DNA from: a virus
Strand: one strand, 5' to 3'
Length of the DNA: 64,000 nucleotides
IMG/VR virus record: IMGVR_UViG_3300025876_001969
Coordinates: 1-64,000 of that record
Positions 1 through 64,000 of the stretch are shown here, in pieces (the stretch's first letter is position 1; every line of letters starts with the position of its first letter). The position numbers and the translations under genes were made by a program. Under the pieces are notes generated by a model, which saw only the letters and a list, made by a program, of their open reading frames with translations, searched no databases and was not told the DNA's origin.

Positions 1-727
1 ATACAACGTTTACTATGCCTGCAGAAAATGTTGTAATACAGGCCGCTTATAAACTAAAAGAGTTTACGGTAACCATAACGAATGATGGAAATGGCTCTGG
101 GTCATCGTTGGGTGCGACTACGGTAAATCAAACTATCACTCTGACTAGTACTCCTGATGCGGGGTATCAATTTAAAGAGTGGGAGGTTGTTTCTCCGGTA
201 GCCCTTAATATTGTAAATAATGCGACATTCACTATGCCTGCAGAAAATGTTCAAATAAAAGCGGTTTTTGAGCTCAAGGAATTTACTGTCACAATTGAAA
301 AGTCAGGTGAAACTTCGGGAGGAGTCCCAACTGGTGGTGGCACTTATACTATGGATCAATCGGTTAGTATAGACGCCGTAGTAGCTGAAGGGTATGAATT
401 TGATGGCTGGAGTGTTGCTAGTGGCGGCACTACCCTGCAAAACGTATCAGCTGAAAATACAACGTTTACTATGCCTGCAGAAAATGTTGTAATACAGGCC
501 GCTTATAAACTAAAAGAGTTTACGGTAACCATAACGAATGATGGAAATGGCTCTGCGTCATCGTTGGGTGCGATTGCGGTAAATCGAACTATCACTCTGA
601 CTAGTACTCCTTATGCGGGGTATCAAATTAAAGAGTGGGAGGTTGTTTCTCCGGTAGGCCTTAATATTGTAAATAATGCGACATTCACTATGCCTGCAGA
701 AGATGTTGAAATAAAAGCGGTTTTTGA
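1..727 (+). repeat. Imperfect tandem repeat, 456-bp period
   Basis: Positions 1-271 match 457-727 with only scattered mismatches; the first 99 bases are identical. The period of 456 bp is exactly 152 codons, one pair of InlB-like repeats, so frame is kept. The array continues past the left edge. Near-identity at DNA level implies recent duplication or gene conversion. Confidence 0.9.
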
Positions 728-1883
728 AGCGAAGCCAGCTTATTCATCAGAATTGGGAGCCCCTACTGCTCGTATAGTAGGCACTGACGTGTCCTTGAGT
801 CAAGATGGAAAAATTAGGGCCGTAATAAAAGGGAGTAAACCTATTGTTCAAAATTATAATACTACAAATAATACATGGGAAGATGAATGGGCGCCAACAA
901 CCATAACCGCGTATAAAGTTTCCTTATCTGCAGATGGGACAATACTGGCTGTTGGTTATAATAACTTTGATGATAAAAAGGGTAAAGTTGTTGTCTATGA
1001 AAATGATAATGGAAATTGGCAACAAAAAGGGTCGCAACTTACTGGAGAAAAAGGAGAATGGGTAGGAAATAGCTCGAGCGTTCAAAATTATCAATTTCAA
1101 GGAGATCGTTTTGGTAATAGTTTAGCGTTGAGTAACGACGGACTCACTATGATTGTGGGATCTTATTCGGCTGCAGGCTCATTCTTTCATAGAAGCACAG
1201 AATACTTCTTTGATCGGGGAGGGAGAGTTCAAGTCTATCAGTTTGCTAATGGAAACTGGAGCCAATTAGGTGCAGATTTTACGGGAGAGAGTCTGTATTT
1301 AGGGTATGGTGACGAGGTGAGAATAAGCGGAAATGGCTTGGTTGTAGCCTTCACTAATTATTATTGGAGCAACGATCATGATGGGAATAAATTACATGTA
1401 TATGAGTGGGCCTCGAACACATGGGTAGAAAGAACAGGTGTGAGCGCTTTTAATAACTTCAATCAAATGGGATCGCCATTTGATTTCTCTATAAACAGTA
1501 ATGGATCTGTGCTTTCTGCGGGGAGGTATAGTTCTTTTGGTGGCGACGGATCTGTAATAATATATAGATACGCAAATAGTTCTTACTCCAGTGAGATTAT
1601 ATCGGCGGAGAGTACTAATAATATGGTTTTTGGGTACAAGGTAGATTTAGATGATTCAGGTAATTATTGCGTTATATCTGAAAATTATTCGAATATTTCC
1701 GACTCGGGTAACGAGCATATTTACGTTTACCATTATAGTGGTGGCCAGTGGAGCAATATAGGCAAAGTGTCGGGAGGAGCAATTTCATCATGGGGAAGCA
1801 CAGAGACAACTAAGGTCGTACTAAGCGGAAATAAAAATGTAGTTGCTGCAATTGTAGGAGGAAAAGTAGTCCACTTTCTTTGA
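1..1883 (+). CDS. Phage adhesin: InlB-like repeats plus beta-propeller (5' partial)
   Basis: The frame is open to the left edge, so the N-terminus lies outside the window; the first in-frame ATG at 15 is inside a repeat. About the first 235 residues are repeats of 73-79 residues, each ending in an FTMPA-E-x-V motif after a GY-F-x-W motif, as in divergent InlB B-repeat (Listeria-Bacteroides type) domains. The rest holds FG-GAP-like propeller blades (phrases such as LSxDG, VGxYS, NGNWxQLGADFTGE). These folds occur in surface adhesins, and the position before the tail-tip genes suggests a tail or capsid adhesin. The C-terminal blades resemble those of the protein at 41824-44361. The attachment role is inferred. 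Confidence 0.75.
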   Translation, partial: TTFTMPAENVVIQAAYKLKEFTVTITNDGNGSGSSLGATTVNQTITLTSTPDAGYQFKEWEVVSPVALNIVNNATFTMPAENVQIKAVFELKEFTVTIEKSGETSGGVPTGGGTYTMDQSVSIDAVVAEGYEFDGWSVASGGTTLQNVSAENTTFTMPAENVVIQAAYKLKEFTVTITNDGNGSASSLGAIAVNRTITLTSTPYAGYQIKEWEVVSPVGLNIVNNATFTMPAEDVEIKAVFEAKPAYSSELGAPTARIVGTDVSLSQDGKIRAVIKGSKPIVQNYNTTNNTWEDEWAPTTITAYKVSLSADGTILAVGYNNFDDKKGKVVVYENDNGNWQQKGSQLTGEKGEWVGNSSSVQNYQFQGDRFGNSLALSNDGLTMIVGSYSAAGSFFHRSTEYFFDRGGRVQVYQFANGNWSQLGADFTGESLYLGYGDEVRISGNGLVVAFTNYYWSNDHDGNKLHVYEWASNTWVERTGVSAFNNFNQMGSPFDFSINSNGSVLSAGRYSSFGGDGSVIIYRYANSSYSSEIISAESTNNMVFGYKVDLDDSGNYCVISENYSNISDSGNEHIYVYHYSGGQWSNIGKVSGGAISSWGSTETTKVVLSGNKNVVAAIVGGKVVHFL

Positions 1884-1918
1884 GTCCAAAAACTATAAAA
1901 TAACATTTTTTCTTTTAA

Positions 1919-1924
1919 TATAAT
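1919..1924 (+). promoter_or_regulatory. TATAAT box just before a start codon (candidate late promoter)
   Basis: TATAAT lies 5 bases upstream of the ATG at 1930 in the short AT-rich gap after the adhesin gene. No convincing -35 is visible. The same box precedes starts at 10456, 44392 and 52596. T4-type late promoters have only a -10-like box read by a phage sigma factor, and this phage encodes one, so a late promoter is possible. Confidence 0.35.
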
Positions 1925-1929
1925 AATAC

Positions 1930-3129
1930 ATGAGCAAGCCTTTTTACAGATACGAAGATGTTCCAGTGTTGCTAGCGACCAAAGGTAGTGAGCCAATTAT
2001 GGTTTTTGCTAGTTCTGCTGGACTTTCTGCGAGCCAACCGATAGAGGCTAAAAAATTCCTAGAAGACCATAATATATCTTTTGCATTACAGACTGGGGAT
2101 GTGCATTTTACAGGAGCTTATGAATCTGGCTTTTTGATGGGCCCAAGAAATGGCCCAGGCGTAAAAATGCCTGAATCGGTTGAGACTATACCAAGTGGTT
2201 ACAAGATAGCGTATCCAGGAGGACAATCTTTATATTTAACCGAAGATTTATCTGCTGGAGATTACTATATTAAGGTGAGGTCTACCGGTGATACATTATT
2301 GGATTATGATAGGGATATAGAATACGGAGAAGTCGATGTTTTGAGGAATTATGCGGCATCAAATGTTGTAAGGGGTGTGTTGAATATTTCCTACTATATG
2401 AACACTGGGAATCTTCATACGTTTGCAAACTTGACTGGATTATTGGATCCAAATATTTACCCACAAATTAATGAAGAGAAAATTACAGGATCATTTGGTG
2501 ATTATATTTTTGAAGACGCATACTTGAGGGAGTTGAATTTTTCGGCACAACCTTTTCAACCAATAGAGTCGAGACTAAGCATAGATATATATGGAAAAAT
2601 GGAATACCGTGAGGGGTTGTCGCAGTCAATACTTGACGATTATGGATGCTTGAAAGAGAATCAATTTAGCATACCTCACGCAGTCAATACTAAGCTTGTT
2701 GGTGCGTCCGGAATTGGCATAAATTACCCGCTTAATTTTGATTATACTATATCGTCACAAAGATCCCCAGAGGTGCCGGTCCCATTAAGCGGTAAAATTA
2801 GCGAAGATGGAGAGGTGCCAGTTCGGGTCACGAAAGATAACATAGATATCACTATAAAAATTCAAGGAGAGAAGCTTGATCCATTTCTAAAAATATCAGG
2901 ACAAAGAGCTAACGTCACAGTTGAGCTTTCTGATATTGGATTCAATAAGGAATTCACGGACAATAACGAAGGGTTGATGAATAAATTTTCTCTAGCCGGA
3001 AGTTTGATTTATCCTGATATGCCATCTCAAAAGCTAAGGGATTACGGGGTTGTAGAGGAAGATAATTTAAGCGTTTCAGAGGGTGGCTTTTTAAAGGGCA
3101 CTGCAACAATAAAGCAGTCTTACAGGTAA
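1930..3129 (+). CDS. Putative tail structural protein (possibly tail-tube-like)
   Basis: This 399-residue protein has no motif I can name with confidence. It is rich in beta-strand-like alternation, with a central segment around residues 185-235 (SFGDYIFEDAYLRELNFSA, then IYGKMEY) that resembles the beta-sandwich of phage tail-tube proteins. It lacks a signal peptide, membrane segments and cysteine clusters. It lies between the adhesin and the gpM-like giant gene and its stop overlaps the next start by one base, so it is probably translated with the tail-tip operon. The tail-tube idea is weak; it could be another distal-tail component. Confidence 0.4.
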   Translation: MSKPFYRYEDVPVLLATKGSEPIMVFASSAGLSASQPIEAKKFLEDHNISFALQTGDVHFTGAYESGFLMGPRNGPGVKMPESVETIPSGYKIAYPGGQSLYLTEDLSAGDYYIKVRSTGDTLLDYDRDIEYGEVDVLRNYAASNVVRGVLNISYYMNTGNLHTFANLTGLLDPNIYPQINEEKITGSFGDYIFEDAYLRELNFSAQPFQPIESRLSIDIYGKMEYREGLSQSILDDYGCLKENQFSIPHAVNTKLVGASGIGINYPLNFDYTISSQRSPEVPVPLSGKISEDGEVPVRVTKDNIDITIKIQGEKLDPFLKISGQRANVTVELSDIGFNKEFTDNNEGLMNKFSLAGSLIYPDMPSQKLRDYGVVEEDNLSVSEGGFLKGTATIKQSYR

Positions 3130-6100
3130 TGGATATACCAGCTTCATTATGGAATACTGGAAGGCGGTATAAGAAAGACGATATAGTTCAAATCGCAAAC
3201 TTGGCCCTTCCTGGTGATGAATATAGGGACAAGGATGGAGATCTAGTTCAACCTATCACTACTAATGATTATCTTCAATTACAAACAGATAAAGAGTACG
3301 TAATATCTGCAGATGTCTTGAGCGAGGTAGATGTAATAGATAGCCAAGAAGTTACCATAGGTACATATTTTAATATCAACAAAAACCTGAATTACTCGAT
3401 AGGATGTATGGTTAAGAAATTAACCGAATCGTCTTCAACCATAGATGACCAGAAAACATATATTACTCAACCATCTGAGGGAGTTGTTGATTTGGATAGT
3501 TCTATAGGCGTAGGAATAGGTGTTAAATTCCTAGACAGTCTTGGAGAGAAAATAAAAGTTTCAAATCTTAGGGATAATCACAGGTTAATGGCTGGTAGCG
3601 AGCTTAATGATAGTGAGTATTATAACGTATTGTTAGATATAGAGGCAAGTTCAATACCTGATGGTGCGGTTGGCGCATATTTATTTGTATTTGTGTACGG
3701 TATGAGGTCTGGTGGTTTTATGTTCAAGAAGCCTTTTGCATCTAATTTGGGTAGGTTTTTTTATTGCATTGAGGATCATGATTCTGGTTTTGGGAAAGAG
3801 CCAAATTCAGAAGTAGGTTCAAGGTATTGGACTCAAGATTTTGTATGGAGACCTTCTTATGGGTCAAAGTCAGATTTTGTAGCTATAAATGATGAGTTAA
3901 AGATGGGAGAGGGTAAGAATTATGTAACTAGCATGGCCATAAATTCTTTACCAATGGAATTGACTTTGAACTTTAATAATAGAACAGATTCTGAAACTAA
4001 AGCCATAGTTCATTTTTTACAAGAAAAGTCATTTGCTTATAATTCAATTTTTAGTTTAGATTATAAAGGTAATAGATTATTGTCAAGCGATGTAGCTTCT
4101 TTTAATTTTAAATATAGTTACCCCTATAAGGATGATTTAAAGTATACTTGTACTGAATTTGATCATTCGATAGTTTATAGAAATAAAAACAATATCAAGG
4201 CTAAATTCGTATGCAATACTGAGAGCACTTTGGCTAGCTTCGAGAGTCACGCTGGATACAACAAAAGAGTTGACGCTTTGATACCTATATTTATAGACGA
4301 AGTAACTCACTTTAAAAAAGGAGAGCAAATAAGCTTAAATACATTCACTCTCGAGGGGGACGATGGAGCAAAGAAAATAGAGCCAAGTAATATATTAAGA
4401 GTAAAAAGATACGACGAACCGGGAGAACTTACAAAAGGTTTAATAATATGTAAAGAGCCAGAAAAGTTCGAGGAAGGGGATTGTGTTTTTGTAAAAGTAA
4501 AAGATCCAGAAAACTCTATATACAATGTAGGGAAAACAAAAATATATAAAAAAATATCTCAAACTGAATTTGTTTTTCACCCGTTATTGGAAGAGGGGTC
4601 ATATGAAGACGTGGTAAATTTAAGGGCTACATCTTCGGCTGGAGAAAATACTTCAGCGCAATGGTTCGATGAGGATGTCAGTAACCAATTGAAGATAAGA
4701 GAAGAAGATATTGTTTTTGATAATGTATCAATAGTCAGAATGGCTGTGTGCCCTGAGGATTGTGCAGACAGTAAGGTTTTGATGCCAGAGGGAGTGTCTA
4801 TTATACCTGCAACTAGCGAAGATCCGGCAACCGGAGAAAGCAGAAAGAGGCAAGTATATTTAAAAAACTACAGAAGGCTACAAATAGACTCAGAGATCAC
4901 TGCGGAGACTCAAACTGTTAAGTTTACTCCTATGGAGAATTTTACACTGGAAGCAAAGGATGACTTCTGGCTGCTTATTTCTGCTGTTCAAGGCAGGAGC
5001 AGCTTATACATAAAAGATCCAGACGAAATTCCAAAATACCCTTGGTTAGAAGTTAGAACCTTTGATCACAAGCCAAGTTTAAATTTCAACATAAATCACA
5101 CTCCAGAAAATATACAAACAAGTTTCCTTAAATACTACAATAAGAAATATAAGAAAGAATTAAATTCTAATCTATCTACATTTAATGTAGTTTTTGATAA
5201 AAGGAGCGATCAGGAGGCTGCCGAAATATTGCAGTTCCTTGAGAGTCATCTTGGGCACAAGAAATTTAGGTTTCAAATGCCTAGGCCATATTTAAAAGAT
5301 ACAAGCGCGACGACTTCTCCGAGTAGACCTTTCATTTCAACTTTTTATTGTCCTAGCTGGGGGCACGATATAGTTTACAAGAATAATCATAGTATTACGG
5401 CAACCTTCATAGAGTCCACAACCTCAATAGAAGAAGATTTACGTAATGTTTTTGGCATAGGCAGGGAAGAGCAGAAGCCTTGCTATGGAGCTGAGCTTTT
5501 TGACCCTGTTACTAAATTTGAATTATGCACCTTTTCTTCGATATTGCAGGCCACAAATGGAATTGGATTCCAGGTAGTAGAAGGTGAGAACGAGCAATTG
5601 ATCGGAAAGCCTAAAGCTGTTGATTTAGTTTTTATAGTTGATACGACGGGCAGTATGACTAACCAGAGTATAGAGACGAATGGAGTCACTAAAACAAAGT
5701 ATCAGGTATGTATAGATATACTTTTGAAAATGATAACAGCTCACGATAGCTATATCATGCCTGGAACCGAATCATATAATGGTGAATTTAACACTCCAGC
5801 ATTAAGCTTTGGTTCGAATAGTGGTGATGACACTATACCTCCATGGCCAGCAGATAATGAAGTCTTGAATAGCTTGTTACCTAAACTTTACGATCCGCTA
5901 AAGGAATTGCGAGATTCTCTTGAAAATGAGGGTTATAATTTAGAAAACCTAGATAGATTTAAAATAAAAATAGACCAAAAAAGAGTAAATCTTGGTTTTA
6001 TACTGATGGCAGATCCTAGGCAGGTGATACAGGACGTATCAGATTACCCTAATTCATTCGACAAGGTGCAGTCTTATAAAAGTATAAACGTAAAAGATCC

Positions 6101-7916
6101 ACAAAGCGTACTAAAAGAAGATTCGCCTAGAGCAGTTAGTCAGGCTTTGGCTCAATTTTATAATAGTCCACGAGCTGAACATGTGACAGATAGAATAGTT
6201 ATAATGCTAAGCGATGGAGTTTTTACTAGCGATGATGCGGCTATGCCAGGAACTAATTACGATCAGTTTTATAGTCAATACACTCTTGACATGTGCGCTC
6301 AATTAAGAAAAGGTGGAGATTTGGCGGTTAGAAGACCATCTGACGAGGTGCTCAAGAAGTATGGATACGGAAGTCAGACGCCTTTTAATAAGCTAGAGAA
6401 TTATAAAACAAAAGAAAAAGATGGGGGGGTATCTCAATACAATAACCCAGACCTTGAAAAAGAAAACCCTGTCTGGTACAATGAAGAAATGCCGACGGTA
6501 TTTATGTTTGCCAGAGTGGGTATACCTGGCCAATTATCAACTTACGCTCCAAACTATGTTTATGATTATGATAAACCGGCGCCGTATTTAGAGCCACCAA
6601 GCAAGACTCCTCAATTCTTTTTTCCAATAACGCAGGCGGGCGACTTGAATGGCGAAGTAACTAGAATGATGGACCTAATAAAAATTGTAGAAATGCTCAC
6701 CAATGATAATGGTTATCAAAACGTGTTCTCAATAGTGTTATATAATTGCGGGCCTCATGATGTGCAACTTAAGAATACACTAGTAAACATAAAAGGCCAA
6801 GCTGGCCCGCTAAAATATACAACCGAAATCTTAAAGGAAGGAATACCTAAGGGTGGTAACGTTCGTGACTTAAGTTATACCCAACCATACCAAAGTAAAG
6901 CATTAATAAATCAAGGTTATGGTGGTCAATATTATGGAGATCTAAATAATCAGGATTTATTTTCAGACGAATCAAGAGATTCAAATATATTGTGGTCTTC
7001 ATTTAATACGAAGTACGAAGTATCTAGGGAAGGGTTTATTGAAAATATAAATGGAGGTTGGGCTGAGAATTCAACACTAAGTGAGGGAGTAAAGAATGTG
7101 GGTGTCGCTTTCAAGGGAATGCCTATAAGGGTATTTAAGGCGGATTCAGGTTTGGAAATAACGGACTATAACATAGGCAATGTTCACGCTGGCAACCAAT
7201 ACAGAGGCGATTATTCACACTTGCCGGTGATTAAACCTGGGGAGAAACTTGATTTGTTTTTTGGAATAAAAACTAACAAGCTGAGCGATTTTTCTGAGAA
7301 CGTGCAATTATTAATAAATTCAGACGATGGAACGATGAGGCAGATGGACTGTTATGCTAATTATGAGTTCGACATACTCATTCCATCAAGCAAAGAGATT
7401 GTAGGTGATACCAAAACCGAAGACAAGGGTCCAAAGAATTGCCAGAGTGTATGGATGAATTCAAATCTTGTTATAGATCATCCAGAATATGGAAAAGTTT
7501 CTTTTGATAGCAGCCCTAAGTTGCCCATCGCCCCAACATACAACCCTTGGGCTTTAAGGAATTTCGCAGACAAGCCGCCGACATCAGGGGGTAATTCTTT
7601 CAAGATGTGCAACATAGCTTCAGCTCAAACATATACATTTTCTCAACCAATAAGAAATCCTCTTTTGGCTGTTTATAGTTTGGGGAACCCTGGTTTAAGC
7701 GTGACCATAAAAACAAGTACCAAAGTTATCGATTATTCGGGAGGAGCAAAATCAGCTGACCATTCTACTATAGTTGTTGATACAGACTTTAGCTTCAAGG
7801 GGCCAGAGGCTTTTGGAGTCCTTCAGTTTCCAGGAGAACATACAAGTATAACTTTAACGCCAAACACCGCTGAGTGTTACTATAGTCTCGTATGGGGGTT
7901 GCAATATTGCCCATGA
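3129..7916 (+). CDS. Giant tail-tip protein: two gpM-like domains plus VWA domain
   Basis: 1595 residues. Two segments, about residues 206-365 and 637-770, share the lambda minor tail protein M pattern: a domain with a strand like FNVVFDKRSD, a helix with ILQFLESHLG, an FRFQMPRPY-like strand, then a WGHDIVYKNN-like strand and a final beta segment. Lambda gpM is only about 110 residues, so this is a duplicated and enlarged version. From about residue 832 a von Willebrand A domain follows, with MIDAS-type DTTGSM at 838-843 and a second strand IVIMLSDGVF near 1022. The C-terminal 350 residues are beta-rich and unassigned. It sits just where gpM would in a lambda-like order. VWA domains bind ligands through a metal ion, so host binding or tail assembly are plausible roles. 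Confidence 0.7.
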   Translation: MDIPASLWNTGRRYKKDDIVQIANLALPGDEYRDKDGDLVQPITTNDYLQLQTDKEYVISADVLSEVDVIDSQEVTIGTYFNINKNLNYSIGCMVKKLTESSSTIDDQKTYITQPSEGVVDLDSSIGVGIGVKFLDSLGEKIKVSNLRDNHRLMAGSELNDSEYYNVLLDIEASSIPDGAVGAYLFVFVYGMRSGGFMFKKPFASNLGRFFYCIEDHDSGFGKEPNSEVGSRYWTQDFVWRPSYGSKSDFVAINDELKMGEGKNYVTSMAINSLPMELTLNFNNRTDSETKAIVHFLQEKSFAYNSIFSLDYKGNRLLSSDVASFNFKYSYPYKDDLKYTCTEFDHSIVYRNKNNIKAKFVCNTESTLASFESHAGYNKRVDALIPIFIDEVTHFKKGEQISLNTFTLEGDDGAKKIEPSNILRVKRYDEPGELTKGLIICKEPEKFEEGDCVFVKVKDPENSIYNVGKTKIYKKISQTEFVFHPLLEEGSYEDVVNLRATSSAGENTSAQWFDEDVSNQLKIREEDIVFDNVSIVRMAVCPEDCADSKVLMPEGVSIIPATSEDPATGESRKRQVYLKNYRRLQIDSEITAETQTVKFTPMENFTLEAKDDFWLLISAVQGRSSLYIKDPDEIPKYPWLEVRTFDHKPSLNFNINHTPENIQTSFLKYYNKKYKKELNSNLSTFNVVFDKRSDQEAAEILQFLESHLGHKKFRFQMPRPYLKDTSATTSPSRPFISTFYCPSWGHDIVYKNNHSITATFIESTTSIEEDLRNVFGIGREEQKPCYGAELFDPVTKFELCTFSSILQATNGIGFQVVEGENEQLIGKPKAVDLVFIVDTTGSMTNQSIETNGVTKTKYQVCIDILLKMITAHDSYIMPGTESYNGEFNTPALSFGSNSGDDTIPPWPADNEVLNSLLPKLYDPLKELRDSLENEGYNLENLDRFKIKIDQKRVNLGFILMADPRQVIQDVSDYPNSFDKVQSYKSINVKDPQSVLKEDSPRAVSQALAQFYNSPRAEHVTDRIVIMLSDGVFTSDDAAMPGTNYDQFYSQYTLDMCAQLRKGGDLAVRRPSDEVLKKYGYGSQTPFNKLENYKTKEKDGGVSQYNNPDLEKENPVWYNEEMPTVFMFARVGIPGQLSTYAPNYVYDYDKPAPYLEPPSKTPQFFFPITQAGDLNGEVTRMMDLIKIVEMLTNDNGYQNVFSIVLYNCGPHDVQLKNTLVNIKGQAGPLKYTTEILKEGIPKGGNVRDLSYTQPYQSKALINQGYGGQYYGDLNNQDLFSDESRDSNILWSSFNTKYEVSREGFIENINGGWAENSTLSEGVKNVGVAFKGMPIRVFKADSGLEITDYNIGNVHAGNQYRGDYSHLPVIKPGEKLDLFFGIKTNKLSDFSENVQLLINSDDGTMRQMDCYANYEFDILIPSSKEIVGDTKTEDKGPKNCQSVWMNSNLVIDHPEYGKVSFDSSPKLPIAPTYNPWALRNFADKPPTSGGNSFKMCNIASAQTYTFSQPIRNPLLAVYSLGNPGLSVTIKTSTKVIDYSGGAKSADHSTIVVDTDFSFKGPEAFGVLQFPGEHTSITLTPNTAECYYSLVWGLQYCP

Positions 7917-9292
7917 GTTTTATAACTGAACAATCTGGGGTATGTCTCTCTCCTTCCGGTGGAACTGTCTATGCTGCATGCAATTGGTTTATCGATGAAT
8001 ATGGGCAGCGGTATTTGAATACGGAGGAGAGCAAGAGAATACTTCCAGAAGGGAATTGTTTACCGATTACTAATTTTGATTGTGACTCTAGTAGGAAAAC
8101 GGTTGATAGTGGTAAGTTTGTATCAATTGTAAATACGTGCAGCTTGCCAATAACTATTACTGGTTTTAGAAATTCAGACCCCGAAAGGTTTTCTATATTG
8201 AGGTACCCTGAATATGCCGGATTTTCTGAATACACAACGGGGAACACTGAAGAATTACCTTTTACTGTTGAGCCCTTTCAGAGAAAAGTGGTTAATGCAT
8301 TTTTTCATCCATTAATATCTGAACTTACAAGTGGGACTCCTGGAAAGTTAGAGAATAGAAATGGAGATAAATTTAGAGCAAAAATAGATATTCTTCCTGG
8401 ATTCGAAGTCTTGAACTGTCAGAAGGAAAACTTTGTTTCTGTGCTTTGGTGGGATGGATCATGTGGCGGAGGTGGAGATAACTTAATACTAATGGATCAA
8501 CCAATCGAGAGTTCTGGCCAATGGTTTGAGCCATCAGGGTTAGATTCATATATAGTAAGGACTGGAATATATTACCCAGAACAAGAAGCCGCTCAATATT
8601 TTGATCATACAGGACAAGACGTAACATTAACGGAAGACTATGAGCTTCCATCAAACTATTGTTCCGCATCGTTTAAGCTTGAAGCTGAGTTTTTGTGCGA
8701 AGCCGTTGATAGGAAATTTTTAAACAATGATGACAACTTCATAGAGCCAGACTTGTCGATAATCAAAAAAATACAAAACCAATACTCATTAAGTAAGAAA
8801 AAAACGATAGAGCTAAATATAGCAAACAATACCTCTGTGCAGAATATTTTTACAGGACTTAGGGATTGCTCTGTGGCTTACGCTTCAATGCTGAACAACA
8901 TGAATCCAATTTGGCACGAAGCTTATGGAGATGTTGGGATATCTGGATCTCTTGGCGCTTTTCATTCTTTGGTTGATGGGCTAATCAGAGCGGGGCAAGA
9001 CGGTGATATTAATAATTTAATTATGTCAACTTTACCTCCAACGAATATAAATTATGGTGACGCCGAGATTCAAGTATCTTACACGAGTAATAATACAGGA
9101 CAAGTGGAACTAGATGGATACCTATGGACAGGCATGGTCATAGAGAATAAGTCGGTGAAAAATGCTGGAGACTTGACAAATCAAGCGGTGTTTTTTAATG
9201 CCCAGGTAATTTCGGGACCTCAAGAAGATGTCAGAATGTTTATAGTTGATAGCGGCGATTTTAATCTATACCCAATGAAAGAAAAAATATGA
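7913..9292 (+). CDS. Tail-region protein with an Ig-like (ASH/choice-of-anchor type) domain
   Basis: I start this gene at the ATG at 7913, which overlaps the previous stop as ATGA; a second in-frame ATG lies 21 bases upstream. Residues about 45-150 look like an ASPM-SPD2-Hydin-type Ig-like domain: a VSIVNTCSLPITITGF strand pair, then FSI, then LPFTVEPFQRKVVNAFFHP. This is followed by cysteine-containing segments (GSCGGGGD) and a region with a helical stretch near residue 270. No enzyme motif is seen. It lies between the gpM-like and gpL-like genes and so is probably a tail-tip component. The exact role is unknown. Confidence 0.5.
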   Translation: MSFITEQSGVCLSPSGGTVYAACNWFIDEYGQRYLNTEESKRILPEGNCLPITNFDCDSSRKTVDSGKFVSIVNTCSLPITITGFRNSDPERFSILRYPEYAGFSEYTTGNTEELPFTVEPFQRKVVNAFFHPLISELTSGTPGKLENRNGDKFRAKIDILPGFEVLNCQKENFVSVLWWDGSCGGGGDNLILMDQPIESSGQWFEPSGLDSYIVRTGIYYPEQEAAQYFDHTGQDVTLTEDYELPSNYCSASFKLEAEFLCEAVDRKFLNNDDNFIEPDLSIIKKIQNQYSLSKKKTIELNIANNTSVQNIFTGLRDCSVAYASMLNNMNPIWHEAYGDVGISGSLGAFHSLVDGLIRAGQDGDINNLIMSTLPPTNINYGDAEIQVSYTSNNTGQVELDGYLWTGMVIENKSVKNAGDLTNQAVFFNAQVISGPQEDVRMFIVDSGDFNLYPMKEKI

Positions 9293-10434
9293 GTATATAT
9301 AATATGTCATCGGGAGATAGTGACCCAAATAATGATTTTTTGAGAATGCATATAGCTATGGATGCAGATTCAAGTTCAACTATCACAATTTTCAATAGCG
9401 GCAATGCAGGGGTCGTTAAATATAGTACAAATTCTGATTACGCATGGAAGGTCGAGAGAATTAAATACATATCAGAAGACACAAGAGCATTAAAAGCTTC
9501 AGAGAATCAAAGGGTTGGGTACCCTGAATCTATATCCTGGATCCCTGGTTCGTTGATATCGCCGCTATCGAGCTCGGAGGAAGTGAAGGTTGGTGGCCTG
9601 AAATCATTTACAAGTAAGGATGACTTAAATGGAGCGCAATATCTAAAATCAGGACACCTAGTACTAGAAGAACACTATGAAGAACAATGGAGCCCGCAGG
9701 GTATAATTCAAGTATCAAATGTTTATTCGGAGTACGGAAACATGCCGTTTGTTGACATAGAGAATAAAGATATAGAGTCCACAGGTGTTATAAATTTATA
9801 TTCATCCTCTCTAAAGGGTTGCATTTTTAGCATCGACATAAAGAGGAATTTCATAAGTGGAGAGGCTAATGAGGCGGGCAGTATACTTCTATCAGATCAG
9901 ATTGATACAAAATCAAGTAGCTCAGTAAGAAAAAACGATACAATCAGCGAGTGGAATAGTATATTTGAAATAAATAAAAACTGCAACGCTGACTCTATAT
10001 TTAAAAACGGAAAAAATAGAGACGAAGTGTTTGCAGAAGAATTAAAGTCATACCTAGATGACACTTGGCACAACAAGCTAAAGAGAAACTTGTGGGGGGA
10101 TTATATAGATAATGAAAATATAGAATTAAGCTCAAGAGATCCGGAAACGCTAAAGAATCATATATTTTATTGTTTTTATTATTTTGGAGCTTCTGATGAT
10201 ATAAATATACTTTCTAATGCCAGTTTTTATGCTAATGAGGGGTTGAGTTGGTATATCGGTCTTGGTGGTAAAAGTTTATTCTCAGACAACATAAGGTCAA
10301 TGAAAACTGAGTTGAGTTACCTCCCAGTCATATCCAAAACTAAAAAAGTAACAAAAGTTTATGGCTTGCCACCTAGAACAACTTATTCATATAATTTACA
10401 AAACAATATTAATATTGCTGATTTTATTGATTGA
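9289..10434 (+). CDS. Unknown tail-region protein
   Basis: 381 residues, start ATG overlapping the previous stop by 4 bases. I do not recognise the family. The N-terminal third is beta-rich and Ser/Asn-rich, the middle (about residues 230-300) is charged and helical, and the C-terminus contains LPPRTTYSYNL. No signal peptide or membrane segment is apparent. Tight coupling to the preceding gene and its position directly before the gpL-like gene argue that it is a virion or tail-assembly protein. Confidence 0.45.
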   Translation: MSIYNMSSGDSDPNNDFLRMHIAMDADSSSTITIFNSGNAGVVKYSTNSDYAWKVERIKYISEDTRALKASENQRVGYPESISWIPGSLISPLSSSEEVKVGGLKSFTSKDDLNGAQYLKSGHLVLEEHYEEQWSPQGIIQVSNVYSEYGNMPFVDIENKDIESTGVINLYSSSLKGCIFSIDIKRNFISGEANEAGSILLSDQIDTKSSSSVRKNDTISEWNSIFEINKNCNADSIFKNGKNRDEVFAEELKSYLDDTWHNKLKRNLWGDYIDNENIELSSRDPETLKNHIFYCFYYFGASDDINILSNASFYANEGLSWYIGLGGKSLFSDNIRSMKTELSYLPVISKTKKVTKVYGLPPRTTYSYNLQNNINIADFID

Positions 10435-10440
10435 TTAATT

Positions 10441-10446
10441 TATAAT
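10441..10446 (+). promoter_or_regulatory. TATAAT box before the gpL-like gene
   Basis: TATAAT followed by ATATATATC ends 9 bases before the ATG at 10456; almost the same sequence (TATAATATATC) precedes the ATG at 52596. No good -35 is seen. It lies in one of the few gaps inside the tail operon. Confidence 0.35.
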
Positions 10447-10455
10447 ATATATATC

Positions 10456-11505
10456 ATGAGTAATACAGAAAAGAATATTAAAACTTTATTTGAATTGGAT
10501 CCTTCTGCTATTATATGTTTGTATAGAATAAACTTAAGAGAGAAGGGTCAGTATTTATTTCATGCTGGAGAAAATGGATATAAAAATAAACTAGTATTCA
10601 ATAGCCAAGAGTACGATTTTTTTCCTATAAAGGTTGATGGATTTGAAACTCCGGGAGACGGAAGGCTTCCTAGACCAAAGATGACGTTTACCAATCACCA
10701 AGGAGTAATTTCTTTGCGGCTTAATTATTTTGACGATTTTATTAATTATAAGGTTACTAGGGTAAAGACGTTTGTTAAGTATTTAGATGCAGTTAATTTT
10801 CCCCATGGTGTTAATCCTCACGCCGAGCCTGATCCTGATGCGGCTTTTGGAGAGGATGTTTTCTTTGTTAATCAGAAAACAAAAGAAGATGATAATATAG
10901 TGGAATTTGAACTTGTATCCCTGCTCGAGTTAGAGAATGCAAATGTTCCAGCTCGAACAATTTATTCCAACAACTGCCCGTGGAACTACAGGGGCGCAAT
11001 TGGCTGCGGTTATAACGGAAAACCTATATCGGACGCGAAGAATAAGAGGTTTGTGCCGAGCGGATATCATCCTGTAAAAATAGGCGATAAGTTTTTACCA
11101 GGTGGAGCGGTTGGAGCTGATGTTTATTTTGAAGACGAGTTTCAAGGTGAGGAGTTTGCTAAAGCGGAAGGTGACGAAAGTTATCAAGATTGGCTTATAA
11201 CAGAAACATATCAAAAGGGTGATGTTGTCAAAGTGGTTCCATACGATAACGACTCAGACCTTAATCCAATAGATATATATGTATGTTTGAATAATGAAGT
11301 TAGATCTAACCCTATACATGACTCAGAAAACTGGGCCCTAGATGATTGCGATAGAACATTGTGCGGTTGTAGGTTGAGATTCTCAGATTTAGCTACAGGG
11401 GCCGGAGGCGGATCAAGATCCTCTAATGAGGGGCTGCACGTAGAGTCAAAAGATGGACTTCCGTTTGGAGGTTTCCCTGGAGTTGACCCTTATGAATTTA
11501 AGTAA
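10456..11505 (+). CDS. Minor tail protein L-like (lambda gpL family), probable Fe-S binding
   Basis: The C-terminal half matches lambda gpL closely in pattern: IYSNNCPWNYRGAIGCGYNG near residues 174-193, RTLCGCRLRFS near 301-311, and the terminal LPFGGFPGV. The cysteines in these motifs correspond to those that hold an iron-sulfur cluster in lambda gpL (known for that family). The N-terminal part contains GDGRLPRPKMTFTN, also typical. Lambda gpL is about 230 residues; the extra length is partly an insertion between the cysteine motifs (about residues 195-295). The following start directly abuts its stop. It acts in tail-tip assembly. Confidence 0.85.
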   Translation: MSNTEKNIKTLFELDPSAIICLYRINLREKGQYLFHAGENGYKNKLVFNSQEYDFFPIKVDGFETPGDGRLPRPKMTFTNHQGVISLRLNYFDDFINYKVTRVKTFVKYLDAVNFPHGVNPHAEPDPDAAFGEDVFFVNQKTKEDDNIVEFELVSLLELENANVPARTIYSNNCPWNYRGAIGCGYNGKPISDAKNKRFVPSGYHPVKIGDKFLPGGAVGADVYFEDEFQGEEFAKAEGDESYQDWLITETYQKGDVVKVVPYDNDSDLNPIDIYVCLNNEVRSNPIHDSENWALDDCDRTLCGCRLRFSDLATGAGGGSRSSNEGLHVESKDGLPFGGFPGVDPYEFK

Positions 11506-12219
11506 ATGTTTGAAGAAAGTATCATAGTTCATGCAGAAGGTAACCCAGAAGAAGAGGTGTGCGGATTTGTTTTGCTTCATAAAGATTTAACTGTATCAGT
11601 TGAGCCCGCAATAAATGAACATTCGGCGCCAAGAGATTGCTTTACGATATCGCCAAAAAGCTTCATAAAACATTCTATAGACAAAACAATAGTAGGAATA
11701 TACCACTCTCATCCAAGGAGCAACGAGAGGCCTTCTCCGCCAGATATAGCTATGTCTGAGGAAATGGGTATTCCTTATTTAATCTACAGCGTAATAACCA
11801 AGAAGTTTTTTCTTTATTACCCCGAAAGCTATGAGCCAGAAAAGCTTACTGGAAAACCCTACATCAAGGGTTTCTTTGAATGCACCTGTTTACTTAAAGA
11901 CTATTTCAAAAAAGAACTAAACATAAACATATCCAAATGGAATGAAAACTATTGGCTTCCAAAAGAAGATAAAGATGCGAATAAACTATTAATAAATATA
12001 TTAAATAAGAATTTAAATAAAATAGAGGATAAAAAAATACAAAAACATGATGTAATAGTGTTTAAGGTTGGGCGTAATGATAGGTGTCACGTTGGTGTAT
12101 ATTGCGGTGATGATTATTTCATACATCAGGCTGATAAAATTTTATCAAGAAAGGAATTACTTGATCACCGTTGGCAAGCAAAAATAAAAGAAGTGTACAG
12201 GCACTCATCGTTAGTGTAA
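11506..12219 (+). CDS. Tail assembly protease: JAB (JAMM) plus NlpC/P60, lambda gpK-like
   Basis: 237 residues with two domains in the lambda gpK order. The N-terminal JAB/MPN metalloprotease has the acidic residue in EEEVCGF and the zinc motif HSHP followed by PSPPD (residues about 67-86). The C-terminal NlpC/P60 peptidase has a cysteine motif ECTCLLKDYF near residue 126 and the histidine strand CHVGVYCGDDYFIHQ near residue 188. NlpC/P60 enzymes cut peptidoglycan peptides; in phages gpK-like proteins help mature the tail tip and may aid cell-wall passage. All expected catalytic motifs are present. It lies between gpL-like and gpI/J-like genes, as in lambda. Confidence 0.88.
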   Translation: MFEESIIVHAEGNPEEEVCGFVLLHKDLTVSVEPAINEHSAPRDCFTISPKSFIKHSIDKTIVGIYHSHPRSNERPSPPDIAMSEEMGIPYLIYSVITKKFFLYYPESYEPEKLTGKPYIKGFFECTCLLKDYFKKELNINISKWNENYWLPKEDKDANKLLINILNKNLNKIEDKKIQKHDVIVFKVGRNDRCHVGVYCGDDYFIHQADKILSRKELLDHRWQAKIKEVYRHSSLV

Positions 12220-12238
12220 ATATACACAAGGAAAAAGG

Positions 12239-15200
12239 ATGAAAAAGGTATTTTTACACGGAGAGCTCGGCAAGGAGTTTGGGAGGGAGTGGAATTTAGA
12301 TGTTAAATCTGCTTCTGAGGCTTTGTCTGCCCTGTTTGCCAATAACAGTTCAATAGAAGTTTACCTAAACAAAAAGCAGCAGGATGACGTATTTTACGGG
12401 GTAAGAAGTGGGAGATCTAAGTCATTTCTTACGAGTGAAGAAATGAGCGCAAGGACTAATGAAGATTTCCACCTGTTCCCAATACCTCTTGGCTCTGGGG
12501 GGGCGGTGGTTGGATTATTGGTGACCGCAGCAACCACTGCCGCTAGCATGTACGTTTCTAAGAAAATGGCTGAAGCTATGCAGAGGGAGGATAAAACTGT
12601 AAAAGCTCAGACTCAATCATTTTTATTTAACGGTAGTGAGAATAGATACGAGCAGGGGGCAACCGTTCCTTTAGGTTATGGAAGAATGAAGGTTGGAAGT
12701 AATACTATATCTGCTTGTAATGTCAATTACGATTACGACTCAGACAAGGGAGATATATTTAATTTCACAAGCGGACTTTATAGTTTAATACCAACGTACA
12801 GCAAATACTACAATGACGAATACGGACCACTTGGTTCTTCTTTTCATGTTAATCAATTCGATGGTAGTAGCAAATTTAAAACTGCAGATCCTGCTTATTT
12901 ATTTTTGAAAACAGCTCCATCATTGAATACATTCGGTTCAAACGATGGATCATATGGTCAGTATGAAGATGCGGCAGCACAACAAGATAGGTATGTTACT
13001 CAAGATAGTAAAAACGGTAATGCTATTGGTGGGTACATGTATTATGAGTATAATTATTTTAAAGGTTTAAATAAGTCACTACTTGGAAATGCTCAAGCTA
13101 ATGGTAATTGGTTTCAGGATTCGAATATTTTAGACAATACATTGGCGGTTTCGTCGGCGGCTGCAATAAAGAGTTCGTTAGTATGCCTTCAGTCAAGCCC
13201 AATAGCTGGAAATGAAGAAAAAGTTTTTTACCCAATAATGTTTGCCGATGGCGAGCTTACTAGTGCAAGAAATCCTATAGATAGGAACAATCAGGGTTTT
13301 GCTCCAATACAGGTTGGAGAAAGGTGGAAGGGGGCAGATAAGAATAATGGAGTAGGTTGGTTTAAGTTAGAATCCGCTTCAGTTTACAAGGCCGTGGACT
13401 TAGTGTGTGAGGGACCTATTGATGGTTTTTCAGACAACAATGGGGATACATTAAAGTTTCGCAAAGAACTAGAGAGAAACGACGATCCAGCTTTAATGAG
13501 AAACAGTATGGATGACTACCTGCAAGGGGTATACTTGAATGACGACCAAGCTAAGGAAGTCAATCATGCGACAAATTTAGATTCTTACAATATAAACGAA
13601 TTCGATATAGACATAGGTATGAATAAGGATGGTCTAATTGGGTCAAACGATCAATCTTTACTGGAACCTCAGTATTTGTTTACAGCAAATACTAAGGACA
13701 TAAACGCTCCGCTGTATGGGCCAAGATCAATTAATCAAGGAGCTATAATTACAGAGCAAAGCGATATAGGTCCATTCAAGCAAAACAAAACCTACAAGTT
13801 AGGGGAATTGGTATCTTATCAGGATGACGGTCAATCTTATAATTATAAATTAAGCAATAGTTTGTCGAATAAATTTTCAAAAAATGAGGACTATAACTAT
13901 GCGGCAGATGATGTCAAGATAGTTTACGAAGAGAATGGAGATAGTAAGACTTTTTATGCTGCCACGCAATTAATAAACGAATATAATGCATTCGACGGAG
14001 GTTATGTGGACATTGAAAACGATAATTATTATCTACCTGGGGATAAGATAAAGTCAGAAAGTTTCTTGGGGGGTGTTGAATACTACGAAATGGGCCCTGA
14101 TTCTGAGAAATTTTTAGGCGTATTTGATTACAAAAAAACTTACGCTGGCCTCAATGGATATGTAATAATGAAATCTCAGGGCGACGTAAATTCTACATCT
14201 CCCATATATAAAATAACTGGAGATTACAACCCCGCCGAGAATGACTCGATAGGGGAATTTGCTAAATTATTAATGCACAAATATAGAGACGAAAACAATC
14301 AAGAAAAAATTGTTTCTAACGATCCAATATATATATTAAAAAACACAGAAGATGAAGATTTGGCGGGAAATAGAATTATAGGGGATGAGCAGGATATTAC
14401 TCCATCCACATCTAATTTGTGGCAGTCTATAGTTATAACATCCCCTCAGGATGAAATTAAGAATGGACCTATAGGTCCGGGCAGCCAAGGCGATAAATAT
14501 GATGGAGATTTAAATTTGTTTAAATTTGCAAATAACGATTCAGTTGAATTAGTAAAGTCTCAAGAGGAGGAGTATTATGTAGCCCACTCTATAATTAATC
14601 CATTAGTTGAGGAGGTTTATGTTTCGCTACAGATTGACGAATTAGCTTACATATATGAAGGTGACGAGCTCAACGTGACATACAAACCTGGAGCATTAAT
14701 GGGTGCCCTTTTTGGATTGATGATAGTTGCCGAAGATGCTACTGCTGTGGCTGGTGGTATTTTGGCAGCTATAGGTTTACCTACTGAGCCCGGAGCTAAA
14801 GTAATGGGAGGCAAGGAAATGGCAAAAGCATTAGCTAAGATAGCGGCGGTAACGACGTTGGGAGCTGTATTAGGAAACAATACAAAATTTAAAATAGGAA
14901 CAAAAGTAGAAAACTCAGGAGAGACCTGGCCTAATAGGGCAAGATTTAGAATTAAATATGGCAACCAAGGAGAATCCCAATATTCAACAGATGTATACAT
15001 TTATGGGGTAGCTACGTCGCCATATAGGAAAGATGTAAAAATTTATCTACCACCAAATCCCTCCGCAAAAGACCGATCAATAAAAGTATACAAACTAAAC
15101 AGGGAAAGGAACCCAGTAAAAGAAGGAGAGCAATCTGCAAGATACAAAGAGAAAATGCTACTAGCTGGAATAACGGAAATTTCACCAGTACAGTTGAGTT

Positions 15201-17536
15201 ATCCTAATTCAGTTGTTATAGGAACAAGGATTAACGCAAAAGATGTTCCATCAATACCTAAAAGAAATTACAATTTAAAATTAAAAAAACTAGCGATACC
15301 CTCAAACTATAATCCGGATACAAGAATATACGATGGAAGTTGGAATGGGCTATTTAGGGGCCAATCCTCAAGCAGTGATCAAGTTCCTGATGCAGCTAAA
15401 GAATGGACCGACAATCCGGCTTGGTGTTTGTATGATTTAATATCAAGCAAGAGATACGGGGTTGGTAAGTTTGGGGTAAGGCCTGAGAATATAGACAGGT
15501 GGACCCTTTATAGAATTGCTAAATATTGCGACGAGTTTGTTCCGACTGGTTATAGCTCAAAATACAAGCAGAGAGCGTTTAAGCTATATGGAGATAGAAC
15601 TATAAAAATAGACCCTACAGAAAACTTAGATATTGCAAAATTCAATAAAGAGTTTAACCATCCGAATAAGAGGTTGGCTATATATTATGATAATAACAAG
15701 TATGAATCAATAAAGATAAATGGGACTTCAAATTCTGGAAACGAAGTAAGGCTAGAAATTAATCCATCTTTAGATTTTGGTAAATGCGCAGTAGAAATAG
15801 ATTACCCTCTTGTGGAGCCTAGATATACTATTAATGCTTTTTTAATGAATTCCGATAATGCGTTTAAATTAATAAATGAATTTGCGGCAATTTTTAGAGC
15901 ATTTGCATATTGGTCTGGTGGGGCAATTAATTTCTTTCAAGACGAAAAGAAGGATTCAGTGATGCTTTTCGCTAACAACAACATATCTAAGGATGGATTC
16001 TCTTATTCAAATACTCCAAAAACCAGTAGGACAAATTCGTGCAAGATAAAATATGTCGATAGGTTTAATAATTTTAAATCAAAGATAGAATATTCCGAGG
16101 AAAGGGCGTCGGTGCAGAAAAATGGAATAATAGAGCAGACAATAGATGGTTTTGGGATAACTTCTCAAGGGCAAGCCAAGAGAGCTGCTGATTTTGTCGT
16201 CAAAAGCGCCAACATGGAGTCAGAGATATTATCTTTTACGACTAGTTCAATCGGGTCTTATTTGAAACCGGGGGACGTGATAGACGTACTAGATAATAAG
16301 AGGACTATAGGAAGGTTTGCAGGCAAGATAACGGACATATCAATATACGGAGACGGTAAGTCTGCTGAGATATCAATAGATTACCCAATCAATGCAATTA
16401 TTGAAAAAGACGAAAAGGATACATGGAAAAATATAACATTATATAATATATCTGGAAATGAAACTATAAAATCTCTGGATGAGAAAATTAAGCCAAGCGA
16501 CCAAGAGATATCAAACATGAGATCCTCTCAGATAAAAACATTTACAGCCGCAAGCCTTTACGGGGATGATCAGAAGTTATTATTAGTAAGTAATCCATAT
16601 AGTTTTATTTCAGGAGAGTATACTTGGAGGGAGGCAAAAGAAGACGCACTAGATAGGGGTGGAAGGTTGGCCACAATTACCAATGATACTGATCAGTTAT
16701 TAATGCAATCAACCATTGAGTCTGGGCAAACTGGATGGATAGGTGGGTATTTCATAGATTTACCTCCGCCTCCTAGATTCATATGGGACCAGCCTGAAGC
16801 TTGCAATACTGATGAAATATCTTTCTATAGTTGGGCTGAAGGTTTTCCAAAAATAGGAGACTCTCTTCAAGACCATGAAGATCAAACCATAGTGACAGAC
16901 TGTGATGAATTTGAAATAATGACAGACCCGCCAGATGGTTTTGGTAATTTTATAGCTGCAAGTGGGTCTGAAGATAATTCAATTAATGGAGATTGGGTAA
17001 CGCTATCAGGAGTTAGTAAAATAGGATACATATTAGAGAGAGAGAGTGATGATTCTCTTTTCTCTTTAAAAGATGTCAAGGGTTCGACATTTATGATGGA
17101 AGACTCGGTAAACCTTGCTAAACCTAAGCAATTTAAAGTTGTAAACATAACAGAATCATCGAATGGAATTTTTGAAGTTAGGGGGCTAGAATACAATAAA
17201 GAAAAATTTGACAACATAGAAAAAAATATGTCGATAAAACATCCAGAATCTCCTGTTATTTTTACAGAAAGCGTCCTAGATGCACCCTCAGAAATAACCA
17301 TTGAGATATTGAGCGAGGATGTATCCAGGAAAATACCATACGGACTTAAGCTTTCGTGGAACACCGTGTTGTCTGCAGCAAGTTACAAGATTCAGTTTTT
17401 TAATGGAAATATATTGATATCTACATTTGAAATACCAAATGATAAGGGGGTTGAGGTAAATTCTTATAGTTATAGAAATGAAGCAATTAAGGAAGATGGT
17501 AATTATTACGGGAGAGTATACTCTGTAGTTTCATAA
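12239..17536 (+). CDS. Fused gpI-gpJ-like tail tip (central fibre) protein with C-type-lectin-like domain
   Basis: 1765 residues. Residues 1-85 resemble lambda gpI (FLHGELGKEFGREWNLDV). A small-residue hydrophobic segment follows, and from about residue 125 the protein resembles gpJ, with QGATVPLGYGRMKVGS and, near residue 1058, NPAWCLYDLISSKRYGVG and YCDEFVP. A second Ala/Gly-rich hydrophobic region spans about 815-885. Residues about 1450-1595 form a C-type-lectin-like domain (YTWREAKEDALDRGGRLAT, GWIGGYF, FYSWAEGFP). The C-terminus is fibronectin-III-like. In lambda J is the receptor-binding hub at the tail tip; the lectin domain suggests sugar or receptor binding here. AAGG bases precede the ATG. 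Confidence 0.85.
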   Translation: MKKVFLHGELGKEFGREWNLDVKSASEALSALFANNSSIEVYLNKKQQDDVFYGVRSGRSKSFLTSEEMSARTNEDFHLFPIPLGSGGAVVGLLVTAATTAASMYVSKKMAEAMQREDKTVKAQTQSFLFNGSENRYEQGATVPLGYGRMKVGSNTISACNVNYDYDSDKGDIFNFTSGLYSLIPTYSKYYNDEYGPLGSSFHVNQFDGSSKFKTADPAYLFLKTAPSLNTFGSNDGSYGQYEDAAAQQDRYVTQDSKNGNAIGGYMYYEYNYFKGLNKSLLGNAQANGNWFQDSNILDNTLAVSSAAAIKSSLVCLQSSPIAGNEEKVFYPIMFADGELTSARNPIDRNNQGFAPIQVGERWKGADKNNGVGWFKLESASVYKAVDLVCEGPIDGFSDNNGDTLKFRKELERNDDPALMRNSMDDYLQGVYLNDDQAKEVNHATNLDSYNINEFDIDIGMNKDGLIGSNDQSLLEPQYLFTANTKDINAPLYGPRSINQGAIITEQSDIGPFKQNKTYKLGELVSYQDDGQSYNYKLSNSLSNKFSKNEDYNYAADDVKIVYEENGDSKTFYAATQLINEYNAFDGGYVDIENDNYYLPGDKIKSESFLGGVEYYEMGPDSEKFLGVFDYKKTYAGLNGYVIMKSQGDVNSTSPIYKITGDYNPAENDSIGEFAKLLMHKYRDENNQEKIVSNDPIYILKNTEDEDLAGNRIIGDEQDITPSTSNLWQSIVITSPQDEIKNGPIGPGSQGDKYDGDLNLFKFANNDSVELVKSQEEEYYVAHSIINPLVEEVYVSLQIDELAYIYEGDELNVTYKPGALMGALFGLMIVAEDATAVAGGILAAIGLPTEPGAKVMGGKEMAKALAKIAAVTTLGAVLGNNTKFKIGTKVENSGETWPNRARFRIKYGNQGESQYSTDVYIYGVATSPYRKDVKIYLPPNPSAKDRSIKVYKLNRERNPVKEGEQSARYKEKMLLAGITEISPVQLSYPNSVVIGTRINAKDVPSIPKRNYNLKLKKLAIPSNYNPDTRIYDGSWNGLFRGQSSSSDQVPDAAKEWTDNPAWCLYDLISSKRYGVGKFGVRPENIDRWTLYRIAKYCDEFVPTGYSSKYKQRAFKLYGDRTIKIDPTENLDIAKFNKEFNHPNKRLAIYYDNNKYESIKINGTSNSGNEVRLEINPSLDFGKCAVEIDYPLVEPRYTINAFLMNSDNAFKLINEFAAIFRAFAYWSGGAINFFQDEKKDSVMLFANNNISKDGFSYSNTPKTSRTNSCKIKYVDRFNNFKSKIEYSEERASVQKNGIIEQTIDGFGITSQGQAKRAADFVVKSANMESEILSFTTSSIGSYLKPGDVIDVLDNKRTIGRFAGKITDISIYGDGKSAEISIDYPINAIIEKDEKDTWKNITLYNISGNETIKSLDEKIKPSDQEISNMRSSQIKTFTAASLYGDDQKLLLVSNPYSFISGEYTWREAKEDALDRGGRLATITNDTDQLLMQSTIESGQTGWIGGYFIDLPPPPRFIWDQPEACNTDEISFYSWAEGFPKIGDSLQDHEDQTIVTDCDEFEIMTDPPDGFGNFIAASGSEDNSINGDWVTLSGVSKIGYILERESDDSLFSLKDVKGSTFMMEDSVNLAKPKQFKVVNITESSNGIFEVRGLEYNKEKFDNIEKNMSIKHPESPVIFTESVLDAPSEITIEILSEDVSRKIPYGLKLSWNTVLSAASYKIQFFNGNILISTFEIPNDKGVEVNSYSYRNEAIKEDGNYYGRVYSVVS

Positions 17537-20043
17537 TGTCATTCTCAAATTCCAGAACAGTAAAGGTGCCATTGTCGGACCCAATCCCGAAATACGGAAA
17601 AACTTTTAGGGTATCTAATATTTATTTAAATTCTTCAAGCCAGAAACAGAGGGTAAATGATCTAAGCCCATCTTCATCTCAGACATCTTATTACAGTCAA
17701 GACTTCGAGAATAAATACCTATCAGTGGGTTGGAGCGTAATAGATCCTAGAAGCGACTACGAGTACAAGGTAAGCGCAGATATAGAAAGTAATAAATATA
17801 TAAGCGGTTTTAATGTAGATATATATAAAAATTATGGAGAATTAACTGGACAAAATGCAATAGATAACGGTGAGAAAGTATTTTCAGCAACTGGAATAAA
17901 AAATAATTCTATAGAATATGAAATAAATGATAATGATTTTCATAGAAATTATTCTGTTGAAGTGACGCTTGTTGATTTCACAGGCAACAAGAGTGTTGGA
18001 TTGCTTACGACGCAGAATCCGTATGCAGAGTTTACTGTTCCCGTAAGTGGCGTGGAATCCGGTATATTTAGATGCAATTATATTAAGCCCACAGGGGAAA
18101 ATGGCGAAGATGAATCTCATGATCTTCAGTATGTGACTTTTTATGATTTTACTGGATTGCAAATGGGGACCTTCCCTGGGGCGAGCAATAGTGCAAGAAG
18201 TGTCTTGTCAAAAAATGGTTATTTAGAAATAGAATTAACCCCTGGAACTGCGAATTACATAATGTCCATAGCTTCGGATTCTTATTCGTCTGGGAGTCCA
18301 TATGGATTCTTTAAAGATCAGGAATATTTAACCGGCACTGGATTCACTGGTTACGTAGGCAGGAATGATGAGCCATTTTTAATAGATTACTACCCTGAAG
18401 TTAGCTCTATTAGTGGTGGTAGAATATCTGGAGCTGATGCATATCATTATGAATTCGAAGTGAATTACGACACTGGCAGTAATTTACTTCATACTGTTTA
18501 TGGTATAACGGGAACGGGTCAAACGTCTGGTTCTGTTTCTGGTTACGATGGGCAAATATTCTTCGATAGTGGGGTTTTGTTTAATCCAAGCTATAATGAG
18601 AGTAATACTGGATTGCAGTATATTTATGATAACTCACTTAGCCTGCAGAGCGGTTTTTTTACTGGTGAGTTAATTGACGTGCGAACGGTAACTGGAGTTG
18701 GGTTTACCGGCTCTGGAACATATGGAAGTGGAGCTGGGCATTATTGGCAGGAAGGTTTTCCGAAATACACAGGCTACGAATCTACCGGTGCAGGAGGGGA
18801 AATAATTTCTGGGGGTTTTTATGATTATGGGTACTTTGACCCATACATGGGGAAATTTAAATGCGCAAGTTATTCCGAAGTGAAATCCGAAAATCAGGAA
18901 CCTGTTGGCATATATTCAATGCCAAAAAACAATCCAAATAGCTATGATATAAAATATAGATCAACTTCAAATTTCACAAAAACATATGAACAGGCAGCTT
19001 CTTATTTGAATTCAATAGGAGAAATGCCGGCGGTTATATTAAACCCTTCGCAATTAAATAAGTTAGTTAATATTAGCGGCGACATTGGGTGGGTTGGTTT
19101 GAGAAGAAATAAGGTCGCTGTGCTTACCGGAATTTTTAATCAAGATTTTGATAATCAATCATTTTTTGATGGAGTGAATTTTGATAATGAATTTAGCAGG
19201 GATTTAGAATTTATTAATTCAAGTGGGGATTTAGAGAGGTCAAGATTAGAAGTTAATAACGTAGGGGGTGATTGGTGTTGGACTAATTCAAGTGGAACTC
19301 ATATATATAAATATGCGGGAAGTGGTTATGAAAAGACGAGAAGCGCAAATATATCCTTTGACATAATTAGGGATATTGATGGTAGGGTTATTAGCTCAAC
19401 TGGATACACTGCGGAAGCCCCGCCGATGGAAATTTCTGAGATTACAGTTGAGTCAGGAAATCAAACAGTAAAGTTTGATTATAAATTCACAAATCAATAT
19501 TTCGAAACTGGTAATACTAATTATAACGTGGTACAAATGAACCTATATGGAGGTACAGGCGAAGGTTTTATCGCAAATGATGGTAGTTTGTTATCAACAC
19601 ATTACATAACAGAACAGAACAATGGATCAAATGGGGGTGATTTAATGCAAGGCTCTATTTCTTACGAAATTAATCAGGGGTACTCAGTTCCGGAATATTT
19701 TAAGTTAATGCCGTTTGATACAATAGGTTCGGGGATATTAGCCAACGTAAACGAATTAGCCGGACAAGGATCTATTACGACTAGCTCAACCGACCAAGCT
19801 ACAATTATAAGTTTGGATGGGCTTTATTTTAATAAATCAAATTGCATAAATGTGGAGTTTCCATTCAACCACCCTAATGTGCCTGTTGTTACATTTGGAT
19901 TGAATTATACAGGGAGCAATGATAATGTATCCTACCTGGGCGCAATGATAGCTAGTGAGCCTAGTAAGTCTTCAGTTAGGTTTGTACTAACAAGCCCTCC
20001 CCCAAGCACTGGATACGCATTAAACGTTAGATCCGTAAGTTAA
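17536..20043 (+). CDS. Putative tail fibre/adhesin with lectin-like region
   Basis: 835 residues, starting at an ATG sharing one base with the previous stop. Gly/Ser/Thr/Tyr-rich beta repeats dominate (GTGFTGYVG, GITGTGQTSG, TGVGFTGSGTYG), as in phage fibres. Residues about 475-620 look like a divergent C-type-lectin-like domain: TYEQAASYLNSIGEMPAVI, then IGWVGLRRN, then GGDWCWTNSSG. It is the last gene of the tail operon, right after the gpJ-like protein, where side or central fibres are expected. The receptor-binding role is inferred; lectin assignment here is weaker than in the preceding gene. Confidence 0.6.
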   Translation: MSFSNSRTVKVPLSDPIPKYGKTFRVSNIYLNSSSQKQRVNDLSPSSSQTSYYSQDFENKYLSVGWSVIDPRSDYEYKVSADIESNKYISGFNVDIYKNYGELTGQNAIDNGEKVFSATGIKNNSIEYEINDNDFHRNYSVEVTLVDFTGNKSVGLLTTQNPYAEFTVPVSGVESGIFRCNYIKPTGENGEDESHDLQYVTFYDFTGLQMGTFPGASNSARSVLSKNGYLEIELTPGTANYIMSIASDSYSSGSPYGFFKDQEYLTGTGFTGYVGRNDEPFLIDYYPEVSSISGGRISGADAYHYEFEVNYDTGSNLLHTVYGITGTGQTSGSVSGYDGQIFFDSGVLFNPSYNESNTGLQYIYDNSLSLQSGFFTGELIDVRTVTGVGFTGSGTYGSGAGHYWQEGFPKYTGYESTGAGGEIISGGFYDYGYFDPYMGKFKCASYSEVKSENQEPVGIYSMPKNNPNSYDIKYRSTSNFTKTYEQAASYLNSIGEMPAVILNPSQLNKLVNISGDIGWVGLRRNKVAVLTGIFNQDFDNQSFFDGVNFDNEFSRDLEFINSSGDLERSRLEVNNVGGDWCWTNSSGTHIYKYAGSGYEKTRSANISFDIIRDIDGRVISSTGYTAEAPPMEISEITVESGNQTVKFDYKFTNQYFETGNTNYNVVQMNLYGGTGEGFIANDGSLLSTHYITEQNNGSNGGDLMQGSISYEINQGYSVPEYFKLMPFDTIGSGILANVNELAGQGSITTSSTDQATIISLDGLYFNKSNCINVEFPFNHPNVPVVTFGLNYTGSNDNVSYLGAMIASEPSKSSVRFVLTSPPPSTGYALNVRSVS

Positions 20044-20046
20044 GCG

Positions 20047-20077
20047 GCTAAGATATTAAACTGATTAATATCTTGGC
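20047..20077. terminator. Convergent hairpin between the tail operon and the leftward operon
   Basis: GCTAAGATATTAA pairs with TTAATATCTTGGC over 13 positions (one T-G pair) around a 5-base loop. It begins 4 bases after the rightward stop and overlaps the last codons of the leftward gene. A short T-rich stretch (TCTTTTA) follows on the + strand; no U-tract is seen on the - strand. A bidirectional or antisense-blocking terminator is plausible. Confidence 0.5.
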
Positions 20078-20866
20078 GTCTTTTACTGATATATCGTCCC
20101 AGTCTTTCCATGATTCTATATTTTTGTTTTGATACACTCCTTCTTTTTTTGCTTGCCAGCATTTCTTAATAAAAGGTTTAAAGTCTTCAAATGAATCAGT
20201 AAATAAAACGCTTTTAGCTCTATTCCTTAAGGTCGTTACTGGGCTAAATGGGTCGCTTTTTTTAGACGAATCTTGATGCGCAGGTGCGTTTGGGTTTGAT
20301 TTATCAATCTCGTCATCTCCAACTATATGGACATTAAGGAAGTTCCTAACACATCTAACAAACGACCTATTGCAAGCTATGGTCTCTAGAAATTTGGTAG
20401 CAAAACTACTTGTGTTTCTTGTGCTTGCATTGGCCATATCTTGGAATGAAACTGGATTATTTCCTGTTTCATAATTAGGTATAAAGATCGTGCTACAGGT
20501 GACTGCAACGTGATCTTCTTCGCATTTATCGATAGAATAAGATATATTTGAAAAACCTCTTAGCCTGGCAAGCTCCTTGATTCCGCTAAGCTTAATTAAT
20601 AACTGATTATCTTTTAGCCCTTCTATGGATCTTGGCATGTCTTTATTTCGGGCCTGAAACCAAAGCTTATTTGGGAATAAATGTTCTTCTTTTATCATTG
20701 CCCTCCAGTTAACTGATCCGTCCTCATTGAAGACATATTGAATGTTTTTTAGTAAGCCGTTTTCGTCTCTGTTGAATAAAGATGGACCGATAGAGTTATC
20801 TATTTTAGAGTCTGAAATGGTTGAGGAGTTTTCGGTTGTTGTTTCACTTTTTTTTGATTTTGTCAT
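20048..20866 (-). CDS. Possible Rad52-like single-strand annealing protein
   Basis: 272 residues, last gene of the leftward operon. The centre (about residues 105-190) has a beta segment (VAVTCSTIFIPNYETG) followed by a helix pattern ETIACNRSFVRCVRNFLNV and IVGDDE, which recalls the helix AvtdAlkRALRnfG of Rad52-type annealing proteins. The N-terminus is Ser/Thr/Lys-rich and probably disordered; a second disordered linker lies around 195-215. SSB is encoded in the same operon, which fits a recombination role. The family assignment is only a resemblance. Its start overlaps the upstream gene by 23 bases. Confidence 0.4.
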   Translation of the reverse strand: MTKSKKSETTTENSSTISDSKIDNSIGPSLFNRDENGLLKNIQYVFNEDGSVNWRAMIKEEHLFPNKLWFQARNKDMPRSIEGLKDNQLLIKLSGIKELARLRGFSNISYSIDKCEEDHVAVTCSTIFIPNYETGNNPVSFQDMANASTRNTSSFATKFLETIACNRSFVRCVRNFLNVHIVGDDEIDKSNPNAPAHQDSSKKSDPFSPVTTLRNRAKSVLFTDSFEDFKPFIKKCWQAKKEGVYQNKNIESWKDWDDISVKDAKILISLIS

Positions 20867-22022
20867 GATTATAAATATTTAGGTGATTTATTTCTTCCCA
20901 GAAATCATCATTATCAATAATTTTTTGGTCTTCAATTCCTTTTTCGACTCCATCTTTCCATGAAGCTTTACTTGAGTATTCTTTACCATTCGATATTAAT
21001 AACTTGTTGCTGTGATAGAAAGTATTATCACACAATTCAGAACAAAAGTCAAGGTCTTTGTTTTTCTTTTTTATATATTCTTCTATGGTTCTATCAAAAA
21101 AATTAAATCTTAATTCAGATATATTCTCGCGCTCCCTGCAAACTAATGAGTATTTAATGTTCATGGAATCTAGACTACAAAGGTAATCTTCGTCGAAATT
21201 TAAATCTTCCATAAATAATGTAATTCCTGCAATATTAGATCTATTCCTGTAGATTAAATTTAAGTCAATCTTCCTGGAGGTCATTAGGTTAATCTTGAAA
21301 TTAAACCATTCGTGAATAAATGAGTCATCGTCAGTATAGTCGCACCGAAGATTAACTATAGATCTTGGCGAAAAACCTAATGGGCAATGATGGTCGGGCA
21401 CAACCTCTAGTATACTATTATTATAGTACTGACCTATATTTAAGGTTTTATAACCATCTAGGTTGTTGTTAGCATCTATAAAGTTTAAAGCTTTGAAGAA
21501 TATTTCCTCAGGATTTATTTTATCAATTGATTTATTTTTATCCGTATTTGAGTAGCTAGGTTTTGAACCTTCCAAATCAGGGGATAAGCAAAAGTGCTTA
21601 GACTCTCTATTCCATACTGGGCCAGACTGCTCTGGAAGCATATCTGAAAATATTGATATAGATGGAATATCTAAACATGAAGACAAGTGCAAGGAGAAGC
21701 TGTCAACACAAATATGCAGAGAAGAGCCTTTCAATATATAAACGATATTCTTAAAAGATGTAGACCCTCTAAGATCATGATCTACACCCTTACATTGGTA
21801 ATCTTCTTTTGAGCCAACTTGTATTACATCATAACCTTTGGCGTTTTTTTTAATCATGGAAACCACGGTTTCCCAGTGAGAATAATTTCTTGATTGTATG
21901 CCTTTGGACGTTTGTAGGGTTATGTATTTATCGGAAGTAATTGGATAAAAATGATCAGAAATTTGTGGGCGCCCTATTTTGACTCCTAGGCATTTTGCGT
22001 ACTCTTCAATTAAATGACTCAT
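20844..22022 (-). CDS. GT9-like glycosyltransferase C-terminal half plus extension
   Basis: 392 residues. Residues about 35-150 look like the C-terminal (donor-binding) Rossmann domain of GT9 heptosyltransferases: YDVIQVGSKED, then LKGSSLHICVDSFSLHLSS, then DIPSISIFSD. The matching N-terminal GT9 half is not in this gene but at the end of the preceding gene (22019-23932), and the two are joined by an ATGA overlap. The C-terminal 230 residues contain cysteines and the phrase DHHCPLGFSPRSIVNLRCDY but no family I know. It may act with the upstream protein as a two-chain enzyme. Confidence 0.55.
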   Translation of the reverse strand: MSHLIEEYAKCLGVKIGRPQISDHFYPITSDKYITLQTSKGIQSRNYSHWETVVSMIKKNAKGYDVIQVGSKEDYQCKGVDHDLRGSTSFKNIVYILKGSSLHICVDSFSLHLSSCLDIPSISIFSDMLPEQSGPVWNRESKHFCLSPDLEGSKPSYSNTDKNKSIDKINPEEIFFKALNFIDANNNLDGYKTLNIGQYYNNSILEVVPDHHCPLGFSPRSIVNLRCDYTDDDSFIHEWFNFKINLMTSRKIDLNLIYRNRSNIAGITLFMEDLNFDEDYLCSLDSMNIKYSLVCRERENISELRFNFFDRTIEEYIKKKNKDLDFCSELCDNTFYHSNKLLISNGKEYSSKASWKDGVEKGIEDQKIIDNDDFWEEINHLNIYNHDKIKKK

Positions 22023-23932
22023 AATTTGCTTTTTAATTCGAATTGGTTTTTATCTTTTCCGTTGTGCTGGAAGTTGAATATTTTCTGGGTGCCAATATGC
22101 GGGAGAAAGGCTAAATCAAAATACCCCTTATGGTCACCGCAGCCTTCTAGGAATAATAAATTATCAAGCTCCTCTTTGTACGCTATGACTTTATGTACGT
22201 TACTGTTGTCTTCGATACAATCGAAGAATTCAGGTTTAGTTATTATGTAAATATTATGGTCAGGATAAAGGTTTTTAACTTCGCCTAATAGTCCATTAAT
22301 CATTAGAACATCAGACTCATTTCTTGGGATAACAATGGCAAGTCTATTTTCAGGACCTTCGTCACCGAGTAAGTCCTTAAAATCTAAAGATTTACCGATG
22401 GTGGAGTTTTCTTTATTTGCGACATCTTTGAAATATTCAATTATCCCCTCCCTTCTTTTTCCTTTGGAAATTTCCTGCATCCAGTATTTATGGCCATCGT
22501 CAGTATTTGGATCAACATCTACGTTTAATATGTTTTTATATATATCAATTAACCATTCAGAGTCAGACTCAATTGCGGGAGGATTGTATTTTGAGTTCCT
22601 TAGTTTTTCTAAAAAATCAAAATCCCAATCATTGTCTGGCATCGAGTCTATTATTCCTTCTAGTTGGGATCCAATAACGCCGCACGAGAAATTATCTTCA
22701 ACAAACTTGCGACCAATCCTGCCCATTTTATCTCTCTTAACGCGCTTCATTTTGAAGACCTTAGTTAATTGTTTTGATATGCTTGACGGGTACGTGCTAG
22801 CTTTTATAAATTGAGTTCCAGGCTCTCTGTATTCAGCCCAATCCAATGGGAAAGATCCGCATTCCGTACTTGAGGTATCTTCTCCACAACTATAGTTTGT
22901 AACAAGTGTTACGAGCTCGGTAAGTTTGGCTTCTTGTATTGGTATTTCTTGGCCTCCAGAAGTAAACGGGTGGCAATATACATCCATGAGGTTATATATT
23001 TCATTAAGTTGTTTTTCTGAAACGCCTGATTGTACGTTTGTAGTGCTCTGGGTTTTTTTTGACCCGCAGAATTTGCAATCTAATTTTTGACCTTGAAATG
23101 GTTTTATTTCATACTGCTTACAGGATGGGCAGTAGTAGGTGGTGAGAATTCGGGAGTTTTGGATTCCTTTTTCTTTTATTAATCTTATGATATCCCATCC
23201 TTCGCCCCAGTGTGTGTGGAGTAGTAACTTAGCGTTAGATTCTGGGTTTTGTTTGATAAAATCAAAGAAGCCCTCTAGTAGGTTCGGTACGCTTTTCCTT
23301 AGTTGATTCCTGAAAACAAAGCCAATTAAGAAACAGTTTGTGTCAATTAAGAATTTCTTCCTTAATGCTGACCTGCTTTCTTCTGGAATCTTGAAGAAGC
23401 TCTTTGTTTCAACAGCTCCTCTTAGTGTCTTCACTTGCTCGTGCCCTAGTTTCTTAAGCTCCCTCTCCGCAAAGCTTGCCCATACATAAAAATTTTTAAC
23501 GAATGGGGCGGCCTCTATGGCTAGTGGTAAAATTGGCTCCGAATCTAATGTTGTCCAGATCATGCAGTTGGTCTTATTCCACCAATTTCTTTTCCAATAT
23601 CCATTAAAGCCCCATATGTCCTCTGCCCCTATATATACATCAGGCTTAAATTCCTTGATTAAGTCGTCTATAGTTTCAGCGCCGTAACCAGCAGCTCTAG
23701 CCATATTAGGATCTTTATTTAATTGTTTGAGTCTCTCTTGGTCGTCAGGCAGAGTTCCTACGCATTTCCATGGCAGCTTTGATAAAGCTGGGTGGAGTTT
23801 AGTCATCCCGTTGCACGCTTCTATTATTTCGTATTTGCCTGTAGAGTGTAGGTGGCGTAATACGTTTTTACAATTCTTACCGAAGCCAGTAAAAGCCTTA
23901 CTGTGATTACTATGAAATAATATCTTCTTCAT
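22019..23932 (-). CDS. Multidomain glycosyltransferase: GT4-like with zinc ribbon, DUF4214-like segment and GT9 N-half
   Basis: 637 residues. Residues 1-420 form a GT-B enzyme of GT4 type, with FGKNCKNVLRHL near the start, RNQLRKSVPNLLEGF near 210, and the donor-site helix EIPIQEAKLTE near 325. A zinc ribbon (two CxxC-type pairs, CPSC and CKFC) is inserted near residues 265-290. A segment near 465-515 (YKNILNVDVDPNTDDGHKYW) matches the DUF4214 pattern. The last 110 residues (LAIVIPRNESDVLMINGLLG, then IYIITKPEFFD) look like the N-terminal half of a GT9 heptosyltransferase whose other half is the next gene. Substrate is unknown. Confidence 0.6.
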   Translation of the reverse strand: MKKILFHSNHSKAFTGFGKNCKNVLRHLHSTGKYEIIEACNGMTKLHPALSKLPWKCVGTLPDDQERLKQLNKDPNMARAAGYGAETIDDLIKEFKPDVYIGAEDIWGFNGYWKRNWWNKTNCMIWTTLDSEPILPLAIEAAPFVKNFYVWASFAERELKKLGHEQVKTLRGAVETKSFFKIPEESRSALRKKFLIDTNCFLIGFVFRNQLRKSVPNLLEGFFDFIKQNPESNAKLLLHTHWGEGWDIIRLIKEKGIQNSRILTTYYCPSCKQYEIKPFQGQKLDCKFCGSKKTQSTTNVQSGVSEKQLNEIYNLMDVYCHPFTSGGQEIPIQEAKLTELVTLVTNYSCGEDTSSTECGSFPLDWAEYREPGTQFIKASTYPSSISKQLTKVFKMKRVKRDKMGRIGRKFVEDNFSCGVIGSQLEGIIDSMPDNDWDFDFLEKLRNSKYNPPAIESDSEWLIDIYKNILNVDVDPNTDDGHKYWMQEISKGKRREGIIEYFKDVANKENSTIGKSLDFKDLLGDEGPENRLAIVIPRNESDVLMINGLLGEVKNLYPDHNIYIITKPEFFDCIEDNSNVHKVIAYKEELDNLLFLEGCGDHKGYFDLAFLPHIGTQKIFNFQHNGKDKNQFELKSKL

Positions 23933-24501
23933 TAAATCGGGCAGTCTTCTTCAGTTTTAGAGTATTTAGGTTTAGAAAATGACTCAATATTTTTCTCTAT
24001 GCGAAAGTTGTATATTCTAGTTAAAATAGTTTCTAGGAATCTAGATAAACATTCTGCCTCCCCAGCTTCTAGTGAGCATTTAAATGTATTGCTTCCGTTT
24101 TTTATAATTGTTAATCCGAAGTTTGGTAATATTTGAATTTCTTCTTTGTAGCTTTTTGTTTTTGCGTCAAACTTAGAAACTTTAGATTCTTTATCCCATG
24201 GAGTAAATTTTATAGTAGTTTTTTTGCCTTCGAATTGATGGAAGGTATCGTATGCAAATCTATTCTTTACTGCGTTGATTATTGAGCCGCACTCAAACTC
24301 ATTGAATTTCAGGGTAATGTTTTTCTCTGGGTCTTCTTTGTTCTTGATGAAGGTTCCTCTCCTAGCTTTCTCATCCCAGCTGTGTTGCATTATGGCCGAC
24401 ACGAACAAGATGGGTTCGCCGCTGTTCTTGTCGTGACCCATTGAAAAACTGAAACCGAATCCAGAGTTGTATTTATTTGGTTTGTATAATTGTAAGCTCA
24501 T
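23932..24501 (-). CDS. Phage protein of unknown function (possibly ssDNA-binding, Whirly/PC4-like)
   Basis: 189 residues. The arrangement of strands SGFGFSFSMGHD, ILFVSAIMQHSW, ITLKFNEFECGSII, GKKTTIKFTPWD, FGLTIIKNGSNTFKCSLEAGE and a C-terminal helix ECLSRFLETILTRIY resembles the beta-sheet plus helix layout of PC4/Whirly-type single-strand DNA binders. This is a visual resemblance only. It overlaps the downstream glycosyltransferase by one base and lies in an operon with SSB and a sigma factor, consistent with a nucleic-acid role. Confidence 0.4.
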   Translation of the reverse strand: MSLQLYKPNKYNSGFGFSFSMGHDKNSGEPILFVSAIMQHSWDEKARRGTFIKNKEDPEKNITLKFNEFECGSIINAVKNRFAYDTFHQFEGKKTTIKFTPWDKESKVSKFDAKTKSYKEEIQILPNFGLTIIKNGSNTFKCSLEAGEAECLSRFLETILTRIYNFRIEKNIESFSKPKYSKTEEDCPI

Positions 24502-24503
24502 AA

Positions 24504-24890
24504 TTAATCGAAGTCTATTTTAACGTTTTTACTTTCATATGTGTTACCTTTGTCCATATGATGTTTTGTTCCATTTCTCTCTTTAGAGTAATTTTCAAAG
24601 TATTTTTTCTTTAGTGGGTCTACGCCGTCATTCTTTTCGGCGCGCATAGATGAAAGTTCGGCGCTCTTATCTAACATATCACCAACACTACCCTTCATGT
24701 TTGCAGTAGAGTTTACAAAACTTGCATTGTCCCATGGGTCAATCGACCCCTCTGTATTCAATTGGGAAGACGTGAAGATTCTCCTCCACTCTAATCCTTT
24801 TTCGTCTACATATTTCTTCTCATCATTCATGTGGAAGAACACCTCTGTTTCCTCTTGGGTCTCAGGGTTTTGAAAGATATACATTGGCAT
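24504..24890 (-). CDS. FmdB-like small protein lacking zinc cysteines
   Basis: 128 residues. The start MPMYIFQNPETQEETEV and the following EWRRIFTS match the phage FmdB-like (putative regulatory zinc-ribbon) proteins, but the usual CxxC pairs are absent, so it probably does not bind zinc. The remainder is charged and probably disordered, with a Lys/Asn-rich C-terminus. A second ATG at codon 3 is an alternative start. It is the first gene after a consensus promoter whose predicted transcription start is only a few bases upstream of the ATG. Confidence 0.55.
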   Translation of the reverse strand: MPMYIFQNPETQEETEVFFHMNDEKKYVDEKGLEWRRIFTSSQLNTEGSIDPWDNASFVNSTANMKGSVGDMLDKSAELSSMRAEKNDGVDPLKKKYFENYSKERNGTKHHMDKGNTYESKNVKIDFD

Positions 24891-24898
24891 AGTGTTAG

Positions 24899-24927
24899 AT
24901 TATACCAAATATTTATTACATTGTCAA
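24899..24927 (-). promoter_or_regulatory. Consensus sigma70 promoter TTGACA-N17-TATAAT
   Basis: On the - strand TTGACA (24927-24922), a 17-base spacer and TATAAT (24904-24899) match the bacterial housekeeping consensus exactly. The downstream ATG is at 24890, only 8 bases after the -10 box, so the transcript would start within a few bases of the start codon. It probably re-initiates transcription of the last five leftward genes by host RNA polymerase. Confidence 0.8.
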
Positions 24928-25224
24928 CTATTTTTTATCTAATTTATTACAGCTTAATTGTATTAAATCCAATAGAGAATCAAATAACCAACAACAAGCA
25001 CTAGAGCATAAAGGAAATAACAAATATAAAATATTACTTTCTTTAAAATTATACATTAATAAACCAATAAAGAAACCACACCAAAAGCCTAAACATAAAC
25101 TACAATTAAATAATTCTTTTAATAAATTAGAATGTTTAAAAATAAAACTTCTCAGACGGCCTAATATGGACCCATACCTAAGGATCCACATTAAGCCGAC
25201 ACAGGAGATCAATTCAATTACCAT
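24928..25224 (-). CDS. Small membrane protein, DUF1360-like
   Basis: 98 residues with hydrophobic segments at about 2-16, 43-60 and 64-85. The motif NCSLCLGFWCGFF matches the CxxCxGFW signature of the DUF1360 family found in bacteria and phages. The reading frame overlaps the upstream 62-residue gene by 11 bases and ends one base before the promoter at 24899-24927. Function of the family is unknown; it should lie in the host inner membrane. Confidence 0.6.
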   Translation of the reverse strand: MVIELISCVGLMWILRYGSILGRLRSFIFKHSNLLKELFNCSLCLGFWCGFFIGLLMYNFKESNILYLLFPLCSSACCWLFDSLLDLIQLSCNKLDKK

Positions 25225-25402
25225 TGAGGGACTCTAGCGCTTCCTTGATAACTAGAAGCTGCTCTTGAGTCAAAGATACTTCCCCACCAAAATCATCAGT
25301 GAGCGTGTAATGGTCTGTTTTTTCTTTAGATTTTTTTAATACCGGACATCTTCCTTTGCCGCAGCAGAGGAGAATACCTTCGCCTTGTTTCTTAATGTTC
25401 AT
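25214..25402 (-). CDS. Small phage protein with CCGKGRCP motif
   Basis: 62 residues. It has three cysteines clustered near the N-terminus (CCGKGRCPVL) and a C-terminal helix SLTQEQLLVIKEALESL. I do not recognise a characterised family. It overlaps both neighbours (4 bases with the upstream glycosyltransferase, 11 with the downstream membrane protein), which supports it being a real translated gene. Confidence 0.55.
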   Translation of the reverse strand: MNIKKQGEGILLCCGKGRCPVLKKSKEKTDHYTLTDDFGGEVSLTQEQLLVIKEALESLNGN

Positions 25403-26484
25403 TTGTTTATTAGGTTTAAGATTTTTTCAACTGTATTATCGTAAGTAAATACTTCTTTTATTTCAACACCTTTTTCGTTTCTTTTGTCGTATTTATCTAT
25501 AGCTTTGTCTAGTGCCTTATAGAATGATTGATCGGAGAATGTATTTAAGTTTCCTTGATTAAACGGTTGGCCTTTTTGGAAGAATGCTCCGTCATAAATT
25601 TCTTCCTGACCTTCTGGCTCGACCAATATAGAGTTATCTTTAGTAGCCCAATCCTTATGGGAGGTGGCATTCAAGACAACACTCCATTTGCCCAAACAAG
25701 TAGAATTAAATGCGGGCAAATTCCAACCTTCTGCCCCACTTAGGCCGCTCAGGTTGATGTCGATGGAATTGTAAAGCTCGTTCATTTCTGAATTAGTTTT
25801 AAGGTATGGCAGGAAGTTTATGTTTGTGTGGCGCTTGCCGCCAAGGGCTTGACTTATCGCAATATTCATTTGCTCTGGCTTGAAGAATGGATTAGTTATG
25901 CAGCATGTTAATTGGTAGTCATTATTGTTGCCGTATCTATCGGCCCAGAGTTTGATGATTTTTGCTGTATGTTTTCTTTTTTCAAACTTGCCAACTAGCC
26001 CAAAATTAACTCTACCTTTTAGGTAAACTTTGTTAGTTTCAAAAAAATCAGTATCAAAACCTATTGGTATGTATTCTGTATTCTTTAATCCCGAATTCTT
26101 GAAAATATTCATGGCGCTAGAACTACTGAAGATGCATTTCCTCTGGACCCCGCAAATACTTTTCTCTACAATAGTGGGGGAGTCGCACTCGTAGAAAGTA
26201 TAAAGGAACTGATTGTTGCCTATGCCTGACTCAGATCCATTGATGTGCCACATCTTTAAGGATGGAGAATCTGGGGATAGTGTTGAGAATCTTTCATTTG
26301 AAGACTTTTCTATCCAGGACTTTAATTTAGTGTCAATTTTATCGTAAGCTGTGAAGTCCAAAGACTTACCCATTGGGAAGAAAGAGACTTCTACCTCTTT
26401 TTTATGGAGGGATCTTAGCATGTTTACCGAAACATTGCCAAAACTTAATGAGTTTATTGGTGCGCTGAAATTTATCTTATTCAT
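25399..26484 (-). CDS. Glycosyltransferase, GT4-like (GT-B fold)
   Basis: 361 residues. The first half has the acceptor-side Rossmann pattern (FGNVSVNMLRSL, YIPIGFDTDFF), and the second half starts with FGLVGKFEKRKHTAKIIKLW and has the donor-site region INLSGLSGAEGWNLPAFNST, where the acidic residue and small residues normally contact the sugar nucleotide. Length fits GT4 enzymes. It follows SSB by 2 bases, an unusual place for a glycosyltransferase, and would be expressed with the presumed early genes. Substrate cannot be predicted. Confidence 0.7.
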   Translation of the reverse strand: MNKINFSAPINSLSFGNVSVNMLRSLHKKEVEVSFFPMGKSLDFTAYDKIDTKLKSWIEKSSNERFSTLSPDSPSLKMWHINGSESGIGNNQFLYTFYECDSPTIVEKSICGVQRKCIFSSSSAMNIFKNSGLKNTEYIPIGFDTDFFETNKVYLKGRVNFGLVGKFEKRKHTAKIIKLWADRYGNNNDYQLTCCITNPFFKPEQMNIAISQALGGKRHTNINFLPYLKTNSEMNELYNSIDINLSGLSGAEGWNLPAFNSTCLGKWSVVLNATSHKDWATKDNSILVEPEGQEEIYDGAFFQKGQPFNQGNLNTFSDQSFYKALDKAIDKYDKRNEKGVEIKEVFTYDNTVEKILNLINK

Positions 26485-26486
26485 AT

Positions 26487-26876
26487 TTAAAATGGCATTT
26501 CTTCTTCTTCTACTATTGATTGTATAGTAGGGCTTGGTTGTGGATTTTCAATAACAACATTGGTTGATTCTTTTTTTCCGCTTGGTAGAAACCTGACTAA
26601 GTCTGCGCCAAGGTAGAACTTCTGCCTTGGGTTTCCATTTTTGTCCTCCCATTTGCTGACTTTTATTTTACCCTCAACATAAACACAAGATCCCTTTGAT
26701 AAAAACTTCTTGCAGTTGTCTGCGGTTTTGTTCCAGCATTCCGTATCCATAAAAAGAACTTCGTCCTTGGAGTTGTTTATTGCTAATGAAAATGAACATT
26801 TAGTGTTGCTGCTTTCGAATGATTTAGTCTCTGGGTCTTTTGTTAGGTGACCTATTCCTATAAATTTATTTATCAT
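26487..26876 (-). CDS. ssb: Single-stranded DNA-binding protein
   Basis: 129 residues with a bacterial-type OB fold: IGIGHLTKDPETK at the N-terminus, FSLAINNSKDEVLFMDTECW, and VYVEGKIKVSKWEDKNG. It ends in the acidic tip EEEEMPF, like the DDDIPF tail that recruits replication and repair partners in bacterial SSB. Length is on the short side but complete. Its ATG overlaps the sigma-factor stop (ATGA). It should coat ssDNA during phage replication and recombination. Confidence 0.9.
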   Translation of the reverse strand: MINKFIGIGHLTKDPETKSFESSNTKCSFSLAINNSKDEVLFMDTECWNKTADNCKKFLSKGSCVYVEGKIKVSKWEDKNGNPRQKFYLGADLVRFLPSGKKESTNVVIENPQPSPTIQSIVEEEEMPF

Positions 26877-27469
26877 AATTCGTTTTTTAGTTCTCTTTTT
26901 ATTTTAGTGATTGCTTTGTCGTGGATGTTTATGCACCCCTGTATGCTAAGCTTTAGTGGCTTGCATATTTTATTCCATGGCATTACGTTGTTTCTCTGCC
27001 CTTCTATGTATCTCATTTTGAATATCTTTGAAACCCTGGTGTCAGGATCTTTATTTATTAGGTTCATTATCTTGCTTAAAACTTCTAGGTCTACTTTTTT
27101 ATCTTCAGGCTTATCCTCTGACCTCTTTCCGATATCAGCATAATCCATGTGAACTTCTTTTGAGTTCTTATTTTTATTATATAAGTTCAAGCACAACCAT
27201 CTAGTCTCGTTACCAAGATGGGTTGAGAATTTAGTATTTCTAGAGTCATCGTATTTTAGCGCCGCTTTATAAATATAGTAATTTCTATCCTTCAGTAGAT
27301 CTACCCTGTCTGAGACTATCCCGGACGTGCTAGTAGGAGAGTAATTATTCACCATCGTTATGAATATACCACTATGACGTTGAACCAATTCGCCCAAGCT
27401 TTGCTCGGGTTCTACGCCAACCTGCAAATTGCAGACTAGCTCATTATCGGATAAGGAGTTTATTTCCAT
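26873..27469 (-). CDS. Phage RNA polymerase sigma factor (sigma70-like)
   Basis: 198 residues. Residues about 60-105 resemble sigma region 2 (YYIYKAALKYDDSRNTKFST, then ETRWLCLNLYNKN), and about 145-195 resemble a region 4 helix-turn-helix (IFKMRYIEGQ, MPWNKICKPLKLSIQGC, IHDKAITKIKREL). The small size and lack of regions 1 and 3 fit phage late or ECF-like sigma factors such as T4 gp55. It is the first gene of the leftward operon, downstream of two candidate promoters. It probably directs host polymerase to middle or late phage promoters; the recurrent TATAAT boxes before + strand genes are candidate targets. Confidence 0.7.
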   Translation of the reverse strand: MEINSLSDNELVCNLQVGVEPEQSLGELVQRHSGIFITMVNNYSPTSTSGIVSDRVDLLKDRNYYIYKAALKYDDSRNTKFSTHLGNETRWLCLNLYNKNKNSKEVHMDYADIGKRSEDKPEDKKVDLEVLSKIMNLINKDPDTRVSKIFKMRYIEGQRNNVMPWNKICKPLKLSIQGCINIHDKAITKIKRELKNEL

Positions 27470-27490
27470 TTTTTATTTAGAATAAATAAG

Positions 27491-27519
27491 AGACTAACAT
27501 ATAATCATAGTAATGTCAA
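27491..27519 (-). promoter_or_regulatory. Proximal leftward promoter candidate TTGACA-N17-TAGTCT
   Basis: On the - strand a perfect -35 TTGACA (27519-27514) is followed after 17 bases by TAGTCT (27496-27491), with TATGT immediately before it. The arrangement resembles the nrdA promoter (TATGT then TAGTAT). It lies 21 bases upstream of the sigma-factor ATG. The -10 is weak, so it may need an activator or be less active than the distal promoter. Confidence 0.5.
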
Positions 27520-27551
27520 GTAAAAAGAAAGAAAAAAATCTCGCGCGCTTG

Positions 27552-27628
27552 GTCTTCGTAAGATATGAGGTCTCCGTAAGATTACTAATTGATTAGACTA
27601 ACGTGAGACAAATAAGATTAACATGAGA
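27552..27628. repeat. Two pairs of short direct repeats in the divergent control region
   Basis: GTCTTCGTAAGAT (27552-27564) recurs with one mismatch at 27570-27582, 18 bases apart. AGACTAACGTGAGA (27595-27608) recurs with two mismatches at 27615-27628, 20 bases apart, and its first ten bases recur almost exactly at 27491-27500. Spacing near two helical turns suits protein-binding sites. A hairpin (GCTTCAA/TTGAAGC, 27632-27657) follows. Confidence 0.5.
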
Positions 27629-27657
27629 ATAGCTTCAATAGCTAAAGCTTTTGAAGC

Positions 27658-27685
27658 ATTATAACATAAATTTAAGTAATGTCAA
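27658..27685 (-). promoter_or_regulatory. Distal leftward promoter TTGACA-N16-TATAAT
   Basis: On the - strand TTGACA (27685-27680), 16 bases, TATAAT (27663-27658). It shares the 12-base start CTTGACATTACT with the proximal promoter. The -35 overlaps the start codon of the rightward gene at 27679. Transcripts would have a leader of about 180 bases before the sigma gene, containing short direct repeats. Confidence 0.7.
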
Positions 27686-28446
27686 GCAAAAATAATAGAA
27701 CCCTAATATTAACCTCCTACTTTTCGGTAAAGCCGCACCCGAATGATCCGGGTGATAGTGCAGTAGTGGGTAGGGGTCCAGATGGAATGGTTGCTAAATC
27801 TGACATTAATTACATAAAAGAATGGTACGATTCTGTGGTTAGGAATAAAATAAAATCTGTAGTTTTTCACGACAACCTAGAGGATGACCTGATTAGGGAC
27901 TACTCAAATAATTATGTATCTTTTGAAAAAGTATCACCAACTGAATATTCAAACAATGATTATAGATTTTTTTGCTTCAGTAATTACCTTGAGAGCTTGA
28001 GTGAAAAGCCCAGTGTGGTATTTCATACTGACGCATCAGATGTTAAGGTCGTTATGGATCCGGTAAGTCTCATTGATCAGAACGATTCGATAGATTATTT
28101 TGCCTGCAAGGATTCAATACCATTAAGCCAGTTTCCGTATAAAAAAATACATGATCACTTTAACTGGGATGATAGTTTTAACTTTGATATAAATTACGGT
28201 TTATGGGATTTGATTAACATGGGCGTTGTGGGCGGATCATTTGAGAAAATGGTAAAATTTTATAAAACTTTCGTTGAAGTAAGAGAGTCCATGGGGCAAC
28301 CAGATTTCAATTCAGACATGTGGATACTACAATACTTATTAAGGTCCAAACTTCAACCTTGTGAATTTATTATGGGCGAACCTGTGTGTAGTCAGTTTAA
28401 AGGTTACCAAAGCGAAAGGGAGGATGTCTACTTTATCCACAAGTAA
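27679..28446 (+). CDS. GT-A type glycosyltransferase-like protein
   Basis: 255 residues. A DxD-like motif in VVFHTDASDVKVV (about residues 113-125) follows a Rossmann-like strand, and INMGVVGGSFEKM near 182 resembles the acceptor loop of GT8-like enzymes. It is the first rightward gene after the divergent control region and its end overlaps the next glycosyltransferase by 23 bases. The start codon lies inside the -35 box of a leftward promoter. Donor and acceptor are unknown. Confidence 0.6.
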   Translation: MSSKNNRTLILTSYFSVKPHPNDPGDSAVVGRGPDGMVAKSDINYIKEWYDSVVRNKIKSVVFHDNLEDDLIRDYSNNYVSFEKVSPTEYSNNDYRFFCFSNYLESLSEKPSVVFHTDASDVKVVMDPVSLIDQNDSIDYFACKDSIPLSQFPYKKIHDHFNWDDSFNFDINYGLWDLINMGVVGGSFEKMVKFYKTFVEVRESMGQPDFNSDMWILQYLLRSKLQPCEFIMGEPVCSQFKGYQSEREDVYFIHK

Positions 28447-29152
28447 AATTACAGTTTACTGCTCGACCTATAATTCGATTAAGTGGATTAAAGGCTATTT
28501 GAACAATATAAACTCTCAGATCTCTGAGCCGTTTGATTTATTTTTCATAGACGCAGGTTCTACGGATGGCTCCCTTGAAGAAATTAAACAATTCAAATTT
28601 AATCGACATATTAATGTTTCTATTTTTGAGCCTGGATTTTTATCTATTTATGAAGCGTGGAATCTTGCGGTAGCTAAATCCAACACTCCATATTTAGTTA
28701 ATTTTAATACAGATGATAGGCTTAACTTTCACACACTTTCAACTTACCATAATTACATCGAGGGACATCCAGAAGTAGATTTATTTTACGGAGTGCATAA
28801 CTTCGTGTCTGAAATTGGCGGACCCAATCTGCCAATAGGTGAGTACTGGAGAAATTTAACCAACTCCTTACTGTCTGAATCAGAAGAAAAGTTAATGTTT
28901 TCTATTAATCCCTGTGGGCCATTTCCTTTAGTCAAAAAAGCCTCCCTGATGGATGCTGGTGAATTTGATGAAAAATATTTTTCTTCTGCGGACTACGACA
29001 TGTGGTTGCGAATGTTTTCGATGGGCATGAGGTTTAAAAGAACTCAAGATATCATTGGCGACTTTTTATATAGACCTGATTCAACCTCTCAAGCGAAACT
29101 TAAAGAGTCAGAACTACATGATAAAGAAATACAGGCAAAATATAAAACATGA
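28424..29152 (+). CDS. GT2 family glycosyltransferase
   Basis: 242 residues from the ATG at 28424, directly after GGGAGG; an in-frame ATG 63 bases upstream lies deeper in the previous gene and is less likely. Typical GT2 motifs: ITVYCSTYNSIKWIKGYLNN at the N-terminus, FIDAGSTDGSLEE near residue 42 and the DxD-like LVNFNTDDRL near 93, plus MLDAGEFDE-like and DYDMWLRM motifs later. GT2 enzymes transfer a sugar from a nucleotide donor with inversion. It begins a run of glycan genes in the cell cytoplasm. Confidence 0.85.
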   Translation: MSTLSTSKITVYCSTYNSIKWIKGYLNNINSQISEPFDLFFIDAGSTDGSLEEIKQFKFNRHINVSIFEPGFLSIYEAWNLAVAKSNTPYLVNFNTDDRLNFHTLSTYHNYIEGHPEVDLFYGVHNFVSEIGGPNLPIGEYWRNLTNSLLSESEEKLMFSINPCGPFPLVKKASLMDAGEFDEKYFSSADYDMWLRMFSMGMRFKRTQDIIGDFLYRPDSTSQAKLKESELHDKEIQAKYKT

Positions 29153-29811
29153 AAAAAGTAGTATCATTTTCACTTTGGGGAGACTGCGAGCGTTACACAG
29201 TCGGCGCAATTGAAAACGCAAAAAGTATTGGTAGTGAATTTTATGCAGGCTGGGAAAGCTGGTTTTATACGCATCCGCTCGTAAGCAAAAAAAATCAAGA
29301 AAGGATTAAAGAAGAAGGCGGAAAGGTTATTTTGACAAATGATAATTCAGATTTTTCTATGTCTTTCGCTCGATTCAAGCCCATGACATGCAACGATGTA
29401 TCTGTTTTCGTCAGTCGTGATTGCGATTCAAGAATTTCGGATAAAGAATATCAAGCTGTAATTGAATGGGAAAAAAGCGAAATGCAGTTCCATTGCATGA
29501 GGGATCATAAATTCCATAATGATTGGCCAGTTATGGCTGGCATGTGGGGTTGCAAGCGATCAGGTTGCGCTGACTTAAGTGAAATTTACGAAGATTTAAT
29601 TAGTTTTCGCAAAGGCGATGAATATCATAATGATCAACATGGACTAAAAAGTATGTATTCTAAAATCCGATTTCTATTTTTAGAACATGATGATTTCAGA
29701 AGGGGTTCAGGCATACAATTCCCTAATCATCAACCTTTTAAATACGGCTCGTTTGTTGGTGAGCGTATAACATCAGATAATAAAATTGGGCCAATAGAAA
29801 AATGGAGTTAA
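29149..29811 (+). CDS. Putative glycosyltransferase (GT-A like)
   Basis: 220 residues, ATGA overlap with the previous gene. The N-terminus MKKVVSFSLWGDCERYTVGA is typical of small phage and bacterial glycosyltransferase-like proteins; SVFVSRDCDSRI near residue 88 contains the D-x-D-type motif, and PVMAGMWGCKR near 125 with DEYHNDQHGLKSM near 163 resembles the acceptor and 'DQ' region of these enzymes. Substrate unknown. Its end overlaps the following gene by 10 bases. Confidence 0.6.
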   Translation: MKKVVSFSLWGDCERYTVGAIENAKSIGSEFYAGWESWFYTHPLVSKKNQERIKEEGGKVILTNDNSDFSMSFARFKPMTCNDVSVFVSRDCDSRISDKEYQAVIEWEKSEMQFHCMRDHKFHNDWPVMAGMWGCKRSGCADLSEIYEDLISFRKGDEYHNDQHGLKSMYSKIRFLFLEHDDFRRGSGIQFPNHQPFKYGSFVGERITSDNKIGPIEKWS

Positions 29812-30464
29812 ACACAAAAAGCGTTCTTATTCATCACCATCTCGGCCTCGGAGATCATATTGTTTGCAATGCAATAGTTAGAAAACTTCATAAAAAATAT
29901 AAAAAAATAAAACTCGCAGTGAAACATCATAATTTATCCAGCGTAAAGCAACTATATAGAGATATTGATGTAGAACTTTATCCCGTAAACTCGGATTCCG
30001 ATTGCGAAAAAATGTATAAAAATAACAAGTTCATCAGAATTGGTTTTGAGAATTGCAAGCTGCCCAATTGGGAGGAATCTTTTTACGATCAAATGAATAT
30101 AGATTATTCGTACCGATTTTCACATTTCTTTATCGAAAGAGATTATGAGAGAGAAAATTTATTAGAACAAAAGCTAGAGCTTGCCGATAAGTTTTCATTT
30201 CACAACAACTCATATAGCGGCGGAAAAATTGAAATAAATTTCACAAGCTCTTTACGTAAAATCTTCCTATCACCAATTACAGATAGTATTTTTGACTGGA
30301 TTGGTGTACTTGAAAAAGCTGAAGAAATACACACCATAGACAGTTCAATATTTCAATTAATAAAACAGTTAAATATTAAATCTAAGAATTATTTCTATAG
30401 CCACAGGAATCCATTCTTTAATTTCTCAAAAGAATGTGATCAGATATGGAATATTATCGAATGA
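29802..30464 (+). CDS. Short GT9-like protein
   Basis: 220 residues. The N-terminal SVLIHHHLGLGDHIVCNAIV matches the start of GT9 heptosyltransferase-type proteins, in which the G-L-G-D loop binds substrate. Near the C-terminus IHTIDSSIFQLIKQL resembles the GT9 donor motif (D-S-x-x-x-H in the usual form; the His is absent). Usual GT9 enzymes are 300-350 residues, so this is compact. It follows and overlaps a GT-A gene and precedes a methyltransferase. Confidence 0.6.
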   Translation: MELNTKSVLIHHHLGLGDHIVCNAIVRKLHKKYKKIKLAVKHHNLSSVKQLYRDIDVELYPVNSDSDCEKMYKNNKFIRIGFENCKLPNWEESFYDQMNIDYSYRFSHFFIERDYERENLLEQKLELADKFSFHNNSYSGGKIEINFTSSLRKIFLSPITDSIFDWIGVLEKAEEIHTIDSSIFQLIKQLNIKSKNYFYSHRNPFFNFSKECDQIWNIIE

Positions 30465-30483
30465 TGATGTAATATCATATATT

Positions 30484-30978
30484 ATGATTGAAACAATTTG
30501 CTTCAAAGATGAATCCTATCCACTATTTCAAAGCAGAGGTTACGCATCCCAATTCTGCATTCCTTTTGCAAAGCATGTGTGCAAGGGTAGTGGGTACGAT
30601 GTGGGATGCATGAAAAAAGAATGGAGCTACCCTGGAGCAAAACCAATAGATATTTCTTTTGATGATCCATGGGATGCAAATAATTTACCTAGCAACAAAA
30701 AGGTTGATTATATTTTTTCCAGTCACTGCCTTGAGCACGTTCCCCACTGGGTTGATACACTAGATTATTGGTATGATTTTATCGAAAGTTCCGGCACTTT
30801 ATTTTTATACTTACCAGATTATAGTCAAACTTATTGGAGGCCATGGAACAACAGAAAACATATACATATTTTCTCCAGAGATATAATTCATGACTATCTA
30901 AAAGATAAAGGTTATTCTAATATTTTTGTATCCAATGTAGATTTAAACAATTCCTTCATAGCTATGGCTGAAAAATAA
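30484..30978 (+). CDS. Class I SAM-dependent methyltransferase
   Basis: 164 residues from the ATG at 30484; a GTG 48 bases upstream (30436) would add 16 residues and overlap the previous gene. The SAM-binding loop is degenerate (GYDVGCMKKEWSY), but PIDISFDDPWD, VDYIFSSHCLEHVPHW and GTLFLYLPDY match motifs II, IV and post-IV of Methyltransf_11-type enzymes. It probably methylates a sugar or glycan intermediate given its neighbours; this is inferred from context. Confidence 0.65.
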   Translation: MIETICFKDESYPLFQSRGYASQFCIPFAKHVCKGSGYDVGCMKKEWSYPGAKPIDISFDDPWDANNLPSNKKVDYIFSSHCLEHVPHWVDTLDYWYDFIESSGTLFLYLPDYSQTYWRPWNNRKHIHIFSRDIIHDYLKDKGYSNIFVSNVDLNNSFIAMAEK

Positions 30979-30990
30979 CATCCCCCTAAA

Positions 30991-31782
30991 ATGAAGATAA
31001 TAAAACCACTAATAGGCGGCCACGATGGATCATCATTCAGGGAACTGCTTGACGCATGGGAGGAAAAAGGTTTTTGCGATATTGAAAATGGGCCAACTCA
31101 TAGGTCTCCTGGATTCCAATCAGATCCAGATTCTCCAGAGGCAAAGTGCTGGGTAGAACAACAAGGAGGTGTATTATTATATGATTTTCCCCTCCTAGAT
31201 AGATTAAAGCATGATTACGATATGTGTCTTTTTTCAAATACATTTAAAAATGGGACTGGAAATAAAAAGTGGATCTTCTGGCCTTGGCGATCAAAAACTT
31301 ATGAAGCATTAAAGAACGAATTACGCTTAAGTTATGAATCTAGAATGATAAATATAGGCTTTATTGGTACGCCTACCAATCATGAAAGGCACAAACTTTC
31401 TTTTGAGTGGTCAAAACATTGCGATTTATTCCATTATGAAACCAGAAAAGTAGATCATATAGATTACCTTAGATCTCTTTCTCGCATGAAATATGGATTA
31501 TGCTTAAGGGGGGTCGGGCCAAAATGCCTTAGAGATATAGAATTAATGGGAATGGGGACGGTTCCTATTTTTACCGAAGGGGTGTGTGCTGATTATCCAG
31601 AACCTTTAATTGAAAACGTTCATTATGTTTGCGGCAAGAACTTGCAAATATCTCTTGAGAAAATCAAATCTACAACAAAGAAACAATGGGTGCGCATGTC
31701 TAATAATTGCATAGATTGGTTTGAAAGAAATTGCTCGATTGAAGGATCTTTTAATAAAACTTTATCTATAATCAATGAATAG
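30991..31782 (+). CDS. Exostosin-like glycosyltransferase
   Basis: 263 residues. The region YGLCLRGVGPKCLRDIELM near 170-188 followed by GTVPIFTEG is the nucleotide-sugar binding pattern of exostosin-type (GT47-like) enzymes, which are GT-B glycosyltransferases better known from animals and plants. INIGFIGTPTNHERHKL near 122 fits the preceding strand. It begins 12 bases after the methyltransferase and its stop overlaps a 56-residue gene. Substrate unknown. Confidence 0.7.
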   Translation: MKIIKPLIGGHDGSSFRELLDAWEEKGFCDIENGPTHRSPGFQSDPDSPEAKCWVEQQGGVLLYDFPLLDRLKHDYDMCLFSNTFKNGTGNKKWIFWPWRSKTYEALKNELRLSYESRMINIGFIGTPTNHERHKLSFEWSKHCDLFHYETRKVDHIDYLRSLSRMKYGLCLRGVGPKCLRDIELMGMGTVPIFTEGVCADYPEPLIENVHYVCGKNLQISLEKIKSTTKKQWVRMSNNCIDWFERNCSIEGSFNKTLSIINE

Positions 31783-31945
31783 TCTCGAAATTTCAATGTC
31801 TCACTTAGATGGGGACCCATCTATTTTACCATTTTCTCACATAACCAATCAGAGACGCTGGTACAAAACAATACTTGAAAAATACGAAATAATAAAGACA
31901 ATAGATAAAGGACAAATGCTAGCGGTCTTAAAAAAGAATACATAG
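31775..31945 (+). CDS. Small protein, 56 residues, unknown
   Basis: An ATG at 31775 overlaps the previous stop by 8 bases and opens a 56-codon frame beginning MNSLEISMSHLDGDPSIL and ending in VLKKNT. It contains ITNQRRWYKTILEKY and is charged and helical in its second half. The overlap is like that of real neighbouring genes, and it fills most of an otherwise unexplained 207-base gap. I do not recognise a family. The remaining 44 bases before the next start show nothing. Confidence 0.5.
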   Translation: MNSLEISMSHLDGDPSILPFSHITNQRRWYKTILEKYEIIKTIDKGQMLAVLKKNT

Positions 31946-31989
31946 AAATCATTATTGATCAACAATTTCACAAAGCCACAATGCACTAA

Positions 31990-33021
31990 ATGAAAAAAAT
32001 AATTATAACAGGAGTAACCGGTCAAGACGGAAGTCACATGGTCGACTATTTATTAAAGAACACTGATCATAAAATTTATGGCTCGGTACGCAGGTTGAGC
32101 GTTAAAAACCACGAGAATATCCTGCATCTAGAAGGCAATCCTAGATTCGAGTTAATCAACATGGATTTAAATGATGCGCACAGTATTCGGGACGTAATAC
32201 TAGATATTAAGCCAGATTATTTTATTAATTTTGCAGCTCAATCTTTTGTGGCTGGAAGCTGGGATTATCCAATCCAGACATGGGATACTGACGCTGACGC
32301 GGTTCTACATATCATGGAATCGATAAGAAGATTTGCTCCGGAATGTAGATTTTATAATGCTGGATCATCTGAAGAATTCGGAGATGTGGTGTGCGTTCCT
32401 CAAGATGAGAATCACCCACTGAGACCACAATCTCCCTATGGTGCTGCTAAGTGCGCAGCTAGGCATATTGTCAGGGTCTACAGGGAGTCCTACAATTTAT
32501 ATGCAGTACAGGGTTGGCTATTTAATCATGAAGGTACTCGGCGAGGTCTTGATTTTGTAACCAGAAAAATTAGCCACAGTATAGCGAAAATTAAAATTGC
32601 CTTAGAAGATGGAAGAGATATACCTATTCTTCAATTAGGAAACCTTGATGCTAAGAGAGACTGGAGTGATGCCGAAGATTTCATGTCTGGCGTATGGATC
32701 ATGCTCAATCAAGACAAGCCTAAGAATTACGTATTGGGTAGCGGGGAAATGCACACCGTAAGAGAATTCCTAACCAAGACTTTAGAGTTCGCAGAAATAG
32801 ATTTCTACTCTGAGGGTCAAGATGATAATGAAAAATTTTACACAAAAAAAGGCAAATTATTCTTTGAGGTTAGTCCCAAATACTATAGGCCAGCTGAAGT
32901 CCACAAGCTTTGCGGAGACTGCTCTCTTGCTGAAAAGGAACTTGGTTGGGTCAGGAAGGTAGACTTTTTTGGGCTCGTTTCTAAGATGTACCATAACGAT
33001 TATTCGTTATTATCTAAGTGA
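31990..33021 (+). CDS. gmd: GDP-mannose 4,6-dehydratase
   Basis: 343 residues, standard for this family. Extended SDR fold with the NAD(P) loop TGVTGQDGSHMVDYLL, the strand FINFAAQSFVAGSW, the catalytic tyrosine and lysine in SPYGAAKCAARH (Y about 149) and the family marker LFNHEGTRRG. It converts GDP-D-mannose to GDP-4-keto-6-deoxy-D-mannose, the first step to GDP-L-fucose. The next gene overlaps it by 4 bases and encodes the following step. GDP-mannose would come from the host. Confidence 0.93.
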   Translation: MKKIIITGVTGQDGSHMVDYLLKNTDHKIYGSVRRLSVKNHENILHLEGNPRFELINMDLNDAHSIRDVILDIKPDYFINFAAQSFVAGSWDYPIQTWDTDADAVLHIMESIRRFAPECRFYNAGSSEEFGDVVCVPQDENHPLRPQSPYGAAKCAARHIVRVYRESYNLYAVQGWLFNHEGTRRGLDFVTRKISHSIAKIKIALEDGRDIPILQLGNLDAKRDWSDAEDFMSGVWIMLNQDKPKNYVLGSGEMHTVREFLTKTLEFAEIDFYSEGQDDNEKFYTKKGKLFFEVSPKYYRPAEVHKLCGDCSLAEKELGWVRKVDFFGLVSKMYHNDYSLLSK

Positions 33022-33983
33022 AGCAAGAAAAAATATTCATAGCTGGCCATCGAGGAATGGTCGGCTCTTCTATACTTGAGAAGCTTGAGTCCCTAAACTA
33101 TTCTAATATCATAACTAGGACTAGGCAGGAAATGAACCTCATGAACAAACATAAGGTCATGGACTTCTTTAGTGATGAAAAAATTGACACGGTAATTCTT
33201 TGTGCAGCTAAAGTTGGTGGAATTCTAGCCAACAATACATACAGAGCAGACTTCCTTTATGATAATTTACAGATTTCATCAACAATAATAAAGGCTGCGC
33301 AAAAATTTGGAGTCAAGAAGTTAATCAACTTAGGTTCTTCATGCATATATCCAAAGCATGCAGACATACCAATCAAGGAAGAATACTTACTTACCGGCCC
33401 GCTTGAACATACTAACGAGCCTTACGCTATAGCTAAAATAGCCGCGCTCAAAATGTGCGAAAGCTTTTACGATCAATATGGTTGCAACTTTTACTCGGTA
33501 ATGCCGTGCAACCTATATGGCCCTAGGGATAATTTTGATCTTAAGAGTTCGCACGTCTTACCTGCCTTAATAAACAAAATACATTGCGCAAAAGAAAAAG
33601 GTGACAGATCAATAGAAGTATGGGGGTCTGGAAAACCTATGCGTGAATTTTTATATGTAGAAGATCTGGCCGATGGAGTTATTCATTGCATGGAAAACAT
33701 AAATGCAAAAGACATATATAGCGACGGCATTTCCCATATAAATTGTGGCTCAGAGCATGAAGTTAGTATATTAGAATTAGTGCATTTAATTAAAGACGCA
33801 GTTGGTTATGACGGAAAAATAGTATTTGACAGCTCCAAGCCAGACGGAACTTTTAGAAAAAAAATGGATAACACAAGAATCAAATCAAAAGGGTTCTCGC
33901 CGAAAGTCGCACTAAAGGACGGGATAGTTAAAACATACAAATGGTATCTTAAAAATTTAAATATTGACTGTGATCAAGTGTAA
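33018..33983 (+). CDS. fcl: GDP-L-fucose synthase
   Basis: 321 residues, GTG start overlapping the gmd stop. Motifs IAGHRGMVGSSILEKL (cofactor loop), GSSCIYPKHADIPIKEEYL, the catalytic YAIAKIAA (Y about 136) and CNLYGPRDNFDLKSSHVLPA are those of GDP-4-keto-6-deoxymannose 3,5-epimerase/4-reductase. Together with gmd it makes GDP-L-fucose. Two fucosyltransferase-like proteins in the downstream glycan cluster (49029 and 58445) would be the likely users. Confidence 0.93.
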   Translation: MKQEKIFIAGHRGMVGSSILEKLESLNYSNIITRTRQEMNLMNKHKVMDFFSDEKIDTVILCAAKVGGILANNTYRADFLYDNLQISSTIIKAAQKFGVKKLINLGSSCIYPKHADIPIKEEYLLTGPLEHTNEPYAIAKIAALKMCESFYDQYGCNFYSVMPCNLYGPRDNFDLKSSHVLPALINKIHCAKEKGDRSIEVWGSGKPMREFLYVEDLADGVIHCMENINAKDIYSDGISHINCGSEHEVSILELVHLIKDAVGYDGKIVFDSSKPDGTFRKKMDNTRIKSKGFSPKVALKDGIVKTYKWYLKNLNIDCDQV

Positions 33984-33991
33984 CACTAATT

Positions 33992-34903
33992 ATGTCAAAG
34001 AAAAAATGTTTAGTTACAGGTGGCGCCGGGTTTATTGGCGGTCATCTTGTTGAAAGATTACTTAAAGCCGGACACGATGTCGTCGTAGTTGATGATGAAT
34101 CCTCCACTGCAAATTCTAATTTTACATGGAGAGATGATTGCGAAAACCACAAAGTAGATATTTGCGATTTCGAGAAACTCAATCCACTCTTCAAGGGTGT
34201 TGACTTAGTTTTTCATTTAGCCGCCAGGTCCAGGATACAAATTTGCGTACAGGATCCAGCTGATGCTGTCAAGAACAACTCACTAGGAACTTGCAACGTT
34301 CTTCAGGCCGCGCGATTAAATAACTGCAAAAAAGTAATGTTCGCAGGGACATCCTCTTGCTATGGACTTAAAAATCCAATTCCCTTAAAGGAGGATATGC
34401 CGAATGATTGCTTGAACCCATATTCTGTAAGCAAGTCTAATTGTGAAGAGCTTTGCAAAATGTATACAAAACTTTTTGGCCTAGAAACTGTTCTATTTAG
34501 ATTCTTTAACGTCTACGGGGAGCGTCAGCCTTTAGCTGGAGATTACGCGCCAGTTGTCGGCCTATTCTTTAGGCAAAAAGAATCAGGCGAAGCAATGACT
34601 GTTGTTGGAGATGGCCTTCAAACCAGAGACTACACTCACGTTAAAGACATAGTCGAGGCAATGTTTCTTGCTGGAGAGTCGGATGATAAGAAAATCGTAG
34701 GAGAGCTTTTTAATCTCGGAACTAGCACAAATCATTCAGTCTTAGATTTGGTTAAATTAACTGGAGGTGAACACGTTCATATCCCAGCAAGACCAGGAGA
34801 GTCAAGGGAAACTCTTGCGGACAACACTAAGGCTAAAACTATGCTTGGATGGAACCCATCCCGCAAAATAGAAGATTGGATTGAAAAGAACAGACCAAAT
34901 TAA
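33992..34903 (+). CDS. NAD-dependent nucleotide-sugar epimerase/dehydratase (SDR)
   Basis: 303 residues. Motifs VTGGAGFIGGHLVERLL, the catalytic triad region AGTSSCYGL and YSVSKSNCEELC (Y about 143), FRFFNVYGERQ and DYTHVKDIVEAM place it among UDP-glucose 4-epimerase-like extended SDR enzymes; it could equally be a UDP-glucuronate decarboxylase or 4-epimerase of another sugar. The next gene is a dehydrogenase of the UDP-glucose type, so a UDP-glucose to UDP-glucuronate to UDP-pentose or galacturonate route is conceivable. Confidence 0.75.
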   Translation: MSKKKCLVTGGAGFIGGHLVERLLKAGHDVVVVDDESSTANSNFTWRDDCENHKVDICDFEKLNPLFKGVDLVFHLAARSRIQICVQDPADAVKNNSLGTCNVLQAARLNNCKKVMFAGTSSCYGLKNPIPLKEDMPNDCLNPYSVSKSNCEELCKMYTKLFGLETVLFRFFNVYGERQPLAGDYAPVVGLFFRQKESGEAMTVVGDGLQTRDYTHVKDIVEAMFLAGESDDKKIVGELFNLGTSTNHSVLDLVKLTGGEHVHIPARPGESRETLADNTKAKTMLGWNPSRKIEDWIEKNRPN

Positions 34904-35738
34904 AATCGGAGTTATAGGGAATGGCTTCGTTGGTTCCGCAGTTGCCAACGGATTTTCGTCTGAGGAAGTAAAGGTATATGATAAAAATCCAGACTCGTCA
35001 ACTCACCCACTTAGAGATGTAATACTTCAGGATTTTGTTTTCATATGCGTCCCAACGCCAATGAGGGATGTTATGGGAGATGACTGCAATCTATCAATTA
35101 TAGAGTCCTGCTTTAGCGAAATTAAATCCATCGGATCGAACGCCACCTTCATAATAAAATCAACGGTTCCAATTGGGACAACCGAAAGCCTACAGGAAGC
35201 GCATCCGGAATTACATATCATCCATTCCCCAGAATTTCTTACCGCTAAATTCGCAAAAGAAGATTTCATTAATGCAGATAGGCACATAATAGGCTATACC
35301 AAATACCAGCACGTCGCACAGGAAGCTGCCAGCTTATTTAAATACAATTTTCCTGATGTGCCATGTCTTATAATGAAAAGCGTTGAGTCTGAATCTGTAA
35401 AGTATATCGCTAATTGTTTCTTTGCTACCAAGGTTAGTTTTTTCAATGAGATACACTTGCTGATTGATAAACTTGGATTAGATTGGAACTCTATTATTAA
35501 TGGAGTTATTAGTGACAAAAGAATAGGTGAGTCCCACTATCAAGTTCCCGGTCACGACGGAGACAAAGGTTTTGGTGGCACATGCTTCCCAAAAGACATT
35601 AATGCATTAATATCCACCTTTGAGAAAAATGGGCTAGATGCGAAACTTTTAAAATCAGCATGGTCAGTTAATCTAGACGTAAGGAAAGACCTGGACTGGG
35701 CAAACTCAACTTCTGCCGTAGACAATAGCGATTCATAA
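34881..35738 (+). CDS. Short UDP-glucose/GDP-mannose dehydrogenase-like protein
   Basis: 285 residues from a TTG start overlapping the previous gene by 23 bases; no ATG is available before the cofactor loop IGVIGNGFVGSAVANGF. FICVPTPM, STVPIGTTESL, HSPEFLTAKFA and the catalytic cysteine motif GFGGTCFPKD (Cys about 235) are all present. Normal enzymes of this family are 390-450 residues; the C-terminal sugar-nucleotide domain is missing here. It may oxidise a UDP-sugar to the uronic acid, but the missing domain makes activity uncertain. Confidence 0.7.
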   Translation: MKRTDQIKIGVIGNGFVGSAVANGFSSEEVKVYDKNPDSSTHPLRDVILQDFVFICVPTPMRDVMGDDCNLSIIESCFSEIKSIGSNATFIIKSTVPIGTTESLQEAHPELHIIHSPEFLTAKFAKEDFINADRHIIGYTKYQHVAQEAASLFKYNFPDVPCLIMKSVESESVKYIANCFFATKVSFFNEIHLLIDKLGLDWNSIINGVISDKRIGESHYQVPGHDGDKGFGGTCFPKDINALISTFEKNGLDAKLLKSAWSVNLDVRKDLDWANSTSAVDNSDS

Positions 35739-35754
35739 ATTTAACAATAAGCAC

Positions 35755-35810
35755 ACTAGGGATTCTGTCTATCATCTTGTTTGTTTAAGATTCTCATATT
35801 CATCCTTGGT
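35755..35810 (+). ncRNA. Structured stem-loop element, copy 1 (upstream of nrdA)
   Basis: Outer stem ACTAGGGAT (35755-35763) pairs with ATCCTTGGT (35802-35810) over 9 pairs; a 10x10 internal loop begins with TCTGTCTATC; the inner hairpin is ATCTTG/TAAGAT (35774-35779/35786-35791) with a 6-base loop. Copy 2 at 41718-41775 has the same geometry with compensatory pair changes. It starts 16 bases after the preceding stop and lies upstream of the nrdA promoter, so it belongs to the 3' region of the upstream transcript or acts at DNA level. No U-tract follows. Confidence 0.55.
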
Positions 35811-35844
35811 TCTCTTATTGTTAATAAATTATTTTCGTTTTTAC

Positions 35845-35873
35845 TTGATCTACACGTTTTTTTATGTTAGTAT
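35845..35873 (+). promoter_or_regulatory. nrdA promoter TTGATC-N17-TAGTAT
   Basis: TTGATC (35845-35850) and TAGTAT (35868-35873) are separated by 17 bases, preceded by TTTTTAC. The nrdB promoter at 40623-40651 has the same TTTTTAC lead and spacing. The nrdA ATG lies 65 bases after the -10 box, leaving a leader of about 58 bases. The 200-base gap 35739-35938 otherwise holds the structured element. Confidence 0.6.
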
Positions 35874-35938
35874 GCTTTCTTTAACAAAACTTACATTTTT
35901 TATAAAACAACACAACCCCTTAGTGTAAAAACAATTTC

Positions 35939-38407
35939 ATGAATATTAAAGTTAAGAAAAGAAACGGCCGCCTAGAAGAATTTGAAGTAGATAAAATAAA
36001 CGCAAGCGCATTAAGAGCGTGCAGTGACATAGACAACGTTTCTCCAAGCGAAATAGTTCTAGATGCCCAATTACAGTTATTCGACAAAATAACTACTATC
36101 GAAATAGACAAAGCTTTAGTTTTATCTGCTAGGGAAAAAATAGAAAAAGAGCCAAACTACTCTTACGCTGCTGCAGGGTTACTATTAAACTGCTTATACA
36201 AAGAAGTATTCAAAGAAGGGGTCGACTCAGAAGCTTTTGAATTGCAGTACAGAAAAAGCTTCATACAGAACATTAAAAAATTAGTAAAGCAAGAGATGCT
36301 GGACGAAAGATTACTTGGCTTTGATTTCACCAAACTCTCAGAGGCGCTAAAGATAGACAGGGACAAGAAGTTTAAATACCTAGGAATCCAGATACTATTT
36401 GATCGTTACTTCATAAGAAGTGAAAAGAAAATAATGGAAACTCCTCAAGCTTTTTGGATGAGAGTTGCAATGGGTCTAGCTATTAACGAAGAAGATAAAA
36501 ACGAAAAAGCAATAGAGTTTTACAATCTGTTTAGTCAATTTTTATACACAGCTTCTACCCCCACACTATTCAATAGTGGCACAACCCACTCGCAACTTAG
36601 CTCTTGCTATCTCAATACTTTTGATGATAGTATTGATGGCATATTTGATGGAGCTTGGCAGGAAGCTAGAAAATCTAAGTTTGCGGGTGGTCTAGGTTTT
36701 GATGTAACTCCATTTAGGTCTTCAGGCTCCCACATCAAGGGAACAAATGGAACTTCTGGAGGCTTAATTCCATGGTTGAAAATTTACAACGACTTGCTGG
36801 TTGCTGTAAACCAAGGTGGAAAGCGTCCAGGAGCAGGTTGTGCATACCTAGAGCCTTGGCATTTAGACTTTGAGGATTTCTTAAACTTAAGAAGAAATAC
36901 TGGTGACGATAGACTCAGATGTCACGATATGAATACCGCCTCATGGATCCCAGATATCTTCATGAGAAAAGTTGAAGCTAATGAGGATTGGTACTTCTTC
37001 GACCCGAACGAAAAGCTCACTGATAGCGATGTAAGCCTACACGATTCCTTTGGTAAAGATTTTGACAATAGATATCAAGCAATGTGTCAATCAGCAGAAG
37101 ACGGAAATGTTAAAAACTTTAGAAAAACTCCAGCAAAAGAGTTGTGGAAAAAAATGCTCAAGGTATTATTTGAGACATCACATCCTTGGTGCACATTCAA
37201 AGATCCGTGTAATATAAGATACACTAATCAGCACGAAGGAGTTGTCCATAGTAGTAATCTATGTACAGAAATAACACTCCACACTAAAGCCTCTAAATAT
37301 AAATCCGGCGAGAAGACTGAAATTGGCGAGACTGCTGTATGCAACCTAGGATCAATAAATCTACTGAACCATGTGGAGGAGAAGTCCACGCACGGTAAGT
37401 CTGGTTATTTCATTAATTACGATAAACTAAAATCAACAATACACACGGCCGTAAGAATGCTTGATAATGTTATTGATATCAACTTTTATCCAACAAAAGA
37501 AGCCGCTAACTCAAATCTAAAAAATCGCCCTATAGGGCTAGGTATGATGGCGATACACGACGTGCTTCATAAATTAAATATTAATATTGATAGCGATGAA
37601 TCTATTAAATTCAACGATGAATTGTTTGAGTTTTATTCCTGCCAGTCTATATATGCTAGCTCCATACTAGCTAAGGAAAGAGGATCCTATGAAACTTATG
37701 AAGGCTCATTATGGAGTCAAAACATTTTTCCAATTGATTCCTACAATAACCTAATGTCCTACAAGGGTCAAGCTCCACTTGGTAATGGTGAAACCAAGAA
37801 AGACGAGTGGGAAATCTCAAGGCAACATGTTTCTGAATTCGGTATGAGAAACTCTAATGTTATGGCTATTGCGCCAACTGCAACCATAGGTTATATTAAC
37901 GGAGTAGAGCAAAGCATTGAGCCCAACTTTTCCGTACTCTTTGTTTATGAAAATAAAAGCGGCAACTTCTTTATTACCAACCAGCATTTTATTGATGACA
38001 TGAAAAACGAAGGCTTATGGAGCCCAGAGGTGGCAAAGCTAGTCAAGGATGTTGACGGAGATCTTTCTTTACTTGATGGCGATATCCCACAGTGGATAAA
38101 GGAAAAATACAAAACCGCCTTTGACAGGGATATGTTCAAGTTAATAGAATGCAATGCAGCTAGGCAAAAATGGCTCGACCAAGCGATTAGCTTTAATTTA
38201 TACAACAAGTCAACATCCTTGAAGTACTTAAACGACATTTATATGGAGTGCTGGAAATTAGGACTAAAGACAACGTATTATTTAAGGAATAGGGCCGCCA
38301 GTAAGGTGGAGAAGTCAACCTCCGAAGAGTCAAATTCTTCTAGCTCTCAAACTTCCTGCAGTATTGAAGCAATGAAGAATGGTGGAGAATGTGAAAGCTG
38401 CCAATAG
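35939..38407 (+). CDS. nrdA: Ribonucleoside-diphosphate reductase, large subunit (class I)
   Basis: 822 residues. An N-terminal ATP-cone-like segment starts at MNIKVKKRNGRLEEFEVDKI. Active-site cysteines are seen in LSSCYLNTF (about 222), SSNLCTEI (about 440) and VCNLGSINL (about 466); the radical-transfer tyrosines are in TTYYLRNRAA near 780; and the C-terminal redox pair is in GECESCQ. It reduces ribonucleoside diphosphates to deoxy forms for phage DNA synthesis, with NrdB at 40691. Four genes separate the two subunits, which is unusual. The NUDIX gene starts inside its last codons. Confidence 0.95.
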   Translation: MNIKVKKRNGRLEEFEVDKINASALRACSDIDNVSPSEIVLDAQLQLFDKITTIEIDKALVLSAREKIEKEPNYSYAAAGLLLNCLYKEVFKEGVDSEAFELQYRKSFIQNIKKLVKQEMLDERLLGFDFTKLSEALKIDRDKKFKYLGIQILFDRYFIRSEKKIMETPQAFWMRVAMGLAINEEDKNEKAIEFYNLFSQFLYTASTPTLFNSGTTHSQLSSCYLNTFDDSIDGIFDGAWQEARKSKFAGGLGFDVTPFRSSGSHIKGTNGTSGGLIPWLKIYNDLLVAVNQGGKRPGAGCAYLEPWHLDFEDFLNLRRNTGDDRLRCHDMNTASWIPDIFMRKVEANEDWYFFDPNEKLTDSDVSLHDSFGKDFDNRYQAMCQSAEDGNVKNFRKTPAKELWKKMLKVLFETSHPWCTFKDPCNIRYTNQHEGVVHSSNLCTEITLHTKASKYKSGEKTEIGETAVCNLGSINLLNHVEEKSTHGKSGYFINYDKLKSTIHTAVRMLDNVIDINFYPTKEAANSNLKNRPIGLGMMAIHDVLHKLNINIDSDESIKFNDELFEFYSCQSIYASSILAKERGSYETYEGSLWSQNIFPIDSYNNLMSYKGQAPLGNGETKKDEWEISRQHVSEFGMRNSNVMAIAPTATIGYINGVEQSIEPNFSVLFVYENKSGNFFITNQHFIDDMKNEGLWSPEVAKLVKDVDGDLSLLDGDIPQWIKEKYKTAFDRDMFKLIECNAARQKWLDQAISFNLYNKSTSLKYLNDIYMECWKLGLKTTYYLRNRAASKVEKSTSEESNSSSSQTSCSIEAMKNGGECESCQ

Positions 38408-38801
38408 AAGAGCTTCTGGGGTTGCTGTACTATTTGAAAATTCAGTACTATTAGCGAAGAGATCAGAGAAGTGCCACGTTACCGGAAGGTCATATCCTTA
38501 CGGAGGTTACTGGTCTGTTTTCGGTGGATCAATAGACGAAGGCGAAACTCCAATTGAATGCGCCGGAAGAGAATTATTAGAAGAGTCTAAAATATTTGCA
38601 GACTTTAAATTTATTGAGTTTATCGATGTGATAAGAGATGAATCTTGCGATTTCTACTTTCACATATATAGATCCAACAAGATAGTGATTCCAGAGCTTT
38701 GCCAAGAACACACCGAGTTTGGTTGGTTTAAAATCAACGAGCTGGTTCACTTCCAAGACTTGATAGACTACAACATAGTTAGGCTGCTAGATAGTATATA
38801 A
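38379..38801 (+). CDS. NUDIX hydrolase
   Basis: 140 residues; ATG inside the 3' end of nrdA (29-base overlap). The NUDIX box is present as GSIDEGETPIECAGRELLEE, with the metal-binding R-E-x-x-E-E core; the usual glycine after the box is lysine. The N-terminus RASGVAVLFENSVLLAKRS is typical of small NTP- or nucleotide-sugar pyrophosphohydrolases. Being next to ribonucleotide reductase suggests nucleotide-pool cleaning, but the exact substrate cannot be told. Confidence 0.85.
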   Translation: MVENVKAANRRASGVAVLFENSVLLAKRSEKCHVTGRSYPYGGYWSVFGGSIDEGETPIECAGRELLEESKIFADFKFIEFIDVIRDESCDFYFHIYRSNKIVIPELCQEHTEFGWFKINELVHFQDLIDYNIVRLLDSI

Positions 38802-38827
38802 TTACAATTTCATGTGTATTTATATAC

Positions 38828-39973
38828 ATGAGTAAAAAACTAATACAATCAATAATTTCCGTATTACTAGACAATCCAGTATCCAAATACGTCAAAAAAA
38901 ATAAATTTTCAGAAAAAAAATTAAATGTTTCCGAGCATCCTGCCGATAAAAGAGATTGGGTTCACGTCTCTCAGTATTTAAAATCTGAAAGTATTAGCAG
39001 TAAGGAATTCTCCAGAAGATCACTATGCGTAAGCGTCGCTAACCAAGGGTCAATAGGTTCATGCGTGGGTCACAGCGGAAGGGTTGTTCTTGGTTCGGCT
39101 AGTGCGTTTAAGGCTGAAGAGCCAAGCCCTATGTGGATATACAAGACTGCTAAAAAATACGACCCATGGGCTGGCGAAGATTACTCAGGAACATCGATCA
39201 GGGGGGCTGCTAACGCATTAATAAACGAAGGTTGCTGCTTTGAAAGCTTTTGGCCATATATAGATAGCGAATCCAGCAGCCCTAAAGAAGGGGCAAAAGA
39301 AGACGCTGGACTAAAGAAGATTAGCTCCTACCACGTTATACCCTGCTCCGAAACAGAAGAGATCAAAAGGATGGTGATTGACCGGCCACTTTGGTATGCA
39401 TTCAAGGTTAGGGATTACTTTTTCTCTATTGGATATGACGGCATTGTTGACACAGAAAAATACTTAGCATCAGAGGTTGCTGGCGGCCACGCAGTATGTC
39501 TTATCGGATGGAAGTATATAAACGACAAGCTTTATTGGGAATTTCAAAACAGTTGGGGTTTATTTTTTGGAAACTCTGGCTACTTTTTTATGGAGGATTC
39601 CTTATTTAGGTCTTCTATCATGAACTCTATTGGCCCCTACTATGTAGAGCTTTCGGATGGGTTTGTTAATCCAAAACCAATTGACCCCGATCCAGAACCT
39701 ATCGAACCAGATCCAGAACCTATCGAACCAGAACCAGAACCTATCGAACCAGAACCAGAACCCATCAAACCAGAACCTAAGAAAAGCAAAAACATACCAT
39801 TGATAATTTGCGCAATAATTGTGATTCTAGCATTAATTATATTTTCCAGCTCCTCTGACCCCGAAGCATTACCAATGAACTGGGATGAAAAATTAGAAAA
39901 AGAGTTTAAAGAGAAAGGCATAGATAGAGACTCATACTTGCGCGATTTTAAGAAAAAACAGCAAGCAGAGTAA
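38828..39973 (+). CDS. Papain-like (C1 family) cysteine peptidase with C-terminal membrane anchor
   Basis: 381 residues. Catalytic residues are visible: Cys in NQGSIGSCVGH (about 79), His in VAGGHAVCLIGW (about 221) and Asn in WEFQNSWGLFFGNSG (about 240), giving a complete papain triad. There is no signal peptide. After the domain come four 7-residue Pro/Glu repeats (P-D/E-P-E-P-I-E), then one hydrophobic helix (about 323-341, IPLIICAIIVILALIIF) and a charged tail. The layout suggests a cytoplasmic peptidase tethered to the inner membrane by a stiff stalk. Role in infection (lysis, host takeover, virion maturation) is unknown. Confidence 0.85.
   Translation: MSKKLIQSIISVLLDNPVSKYVKKNKFSEKKLNVSEHPADKRDWVHVSQYLKSESISSKEFSRRSLCVSVANQGSIGSCVGHSGRVVLGSASAFKAEEPSPMWIYKTAKKYDPWAGEDYSGTSIRGAANALINEGCCFESFWPYIDSESSSPKEGAKEDAGLKKISSYHVIPCSETEEIKRMVIDRPLWYAFKVRDYFFSIGYDGIVDTEKYLASEVAGGHAVCLIGWKYINDKLYWEFQNSWGLFFGNSGYFFMEDSLFRSSIMNSIGPYYVELSDGFVNPKPIDPDPEPIEPDPEPIEPEPEPIEPEPEPIKPEPKKSKNIPLIICAIIVILALIIFSSSSDPEALPMNWDEKLEKEFKEKGIDRDSYLRDFKKKQQAE
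39686..39778 (+). repeat. 21-bp coding repeats (PDPEPIE stalk)
   Basis: Four in-frame 21-bp units from 39686 to 39769, plus a partial fifth, encode Pro/Glu heptads between the peptidase domain and its membrane helix. Copies differ by one or two bases. A similar 15-bp Glu/Pro repeat is found in the GHKL ATPase gene at 53919-53978. Confidence 0.85.
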
Positions 39974-40290
39974 TGAATCTGATCATAGACTCAACCCTAT
40001 CCGAACCTCCCAGCGAGATATCCTGCTTCAGGGACGTAACTATGTATAGTAAAGTGTTTCATTTTGAAAACGTACTACTTTCCTGCAAGATGGGCACAAG
40101 ATCTATGTACTGGAACTGGTTAAAGAATAACGGCGCTCATGATTTCATCTCTTATGTTCTCCACGAGGGAGAGTTGGAATCTGGCGCATTAATGCATCCA
40201 GAAAAAGGAGATATAGTCGTAGATAGAATAAACGCGCTCAACTTAAACTACATAATAACCAGGCTCAAAAGAATATCAGAAAATCTATAA
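39973..40290 (+). CDS. Small protein of unknown function
   Basis: 105 residues; ATG shares one base with the peptidase stop and the next gene starts immediately after its own stop, so the three are translationally linked. No signal peptide, membrane segment or known motif. The sequence CFRDVTMYSKVFHFENVLLS and a C-terminal helix IITRLKRISENL suggest a compact soluble protein. Neighbours (membrane-anchored peptidase and spanin-like lipoprotein) might indicate a lysis role, but nothing in the protein shows it. Confidence 0.5.
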   Translation: MNLIIDSTLSEPPSEISCFRDVTMYSKVFHFENVLLSCKMGTRSMYWNWLKNNGAHDFISYVLHEGELESGALMHPEKGDIVVDRINALNLNYIITRLKRISENL

Positions 40291-40614
40291 ATGAAAAAAT
40301 ATATATTAATTTTAATCATTCCCTTCTTGCTTAATTGTTCTACATTTAAAAAAAGTAAAAACACCAATAACTCAACAAGTATACAACAAGTTATACCAAG
40401 TATTAATGATTTCAATAAAGCTGATATAAATAAAGACCAAGTTATAGATAAAAATGAATCAATTAAATTTTTTAATAAAAACAATTCAATAGACTACAAT
40501 ACTCCTTTTGCAGTTTTCTCTATACTGTCGACCATTGTTATGGTTATTTGTTTTTGGCCGATAGTTTATTCTTATTTATCGTCTTTAATTAAAAGATTCA
40601 AGAATCGTTCTTGA
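40291..40614 (+). CDS. Candidate unimolecular spanin: lipoprotein with C-terminal membrane helix and EF-hand-like loop
   Basis: 107 residues. The N-terminus MKKYILILIIPFLLNCS is a lipoprotein signal with lipobox LLNC (Cys 16). Residues about 70-92 (PFAVFSILSTIVMVICFWPIVYS) form one transmembrane helix followed by a basic tail (IKRFKNRS). An outer-membrane lipid anchor plus an inner-membrane helix is the topology of unimolecular spanins such as phage T1 gp11, which fuse the two membranes in lysis. The periplasmic part is short and contains DINKDQVIDKNE, an EF-hand/dockerin-type calcium loop, unusual for a spanin. A plain lipoprotein is the alternative. Confidence 0.5.
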   Translation: MKKYILILIIPFLLNCSTFKKSKNTNNSTSIQQVIPSINDFNKADINKDQVIDKNESIKFFNKNNSIDYNTPFAVFSILSTIVMVICFWPIVYSYLSSLIKRFKNRS

Positions 40615-40620
40615 TTTTTT
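40598..40620 (+). terminator. Rho-independent terminator candidate
   Basis: TCAAGAA, TCG loop, TTCTTGA forms a 7-bp stem followed directly by TTTTTT. It spans the stop codon of the spanin-like gene and immediately precedes the nrdB promoter, so the nrdA transcript would end here and nrdB start anew. The stem is short and AT-rich. Confidence 0.5.
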
Positions 40621-40622
40621 AC

Positions 40623-40651
40623 TTGACCTTTCTTGTTTTTTATTGTATAGT
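40623..40651 (+). promoter_or_regulatory. nrdB promoter TTGACC-N17-TATAGT
   Basis: TTGACC (40623-40628) and TATAGT (40646-40651) with a 17-base spacer form a near-consensus sigma70 promoter. It is preceded by TTTTTTAC as at nrdA. The nrdB ATG is 39 bases after the -10 box. A TATACT box also lies at 40681-40686, 4 bases before the ATG. Confidence 0.7.
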
Positions 40652-40690
40652 TATGTGATCTAATTATTAATCGCATTCGTTATACTATAC

Positions 40691-41704
40691 ATGAAAGATA
40701 AAACAGGAGAACTTTTAACAGACAACATCGCCGGAGTAAACAGAATTTTACCCCACAAACATAAATACGCATGGGACCTATTCCTTAAGAGTTGTGCAAA
40801 CAACTGGATGCCCACTGAAATATCTATGCAAAATGATATAGCCCAATGGAAGAACAATGAAATTACAGAAGATGAGAAATTACTTGTTAAACGATGTCTT
40901 GGATTTTTTGCTGGAAGTGAGTCTCTGGTTGGCAATAATTTGCTTTTGTCCGCTTTTCGTTATATTACAGACGCTGAGTGTCGCCAGTATATATTGCGTC
41001 AAGCTTTTGAAGAAAGTCTTCACAACCTAACTGTTGTATATATATGCGATAGTCTTGATTTAGAAATTGATGAGGTTTATGCGGCCTATCAAAATGTTCC
41101 AAGCATTAAAGCTAAGGATGACTTCTTAATGCAGATTACTGATGATATTAGTTCTAATGACTTTAACTCAACTAGCATTGAGGGCAAGCAGGCCATACTA
41201 AGAAACTTCTTAACCTATTGGATTATATGCGAAGGTACTTTTTTCTTTAGTGGCTTTGCTATGCTTCTTGCGCTTGGTCGTCAAAATAAATTACAGGGTG
41301 TTTCTGATCAGATTAAATATACTTTGAGGGACGAAAGCTCTCACATTGCATTTGGAACTTATCTCATCAATACTTTAATTGATCAAAACCCCTCTATTTG
41401 GACTAAAGAAATTCAAGAGGAATTCATTGAACACATTAAAAAAGCAGTTGACCTTGAAATTGCTTACGCAAAAGATGTTCTTCCCACTGGAATACTTGGG
41501 TTGAATGCAGACATGTTCGTAGACTATATGCATTATATCGGCAATAGACGCTTAGAGGCCATAGGATTAGATTACAGGTTCCCTAGTGATAAGAACCCAT
41601 TCCCTTGGCTAGGAGAGGTTGTTGACGTGCAGGCGATGGGTAATTTCTTCGAAAGAAGAGTTCGCGAGTATCAACAAAGCGGCTCTTTAGAAGACGACTT
41701 TTAA
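40691..41704 (+). CDS. nrdB: Ribonucleoside-diphosphate reductase, small subunit, tyrosyl-radical residue absent
   Basis: 337 residues. Metal ligands are visible: Glu77 in GSESLVGNN, Glu108 and His111 in FEESLHNL, and later Glu/His in EGTFFF and RDESSHIAFG. In class Ia proteins the radical tyrosine is four residues after this first His; here that position is Val115 (LHNLTVVYICDSL). In the chlamydial class Ic protein the same motif is HTHTFLYICESL with Phe at that position. With Glu rather than Asp as first ligand, a Mn/Fe or other tyrosine-independent cofactor is likely. It pairs with NrdA at 35939. Confidence 0.93.
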   Translation: MKDKTGELLTDNIAGVNRILPHKHKYAWDLFLKSCANNWMPTEISMQNDIAQWKNNEITEDEKLLVKRCLGFFAGSESLVGNNLLLSAFRYITDAECRQYILRQAFEESLHNLTVVYICDSLDLEIDEVYAAYQNVPSIKAKDDFLMQITDDISSNDFNSTSIEGKQAILRNFLTYWIICEGTFFFSGFAMLLALGRQNKLQGVSDQIKYTLRDESSHIAFGTYLINTLIDQNPSIWTKEIQEEFIEHIKKAVDLEIAYAKDVLPTGILGLNADMFVDYMHYIGNRRLEAIGLDYRFPSDKNPFPWLGEVVDVQAMGNFFERRVREYQQSGSLEDDF

Positions 41705-41717
41705 ATTCTAAAAAGCG

Positions 41718-41775
41718 CCTTGGAGATTCTGTTTATCATCTTGTTTGATCAAGATTCATGTTTTCATCTTCAAGG
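41718..41775 (+). ncRNA. Structured stem-loop element, copy 2 (downstream of nrdB)
   Basis: Outer stem CCTTGGAGAT (41718-41727) pairs with ATCTTCAAGG (41766-41775) over 10 pairs (one G-T). A 10x10 internal loop starts TCTGTTTATC. The inner hairpin ATCTTG/CAAGAT (41738-41743/41750-41755) has a 6-base loop. Compared with copy 1 at 35755-35810, four outer-stem pairs change on both sides together. It begins 13 bases after the nrdB stop and is followed 12 bases later by a promoter. Confidence 0.55.
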
Positions 41776-41787
41776 AGTTTAATTTTA

Positions 41788-41816
41788 TTGGATATATAGC
41801 TTGCATGTAGTGTAAT
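41788..41816 (+). promoter_or_regulatory. Promoter candidate TTGGAT-N17-TGTAAT
   Basis: TTGGAT (41788-41793) and TGTAAT (41811-41816) with 17 bases between lie just before the GTG start at 41824. The -10 ends 7 bases before the start codon, so the leader would be almost absent, as with the TATAAT boxes before other virion genes. Confidence 0.4.
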
Positions 41817-41823
41817 TTACATA

Positions 41824-44361
41824 GTGGCATGCAGTCGTATATATATATTATCTAGCGTAAGTGGAGAAACTGGAACTCTTCGCTATATATCCAGTGAATC
41901 AATATCAAATTCTCACAGAGTAACCACTTCAGAGATTTATTCCACAAATGGTAATATAACGAATCTAAGTTCTACTAACGCAAAAATTTATGACTCAGAA
42001 AGTTTCCACAAGGGTTATAAGAATTATGCAATTAACTATGAGTATCCAGAAACAACATCTAGTAGTTCTTTTTTTTACTCAAGCAAAGAGCCATATATTT
42101 CAGGCGAATCTTCCGATTTTATTGGCGAATCCATAAAACTTAATGATGACGGAAAAGTTCTTGCCGTAAGCTCTCCTTCTGGAAATGGCCTTGTTAGAGT
42201 TTTTTCTTCTGATGGAGACTATTGGGAGCAGCTGGGTGCAGATATAGAGGGTGCTTTTCCTGAAGGTCTAGGCTCCTCTATAGATTTAAACAAAGAAGGC
42301 GACATGTTAGCGATTGGGGTTCCTTTTGCAAATCTAAATTCAGGTTTAGTTAAAATTTATGACTGGGATAACTCTTCCTGGATTGCTAGAGATCCATCTA
42401 TTAGCGGGAAATCTATTGAGAATTTTGGCTGTTCACTTTCCTTAAGTAAAGACGGCGATCATATTGCAATTGGCGGAGTCTCAGCCAATCTAAATTCAGG
42501 TATTTCTCGTGTTTATAATTGGGTCAATGGATCGTGGAGCGAAATGGGCAACGGTGTTAGCGGAATTTCCGATGAAGAACATTTAGGCTCTGCTATAGAT
42601 ATATCTACAGATGGGCAAACCATCTTGGTTGGTGGATCTGGAGATGATGGCGGCAATGGGCTAGTTAGGTCTTACCATTATAGCGGAGCTGCTTCTAGCG
42701 GACTGCTAGGTGGATTGATTTTTACCTCAAACGAAGAAGATTCTTCTTATAATGACTTTTCTATTTCAGTTTCTCAAATAGCTGGAGGCACAACTGCCCC
42801 TAACGCACCGACTCCAGCTACTGTTGCCTATAATGCCCCAGCGAATCTAATCGTATCTGCCGACATAAACAATGGGCAAGCCACAAATAGCGGTGTAGCA
42901 ATCAATCTATCCTCCCCCGCAAATTCCGCTGAACTTTCTTCCGCTGGCTTTTCTGTATCCATGGCTAGCGGTCTAGAATTGGATCCTATAATATCTTCCG
43001 GGCCGACCCTAACAGAGGGTGGTATCGATCCATATTGGAACCAATTAGGTCAAACTATTAATGGGTCAAATAATGAAAAATTTGGATCCTCCGTAAAAAT
43101 GCGTGATTCACATTATTTTGCAGCAGGAGGGGTTGAGGGAAATAACGGAGATGGATCTATACGCGCATATGAATTTCACAGCACATCAACCGTAAATTCG
43201 TGGAATCTGCATCAAAACTTACCTAGTGGCAAGAATTTTGATCTTAATACTAACTTCAGTATTCTTTCTGTGGGTCACCCTGAAGCTAATCTTGGGAGTG
43301 GTTTGTGCAGGACTTACGGATACCACTCAGATTGGGAGCCAATTGGACAAGACCTAATGGGTGAATCACAAGATGAAAGATTTGGTAAGTCTGTATCTCT
43401 TAATTCAAATGGTTCATTTCTTTGCAGCTCCGCCAATCTTTACGGCGTAAATAAAGGACTAGTTCGCGTGTATAATTTTGATTATATTGCTGATTTAAAT
43501 TTAAATTCCACAAGAGTTACCTCAGAAAAACTTAATCTGGACTATTACAAACTACCCACATTTGACCCTTTGGTTATAGGGGACGTATGGAGATCTGAGG
43601 GCGACTTTTTAAAAATTAGCGCGGGATGGAGTCCTGCTGTCATCAATACGCTTGCATGGTATGATGCTGCAGATGCGTTCACTATAACCTCTTCTTCAAA
43701 TATTATTAGCGAGGTCAAGGATAAGTCTGGAAATGGGTTAAATTTAACAGTGATAACCCCTGGAAGGACTGGCCCAAAAACAGGAAGAAGGACACTCAAT
43801 GGATTAAATGTCATTGACTGGGACGAAGACAGACAATTCCTTGAAAATCTTAACTTCTCTCACGATCAAGCGTCGACCCCCTTGTTTATAGCTGTGGTAT
43901 TTAAAGCTGATGTAGATGGTAATCAAGATTTTATTTTTGCAGGCACGACATCATCTGCAATTGGTGATAGGATGGCGTTAAGAAGATTCAACACAAGTAA
44001 TGGTTTTCAAATTTTAGGCGGTAGCGGTACTGGCACAAACATAGCTATGGATTCCGGTGCGGACACAGTATTAGAGGGCGAGACCTATATAATTCTTTCA
44101 AAGTTGAATTCATCGAACTCACAAATAAGAATAGATGGACATTTTAAAAATACTGGCAACATAGGAACCAATCATTTAAATTCTATAAAATTAGGCGGAA
44201 ATGCTATTGGTGGCTCAAACCTAGAAGGTTATGTTGCTGAATTTATTATTTTCTCAGATATAGGTGAACAAGAAAACATAGAGGGCTACTTAGCTCACAA
44301 ATGGGGTCTTACTTCAAAATTACCAGCAGATCATACCCATAAAAACAATTTAGCTTTTTAA
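41824..44361 (+). CDS. Adhesin/tail fibre: FG-GAP-like propeller plus LamG/concanavalin-like domain
   Basis: 845 residues from a GTG start. Residues about 85-285 and 400-545 hold propeller blades with the repeated pattern F-G-x-S-x-S-L-x-x-D-G, VGxP, GLVRVY, W-x-QLGADIEG. An Ala/Ser/Pro-rich insert (about 288-400) interrupts one blade. Residues about 600-845 look like a LamG/concanavalin A-type domain (LAWYDAADAFTI, DKSGNGLNLTV, FIAVVFKA, IEGYLAHKWGLTSKLP). The propeller is paralogous to that at 1-1883. Such architecture is typical of phage fibres that touch cell-surface glycans; this role is inferred. Confidence 0.7.
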   Translation: MACSRIYILSSVSGETGTLRYISSESISNSHRVTTSEIYSTNGNITNLSSTNAKIYDSESFHKGYKNYAINYEYPETTSSSSFFYSSKEPYISGESSDFIGESIKLNDDGKVLAVSSPSGNGLVRVFSSDGDYWEQLGADIEGAFPEGLGSSIDLNKEGDMLAIGVPFANLNSGLVKIYDWDNSSWIARDPSISGKSIENFGCSLSLSKDGDHIAIGGVSANLNSGISRVYNWVNGSWSEMGNGVSGISDEEHLGSAIDISTDGQTILVGGSGDDGGNGLVRSYHYSGAASSGLLGGLIFTSNEEDSSYNDFSISVSQIAGGTTAPNAPTPATVAYNAPANLIVSADINNGQATNSGVAINLSSPANSAELSSAGFSVSMASGLELDPIISSGPTLTEGGIDPYWNQLGQTINGSNNEKFGSSVKMRDSHYFAAGGVEGNNGDGSIRAYEFHSTSTVNSWNLHQNLPSGKNFDLNTNFSILSVGHPEANLGSGLCRTYGYHSDWEPIGQDLMGESQDERFGKSVSLNSNGSFLCSSANLYGVNKGLVRVYNFDYIADLNLNSTRVTSEKLNLDYYKLPTFDPLVIGDVWRSEGDFLKISAGWSPAVINTLAWYDAADAFTITSSSNIISEVKDKSGNGLNLTVITPGRTGPKTGRRTLNGLNVIDWDEDRQFLENLNFSHDQASTPLFIAVVFKADVDGNQDFIFAGTTSSAIGDRMALRRFNTSNGFQILGGSGTGTNIAMDSGADTVLEGETYIILSKLNSSNSQIRIDGHFKNTGNIGTNHLNSIKLGGNAIGGSNLEGYVAEFIIFSDIGEQENIEGYLAHKWGLTSKLPADHTHKNNLAF

Positions 44362-44378
44362 AATATTCTCTTTTAACT

Positions 44379-44384
44379 TATAAT
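44379..44384 (+). promoter_or_regulatory. TATAAT box before the J-domain gene
   Basis: TATAAT ends 7 bases before the GTG at 44392. No -35 is evident. It belongs to the set of -10-only boxes that precede several + strand genes. Confidence 0.3.
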
Positions 44385-44391
44385 CCATTAA

Positions 44392-44928
44392 GTGGATGAT
44401 TATAAATCAAAATTATTAAGAAAACTAAAAGCTAAATGCTCTGAACTCAACGGCGAGTTATCGGAAGTTAACTCTATATACGAAGAGTCAGTTCCCATAT
44501 TTTGTTCTGAGGTTTGTGATTATTGCAGTAGAAACGACCTACAAAACCCACTAGAAAAACTCAAAGAAGATAAAGAAAAGAAGGGTGAGCCTGAAGTTGC
44601 TCCCGAGTTTAAATCCTTATACAGAAAGATAGCAATCGAAACTCACCCAGATAAAGTCGCCAATAATGATAAAAAACTAGACGCATACCAAGAAGCAACA
44701 GAGGCAAAAAAAGAAAACAAGATAGACAAACTAGTCTCAATAGCTAAAGATTTAAAAATAGACTTGAATAAAATGAAGTTCTCAGACATTAAACATATAG
44801 AAGAGAGCATAATCAAAACTGAAAAGACTATATCTGACATCAGGAATAGTTACGTATGGCTGTGGGCCTTCTCTTCTAAAAAAGAAAGGGGAGATATTAT
44901 AGTAAGATTTATACTCAATAATGTGTAA
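44392..44928 (+). CDS. J-domain (DnaJ-like) protein
   Basis: 178 residues from a GTG start. Residues about 65-105 contain SLYRKIAIETHPDK, the J-domain helix II plus the HPD motif that stimulates Hsp70 ATPase, followed by a helix with YQEATEAKK. The N-terminal helix (KLLRKLKAKCSELNGEL) may be coiled coil, and a Trp-rich C-terminus follows. It lacks Gly/Phe and zinc domains, so it is a minimal co-chaperone that could recruit host DnaK to fold phage fibres such as the protein encoded just upstream. Confidence 0.7.
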   Translation: MDDYKSKLLRKLKAKCSELNGELSEVNSIYEESVPIFCSEVCDYCSRNDLQNPLEKLKEDKEKKGEPEVAPEFKSLYRKIAIETHPDKVANNDKKLDAYQEATEAKKENKIDKLVSIAKDLKIDLNKMKFSDIKHIEESIIKTEKTISDIRNSYVWLWAFSSKKERGDIIVRFILNNV

Positions 44929-45036
44929 TCTAACTAACGATGCTCTGTACGATTTCAACTATTTTTTATTTTTCTCTAGTTCTTTCGGATTTTAAATTAA
45001 TTAATAATTCATAATTTACTGTGCTTAACTTACTTT

Positions 45037-45789
45037 ATGGATCACAATGGCCTTATTAATTATAAAAAAAACCGCCAAATTAATAGTCAAAAAACTATCA
45101 AAAATGGTAGTTCATCAGGTCGTCGACCCTCCAGCTCCATCAACTTAATGATATCTTATTTTAAAAAAAAACTAAATAAAGCCAAAACAGCATACGAAAA
45201 TAAAAGCCTTCAAATATTAAAATACCTAGATAGAGAATTAAACTACGAACAATCACTTAAATACTATACTGAACAAGACAAAATAAAAAAACTAACAATG
45301 GAATACAAATCTTACAAATTTGAAAACGAAATCCATAGCCTTAGCTCCATGCCGGAAACAGCTATCGAAGAAATAATAAGAATCAATAAAAGGATTACCG
45401 AGCATACTTGGGGAGTTATTCTCGAGGCCGACAAAGTTAGTGATATTAATGTTTATATCGCGCAAATGAATAAAGTTCAAATCAATGCGAGAAAAGCTAA
45501 TTTCTTTGTGGTTACCGACTCAGAAGATATTCTTTTAAAATTAAATGATGTGTTTAACTGGATGAATAAGATTTTTTACATAGTTCCAAATACATACAAT
45601 CACAACATAGATAAACAATACAGAAATAGTATAAATTTTCACTGCTTAAAGCATCTTGAAAAGCACGTATCCACTCCAGAATCTGTGCACATGAACATGT
45701 TAAAAGAAATTGGAGGCATACAAGTTACAGTGCCTAATCAAAATCGCGTTTTCTGTTTTAACTCTAAAAGATTAGTTCCAGGATCATGA
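45037..45789 (+). CDS. Unknown protein heading the glycan cluster
   Basis: 250 residues, first gene of the long overlapping run. The N-terminal 100 residues are Lys/Ser-rich then helical and probably coiled coil (NLMISYFKKKLNKAKTAYEN). The C-terminal half has a Rossmann-like alternation (ANFFVVTDSEDILLKL, MNKIFYIVPNTYNH), seen in some glycosyltransferases, but no firm motif. The 108-base gap before it is AT-rich with no clear promoter. Its stop overlaps the next glycosyltransferase (ATGA). Confidence 0.45.
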   Translation: MDHNGLINYKKNRQINSQKTIKNGSSSGRRPSSSINLMISYFKKKLNKAKTAYENKSLQILKYLDRELNYEQSLKYYTEQDKIKKLTMEYKSYKFENEIHSLSSMPETAIEEIIRINKRITEHTWGVILEADKVSDINVYIAQMNKVQINARKANFFVVTDSEDILLKLNDVFNWMNKIFYIVPNTYNHNIDKQYRNSINFHCLKHLEKHVSTPESVHMNMLKEIGGIQVTVPNQNRVFCFNSKRLVPGS

Positions 45790-46715
45790 AAAGAATATCT
45801 TACATATTAGTTTCCAGAAATGATAATTACAATGGCGATTCGGTTGGCCGTTGTGTCAACACAGTTAATCATGCCTGTGAAATCATTGCAAAGAATAATG
45901 TTATTGATCAATCTGAAGTCGTACTGGTTGATTGGTGCTCTCGTAGCGGCTCTTTAAAGGAGTCTATATCCTCTAGATTGGCTCCAGAAGCTAAAGGTCT
46001 ACTCAAAATAGTTACCGTGCCACCTGAGGTAGCTGACAGGCACCAGGGAGACTCTCCATTCTCAGAGGTTCACGCAATGAATGTTGGATTCAGAAACATG
46101 GAGGGTAAACATTTTGCGAGAATTGATCAAGACACCTTGATAGGTCAAAGGTTTATGGATTGGTTTTATCACGAGTATGAAGTTAAAGACTATGGTTGGA
46201 GCTGGCCAAGGGCGGCATTTTGCAGTCGCAGAAACTTAAGTGAAGACCAATCTCATCATTCTGTTTTTAGGGATTATATATACGATCAACAATTATCCAG
46301 GAAGGTTGATATTTGTCACGAGCACAATCACTATAGCCGATTAATGCCAAACGGCGAAGTTTTCCCTTTTTATGGCGGTGCAGTTGGTGTTATGATGGTT
46401 GACAGGGAATGCTACCTGGAACATAAAGGCTTTAATGAAAAGCTGGTCTACATGAATAGTATGGATACAGAGTTCCTTAATCGTATTGCGGCGAAAGAAG
46501 ATATATATAATTTATGTTTATCAATAGATGCTGATTTTTATCATCAAAATCATGACAGATCCGAAGGAGCATCCAACGATACCACGCAGCCTCACGCACA
46601 ACAAGAAGGGGAGCGCAAGACCAACGACCTAGATATCAGAAATAAAATGATAGATAACCCAAACCCAGACAACTGGGGCTTGCTTGACGAAGATTTAGAA
46701 ATAACCATAGTATGA
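45786..46715 (+). CDS. GT2-like glycosyltransferase with galactosyltransferase-type C-terminus
   Basis: 309 residues. SYILVSRNDNYNGDSVGRCV opens a GT-A fold; VLVDWCSRSGSLKE replaces the usual DDGSTD loop; the DxD motif is ARIDQDTLIG near residue 113; and FYGGAVGVMMVDRECYLEHKGF plus MNSMDTEFLNRI resemble the acceptor domain of GT7-type galactosyl/N-acetylgalactosaminyltransferases. It couples to both neighbours by ATGA overlaps. Substrate unknown. Confidence 0.75.
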   Translation: MKRISYILVSRNDNYNGDSVGRCVNTVNHACEIIAKNNVIDQSEVVLVDWCSRSGSLKESISSRLAPEAKGLLKIVTVPPEVADRHQGDSPFSEVHAMNVGFRNMEGKHFARIDQDTLIGQRFMDWFYHEYEVKDYGWSWPRAAFCSRRNLSEDQSHHSVFRDYIYDQQLSRKVDICHEHNHYSRLMPNGEVFPFYGGAVGVMMVDRECYLEHKGFNEKLVYMNSMDTEFLNRIAAKEDIYNLCLSIDADFYHQNHDRSEGASNDTTQPHAQQEGERKTNDLDIRNKMIDNPNPDNWGLLDEDLEITIV

Positions 46716-47563
46716 GTAACGTAATATATATTATCAACAACCTACCGTCTGATACGGATTTCGCAAATCCAGGCTATCAAGATGTCGCTTGGGTACCGCA
46801 CTGTTTAAAGTCGCTAGAAAGATACGCATCAAAGATAAACTGTGATCTTAAGATTATCTCAATGAATGACTTCCCTGCATTCAAAGAAATAGATGATTAC
46901 AACTTCAGCTTCTACCAGAAGAGCACCTTCATTAAGATTTTATTCTTGCATGAATTCATGAAGACTAGCTATGATAAGTTTGCGCTTCTTGATCTAGATA
47001 TGGTCGTTAGCAAAGACGCTACGGACATTTTTGAAACTTACGAAGAAAACGATTTCGTCATGGGTTATGGATTTCACCCAGCAGTTGTTCAGAAGAATGA
47101 AATCTTCCTTAAGAAATACCTAAAAAGCATACCAGAAGATGAAAATGTATACTGGCATAATGAAAAAACCAACAGGGATATACCAAAATACAATTTAAAT
47201 TTAGGATGTTACGTTATGGGGCGAGAAGTTGTACGGAAAATGACAAAGGTACTGCCCGACCAATACAGCTTTGTTGACTTCTTAAAGCATCATGGGTTGA
47301 TAGATAATCCAGTTCTAGAAGTACTAGGAGAGAGAAAAGATTTTATTGATCAAGATTTATATGCATACGCATACACAAAAACAGATATACTTAAAGAGCA
47401 CAAACCATTAGATTGGGTGTGGAACGCAAATTACCAAGCTTGTTTTCAAAAAGGAGAAGACAATAAATCTTTTAATCTGTGCCATTTATGCGGAGAGGAC
47501 GGAAAGCAATTCCTCCTGGACAACCTAAGCAACCCAGAAGTAATGGATAGAATTGATGTATAG
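46712..47563 (+). CDS. GT8-like glycosyltransferase
   Basis: 283 residues. The strand FALLDLDMVVSKDATDIFE near residue 90 carries the DxD metal site; YNLNLGCYVMGREVVRKM near 170 is the acceptor-side loop typical of GT-A glycosyltransferases of this shape; and FNLCHLCGEDGKQFL near the C-terminus could be a second metal or structural motif. Ends overlapping the first sulfotransferase gene. Sugar donor is unknown. Confidence 0.65.
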   Translation: MSNVIYIINNLPSDTDFANPGYQDVAWVPHCLKSLERYASKINCDLKIISMNDFPAFKEIDDYNFSFYQKSTFIKILFLHEFMKTSYDKFALLDLDMVVSKDATDIFETYEENDFVMGYGFHPAVVQKNEIFLKKYLKSIPEDENVYWHNEKTNRDIPKYNLNLGCYVMGREVVRKMTKVLPDQYSFVDFLKHHGLIDNPVLEVLGERKDFIDQDLYAYAYTKTDILKEHKPLDWVWNANYQACFQKGEDNKSFNLCHLCGEDGKQFLLDNLSNPEVMDRIDV

Positions 47564-48242
47564 TCACGAACATAAATTTATATACGTTCACATGCCCAAG
47601 TCTGCAGGAACTTTTGTAAAGCATTATTTGCTTTCCAATATAGAGTCAGATTATGCAAAGAATCAAAACCAGCAGGATTATGACGACAAATATCATGTGA
47701 CCTGCGAAAGAGCTCTTAATGCTATCGCGCAAGATGTGCCAGATTACGAAGATTACTTCAAGTTCACAGTTGTTCGTAATCCATTTGATAGAGTCGTATC
47801 AATGTTTTCTTATCTTGGCGGATGGAAGTTCGATTATTTTGTTGAAAACAATATAGAATCACCAATGATGCCTTATGTTCAGAAATTTCACCAGTATTAC
47901 ATGTCTGATGATTTTGATGGTTTTATTAAATACGCCTACGAAGAAAAAGCTATTTTAAAATTTCACGCTGGATACTATGAAAACTATGTTGACCGCATAA
48001 AAATTAATGGAGATATTGCTATTGATAAGTTTTATAAAATGGAAAACATAGAAGGATGTCTTGATGCATTAAAAGATGTTTTTGGCTTCAGTAGCTCCTC
48101 TGGGTTCGATGACTGGCGAAAGAATAGCAGCTCCGAATACAAAAAGAAAAATAGTTACAGAGATTACTACTCTGATTACAGTCGTGAATATATAGAAGAT
48201 CACTTCATTCGTGATTTAGATTACTTTGGTTATGGATTCTAA
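47556..48242 (+). CDS. Carbohydrate sulfotransferase (Sulfotransfer_2-like), copy 1
   Basis: 228 residues from the ATG at 47556 (a TTG precedes it by one codon). The 5'-phosphosulfate loop FIYVHMPKSAGTFVKHYL is near residue 8, and the 3'-phosphate motif FTVVRNPFDRVVSMFSYL is near 71. These are the two PAPS-binding signatures of carbohydrate sulfotransferases. It would transfer sulfate from PAPS to a glycan hydroxyl. No signal peptide or membrane anchor is present, unlike Golgi relatives. PAPS must come from the host; no PAPS synthesis gene is in view. Confidence 0.8.
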   Translation: MYSHEHKFIYVHMPKSAGTFVKHYLLSNIESDYAKNQNQQDYDDKYHVTCERALNAIAQDVPDYEDYFKFTVVRNPFDRVVSMFSYLGGWKFDYFVENNIESPMMPYVQKFHQYYMSDDFDGFIKYAYEEKAILKFHAGYYENYVDRIKINGDIAIDKFYKMENIEGCLDALKDVFGFSSSSGFDDWRKNSSSEYKKKNSYRDYYSDYSREYIEDHFIRDLDYFGYGF

Positions 48243-49032
48243 ATTTGTTATATTTGGTCAGGAGCGGGCTGGAACAACCAGTTTAATTTCCGCGTTGAAT
48301 AAAAATGACAGAATAGTGCACGAGCCATTATCTTCACTCACAGGAGATCTTGAGCACAACCCTAGGTATTCCCAAATAATTAAGGATCACAAGATGGATC
48401 CCAATAACTTACCTGAATCTAAAAACATTCCATACTTTAATAAATTTAACAATATAGCTGAAGATTATGAAAGACTCTGGAGTTTCCTAGACTCTCTGTT
48501 TAATACCTTTGACGGGGTAAAACATGTATGGTGTACATCCTCAGAAGAAGGAAATGAAAACTTCCTCTCCTACTGTCAAGCGCATGGTATAAAAATAATT
48601 TTCCAATATCGAGAAAGTGCTTTTGACCCTGCCGTTTCATGGCAACTCGCCAACCAAGTGCAAATTTGGCAGCTAGGAGAAAACAAAGAGCATAAGTCTA
48701 CAGTGGATTCTTTTGATTATCAAGAATTAGAAGAGCCCCCCATAAAAAGAAGAACCGCCTGGTACAAAAAATACATCCCTCACTACCACTCCCTACTTCC
48801 GCCAAACAGTCTTGTCTCTAAATATGAAGACCTATACAGACTAGAAACATACCAAGAAAGGCTAGAGAAATTCAACTCGATAGTAGACTACCTAGACATC
48901 GAGATAGATGAAAATAATGTAGAAAACTTCTTGGGCACAGACAGAAGAGTATTCGGCAAAAAAGCCTATAATAAAATACCAAATTATCAAGAAATGTTTG
49001 ATAAATATGGCCGTGAGAAAATCATATTATGA
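48232..49032 (+). CDS. Sulfotransferase-like protein, divergent, copy 2
   Basis: 266 residues from the ATG at 48232 (a TTG lies two codons upstream). KFVIFGQERAGTTSLISAL is a P-loop-like PAPS-binding loop at residues 4-22, followed by RIVHEPLSS. The second motif is less standard (IIFQYRESAFDPAVSWQLA near 121), and SLVSKYEDLYRLETYQERL near 200 matches the late conserved region of sulfotransferases. It overlaps the previous stop and is followed by a fucosyltransferase-like gene with an ATGA overlap. Confidence 0.65.
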   Translation: MDSKFVIFGQERAGTTSLISALNKNDRIVHEPLSSLTGDLEHNPRYSQIIKDHKMDPNNLPESKNIPYFNKFNNIAEDYERLWSFLDSLFNTFDGVKHVWCTSSEEGNENFLSYCQAHGIKIIFQYRESAFDPAVSWQLANQVQIWQLGENKEHKSTVDSFDYQELEEPPIKRRTAWYKKYIPHYHSLLPPNSLVSKYEDLYRLETYQERLEKFNSIVDYLDIEIDENNVENFLGTDRRVFGKKAYNKIPNYQEMFDKYGREKIIL

Positions 49033-49892
49033 GCAAGTATTATTATTTCTCCTGGGATGCTGGCTGGGGCGACACCATATGGCACTTAACTAATGCATTA
49101 ATTCATTGCGAGAATTCAAAGCAAGATATGCTTATAGATTTGCGCGGCCACTGGTCTAGCAAAGGTGAAAAAAACCTATTCAATGAATACTTCTGCTCCA
49201 TAGATACCGATATAAACATTATAACTAATGAAGAATCTATAGACCAATTAAAAAAAGATTCAGAAAAACATACAAATAAAACTGTAAAAATTAAAAACCC
49301 CTTAAAATCAAAAGAAGACACCGAGTTATTCTACAACACCTTTTCTCGCATTAAGCCCAGTGAATCGGTGACTAACACCGTCAAAGATATAGTGCGCGAA
49401 AAATTCAAAGGTAATTACATGGTCGGAGTTCACGCTAGAATGTCGAATGGAGAAGTTAAGAGTCGATTTGAAGGGGCTCGCCCAATGAAAGACGCTGTAT
49501 TGTTTTATAAAGAAAAGATCGACGATATACTCTTTAACGCTCCTCGTGCTTTTTTGAAATCCTGCAAGGATTATAAATTTTTTATAGCTTCTGACTCGAG
49601 CAAATTCGTAGACATATTCAAGGATCAGTTCCCAAATACCGTTTCAATAGATAGGTATTTTGCCCCTCCAGGTTGCGGCACCGGTCACGAAATAGGTGAA
49701 GGCTCAACAGAGGAGCAGTTAAAATTAGAAGAAGTTTACGGCAAGACAAAAATAGCCAAAGAAGCTCTTGTTGATTTCTATTTACTACAGGAGACTAATT
49801 TTCTATTCAAGAACTTTAGTCGATTTAATGAGTTCTGCTTATACAAAGGCGTGCCAAATTTTCATATAAATTTCCAGGAGAAGTGTTATTAA
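49029..49892 (+). CDS. Fucosyltransferase-like protein (NodZ/GT23-type)
   Basis: 287 residues. YYYFSWDAGWGDTIWHLTNA opens a GT-B-type Rossmann domain; MVGVHARMSNGEVKSRFEG near residue 131 matches the GDP-fucose-binding H-x-R motif of alpha-1,6- and O-fucosyltransferases; and FFIASDSSKFVDIF near 185 matches motif II. This fits the gmd and fcl genes of the same phage, which make the GDP-fucose donor. Acceptor unknown. Confidence 0.7.
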   Translation: MSKYYYFSWDAGWGDTIWHLTNALIHCENSKQDMLIDLRGHWSSKGEKNLFNEYFCSIDTDINIITNEESIDQLKKDSEKHTNKTVKIKNPLKSKEDTELFYNTFSRIKPSESVTNTVKDIVREKFKGNYMVGVHARMSNGEVKSRFEGARPMKDAVLFYKEKIDDILFNAPRAFLKSCKDYKFFIASDSSKFVDIFKDQFPNTVSIDRYFAPPGCGTGHEIGEGSTEEQLKLEEVYGKTKIAKEALVDFYLLQETNFLFKNFSRFNEFCLYKGVPNFHINFQEKCY

Positions 49893-50531
49893 ATGATTAG
49901 TCACAGGTATAAATGCATCTTCCTTCATATCCCTAAAGCTGCCGGCACTTCAATTGAGCGGCTTTTATCTGGAGCCGACATAGATATACCCCAAAAAGTT
50001 CCAAGAAAACGTGGCTTTTCTCATTTTTTAAACGAGCACTTGGACTATTATGTCTTCTCTGTTGTTCGTAATCCATATGACCGCTTCGTATCTGCATGGA
50101 AATGGGGCGAGTTAAAATTCGAAAAAGAAGGCGGCCTACCATTCTATAATAAAGAAAGATCAGTATCGTTCGAGGAATATGTTCTACTAACTACTGACAT
50201 CGATTACCGCAAAAACAATAAAAACTTATGGAGCGAATACGACGAATACCATACGCTGCCACAGTTTGAATTCTTCCCTCATTTAAATGGCGGTCATTAT
50301 TTTACAGACACAATAAAGCCTGAATTTACTTGTGATTTTATTGGTCGATTTGAAAACCTTCACGAAGATCTCAATGAGGCCTGGTCTAGTATTGGTATAA
50401 ATCAGTTTGACTTACCTCATGCATATAATTCAAAGACGTTCAAAAAAGAAGCCATATGGTCGAGTGAGTTAAAAGATAAGATGTATAATTATTACAAAAA
50501 AGATTTTGAATTATTTAATTACGAAAAATGA
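49893..50531 (+). CDS. Carbohydrate sulfotransferase, copy 3
   Basis: 212 residues, starting right after the previous stop. PAPS motifs: CIFLHIPKAAGTSIERLL at the N-terminus and VFSVVRNPYDRFVSAWKW near 53. FIGRFENLHEDLNEAWSSIG near 150 is the conserved late motif. The start MISHRYKCIFLHIPK is closely paralleled in the genes at 59218 and 61057, so these three are paralogues. It should act on a cytoplasmic glycan or lipid-linked intermediate. Confidence 0.85.
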   Translation: MISHRYKCIFLHIPKAAGTSIERLLSGADIDIPQKVPRKRGFSHFLNEHLDYYVFSVVRNPYDRFVSAWKWGELKFEKEGGLPFYNKERSVSFEEYVLLTTDIDYRKNNKNLWSEYDEYHTLPQFEFFPHLNGGHYFTDTIKPEFTCDFIGRFENLHEDLNEAWSSIGINQFDLPHAYNSKTFKKEAIWSSELKDKMYNYYKKDFELFNYEK

Positions 50532-51409
50532 AATTTTGCATATTCACTCATTTGTTCTTCAGGCCCAATCTTTTTCATTTTGAGGAATGGTTGAAGTATC
50601 ATATTGATTTTGGAGTAGACCACTTTTACTTTTACGAAAGTTCTCATTCGGGAATACCTTGCCTAGCAAAAGATACAAAAAGGCAAATAGATATACCCTT
50701 AGTTGGCGATATTCCGTACAGTCGTATTTATAAATACTACGATGAAATTAGGGAAAGGTATAAAGATTACTGCACTTTTATCAAATGGTTACCAAAGGAT
50801 AAAAACGGTAACTACCTAGAGCACCATCAAATTCATGCTTACGAACAAGCCACGGCTTTTAATCATTTCTATAAAAATTATGCCAAAAAACACGACAGAG
50901 TATCAACTATAGATTGCGATGAATTTTATTATAGCGACAAACATGACAACATTACAAGTTTTTTAGATAAAAACAAACAAGATATTTCGTTATTAGGTTG
51001 TAAGTTTTTTGAATCTGTGTTTGTTCATGTCGGCGACTTGGTAGCGCAGAAGACAAAATGCTTAGATAAATTCTCAAGAGTTGGCCCTAAATATATATTC
51101 AATGCTCAAAACGCAAACTTGATATACAAAAACTCGCCCCACTTCCCTCCCAGTAAAAACAGAACTAGTGTAAATATAAGTCAAGAAGAACTTTGCTTCT
51201 ATCATTATAAAGTTAATAAAAATGCAAAAATTTCAATAGAACACCACAGCAAACAAAAAATGAAATACGCAGAAGATAAATCAATGGCTAAAAAAGCCCA
51301 GTATTTACAAGATTATAATTTTATAGCAAAGCCGCAAACAAAACAAAACTTCATCGATTCAGAAGAAGACATATTAGGTTTAGATTTATTTACATGGGAC
51401 CAAAGATGA
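50528..51409 (+). CDS. GT92-like glycosyltransferase
   Basis: 293 residues. FHFEEWLKYHIDFGVDHFYF near residues 16-36 matches the GT92/DUF23 signature, the DxD equivalent is STIDCDEFYYSD near 128, and ELCFYHYKVNKNAKISIEHH near 220 fits the family's late His region. GT92 members include beta-1,4-galactosyltransferases that act on fucose in animals; whether that holds here is not known. ATGA overlap with the upstream sulfotransferase. Confidence 0.7.
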   Translation: MKFCIFTHLFFRPNLFHFEEWLKYHIDFGVDHFYFYESSHSGIPCLAKDTKRQIDIPLVGDIPYSRIYKYYDEIRERYKDYCTFIKWLPKDKNGNYLEHHQIHAYEQATAFNHFYKNYAKKHDRVSTIDCDEFYYSDKHDNITSFLDKNKQDISLLGCKFFESVFVHVGDLVAQKTKCLDKFSRVGPKYIFNAQNANLIYKNSPHFPPSKNRTSVNISQEELCFYHYKVNKNAKISIEHHSKQKMKYAEDKSMAKKAQYLQDYNFIAKPQTKQNFIDSEEDILGLDLFTWDQR

Positions 51410-52131
51410 ACCTTAAAATTATATCATTCTGCAACTATCCTTACAGAGAAATAGCCTTAAACTGGGTCAAGCACTTAGAAGCTTTGTCCATAGATAATTA
51501 CGAAGTTTTATGTCTCGATTCTGAATCTGACGAATATTTAAAATCCCACGGCTGCCACTCAAGAGTTCTAGATGAATTTAATGGTGACTGGATTTCTGGC
51601 TGCAAGCATACCATGCGCCGCACCTTGATATTTAAAAAGTACTTAGAAGAAGGTTGTGACATTATTCATTCAGACACTGATGCGCTTTGGCTCAAAAACC
51701 CTATACCTGAATTGATCGAATCAAACAGTCAAGATATTATTGTATCAACGGTTAGGCATAAAGGAGCATTCCCACCAGAGGTTCGCGAAGCTTTTGGATT
51801 TACATGCTGCATGGGCTGGATATTTTTTCGAAGCAATAAAAACACAATCAACTATCTAGATAAATTCCTTAACACTAGAGAGGTCAAGGGCTCAGATCAG
51901 AAAAACTTCAATGAATTCTTATTGAGCAATAATCCATCAATTAGCCCGCTCGACAATGGAGATGAGCTAATCATTACCAATGACTTAAACGTCTCATTGC
52001 TTGGGCTATCAAAGCCTCTAGTCAAGCGCGGCCCAATAGAAGAAGAAACATACGTCTGGCATCCAAACACAAGAAAAGAAGCCGAGCATAAAAAACAATC
52101 GTTTATAGATAGAGGACTATGGAAAATTTAA
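51406..52131 (+). CDS. Nucleotide-diphospho-sugar transferase (GT77-like)
   Basis: 241 residues from the ATG at 51406 (ATGA overlap); a further in-frame ATG lies 12 bases upstream. The sequence IIHSDTDALWLKNPIPEL near residue 88 is the D-x-D motif and following loop of the PF03407 family, whose members include alpha-galactosyl- and xylosyltransferases. CMGWIFFRSNKNTINYL and SDQKNFNEFLL are the other expected motifs. Donor unknown. Confidence 0.75.
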   Translation: MNLKIISFCNYPYREIALNWVKHLEALSIDNYEVLCLDSESDEYLKSHGCHSRVLDEFNGDWISGCKHTMRRTLIFKKYLEEGCDIIHSDTDALWLKNPIPELIESNSQDIIVSTVRHKGAFPPEVREAFGFTCCMGWIFFRSNKNTINYLDKFLNTREVKGSDQKNFNEFLLSNNPSISPLDNGDELIITNDLNVSLLGLSKPLVKRGPIEEETYVWHPNTRKEAEHKKQSFIDRGLWKI

Positions 52132-52589
52132 TCTCACATCTTGAAGGCCCGAATAAGCATATTATTAATTTAATAAACCTTGATAGCGGCGAAGTTGTCA
52201 ATTCAACAAGTAAATGGCTAAGTGATCGTTGGTTTTTGCGCGAAACAAACTTTGCAAAACATTTGACATGTGTCGAAATCAGCCCATTCAAAAACACAAA
52301 AGACTCAAACGTATTTGTCGGGAAAAAGTATTTGGGGCATAAAGTTTACAAATCTCTATCCGATTCATCAACATCTATTGACTTCTTATCAATACTTGAC
52401 CCTGACATCTCGCTTGAAGTTTTAGAGTCTATCGATTTTTCCAAGTATACAATCAAGCGTTTCTGTATAGCTATTAACCCAGTAAAAACAAAAAATTTTA
52501 AACAAAACAAAAAAGACATAGAATTATTCATGAAGGATAAAGCTAAATTTATAAAACAAAACAGAACAGAGCTTCTGTATAGTGTATAA
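52119..52589 (+). CDS. Short FkbM-methyltransferase-like protein
   Basis: 156 residues. SIDFLSILDPDISLEVLESI near residue 88 and KYTIKRFCIAINP resemble the end of FkbM-type methyltransferases, where the SAM-binding domain meets the substrate site. The N-terminal SAM loop (usually GxxxG) is not seen and the protein is short, so it may be a reduced or inactive member. It overlaps the previous gene by 13 bases. Confidence 0.45.
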   Translation: MENLISHLEGPNKHIINLINLDSGEVVNSTSKWLSDRWFLRETNFAKHLTCVEISPFKNTKDSNVFVGKKYLGHKVYKSLSDSSTSIDFLSILDPDISLEVLESIDFSKYTIKRFCIAINPVKTKNFKQNKKDIELFMKDKAKFIKQNRTELLYSV

Positions 52590-52590
52590 T
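52585..52590 (+). promoter_or_regulatory. TATAAT box before the GHKL ATPase gene
   Basis: AGTGTATAATATATC overlaps the stop of the previous gene and ends just before the ATG at 52596. It has an extended -10 look (GTG before TATAAT) but no -35. It is nearly the same as the box at 10441-10446. Confidence 0.4.
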
Positions 52591-52595
52591 ATATC

Positions 52596-54320
52596 ATGGA
52601 ACAAATAAAAATACAAACAGGAGCAAACCTTAGTCGCTTGCTTCAATCAACAGTAAACATACCTCAAGCCTTTACTGAGCTTGTAAAAAACTCGATACAA
52701 AATTTCTCTACATTTTGCCGCATTGATTTTAACGATGCATGCGCAACTATAATCGACGACGGCCAAGGCTTTGATCATGAAAAAGATGAAAACGGCATGA
52801 GTGGTTTTGAGAAATACTTTGTCTTTGGAAATTCCTACGATATGACTGGCGGTAAAGGCGTGAAGCTTGGTCAAATGGGAATAGGTGGCAAACTTGCAAA
52901 CGACAAACTCTCCAACGAGATTGATATACATTGGATCATTGAAACAAAGAATATCCACGGCAAATGCTTTATTGTTGAATACAAGCCTTCTGGCGTCGAA
53001 TTTTTGAACGATTATTCTCCTGAGCTTACTGAAATAAGCCCAGAAGAATGCTCTATACTCACAGAGTCTGGAACAAAGATAACTATTGCAACCCTAAAAG
53101 ACCATATACAAAAAGAGGGCTGGCCTTCTGGTCAAATTAAAAATGAGCTTTGCACTTTCTTTGGCTTCCTTTTGCCGCAGCTTGAAAAAGAAGGTAAGAA
53201 ATTCGACCTAATCCTTAATGGGGAAAGTTTAGACTTTTCATACAAACTTCCTGGCTCTAATATTCCTATTATTAGGCGCGAATTTGAATACGACTACTAC
53301 GGCGAAAAGCGCACCAGCAATATCGAATTTAGATTATCATTAATTTATAATCGCGGCTTAATTAAAAACCATCCATTAAAAAACATTGAAATAATATCAA
53401 AGGTTAAAATCTGCTCGCTTAACTTGTCCGACCAAGACTTACTAGAATCAACACTAGAATGGTTGGAAGAAAAAAACAAAGAAGAAATAAAAGATAAAGA
53501 TAAAATTTATGATGTGTTTAATAAGTTGATTGGTTTTATTTCTTGCGATGACCTCTCTGAAGTTATGGATAGTACTGGAATGCCAGCCAAAGATCTTTCT
53601 CATCATGGGTTAAGGAGTGACCACCCCATAACGAACCCTTTTTACGAAAGAGTTTATAAAGTTCTACTCGAGTGGATCGTTGAATATATCAAATTGAACT
53701 CCGAAGAAAAAATGAACATCCTTGACGCTCTTGCTAACGAGGTATCAAGCATGCTTGCTGAATATTTTGAAGACGAAGACTTTTCTGATTTATGGGACAC
53801 TGAAGAAGAGGAGGACGACGAAGAAGAAGAACTAACAGAAGATGAGAAAAAAGAAGAGAAAGAAAGAAAAGAGTTGGAAAAATTCGCAGAGCTCACAATT
53901 GATAAAGAATGGGTTTTTGAGCCAGAACCGGAAGAGCCAGAACCGGAAGAGCCAGAACCGGAAGATCCAGAGCCTGAAAATAATATACCTCCCCTCTGGA
54001 ATAAATACAAAAACCAAAAATTAAAACAATCAAAAAGGCTAAGGTATAGAATTATTGATTTTGGAGAGGAAGAATCTAAATCAATGTCTAAGGTTGATGA
54101 CATATCTGACTTCACCATATTAATCAACAACGGCAATCCTAAATTCAAAAGATTCTACGAAGAGAATTCTCCATTCTTATTGTCTCTTCATATTTCCGAA
54201 CTACTTATTAGAGAGATATCAATGTATAAGAATCCTTTAGCTAGGCCTACTGATCTAGACGAAGCTATTAGTGATTTCTATTCCAATAAATACACCCAAA
54301 TAAAGAAGAATAGTGAATGA
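52596..54320 (+). CDS. GHKL ATPase, MORC/Hsp90-like
   Basis: 574 residues. The Bergerat ATP fold is clear: N-box AFTELVKNSIQN (about 27-38), G1 box TIIDDGQGFD (about 51-60) and G2 box LGQMGIGGKLA (about 90-100). Residues 150-330 resemble the S5-like transducer domain of MORC or Hsp90 relatives. A Glu/Asp-rich low-complexity segment (about 400-430) and Glu-Pro repeats (about 442-461) follow, then a C-terminal domain. There is no His-kinase dimerisation helix. Such ATPases act as molecular clamps; the target here is unknown. It stands alone among glycan genes and has its own TATAAT box. Confidence 0.7.
   Translation: MEQIKIQTGANLSRLLQSTVNIPQAFTELVKNSIQNFSTFCRIDFNDACATIIDDGQGFDHEKDENGMSGFEKYFVFGNSYDMTGGKGVKLGQMGIGGKLANDKLSNEIDIHWIIETKNIHGKCFIVEYKPSGVEFLNDYSPELTEISPEECSILTESGTKITIATLKDHIQKEGWPSGQIKNELCTFFGFLLPQLEKEGKKFDLILNGESLDFSYKLPGSNIPIIRREFEYDYYGEKRTSNIEFRLSLIYNRGLIKNHPLKNIEIISKVKICSLNLSDQDLLESTLEWLEEKNKEEIKDKDKIYDVFNKLIGFISCDDLSEVMDSTGMPAKDLSHHGLRSDHPITNPFYERVYKVLLEWIVEYIKLNSEEKMNILDALANEVSSMLAEYFEDEDFSDLWDTEEEEDDEEEELTEDEKKEEKERKELEKFAELTIDKEWVFEPEPEEPEPEEPEPEDPEPENNIPPLWNKYKNQKLKQSKRLRYRIIDFGEEESKSMSKVDDISDFTILINNGNPKFKRFYEENSPFLLSLHISELLIREISMYKNPLARPTDLDEAISDFYSNKYTQIKKNSE
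53919..53978 (+). repeat. 15-bp coding repeats (EPEPE)
   Basis: Three identical in-frame GAGCCAGAACCGGAA units and a diverged fourth encode a Glu/Pro linker in the GHKL ATPase. It parallels the heptad stalk of the papain-like peptidase at 39686-39778. Confidence 0.85.
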
Positions 54321-55005
54321 TAAGGGAGTAATTTACGTTGCTGTAGACCCCAACACAGCCCCCCAAGAGAGAAAATACAACCCAGACAAGAAACAAATAC
54401 TCAAAGAATTTTTTCATTCTTTCAATTCCTTAAGGCTAACTAACCCATCTCTCTCTGCGACAGTTTTTACTGACTACAAGGAAATTCTTGACTCTTCTTT
54501 AGATTTTGAGCGAAATCAAATTAAAAATGACTTCGGCCTTAAACCTAAAGTTTTTGGCATAAAAAATTCACCCTATAAGCGTACAGTTTTTTTAGATACA
54601 GATACCGAAGTAAAAGGCTCGATAGAGCCTATTTTCTCATATCTTAATGGTAATGATCTTTGCCTTGCAAAAGAGTTTATCATTACCTCTGCTTTCAATA
54701 CTGGAGTTATTTCCTTCAAGAAGTCTTCTTTGGTTAAAGCTTTTATAGATTTTTGGTATAAATCAATGGATAATAACCATGAAAAAGTTTGCGACCAAGG
54801 CTGCTTTAATAATATCATTAAGTTCAAGCATAAAAATCCTCCTAAAAATTTAATCCATATAAAAAAAATTATCGACCCGATCTCAATTAAAATTTTAGAC
54901 AGCAAAATATGGAACCTTCGTGTTGCAGAAAAAAAACAACTTCTATCAGAGGGGTTTGATTTCAATAAGAATATAATTCTCCACATGAGAGGGTTGGCTA
55001 AATAA
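54313..55005 (+). CDS. GT-A glycosyltransferase-like protein
   Basis: 230 residues from a GTG start overlapping the ATPase stop. The strand RTVFLDTDTEVKGSIEPIFS near residue 92 carries the D-x-D metal site of GT8-like enzymes, and ITSAFNTGVISFKKSSLVKA near 131 with VCDQGCFNNII near 160 are the acceptor and 'DQ' motifs. It lacks any export signal. Substrate unknown. Adjacent to a similar small GT-A gene. Confidence 0.7.
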   Translation: MNDKGVIYVAVDPNTAPQERKYNPDKKQILKEFFHSFNSLRLTNPSLSATVFTDYKEILDSSLDFERNQIKNDFGLKPKVFGIKNSPYKRTVFLDTDTEVKGSIEPIFSYLNGNDLCLAKEFIITSAFNTGVISFKKSSLVKAFIDFWYKSMDNNHEKVCDQGCFNNIIKFKHKNPPKNLIHIKKIIDPISIKILDSKIWNLRVAEKKQLLSEGFDFNKNIILHMRGLAK

Positions 55006-55667
55006 TGAATTACGACCTTTACATATTAACTACTGCAATCGATAGGCCCGACCTGCATAATCAAACACTGCCACCCTTTTTTAAAATACTGGAAGATCAG
55101 GGTGTCAATTATAAATGGTTTATTAACTTAGATTCTCCGTTTAAAAAAACAGAAGAAGCCACAAATAACTTAAAATCTTTCAATGGAGGCTCCCAAGACT
55201 TGCATATTTCAGATAAAGCCTGTTTTTATTCGGCGGCAAAACACGTGATCAGTTCTGCGTATAATGAACTAGACAATCTTGATGGTTACGTCATGTGGCT
55301 TGAAGATGACTGGGATTTACTTATTCCCTTTAACATGCGCGAATTAATAGGTAGTGATTATGAATATATTGGCTTTCACTTTCATCACTTTTTTGAATTC
55401 TCATTTAACCCAACTATGTGGAGCAAAGATTTTTTTGTAAAAAATGTACACGAACCTTTTGCTACTTCAGAGACTTCAATTGATCCAGAGCAGCTATTAA
55501 TCAATCACCATAAAAAAACTAGATCAGAAGATTCTAGCCACCTAAAGGATGTAAACCGAATTAACTTCAACGGCGTATTTGAAGATGCTGGCAGAAAATG
55601 GGGAGAACAATATAATTTAAAAAAATGGAATAAAAACAAAACAGGAGGAAGCGTTAGTTATGCCTAA
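55005..55667 (+). CDS. Putative GT-A glycosyltransferase
   Basis: 220 residues. YDLYILTTAIDRPDLHNQTL at the N-terminus and GYVMWLEDDWDLLIPFNMRE near residue 95 (E-D-D in place of D-x-D) fit small GT-A folds; IGFHFHHFFEF follows. No standard C-terminal GT2 motif is seen. A strong ribosome-binding site (AGGAGG) inside its 3' end serves the next gene. Confidence 0.55.
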   Translation: MNYDLYILTTAIDRPDLHNQTLPPFFKILEDQGVNYKWFINLDSPFKKTEEATNNLKSFNGGSQDLHISDKACFYSAAKHVISSAYNELDNLDGYVMWLEDDWDLLIPFNMRELIGSDYEYIGFHFHHFFEFSFNPTMWSKDFFVKNVHEPFATSETSIDPEQLLINHHKKTRSEDSSHLKDVNRINFNGVFEDAGRKWGEQYNLKKWNKNKTGGSVSYA

Positions 55668-56391
55668 AGCCTCCATAATATTATCGTCCTACAATAACTT
55701 ATCCGCACTTGAGTTAAGTATTGAAAGTTTGAAACATCAAACAGAAAAAGATTTTGAAATCATTATAGCAGATGATGGCTCAACAGATGGCACAATAGAA
55801 TATTTAGAAAAAGAAGGAATACAATATTTTAGCCGCCCCAATGAAGGCTACAGGCTTGCGTATATTTGGAATCGCGGAGCCGATCTAGCAAAAGGGGATA
55901 GATTTATCTTTGGTAATTCGGATATTATATCTCACCCTAAAAGAATAGAGGAGCATTCAAAATTTAATAACTATTTAATCGCTGGCAGTTATCCATCAAT
56001 ACCAATTGATTATGTAAAATCTATAACAAAAGAAAAAATACGGCACAACTTTTGGTCGATAGATTTAATAGCGACAGAGGACAGAAGAAAGGATTACATT
56101 TCTGGGCTCAAAAAACCACAATTACATCACGGTAAAAAGATACCTCCGCGATATATGTATGGCGGCAACTGGTCTTGCCCTGCTGATATTTTTAAAAAAC
56201 TGGGAGGTCTAGATGAAGAGTTTAAAGGTTGGGGTGGAGAGGATTTTGATTTTGCCCGACGAGCTCAACTAGATGGGCATGATACCATCCTTAATACTAA
56301 TTGTATTGGGTATCATCTTGATCATGAGACGATCAATAGAGACGAAACTCGGTCAATAGGTAAAAGTTATTTCAACCAAAAATGGTCATAA
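55660..56391 (+). CDS. GT2/GT7-type glycosyltransferase
   Basis: 243 residues, with AGGAGG 11 bases before the ATG. ASIILSSYNNLSALELSIES, IIADDGSTDGTIEYL and the DxD-like FGNSDII define GT2; the C-terminal GGLDEEFKGWGGEDFDFARR is the galactosyltransferase C-domain motif (GWGGED) that binds acceptor and metal. This combination is known from chondroitin-type and capsule polymerases. It may add Gal, GalNAc or GlcNAc residues. Confidence 0.85.
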   Translation: MPKASIILSSYNNLSALELSIESLKHQTEKDFEIIIADDGSTDGTIEYLEKEGIQYFSRPNEGYRLAYIWNRGADLAKGDRFIFGNSDIISHPKRIEEHSKFNNYLIAGSYPSIPIDYVKSITKEKIRHNFWSIDLIATEDRRKDYISGLKKPQLHHGKKIPPRYMYGGNWSCPADIFKKLGGLDEEFKGWGGEDFDFARRAQLDGHDTILNTNCIGYHLDHETINRDETRSIGKSYFNQKWS

Positions 56392-57179
56392 AGCCTAAGA
56401 TAATAGATGCCTTCATGTTTAATAATGAGCTTGATATACTTAATTTCAGGCTACATGAATTAAACGATTATGTAGATAAGTTTGTTATATATGAAAACTC
56501 ATGGACTTTCAGCGGCAATAAAAAACCACTTTACTTTGAGGAGAACAAACAAATGTTTTCTAAATTTTCCGACAAGATAGTTCATATAAAAAGTAACACT
56601 CGAGGAAAAGACAACTGGAAAAGGGAATATGCCCAAAGATATGAGGTATTACTGAAAGGAGTCTCATTGCTAAACTTAAACGACGAAGATATCGTTTCTT
56701 TTTGTGATCTAGATGAAATTATAGACACAGAATTAATCACTAACTACAAAAACGAGTTACCCAAAGACACAGTCTTGCTTGTCCAGCCTCATTGGTTTAA
56801 CGTATCCTGGGATTGCTACCTAGGAGCATGGCAACATCACAGTATTATTTTCTCCTACTGGAGGGAGCTTCAAAAAAGAATGCCCCACTGGAGGGGCATG
56901 CAATGCGGTTGGCGATGGGATCATCCTAAATTCCCCCAGCCGATCAAGAAACAGGAATTATCTGGCTGGCATGCGTCTTGGTTCATGAAAACTGAAGATT
57001 TAATCGTTAAATTAAAAAGCTTCGCCCACAATGGAGAAGAATGGGTTGACGAATTGTTACAAAATATCGATATCGTTAAGTTTAGAATTAAATCAGGGCT
57101 TGACATTCAAGGCGAAAAGCAATCAGAAAAATTCGATAAAAATTATCCTGTCTTTAAAAATTATATCACCTATGACTAA
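56382..57179 (+). CDS. GT17-like N-acetylglucosaminyltransferase
   Basis: 265 residues. PKIIDAFMFNNELDILNFRL at the N-terminus, VDKFVIYENSWTFSGNKKPL, the acidic pair in VSFCDLDEIIDTEL near 108 and SGWHASWFMKTED near 198 all follow the GT17 (beta-1,4-mannosyl-glycoprotein GlcNAc-transferase, MGAT3-like) pattern. Family members add bisecting GlcNAc in animals; bacterial and viral ones are little studied. Overlaps both neighbours. Confidence 0.8.
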   Translation: MVIKPKIIDAFMFNNELDILNFRLHELNDYVDKFVIYENSWTFSGNKKPLYFEENKQMFSKFSDKIVHIKSNTRGKDNWKREYAQRYEVLLKGVSLLNLNDEDIVSFCDLDEIIDTELITNYKNELPKDTVLLVQPHWFNVSWDCYLGAWQHHSIIFSYWRELQKRMPHWRGMQCGWRWDHPKFPQPIKKQELSGWHASWFMKTEDLIVKLKSFAHNGEEWVDELLQNIDIVKFRIKSGLDIQGEKQSEKFDKNYPVFKNYITYD

Positions 57180-57801
57180 TTTAAAATTAATTTCTGTAAT
57201 TAGTTCGGGAGACAATAGATACAAATCTATTCGCGATAATTTCTTAGCCAACACATCTTCTTTTGATTCAATTATTTCCAGTGTTGAGGTTATAAATGTT
57301 GAGACAAAATCGGGGGACTGGCAAAGTCAAGGCTTCCTGGATACCGTATACAAAAAATTAGATCACACCCATCAGTTATTAAAACAAGGTCACACTGTTT
57401 TTTGCACCGACTTAGATATTTTCTACCTAAAAGATCCCATAGAATACATGCATGGATTACTTGATAATTTCGATATTGTTGGGCAAAATGATTTTGATAG
57501 GCTCTGCACGGGTTTTTATATGGTCAAATCTTCTGATTTAACAGTAGATCTTTTTGACACAACCGAGAAACTTGTTTTAGATGGTGAGCAAAGCGATCAA
57601 AATTATATCCATACTAAATTACAATCAGACAAATACTCTAGCCTAAAAGTCCACAAGCTTAATGAAGACTCTTTCCCCAATGGATATCGCTGGTATAAAT
57701 GGAATAAAAGATTAAATCCATCCATTGTTCATTACAATAGTGTAGACTCTATAGAAGGAAAGATAGACAAAATGAAACAATTCAATCACTGGCTAGTGTG
57801 A
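57172..57801 (+). CDS. Putative glycosyltransferase (DxD, GT77-like)
   Basis: 209 residues from the ATG at 57172, which overlaps the previous stop by 8 bases; a longer frame starting at 57031 would run deep into the GT17 gene and gives an unlikely N-terminus. TVFCTDLDIFYLKDPIEYMH near residue 76 is the metal site, LCTGFYMVKSSDLTVDLF near 112 the acceptor loop and GEQSDQNYIHTKL near 137 the 'DQ' motif. Substrate unknown. Confidence 0.7.
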   Translation: MTNLKLISVISSGDNRYKSIRDNFLANTSSFDSIISSVEVINVETKSGDWQSQGFLDTVYKKLDHTHQLLKQGHTVFCTDLDIFYLKDPIEYMHGLLDNFDIVGQNDFDRLCTGFYMVKSSDLTVDLFDTTEKLVLDGEQSDQNYIHTKLQSDKYSSLKVHKLNEDSFPNGYRWYKWNKRLNPSIVHYNSVDSIEGKIDKMKQFNHWLV

Positions 57802-58448
57802 AAAAAATATTTAAAATTTTCGTCTGTTGTCATAAATATATTCATAGAGTTGAAGATATAAAGGCTCGCGTCAATAAATGGAATCTTGGTGATTATTTAA
57901 TTTTTGTTGGCGGCGAAGAGGAAAAACAGTTAGAAGAAAATGTTATTCAATTAAAATGCCGTGATTTATACGAAGACCTGCCAGAAAAAATGTTTGCTAT
58001 CTATGGATATTTAGCAGATAACGGATACGCTAACAGCTATGATTACTTCTGGAAAATAGATGATGATGTTGATTTCATGCGCTGGAACGAAGGGCGCCAA
58101 GAAGCATTAGTTAACTCGCTCAACGGCCTAAACTACGCTGGATTCAAACTAAAAAGTGGAGAAGGTAAGCGTGGTTGGCATATCGGAAGAGTAAGAGAAG
58201 ACTCGCCCTGGTTCAACAAAAGATATAATGGAAGATACCCCGACTGGATGGATGGCGGCACAACATATTTCCTTAGTTCTAAAGCCTTAAACAAGTGGAA
58301 AAATTTTTATAAACTTTCAGAAATTAGAAATTACGATATATATGAAGACCTTGCAGTAGCTAAATATCTAGAAAAATGCAACATACTACCAGTAGAAATA
58401 AACCCATGGCAAGACAAACCCGTGCTAAAATTTAATATTAATAAATGA
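57798..58448 (+). CDS. GT31-like galactosyltransferase
   Basis: 216 residues from a GTG overlapping the previous stop. FWKIDDDVDFMRWNEGRQ near residue 84 is the D-D-D motif of beta-1,3-galactosyltransferases. YPDWMDGGTTYFLSSKALNK near 150 corresponds to the YPxYxxGxxYxLS motif, and IYEDLAVAKYLEKCNI near 179 to the ED-V motif. These three in order define the GT31 fold. It probably adds a beta-1,3-linked hexose. Confidence 0.8.
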   Translation: MKKIFKIFVCCHKYIHRVEDIKARVNKWNLGDYLIFVGGEEEKQLEENVIQLKCRDLYEDLPEKMFAIYGYLADNGYANSYDYFWKIDDDVDFMRWNEGRQEALVNSLNGLNYAGFKLKSGEGKRGWHIGRVREDSPWFNKRYNGRYPDWMDGGTTYFLSSKALNKWKNFYKLSEIRNYDIYEDLAVAKYLEKCNILPVEINPWQDKPVLKFNINK

Positions 58449-59221
58449 AAATCTTCAACAAAAGCAAAGAGGGGCTTTTTGGTTCCTCGATGAACTGGAT
58501 TAACGCAAGACTGCCTTATTTATATAAAAATAAGATATACCCTCATTGGGATATTAGAAACGTAAACCATGGAAACCCTTCGGACCAAGATAGGATTATC
58601 CCTCATATTATTGAGCCTAAAAAACAAAACGCAAATCCAGGTGAAACTGTAAACCTGCTAGATATAGAAAGATATCAGTATACCGACTTCAATGAGGCAA
58701 GCTTTTACTTTAATCATTATTTTGAATTGAATCAAAGCATTATTGATTTGTCTTTTGAAATTTGCAAACCTTTCGATAATTGTCTTGGTATACATTTTCG
58801 AGGCAATGATAAGTCTAGAAAGAATGACAAGGAGAATGTTCCTATAGATAATTATGCTTACATTGAAAAAATAAAACTTTTTGCTGAGCGCTATGATTTT
58901 GAAAGCGTTTTTGTTTTGTCTGATGAAGTTGCTCTAAAGGAATTTTTAAAAAATGAAATCTTAAAAATGCTTAATGTCCCTGTGTTTTTCACTAACATTG
59001 AACCAGTTTTCCATTTATCTCAAAAAACACTTGACAACAAGTTAGAATTAACAAAAAATGCTGTAGCAGAAATGCTCGTTCTTTCTCGATGCAAGTATGT
59101 ACTTAAAAATCAATCCGCATTTTCGAGTTGGGCAAAGATCATCAATCCTGAAATTAAAATGTACAGAACCAGCAAGTGCAAGCAAGACTGGTTCCCTGAT
59201 TATTATTTGCCAGAATTATGA
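58445..59221 (+). CDS. Fucosyltransferase-like protein (H-x-R-G motif)
   Basis: 258 residues. CLGIHFRGNDKSRKNDKENV near residue 113 is the GDP-fucose-binding H-x-R-G motif of O-fucosyl- and alpha-fucosyltransferases, SVFVLSDEVALKEFL near 152 matches motif II and VAEMLVLSRCKYVLKNQSAF near 210 matches the late S/D motif. It is distinct in sequence from the other fucosyltransferase-like gene at 49029. Donor GDP-fucose could come from gmd/fcl. Confidence 0.7.
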   Translation: MKIFNKSKEGLFGSSMNWINARLPYLYKNKIYPHWDIRNVNHGNPSDQDRIIPHIIEPKKQNANPGETVNLLDIERYQYTDFNEASFYFNHYFELNQSIIDLSFEICKPFDNCLGIHFRGNDKSRKNDKENVPIDNYAYIEKIKLFAERYDFESVFVLSDEVALKEFLKNEILKMLNVPVFFTNIEPVFHLSQKTLDNKLELTKNAVAEMLVLSRCKYVLKNQSAFSSWAKIINPEIKMYRTSKCKQDWFPDYYLPEL

Positions 59222-59814
59222 TTTCTCACGAGCATAAAGCCTTGTTTTTTCATATGCCCAAATGTGGGGGAACTTCCATTGAGCGCGTTTTAGCATCTTG
59301 CGGCTTTCAGAAGAGTTCTAGAGAAGCTTTTTACCAGAATCAACACTCTGTTAGTTTATTTGACCAAGCCAAAAAAAAATACGCTGATCATATTGATGAT
59401 TATTATAAATTTTCTTTTGTCCGAAATCCTTGGGACCGAATAGTTTCGGTTTGGAAAAAGCATGCTCTTCCTTTTTCTGATTCGGGAAGATTTCCAAACA
59501 TTAATGACTTCAATACTTTTATAAGAAAGTATCCATTACCCCAAAAAAATATTTTATGGCATGCGCGTTCTCAATTTTTTCAATTAAAAAACCCTTCTTT
59601 CTATAACTTTATCGGAAGGTTTGAAAATATAGAAGAGCACTTATTTTTTGCTTTGGATAGTATCGGTGTCACTAATAATATATCGCTCCCGAAATTAAAT
59701 CAATCCAGCCACAATCATTATAGTAATTATTATAACGAATATTCTGTAAAGAAAGTAGGGGAGATGTACAAAGAAGAAATTGATTATTTTGGCTATGAGT
59801 TTATTAATAAATGA
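59218..59814 (+). CDS. Carbohydrate sulfotransferase, copy 4
   Basis: 198 residues, ATGA overlap. PAPS motifs ALFFHMPKCGGTSIERVL (residues 8-25) and YKFSFVRNPWDRIVSVWKKH (about 62-81), and late motif FIGRFENIEEHLFFALDSIG. Closely parallels the genes at 49893 and 61057 in length and motif spacing. Sulfates an unknown glycan. Confidence 0.85.
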   Translation: MISHEHKALFFHMPKCGGTSIERVLASCGFQKSSREAFYQNQHSVSLFDQAKKKYADHIDDYYKFSFVRNPWDRIVSVWKKHALPFSDSGRFPNINDFNTFIRKYPLPQKNILWHARSQFFQLKNPSFYNFIGRFENIEEHLFFALDSIGVTNNISLPKLNQSSHNHYSNYYNEYSVKKVGEMYKEEIDYFGYEFINK

Positions 59815-60521
59815 AAGCGCTATGTTTTACTTTTGATCGGAATATGCCAATCCTGGAATATGTCTTATATACATACTTTAAATGTTGGCCAGATAATCCT
59901 TTTGTTTTTTACGTTCCATGGAATAATACTAAACCTGATCATTTAGTAGAAAAATACGGCTCCGACAAAATCAAGCTATTGCAGACTGATAGCAGAGTTA
60001 AGCCAACTATTCGCACTCTTTTATCAATAGCTCAGCCTAATGAATTTATATGGTGGGCGCAAGATGACAAATACATATTGGATTTTAAAAACAAACAAAT
60101 AATAAAAGACCTTTATCAATTTAACGCCTCGAATATTGGCGGCTTTATGTTTACAAAAAACGCTGACGCTGAAACTTCATATACAAATATCAAAAAAAAA
60201 TTCGGTGAGCTTGAATTAATACAAAAGAAAAATCATCACCAGATATTCCAACCACAATTGCTCAAGAAAGAGGTGATCGAATACTTATACTTGAACGACA
60301 GGCTAGAAGATCACTACCCTCTATTAAAGCTTTACCCGATAATGAACTTCAAGCCAGTCAAAGATTTATACGCCACCAGTAGTAATCAAATCAACATAGC
60401 TGAATCTCTGGACGCCGGCAAAATGACAAAAAATTTAGTGTACAATATGAGGAAGGATGGTTTTAAAATACCAAAACTACCTCAATGTGAAAAAACAATG
60501 ATATATAAGGACCAAAAATGA
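59811..60521 (+). CDS. Unknown, glycosyltransferase-like
   Basis: 236 residues. The N-terminus ALCFTFDRNMPILEYVLYTY resembles the acceptor-side start of small GT-A proteins, and FIWWAQDDKYILDFKNKQII near residue 83 has a D-D pair in the position of a DxD motif. The C-terminal half shows no known motif. It is placed by context among glycan enzymes; function not established. Confidence 0.5.
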   Translation: MKALCFTFDRNMPILEYVLYTYFKCWPDNPFVFYVPWNNTKPDHLVEKYGSDKIKLLQTDSRVKPTIRTLLSIAQPNEFIWWAQDDKYILDFKNKQIIKDLYQFNASNIGGFMFTKNADAETSYTNIKKKFGELELIQKKNHHQIFQPQLLKKEVIEYLYLNDRLEDHYPLLKLYPIMNFKPVKDLYATSSNQINIAESLDAGKMTKNLVYNMRKDGFKIPKLPQCEKTMIYKDQK

Positions 60522-61060
60522 GCTTAGGAAACAAAGGAGTATTGCAATTTATTAAAAACGACGCAGTTTGCGTGGAGGTCGGAGTATGGAAGGGTGATTT
60601 GTCTAGGCATATCGCTCAGCTTCCAATTTCTGAGCTTTACTTGATTGATCCTTGGCAAACTATCAACGATGTAGAAGGCCGCCTTCATAATACTGAGCAA
60701 AAAAACTTAGATGATATTTACAACACAGTAAAGAGAAGGTTTTTCTTCAACAAAAAGGTTAAATTGATACGGAAATTTTCCGCTGACGCAATGGCTGACA
60801 TTAAAGACGGCTCTGTAGATTGGATTTATATTGACGGCAATCACAGTTATGAATTCGTAAAAGAAGACCTTAATGGTTGGTGGCCAAAGCTTAAGAGTGG
60901 AGGCTATTTGTGCGGCGATGACTATATCGAAGGAAAATATCAAGTTGAAGAATTGCAATTCGGCATCGTGCAGGCTGTTGACGAGTTCAGACAAGAGCGA
61001 GAATCCGAAATTAATCATTCGGAATTAATTAAAGATCAATTTGTTTTCCAGAAGAAATGA
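60518..61060 (+). CDS. SAM methyltransferase (Methyltransf_24-like), copy A
   Basis: 180 residues. AVCVEVGVWKGDLSRHIA near residue 16 is the SAM loop, ELYLIDPWQTI motif II, and DWIYIDGNHSYEFVKEDLNG followed by LKSGGYLCGDDY motif IV/V. These are the marks of class I methyltransferases active on small hydroxylated substrates and sugars. Paralogue of the gene at 61656. Likely methylates a sugar of the glycan (inferred). Confidence 0.85.
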   Translation: MSLGNKGVLQFIKNDAVCVEVGVWKGDLSRHIAQLPISELYLIDPWQTINDVEGRLHNTEQKNLDDIYNTVKRRFFFNKKVKLIRKFSADAMADIKDGSVDWIYIDGNHSYEFVKEDLNGWWPKLKSGGYLCGDDYIEGKYQVEELQFGIVQAVDEFRQERESEINHSELIKDQFVFQKK

Positions 61061-61650
61061 TTTCAGAAAAGTTGAAATGCGTTTTCGTGCATATTCCTAA
61101 GTGTGCCGGCAGTTCAATTAATCTTGACTTAAAATTAACTTCTGTGGGTTTTTCTGGGCATAGTCCAGCTTCTTGTCATTTTGATTACATCGGCCAAGGT
61201 TATTTTTCTTTTACGTTTATTCGAAATCCATACGATAGGGTTGCTTCCGCTTATAGGTATTTTCAAAAATTAGTTCCGGGCCATAGATGGTACAAAAGAA
61301 ATAGCATTATAGCTGACCTAGCTAACGAACTAGACTTCAGTGGTTTCGTTAATCACATAGACGACTTTAAGCAGCTAATGAAAAGAGAAGATGGCTCTTA
61401 TGAGTCCGGCATCCACTTTCAACCGTTCTCTTATTTCTTAGATGAGCCTGTTGATTTTATTGGTCGACACGAGAACATACAGCATGATTACTTCAGCATT
61501 AGATCCAAATTAAACCTTCCAATAAAGAACCTACCAAAAACAAACTCAACAAACAATAAAGACTATAGAGAATTATACGTAGAAGATAGCAAGAATATTG
61601 TGTATAATACATACAAAGAAGACATAAAAAAATATAACTACAAATTTTAA
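61057..61650 (+). CDS. Carbohydrate sulfotransferase, copy 5
   Basis: 197 residues, ATGA overlap. PAPS motifs CVFVHIPKCAGSSINLDL (8-25) and FSFTFIRNPYDRVASAYRYF (about 52-71); late motif FIGRHENIQHDYFSIRSKL. Same architecture as copies 3 and 4. The gene lies between the two paralogous methyltransferase genes. Confidence 0.85.
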   Translation: MISEKLKCVFVHIPKCAGSSINLDLKLTSVGFSGHSPASCHFDYIGQGYFSFTFIRNPYDRVASAYRYFQKLVPGHRWYKRNSIIADLANELDFSGFVNHIDDFKQLMKREDGSYESGIHFQPFSYFLDEPVDFIGRHENIQHDYFSIRSKLNLPIKNLPKTNSTNNKDYRELYVEDSKNIVYNTYKEDIKKYNYKF

Positions 61651-61655
61651 ATAAA

Positions 61656-62222
61656 ATGCCATTACCATACGAATTCGAACTAGATGATTCCAGGCTTTCT
61701 CTGCTGGAAAAGATTAAACCAGGAGATGTTTGCGCAGAAATAGGTGTATTCAGGGGCGACTTTTCTGAATTCATGCTGAAGATGGACCCAAGTAAGCTTT
61801 ATCTAGTTGATCCATGGGTTAGCATAATGGATATTCCAGCTAGATGGCACGCAATTGATCAGGGTGAATTAGATTTGATCAAGCAAAACGTCGTTAATAA
61901 ATTCTCTTCAGACAATCGTGTGGAAATTATTGAAAAATACTCAATTGATGCACTTGATGACTTCGAAGATAGCTCGTTTGACTGGATTTATCTTGACGCG
62001 AATCATTCATATTCTTTCATTCAGCAGGATTTAGAAAATTGGTGGACAAAATTAAAGCCTGGCGGAACAATGTGCGGAAACGCCTACCAAGATGATGATG
62101 CTCAAATTAGGCTTCTTGACTTTGGCGTTATACCTGCAGTAGATTCATTCTTAGAAGACTTTTTTGACGAAATAGAAAATTTTGAAATCATAGAATATCA
62201 ATTCGTATTAACAAAAAAATGA
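61656..62222 (+). CDS. SAM methyltransferase (Methyltransf_24-like), copy B
   Basis: 188 residues. VCAEIGVFRGDFSEFML, KLYLVDPWVSIMDIPARWH, DWIYLDANHSYSFIQQDLEN and LKPGGTMCGNAYQDD align motif by motif with the gene at 60518, including the shared IDPW/VDPW and NHSY elements, so this is a duplicated gene that has since diverged. The aspartate-rich catalytic loop GDDY of copy A is GNAY here, which may change specificity. Confidence 0.85.
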   Translation: MPLPYEFELDDSRLSLLEKIKPGDVCAEIGVFRGDFSEFMLKMDPSKLYLVDPWVSIMDIPARWHAIDQGELDLIKQNVVNKFSSDNRVEIIEKYSIDALDDFEDSSFDWIYLDANHSYSFIQQDLENWWTKLKPGGTMCGNAYQDDDAQIRLLDFGVIPAVDSFLEDFFDEIENFEIIEYQFVLTKK

Positions 62223-63211
62223 AAATATTAGTTGGAGGAGCGGGCGGCTTTATTGCCGGTTATTTAGTTAAAGATTTATTAGCGCAAGGGCACGAAGTTA
62301 TTGCTGCCGATATTAAACCATCAGAAGAGTGGTATCAAACTTTTGATGCTGCTGAAAATCATTTTGACTGTGATCTTGGGGAAAAGCACCATTGTTACAA
62401 TCTATCAAAAGGTGTTGAGCGAATCTACAATCTTGCTTGTAACATGGGTGGCATGGGTTTCATTCAAAACAATCATGCTCTTTGTATGGAATCAGTTTTA
62501 ATTCAGGCGCACATGCTTATGGCTGCCAGAGACAACGGGGTCAAAGAAATACTCTATAGCTCCTCTGCCTGCATTTACCCTCAAGAGATTCAGTCTGACA
62601 TTAAAGATGCTGCCTCACAGGGCTTAAAAGAGCACACTGCATACCCGGCAAATCCGGAAGATGGATATGGCTGGGAGAAACTCTTTAGCGAGATTTTAAC
62701 TTCTTACTACGGCAAGGACTTTAATATTGATTCTAGGGTCTGTCGATACCACAACGTTTATGGCCCTTATGGCACATGGCGCGGAGGCCGCGAAAAAGCT
62801 CCAGCAGCTATTTGCCGTAAGGTTATTGACGCTAAGATGAGAGGCAATCATGAAATTGAAATCTGGGGTGATGGCGAGCAAACTCGTTCTTTTATGTATA
62901 TCGACGATTGTATAACCGGAATGGACTTGATGTGGGAAAAAGGCGACACTCGTCCATTGAATTTAGGTAGTGACGAAATGGTTTCAATCAATCAGCTGGT
63001 TGATATAGCTGAAGGTATTGGTGGGATTAAATTAAAAAGAAACTACAATCTTGATGCGCCGCAAGGAGTTCGTGGTCGAAATAGCGACAATGAAATGATC
63101 AAAGAGGTGCTTGGATGGGCTCCATCAATCACCCTACAAGACGGACTCGAGAAAACTTATGCCTGGATTTACGATCAGATGCAAAATTGCAGTGACTCAT
63201 CAGGGTATTAA
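62219..63211 (+). CDS. GDP-mannose 3,5-epimerase-like SDR
   Basis: 330 residues. Cofactor loop ILVGGAGGFIAGYLVKDLL; family-marking motifs NMGGMGFIQNN (about 75-85), YSSSACIYPQEIQ, the catalytic YGWEK (about 150), VYGPYGTWRGGREKAPAAIC and WGDGEQTRSFMYIDDC. These match plant GDP-mannose 3,5-epimerase much better than other epimerases. That enzyme turns GDP-D-mannose into GDP-L-galactose and GDP-L-gulose. It ends the long glycan run, far from gmd/fcl. The exact product here is inferred from motifs. Confidence 0.8.
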   Translation: MKILVGGAGGFIAGYLVKDLLAQGHEVIAADIKPSEEWYQTFDAAENHFDCDLGEKHHCYNLSKGVERIYNLACNMGGMGFIQNNHALCMESVLIQAHMLMAARDNGVKEILYSSSACIYPQEIQSDIKDAASQGLKEHTAYPANPEDGYGWEKLFSEILTSYYGKDFNIDSRVCRYHNVYGPYGTWRGGREKAPAAICRKVIDAKMRGNHEIEIWGDGEQTRSFMYIDDCITGMDLMWEKGDTRPLNLGSDEMVSINQLVDIAEGIGGIKLKRNYNLDAPQGVRGRNSDNEMIKEVLGWAPSITLQDGLEKTYAWIYDQMQNCSDSSGY

Positions 63212-63228
63212 GTGTAAATACTTTTACT

Positions 63229-63423
63229 ATGATCGAATTCTACAACGTAAAAAAGAAAAAGAAAGTCTCAGTTGAAGAGTCTAGCGTTTCAAAACACGCT
63301 TACGAAAAAACAACCAAGACCGGAAAGCAATCGATAAGATACGCCTTAAAAGCGGTAGATGAAGACGGCACTAAGCTGACTAAATTCTGCAGCAAGGCTG
63401 ACTACGATAAGCTTCCGGACTGA
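63229..63423 (+). CDS. Small basic phage protein
   Basis: 64 residues. A basic N-terminus (YNVKKKKKVSVEE) and a C-terminal RYALKAVDEDGTKLTKFCSK segment. Conserved-looking short proteins with this ending occur in phages, but I know no function. It is preceded by AGTGTAAATA, similar to sequences before several other starts, and its TGA stop overlaps the next gene's ATG by one base. Confidence 0.5.
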   Translation: MIEFYNVKKKKKVSVEESSVSKHAYEKTTKTGKQSIRYALKAVDEDGTKLTKFCSKADYDKLPD

Positions 63424-63857
63424 TGGGGCCTATATTAAATACAATTCTTGGAGCAGGAATCAAGCTGCTCTGCAATTTAATTAATTCTTGGCTTGAGCAA
63501 AAACGCCAAGACCAACTCTTTATAGCTGCCAAAGATGCAGCTATGTTTGATGCTATTTGCAAAAACCAATCTGCTCAAGCCAGCGACCCCTTCGTGAAAA
63601 TCTCAAGACGTATACTTTTTATGTCAATAACCTTCACTATGTGTTACTTGATGATTTACTATGCCCACAACCCAGACATAACCTATAATCTGATAGTGCC
63701 AAAAGGAGAAGGAACTAGATGGGGATTTTTTAGTTGGATATTCGGAGCTAAAGACTGGGAGCTGGTTCAAATGACTGGAGGCTTGATGCTCTCGTCCTTT
63801 ATGGATTTATGCTTTATGGTTGTTGGGTTTTATGCAATTCCCAGCAAAAGGCGCTAA
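63423..63857 (+). CDS. Holin-like membrane protein
   Basis: 144 residues. An N-terminal amphipathic helix (ILNTILGAGIKLLCNLINSW), a first transmembrane segment near 62-80 (ILFMSITFTMCYLMIYYA) and a second near 115-138 (TGGLMLSSFMDLCFMVVGFYA) with a basic end. The final MVVGFYAIPS and the Trp-rich loop before it resemble holin families of the three-TM or gene-transfer-agent type. It would make the membrane lesion in lysis, in keeping with the spanin candidate at 40291. No endolysin is next to it. Confidence 0.55.
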   Translation: MGPILNTILGAGIKLLCNLINSWLEQKRQDQLFIAAKDAAMFDAICKNQSAQASDPFVKISRRILFMSITFTMCYLMIYYAHNPDITYNLIVPKGEGTRWGFFSWIFGAKDWELVQMTGGLMLSSFMDLCFMVVGFYAIPSKRR

Positions 63858-63889
63858 AAAAGTGTATACTCTTATAAGATAATAAAATT

Positions 63890-64000
63890 ATGAGTACAAT
63901 ACCTACGCAAACATACGATAATCCTCTTTTTAGCGGAAGCAGTCAAGCATCACATTCTCCAGATGTAAATTTACAATACATATGGGATCAAGGAATTAAT
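63890..64000 (+). CDS. Start of a gene cut by the right edge
   Basis: ATG at 63890 opens a frame of 37 codons (MSTIPTQTYDNPLFSGSSQA) running off the window. It is preceded by AGTGTATACT (63861-63870) and TAAGAT near 63876, a promoter-like stretch. Ser/Asn/Gln-rich; too short to identify, possibly a structural protein. Confidence 0.5.
   Translation, partial: MSTIPTQTYDNPLFSGSSQASHSPDVNLQYIWDQGIN

Follow-up and report, generated by a model that had tools for sequence, protein, structure and literature searches.

A lipoprotein at the nrdA-nrdB locus

The window analysed here is a stretch of 64,000 nucleotides that forms part of a 65,457-base IMG/VR virus record. Sequence reading places in it a lambda-like tail region, nrdA and nrdB, and numerous glycosyltransferase-like genes; an extended stretch at 45786-62222 has genes resembling glycosyltransferases, sulfotransferases, and methyltransferases. 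The kind of contig and the gene content suggest a marine host for the phage. Our subject is an open reading frame (ORF) among the nucleotide-metabolism genes (nrdA, NUDIX, nrdB), at the nrdA-nrdB locus, whose ATG lies immediately 3' of the stop of the ORF upstream. The features referred to below are as follows.

38828-39973, plus strand: papain-like (C1) peptidase with a Pro/Glu-rich stalk and a C-terminal membrane helix (Pfam Peptidase_C1, E 2.5e-15; synteny)
39973-40290, plus strand: conserved 105-aa ORF, its stop abutting the lipoprotein ATG (ORF listing; related loci)
40291-40614, plus strand: EF-hand lipoprotein with a C-terminal membrane helix, 107 aa (ORF; homologues in viral contigs)
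40291-40338, plus strand: lipoprotein signal, residues 1-16, lipobox LLNC16 (sequence; Cys invariant in the alignment)
40339-40401, plus strand: linker, residues 17-37, variable and of low confidence (L022/L024 comparison; pLDDT)
40402-40482, plus strand: EF-hand helix-loop-helix, residues 38-64 (AlphaFold2; family profile matches EF-hand structures)
40423-40458, plus strand: predicted 12-residue calcium loop DINKDQVIDKNE, residues 45-56 (alignment; shuffle test)
40507-40578, plus strand: single C-terminal transmembrane helix, residues ~73-96 (hydropathy; pLDDT ~90)
40579-40611, plus strand: basic tail, residues 97-107, taken as cytoplasmic (sequence; positive-inside rule)
63423-63857, plus strand: conserved 144-aa membrane protein (homologous to the cassette protein described below; synteny)

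Two features named in the original prediction, a lipobox cysteine at residue 16 and a single membrane helix at the C-terminus followed by basic residues, are borne out. Cys16 lies within LLNC, where Asn at -1 deviates from the [LVI][ASTVI][GAS]C consensus, and the Cys is invariant across the family alignment. There is one C-terminal hydrophobic segment (hydropathy of 2.4 over residues 74-92), and the tail reads KRFKNRS. The AlphaFold2 model has a helix at 38-44, a loop, a helix at 54-64, and a long confident helix at 70-106; pLDDT falls below 50 at residues 22-35, within the linker, which matches its counterparts at 9 of 21 positions in L022 and 5 of 21 in L024.

A sequence search returned five near-identical copies (95-100%). 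In the four that differ, synonymous codon changes (9-10) outnumber non-synonymous ones (3-5), which indicates that the ORF is under purifying selection. Within the loop, the copies vary at positions 2 and 6 only, and the predicted calcium ligands are untouched.

Two observations concern the genes upstream. Many related loci retain the 105-aa ORF (LSEPPSEISCFRDVTMYSK), frequently next to the lipoprotein gene. The peptidase ends in a short tail, NWDEKLEKEF; at L045 2677-3816 a subtilisin-like protease (phrog_3677, E 3e-72) takes its place with a tail that also reads WDDKYQKEI, a pattern of an exchangeable protease with a conserved tail.

The homologue family and its EF-hand loop

Plain sequence searches yield near-identical copies only, and the single protein has no significant match in Pfam, PHROG, or NCBIfam. 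The wider family was reached by synteny, searching with the upstream papain-like peptidase and then reading downstream; in several relatives the peptidase gene precedes the lipoprotein or its cassette. Homologues occupy the same nrdA-nrdB position in L022 (64% identity) and L024 (~30%); a second gene order runs PhoH-like protein, peptidase, 61-aa ORF, 144-aa membrane protein, EF-hand lipoprotein. Beyond the window protein there are 54 distinct homologues, most of them directly behind the 144-aa gene, and 28 of these have the EF-hand. The family (cassette and nrd-locus copies together) thus comprises 55 distinct proteins, 29 with the EF loop and 26 without, all with a lipobox and a single C-terminal helix, and none with a +2 Asp or a periplasmic Cys. 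The ectodomain is 56 residues long in the window protein, 43-59 in EF members, and 34-43 in non-EF members. In cultured phages, the search for relatives gave chance-level matches only.

The original prediction had read a D-x-N-x-D-x-x-I-D-x-x-E calcium pattern in the periplasmic part, and this holds up: it lies at residues 45-56 (DINKDQVIDKNE) and is upheld by the family profile, the AlphaFold2 model, and a shuffle test. Since the window sequence by itself scores under the Pfam EF-hand cut-off (10.9 vs 25.4 bits), the significance of the EF-hand rests on the family. The strict pattern arises in 0.09% of shuffles of the window ectodomain, and it is present in 24 of 51 distinct positional (adjacent) homologues against 0.06 expected from shuffled ectodomains. 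Loop positions 1 and 12 are invariant. Because a loop pattern served to sort the EF members, the sorting itself accounts for part of the loop conservation. Outside the sorting pattern, Phe at -4 in the preceding helix is found in 29 of 29, as is Glu (never Asp) at position 12, and position 3 is Asn or Asp only.

At E up to 1, a profile built from the 29 EF members matches 593 distinct PDB sequences. The best 60 of the 593 are EF-hand proteins, headed by a calcium-binding protein at E 3e-13, and lanmodulin and calmodulins are among the matches listed. Foldseek with the lipoprotein model also places EF-hand proteins at the top of its PDB list, but at E>1, which is not significant. Taken from sequence, the evidence indicates that the EF-hand is real rather than a product of chance, and calcium binding is predicted. 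With the EF-hand superfamily (calmodulin, lanmodulin, and others) it shares loop positions 1, 3, 5, 8, and 12 and the Phe at -4; it differs as a single unpaired hand on a phage protein anchored by lipid and helix, and in having Gly at loop position 6 in merely 16 of 29 members (Gln in the window). A "dockerin" label, also offered at the outset, finds no support, as the loop reads as an ordinary E-loop-F hand. The remark that such a loop is unfamiliar from any spanin agrees with our literature search, in which we found no paper linking spanins with EF-hands; co-occurrences of the terms were incidental, judged by title and count.

Members with and without the loop have a common start as well as a common juxtamembrane and helix region, and their profiles align with a profile-profile probability of 98.9% (E 1e-17), which places them in one family. 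When EF status is mapped onto a tree built from the 144-aa protein, it shows about eight switches, at least five of them forced by well-supported branches. Some non-EF members resemble decayed loops by eye (e.g., L056, "NIDSNTTDYNVLSI"), and from these we infer that loss is a likelier direction than gain. Given such repeated switching within one family, the loop is not essential to the core function, and since a sister group lacks it, calcium is not at the core of the mechanism.

Gene neighbourhood and the spanin reading

Among viral contigs, relatives of the 144-aa protein number at least 123, and 80 of their loci were fetched. At 65 of the 80, an ORF with a lipobox and a C-terminal helix begins at or beside the 144-aa stop codon, mostly with an overlap of four bases. 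The remaining 15 have no adjacent lipoprotein; several have one elsewhere in the record, with the EF-hand on the contigs of L101 and L082 and without it on those of L070, L075, L090, and L094. The window is of this kind, its two genes lying ~23 kb apart. In one clade the 61-aa ORF is a holin by PHROG (phrog_9987, E 1e-9), and the lipoprotein lies behind it and the 144-aa gene.

The 144-aa protein (window 63423-63857, L039-L118) keeps 68-83% identity between divergent phage contigs, a degree of conservation unusual in phage membrane proteins, while the lipoprotein beside it is mostly 14-30% identical to the window protein. It has no significant match in Pfam, PHROG, or NCBIfam, and Foldseek on its model, a poor one, returned nothing significant. 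Searching five related records for the candidate assignment GTA_holin_3TM (PF11351) gave nothing at E<=10. Two metagenome-assembled genome contigs carrying the gene were binned as Flavobacteriaceae and Halobacteriovorax; as the binning of phage contigs often goes wrong, this hints only weakly at the host.

Our best reading of the lipoprotein, offered tentatively, is a phage lysis factor that acts on the envelope, of the unimolecular-spanin (u-spanin) type and with an accessory EF-hand. Its arrangement of N-terminal lipid and C-terminal helix is the anchor topology of u-spanins, all 58 catalogued examples of which lack a periplasmic Cys, and spanins are noted for extreme diversity (PMC6139136). 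The very divergent lipoprotein beside a conserved 144-aa neighbour was counted in favour of this reading. A likeness to T1 gp11, as originally proposed, stands for topology, and does so across the family: the N-terminal lipobox, single C-terminal helix, basic tail, and absence of periplasmic Cys and +2 Asp are common to both. It does not stand for descent or for the ectodomain. Homology to gp11 was rejected (hhalign probability of 11%, over the signal region only), and a juxtamembrane YDP-W likeness was dropped because other gp11 relatives that we read do not have it. T1-type ectodomains are beta-rich and 78-89 residues long (from phage records), whereas those of this family have 34-59 residues with, here, a helical EF-hand, and no endolysin adjoins the lipoprotein. 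With the two-component Rz/Rz1 spanins the family has the lipoprotein signal in common; some members weakly match Rz-like spanin PHROGs (E 0.03-0.5), mainly over that signal, but here one protein bears both anchors and has neither coiled coil nor periplasmic Cys.

Length is the first difficulty. A typical periplasm is ~20 nm wide, and we estimate a reach of ~12 nm for the window ectodomain (56 residues, about half of them folded). Two-component spanins with merely 62 periplasmic residues in all do exist (PMC6139136).

The second is the lysis setting. A holin lies beside the lipoprotein in one clade, and the window gene stands outside any holin-endolysin cassette. No Phage_lysozyme, Amidase_2, SLT, M15_3, or M23 endolysin was recognised in eight related records, the longest of them 211 kb (G008, 211 kb; G014, 205 kb; G007, 138 kb; G011, 129 kb; and four others); the screen covered these five families, along with the best 25 of 85 families in a Pfam scan of one 211-kb record. 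The absence of the five families leaves the lysis context insecure. A rival spanin pair, which the original prediction had named, together with a missing lysis phenotype, as evidence against itself, was looked for across ~100 kb made up of the window and sampled contigs of its kin, and neither such a pair nor another credible lipoprotein was found.

Small proteins with an N-terminal membrane helix and a coiled coil, which bear a faint resemblance to Rz i-spanins (phrog_214, best E 0.005), lie near the 144-aa gene in ~30 loci and were counted against the spanin reading of the lipoprotein. Examples are L096 2822-3043 (minus strand), L084 1755-1985 (minus), L125 9463-9813 (minus), and L135 12560-12793. 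No o-spanin embedded in, overlapping, or adjoining them was found, nor any lipoprotein partner beside them.

The lipoprotein may instead have both anchors in the inner membrane, as do SctJ-type lipoproteins of type III secretion, and complex with or regulate the 144-aa protein as a holin/antiholin-like partner, the EF-hand folding its periplasmic loop. The close junction with the 144-aa stop at 65 of 80 loci speaks for this, as do the hydrophobic helices of the 144-aa protein, its position next to a holin in one clade, and an ectodomain that would not easily reach across the periplasm, least of all in non-EF members. It fits poorly with the 23 kb between the genes in the window and the 15 non-adjacent loci, with a conserved protein paired to a very divergent one, with the lack of any GTA_holin_3TM match in related genomes, and with the missing +2 Asp retention signal. 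Taken together, the short reach and the incomplete lysis setting keep the spanin-like reading tentative and make the 144-aa partner a possibility of real but lesser weight.

A role unrelated to lysis is unlikely. The protein would then be a superinfection-exclusion or envelope-remodelling lipoprotein, stabilised by calcium outside the cytoplasm; small phage lipoproteins for exclusion do exist, among them the annotated Cor of T1, and both the position of the window gene between nrdA, NUDIX, and nrdB and the membrane-anchored proteases nearby would suit it. In most relatives, however, the gene lies directly behind that of the 144-aa protein, with a holin in one clade, and exclusion lipoproteins of the Cor and Llp types have, to our knowledge, no C-terminal membrane helix, unlike the window protein.

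A possible mechanism and the part played by calcium

If the u-spanin-type reading is right, the signal would be processed and Cys16 lipidated, while the C-terminal helix would stay in the inner membrane with its tail inside. The lipid would reach the outer membrane, or insert there after the wall is cleared, and the short ectodomain would then draw both membranes together. The EF-hand probably serves in folding and pairing, with its site constitutively filled by calcium. Since single EF-hands usually associate in pairs, two lipoprotein molecules could dimerise through theirs, where two-component spanins use disulfides instead.

Seawater holds ~10 mM calcium, which would keep an EF-hand in the periplasm of a marine host permanently filled. 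A timing switch is thus an unlikely role for the loop; a part in structure or dimerisation would fit better, and the repeated absence of the loop agrees with this. The suggestion of calcium-tuned fusion is accordingly weakened, given that homologues lacking the loop are found at the same gene position and that the site would stay occupied in seawater. We consider it improbable that the family represents a new class of membrane-fusion lysis, in which periplasmic EF-hands, calcium-filled in seawater hosts, would pair two molecules and drive or gate fusion of the inner with the outer membrane, in phages that lyse their hosts without a recognisable endolysin.

How u-spanins work is still an open question (PMC6139136). 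With the EF-hand present in some members and absent from others while both anchors are kept, this family offers natural variants for testing what the ectodomain must do, and it points to a large group of uncultured marine phages with unrecognised lysis genes.

With a GAF match that lies under the curated cut-off (E 5.5e-4 for L036 7820-8413), a GAF-domain protein with an N-terminal membrane helix is encoded directly behind the lipoprotein in most cassettes, by L036 7820-8413 and its homologues.
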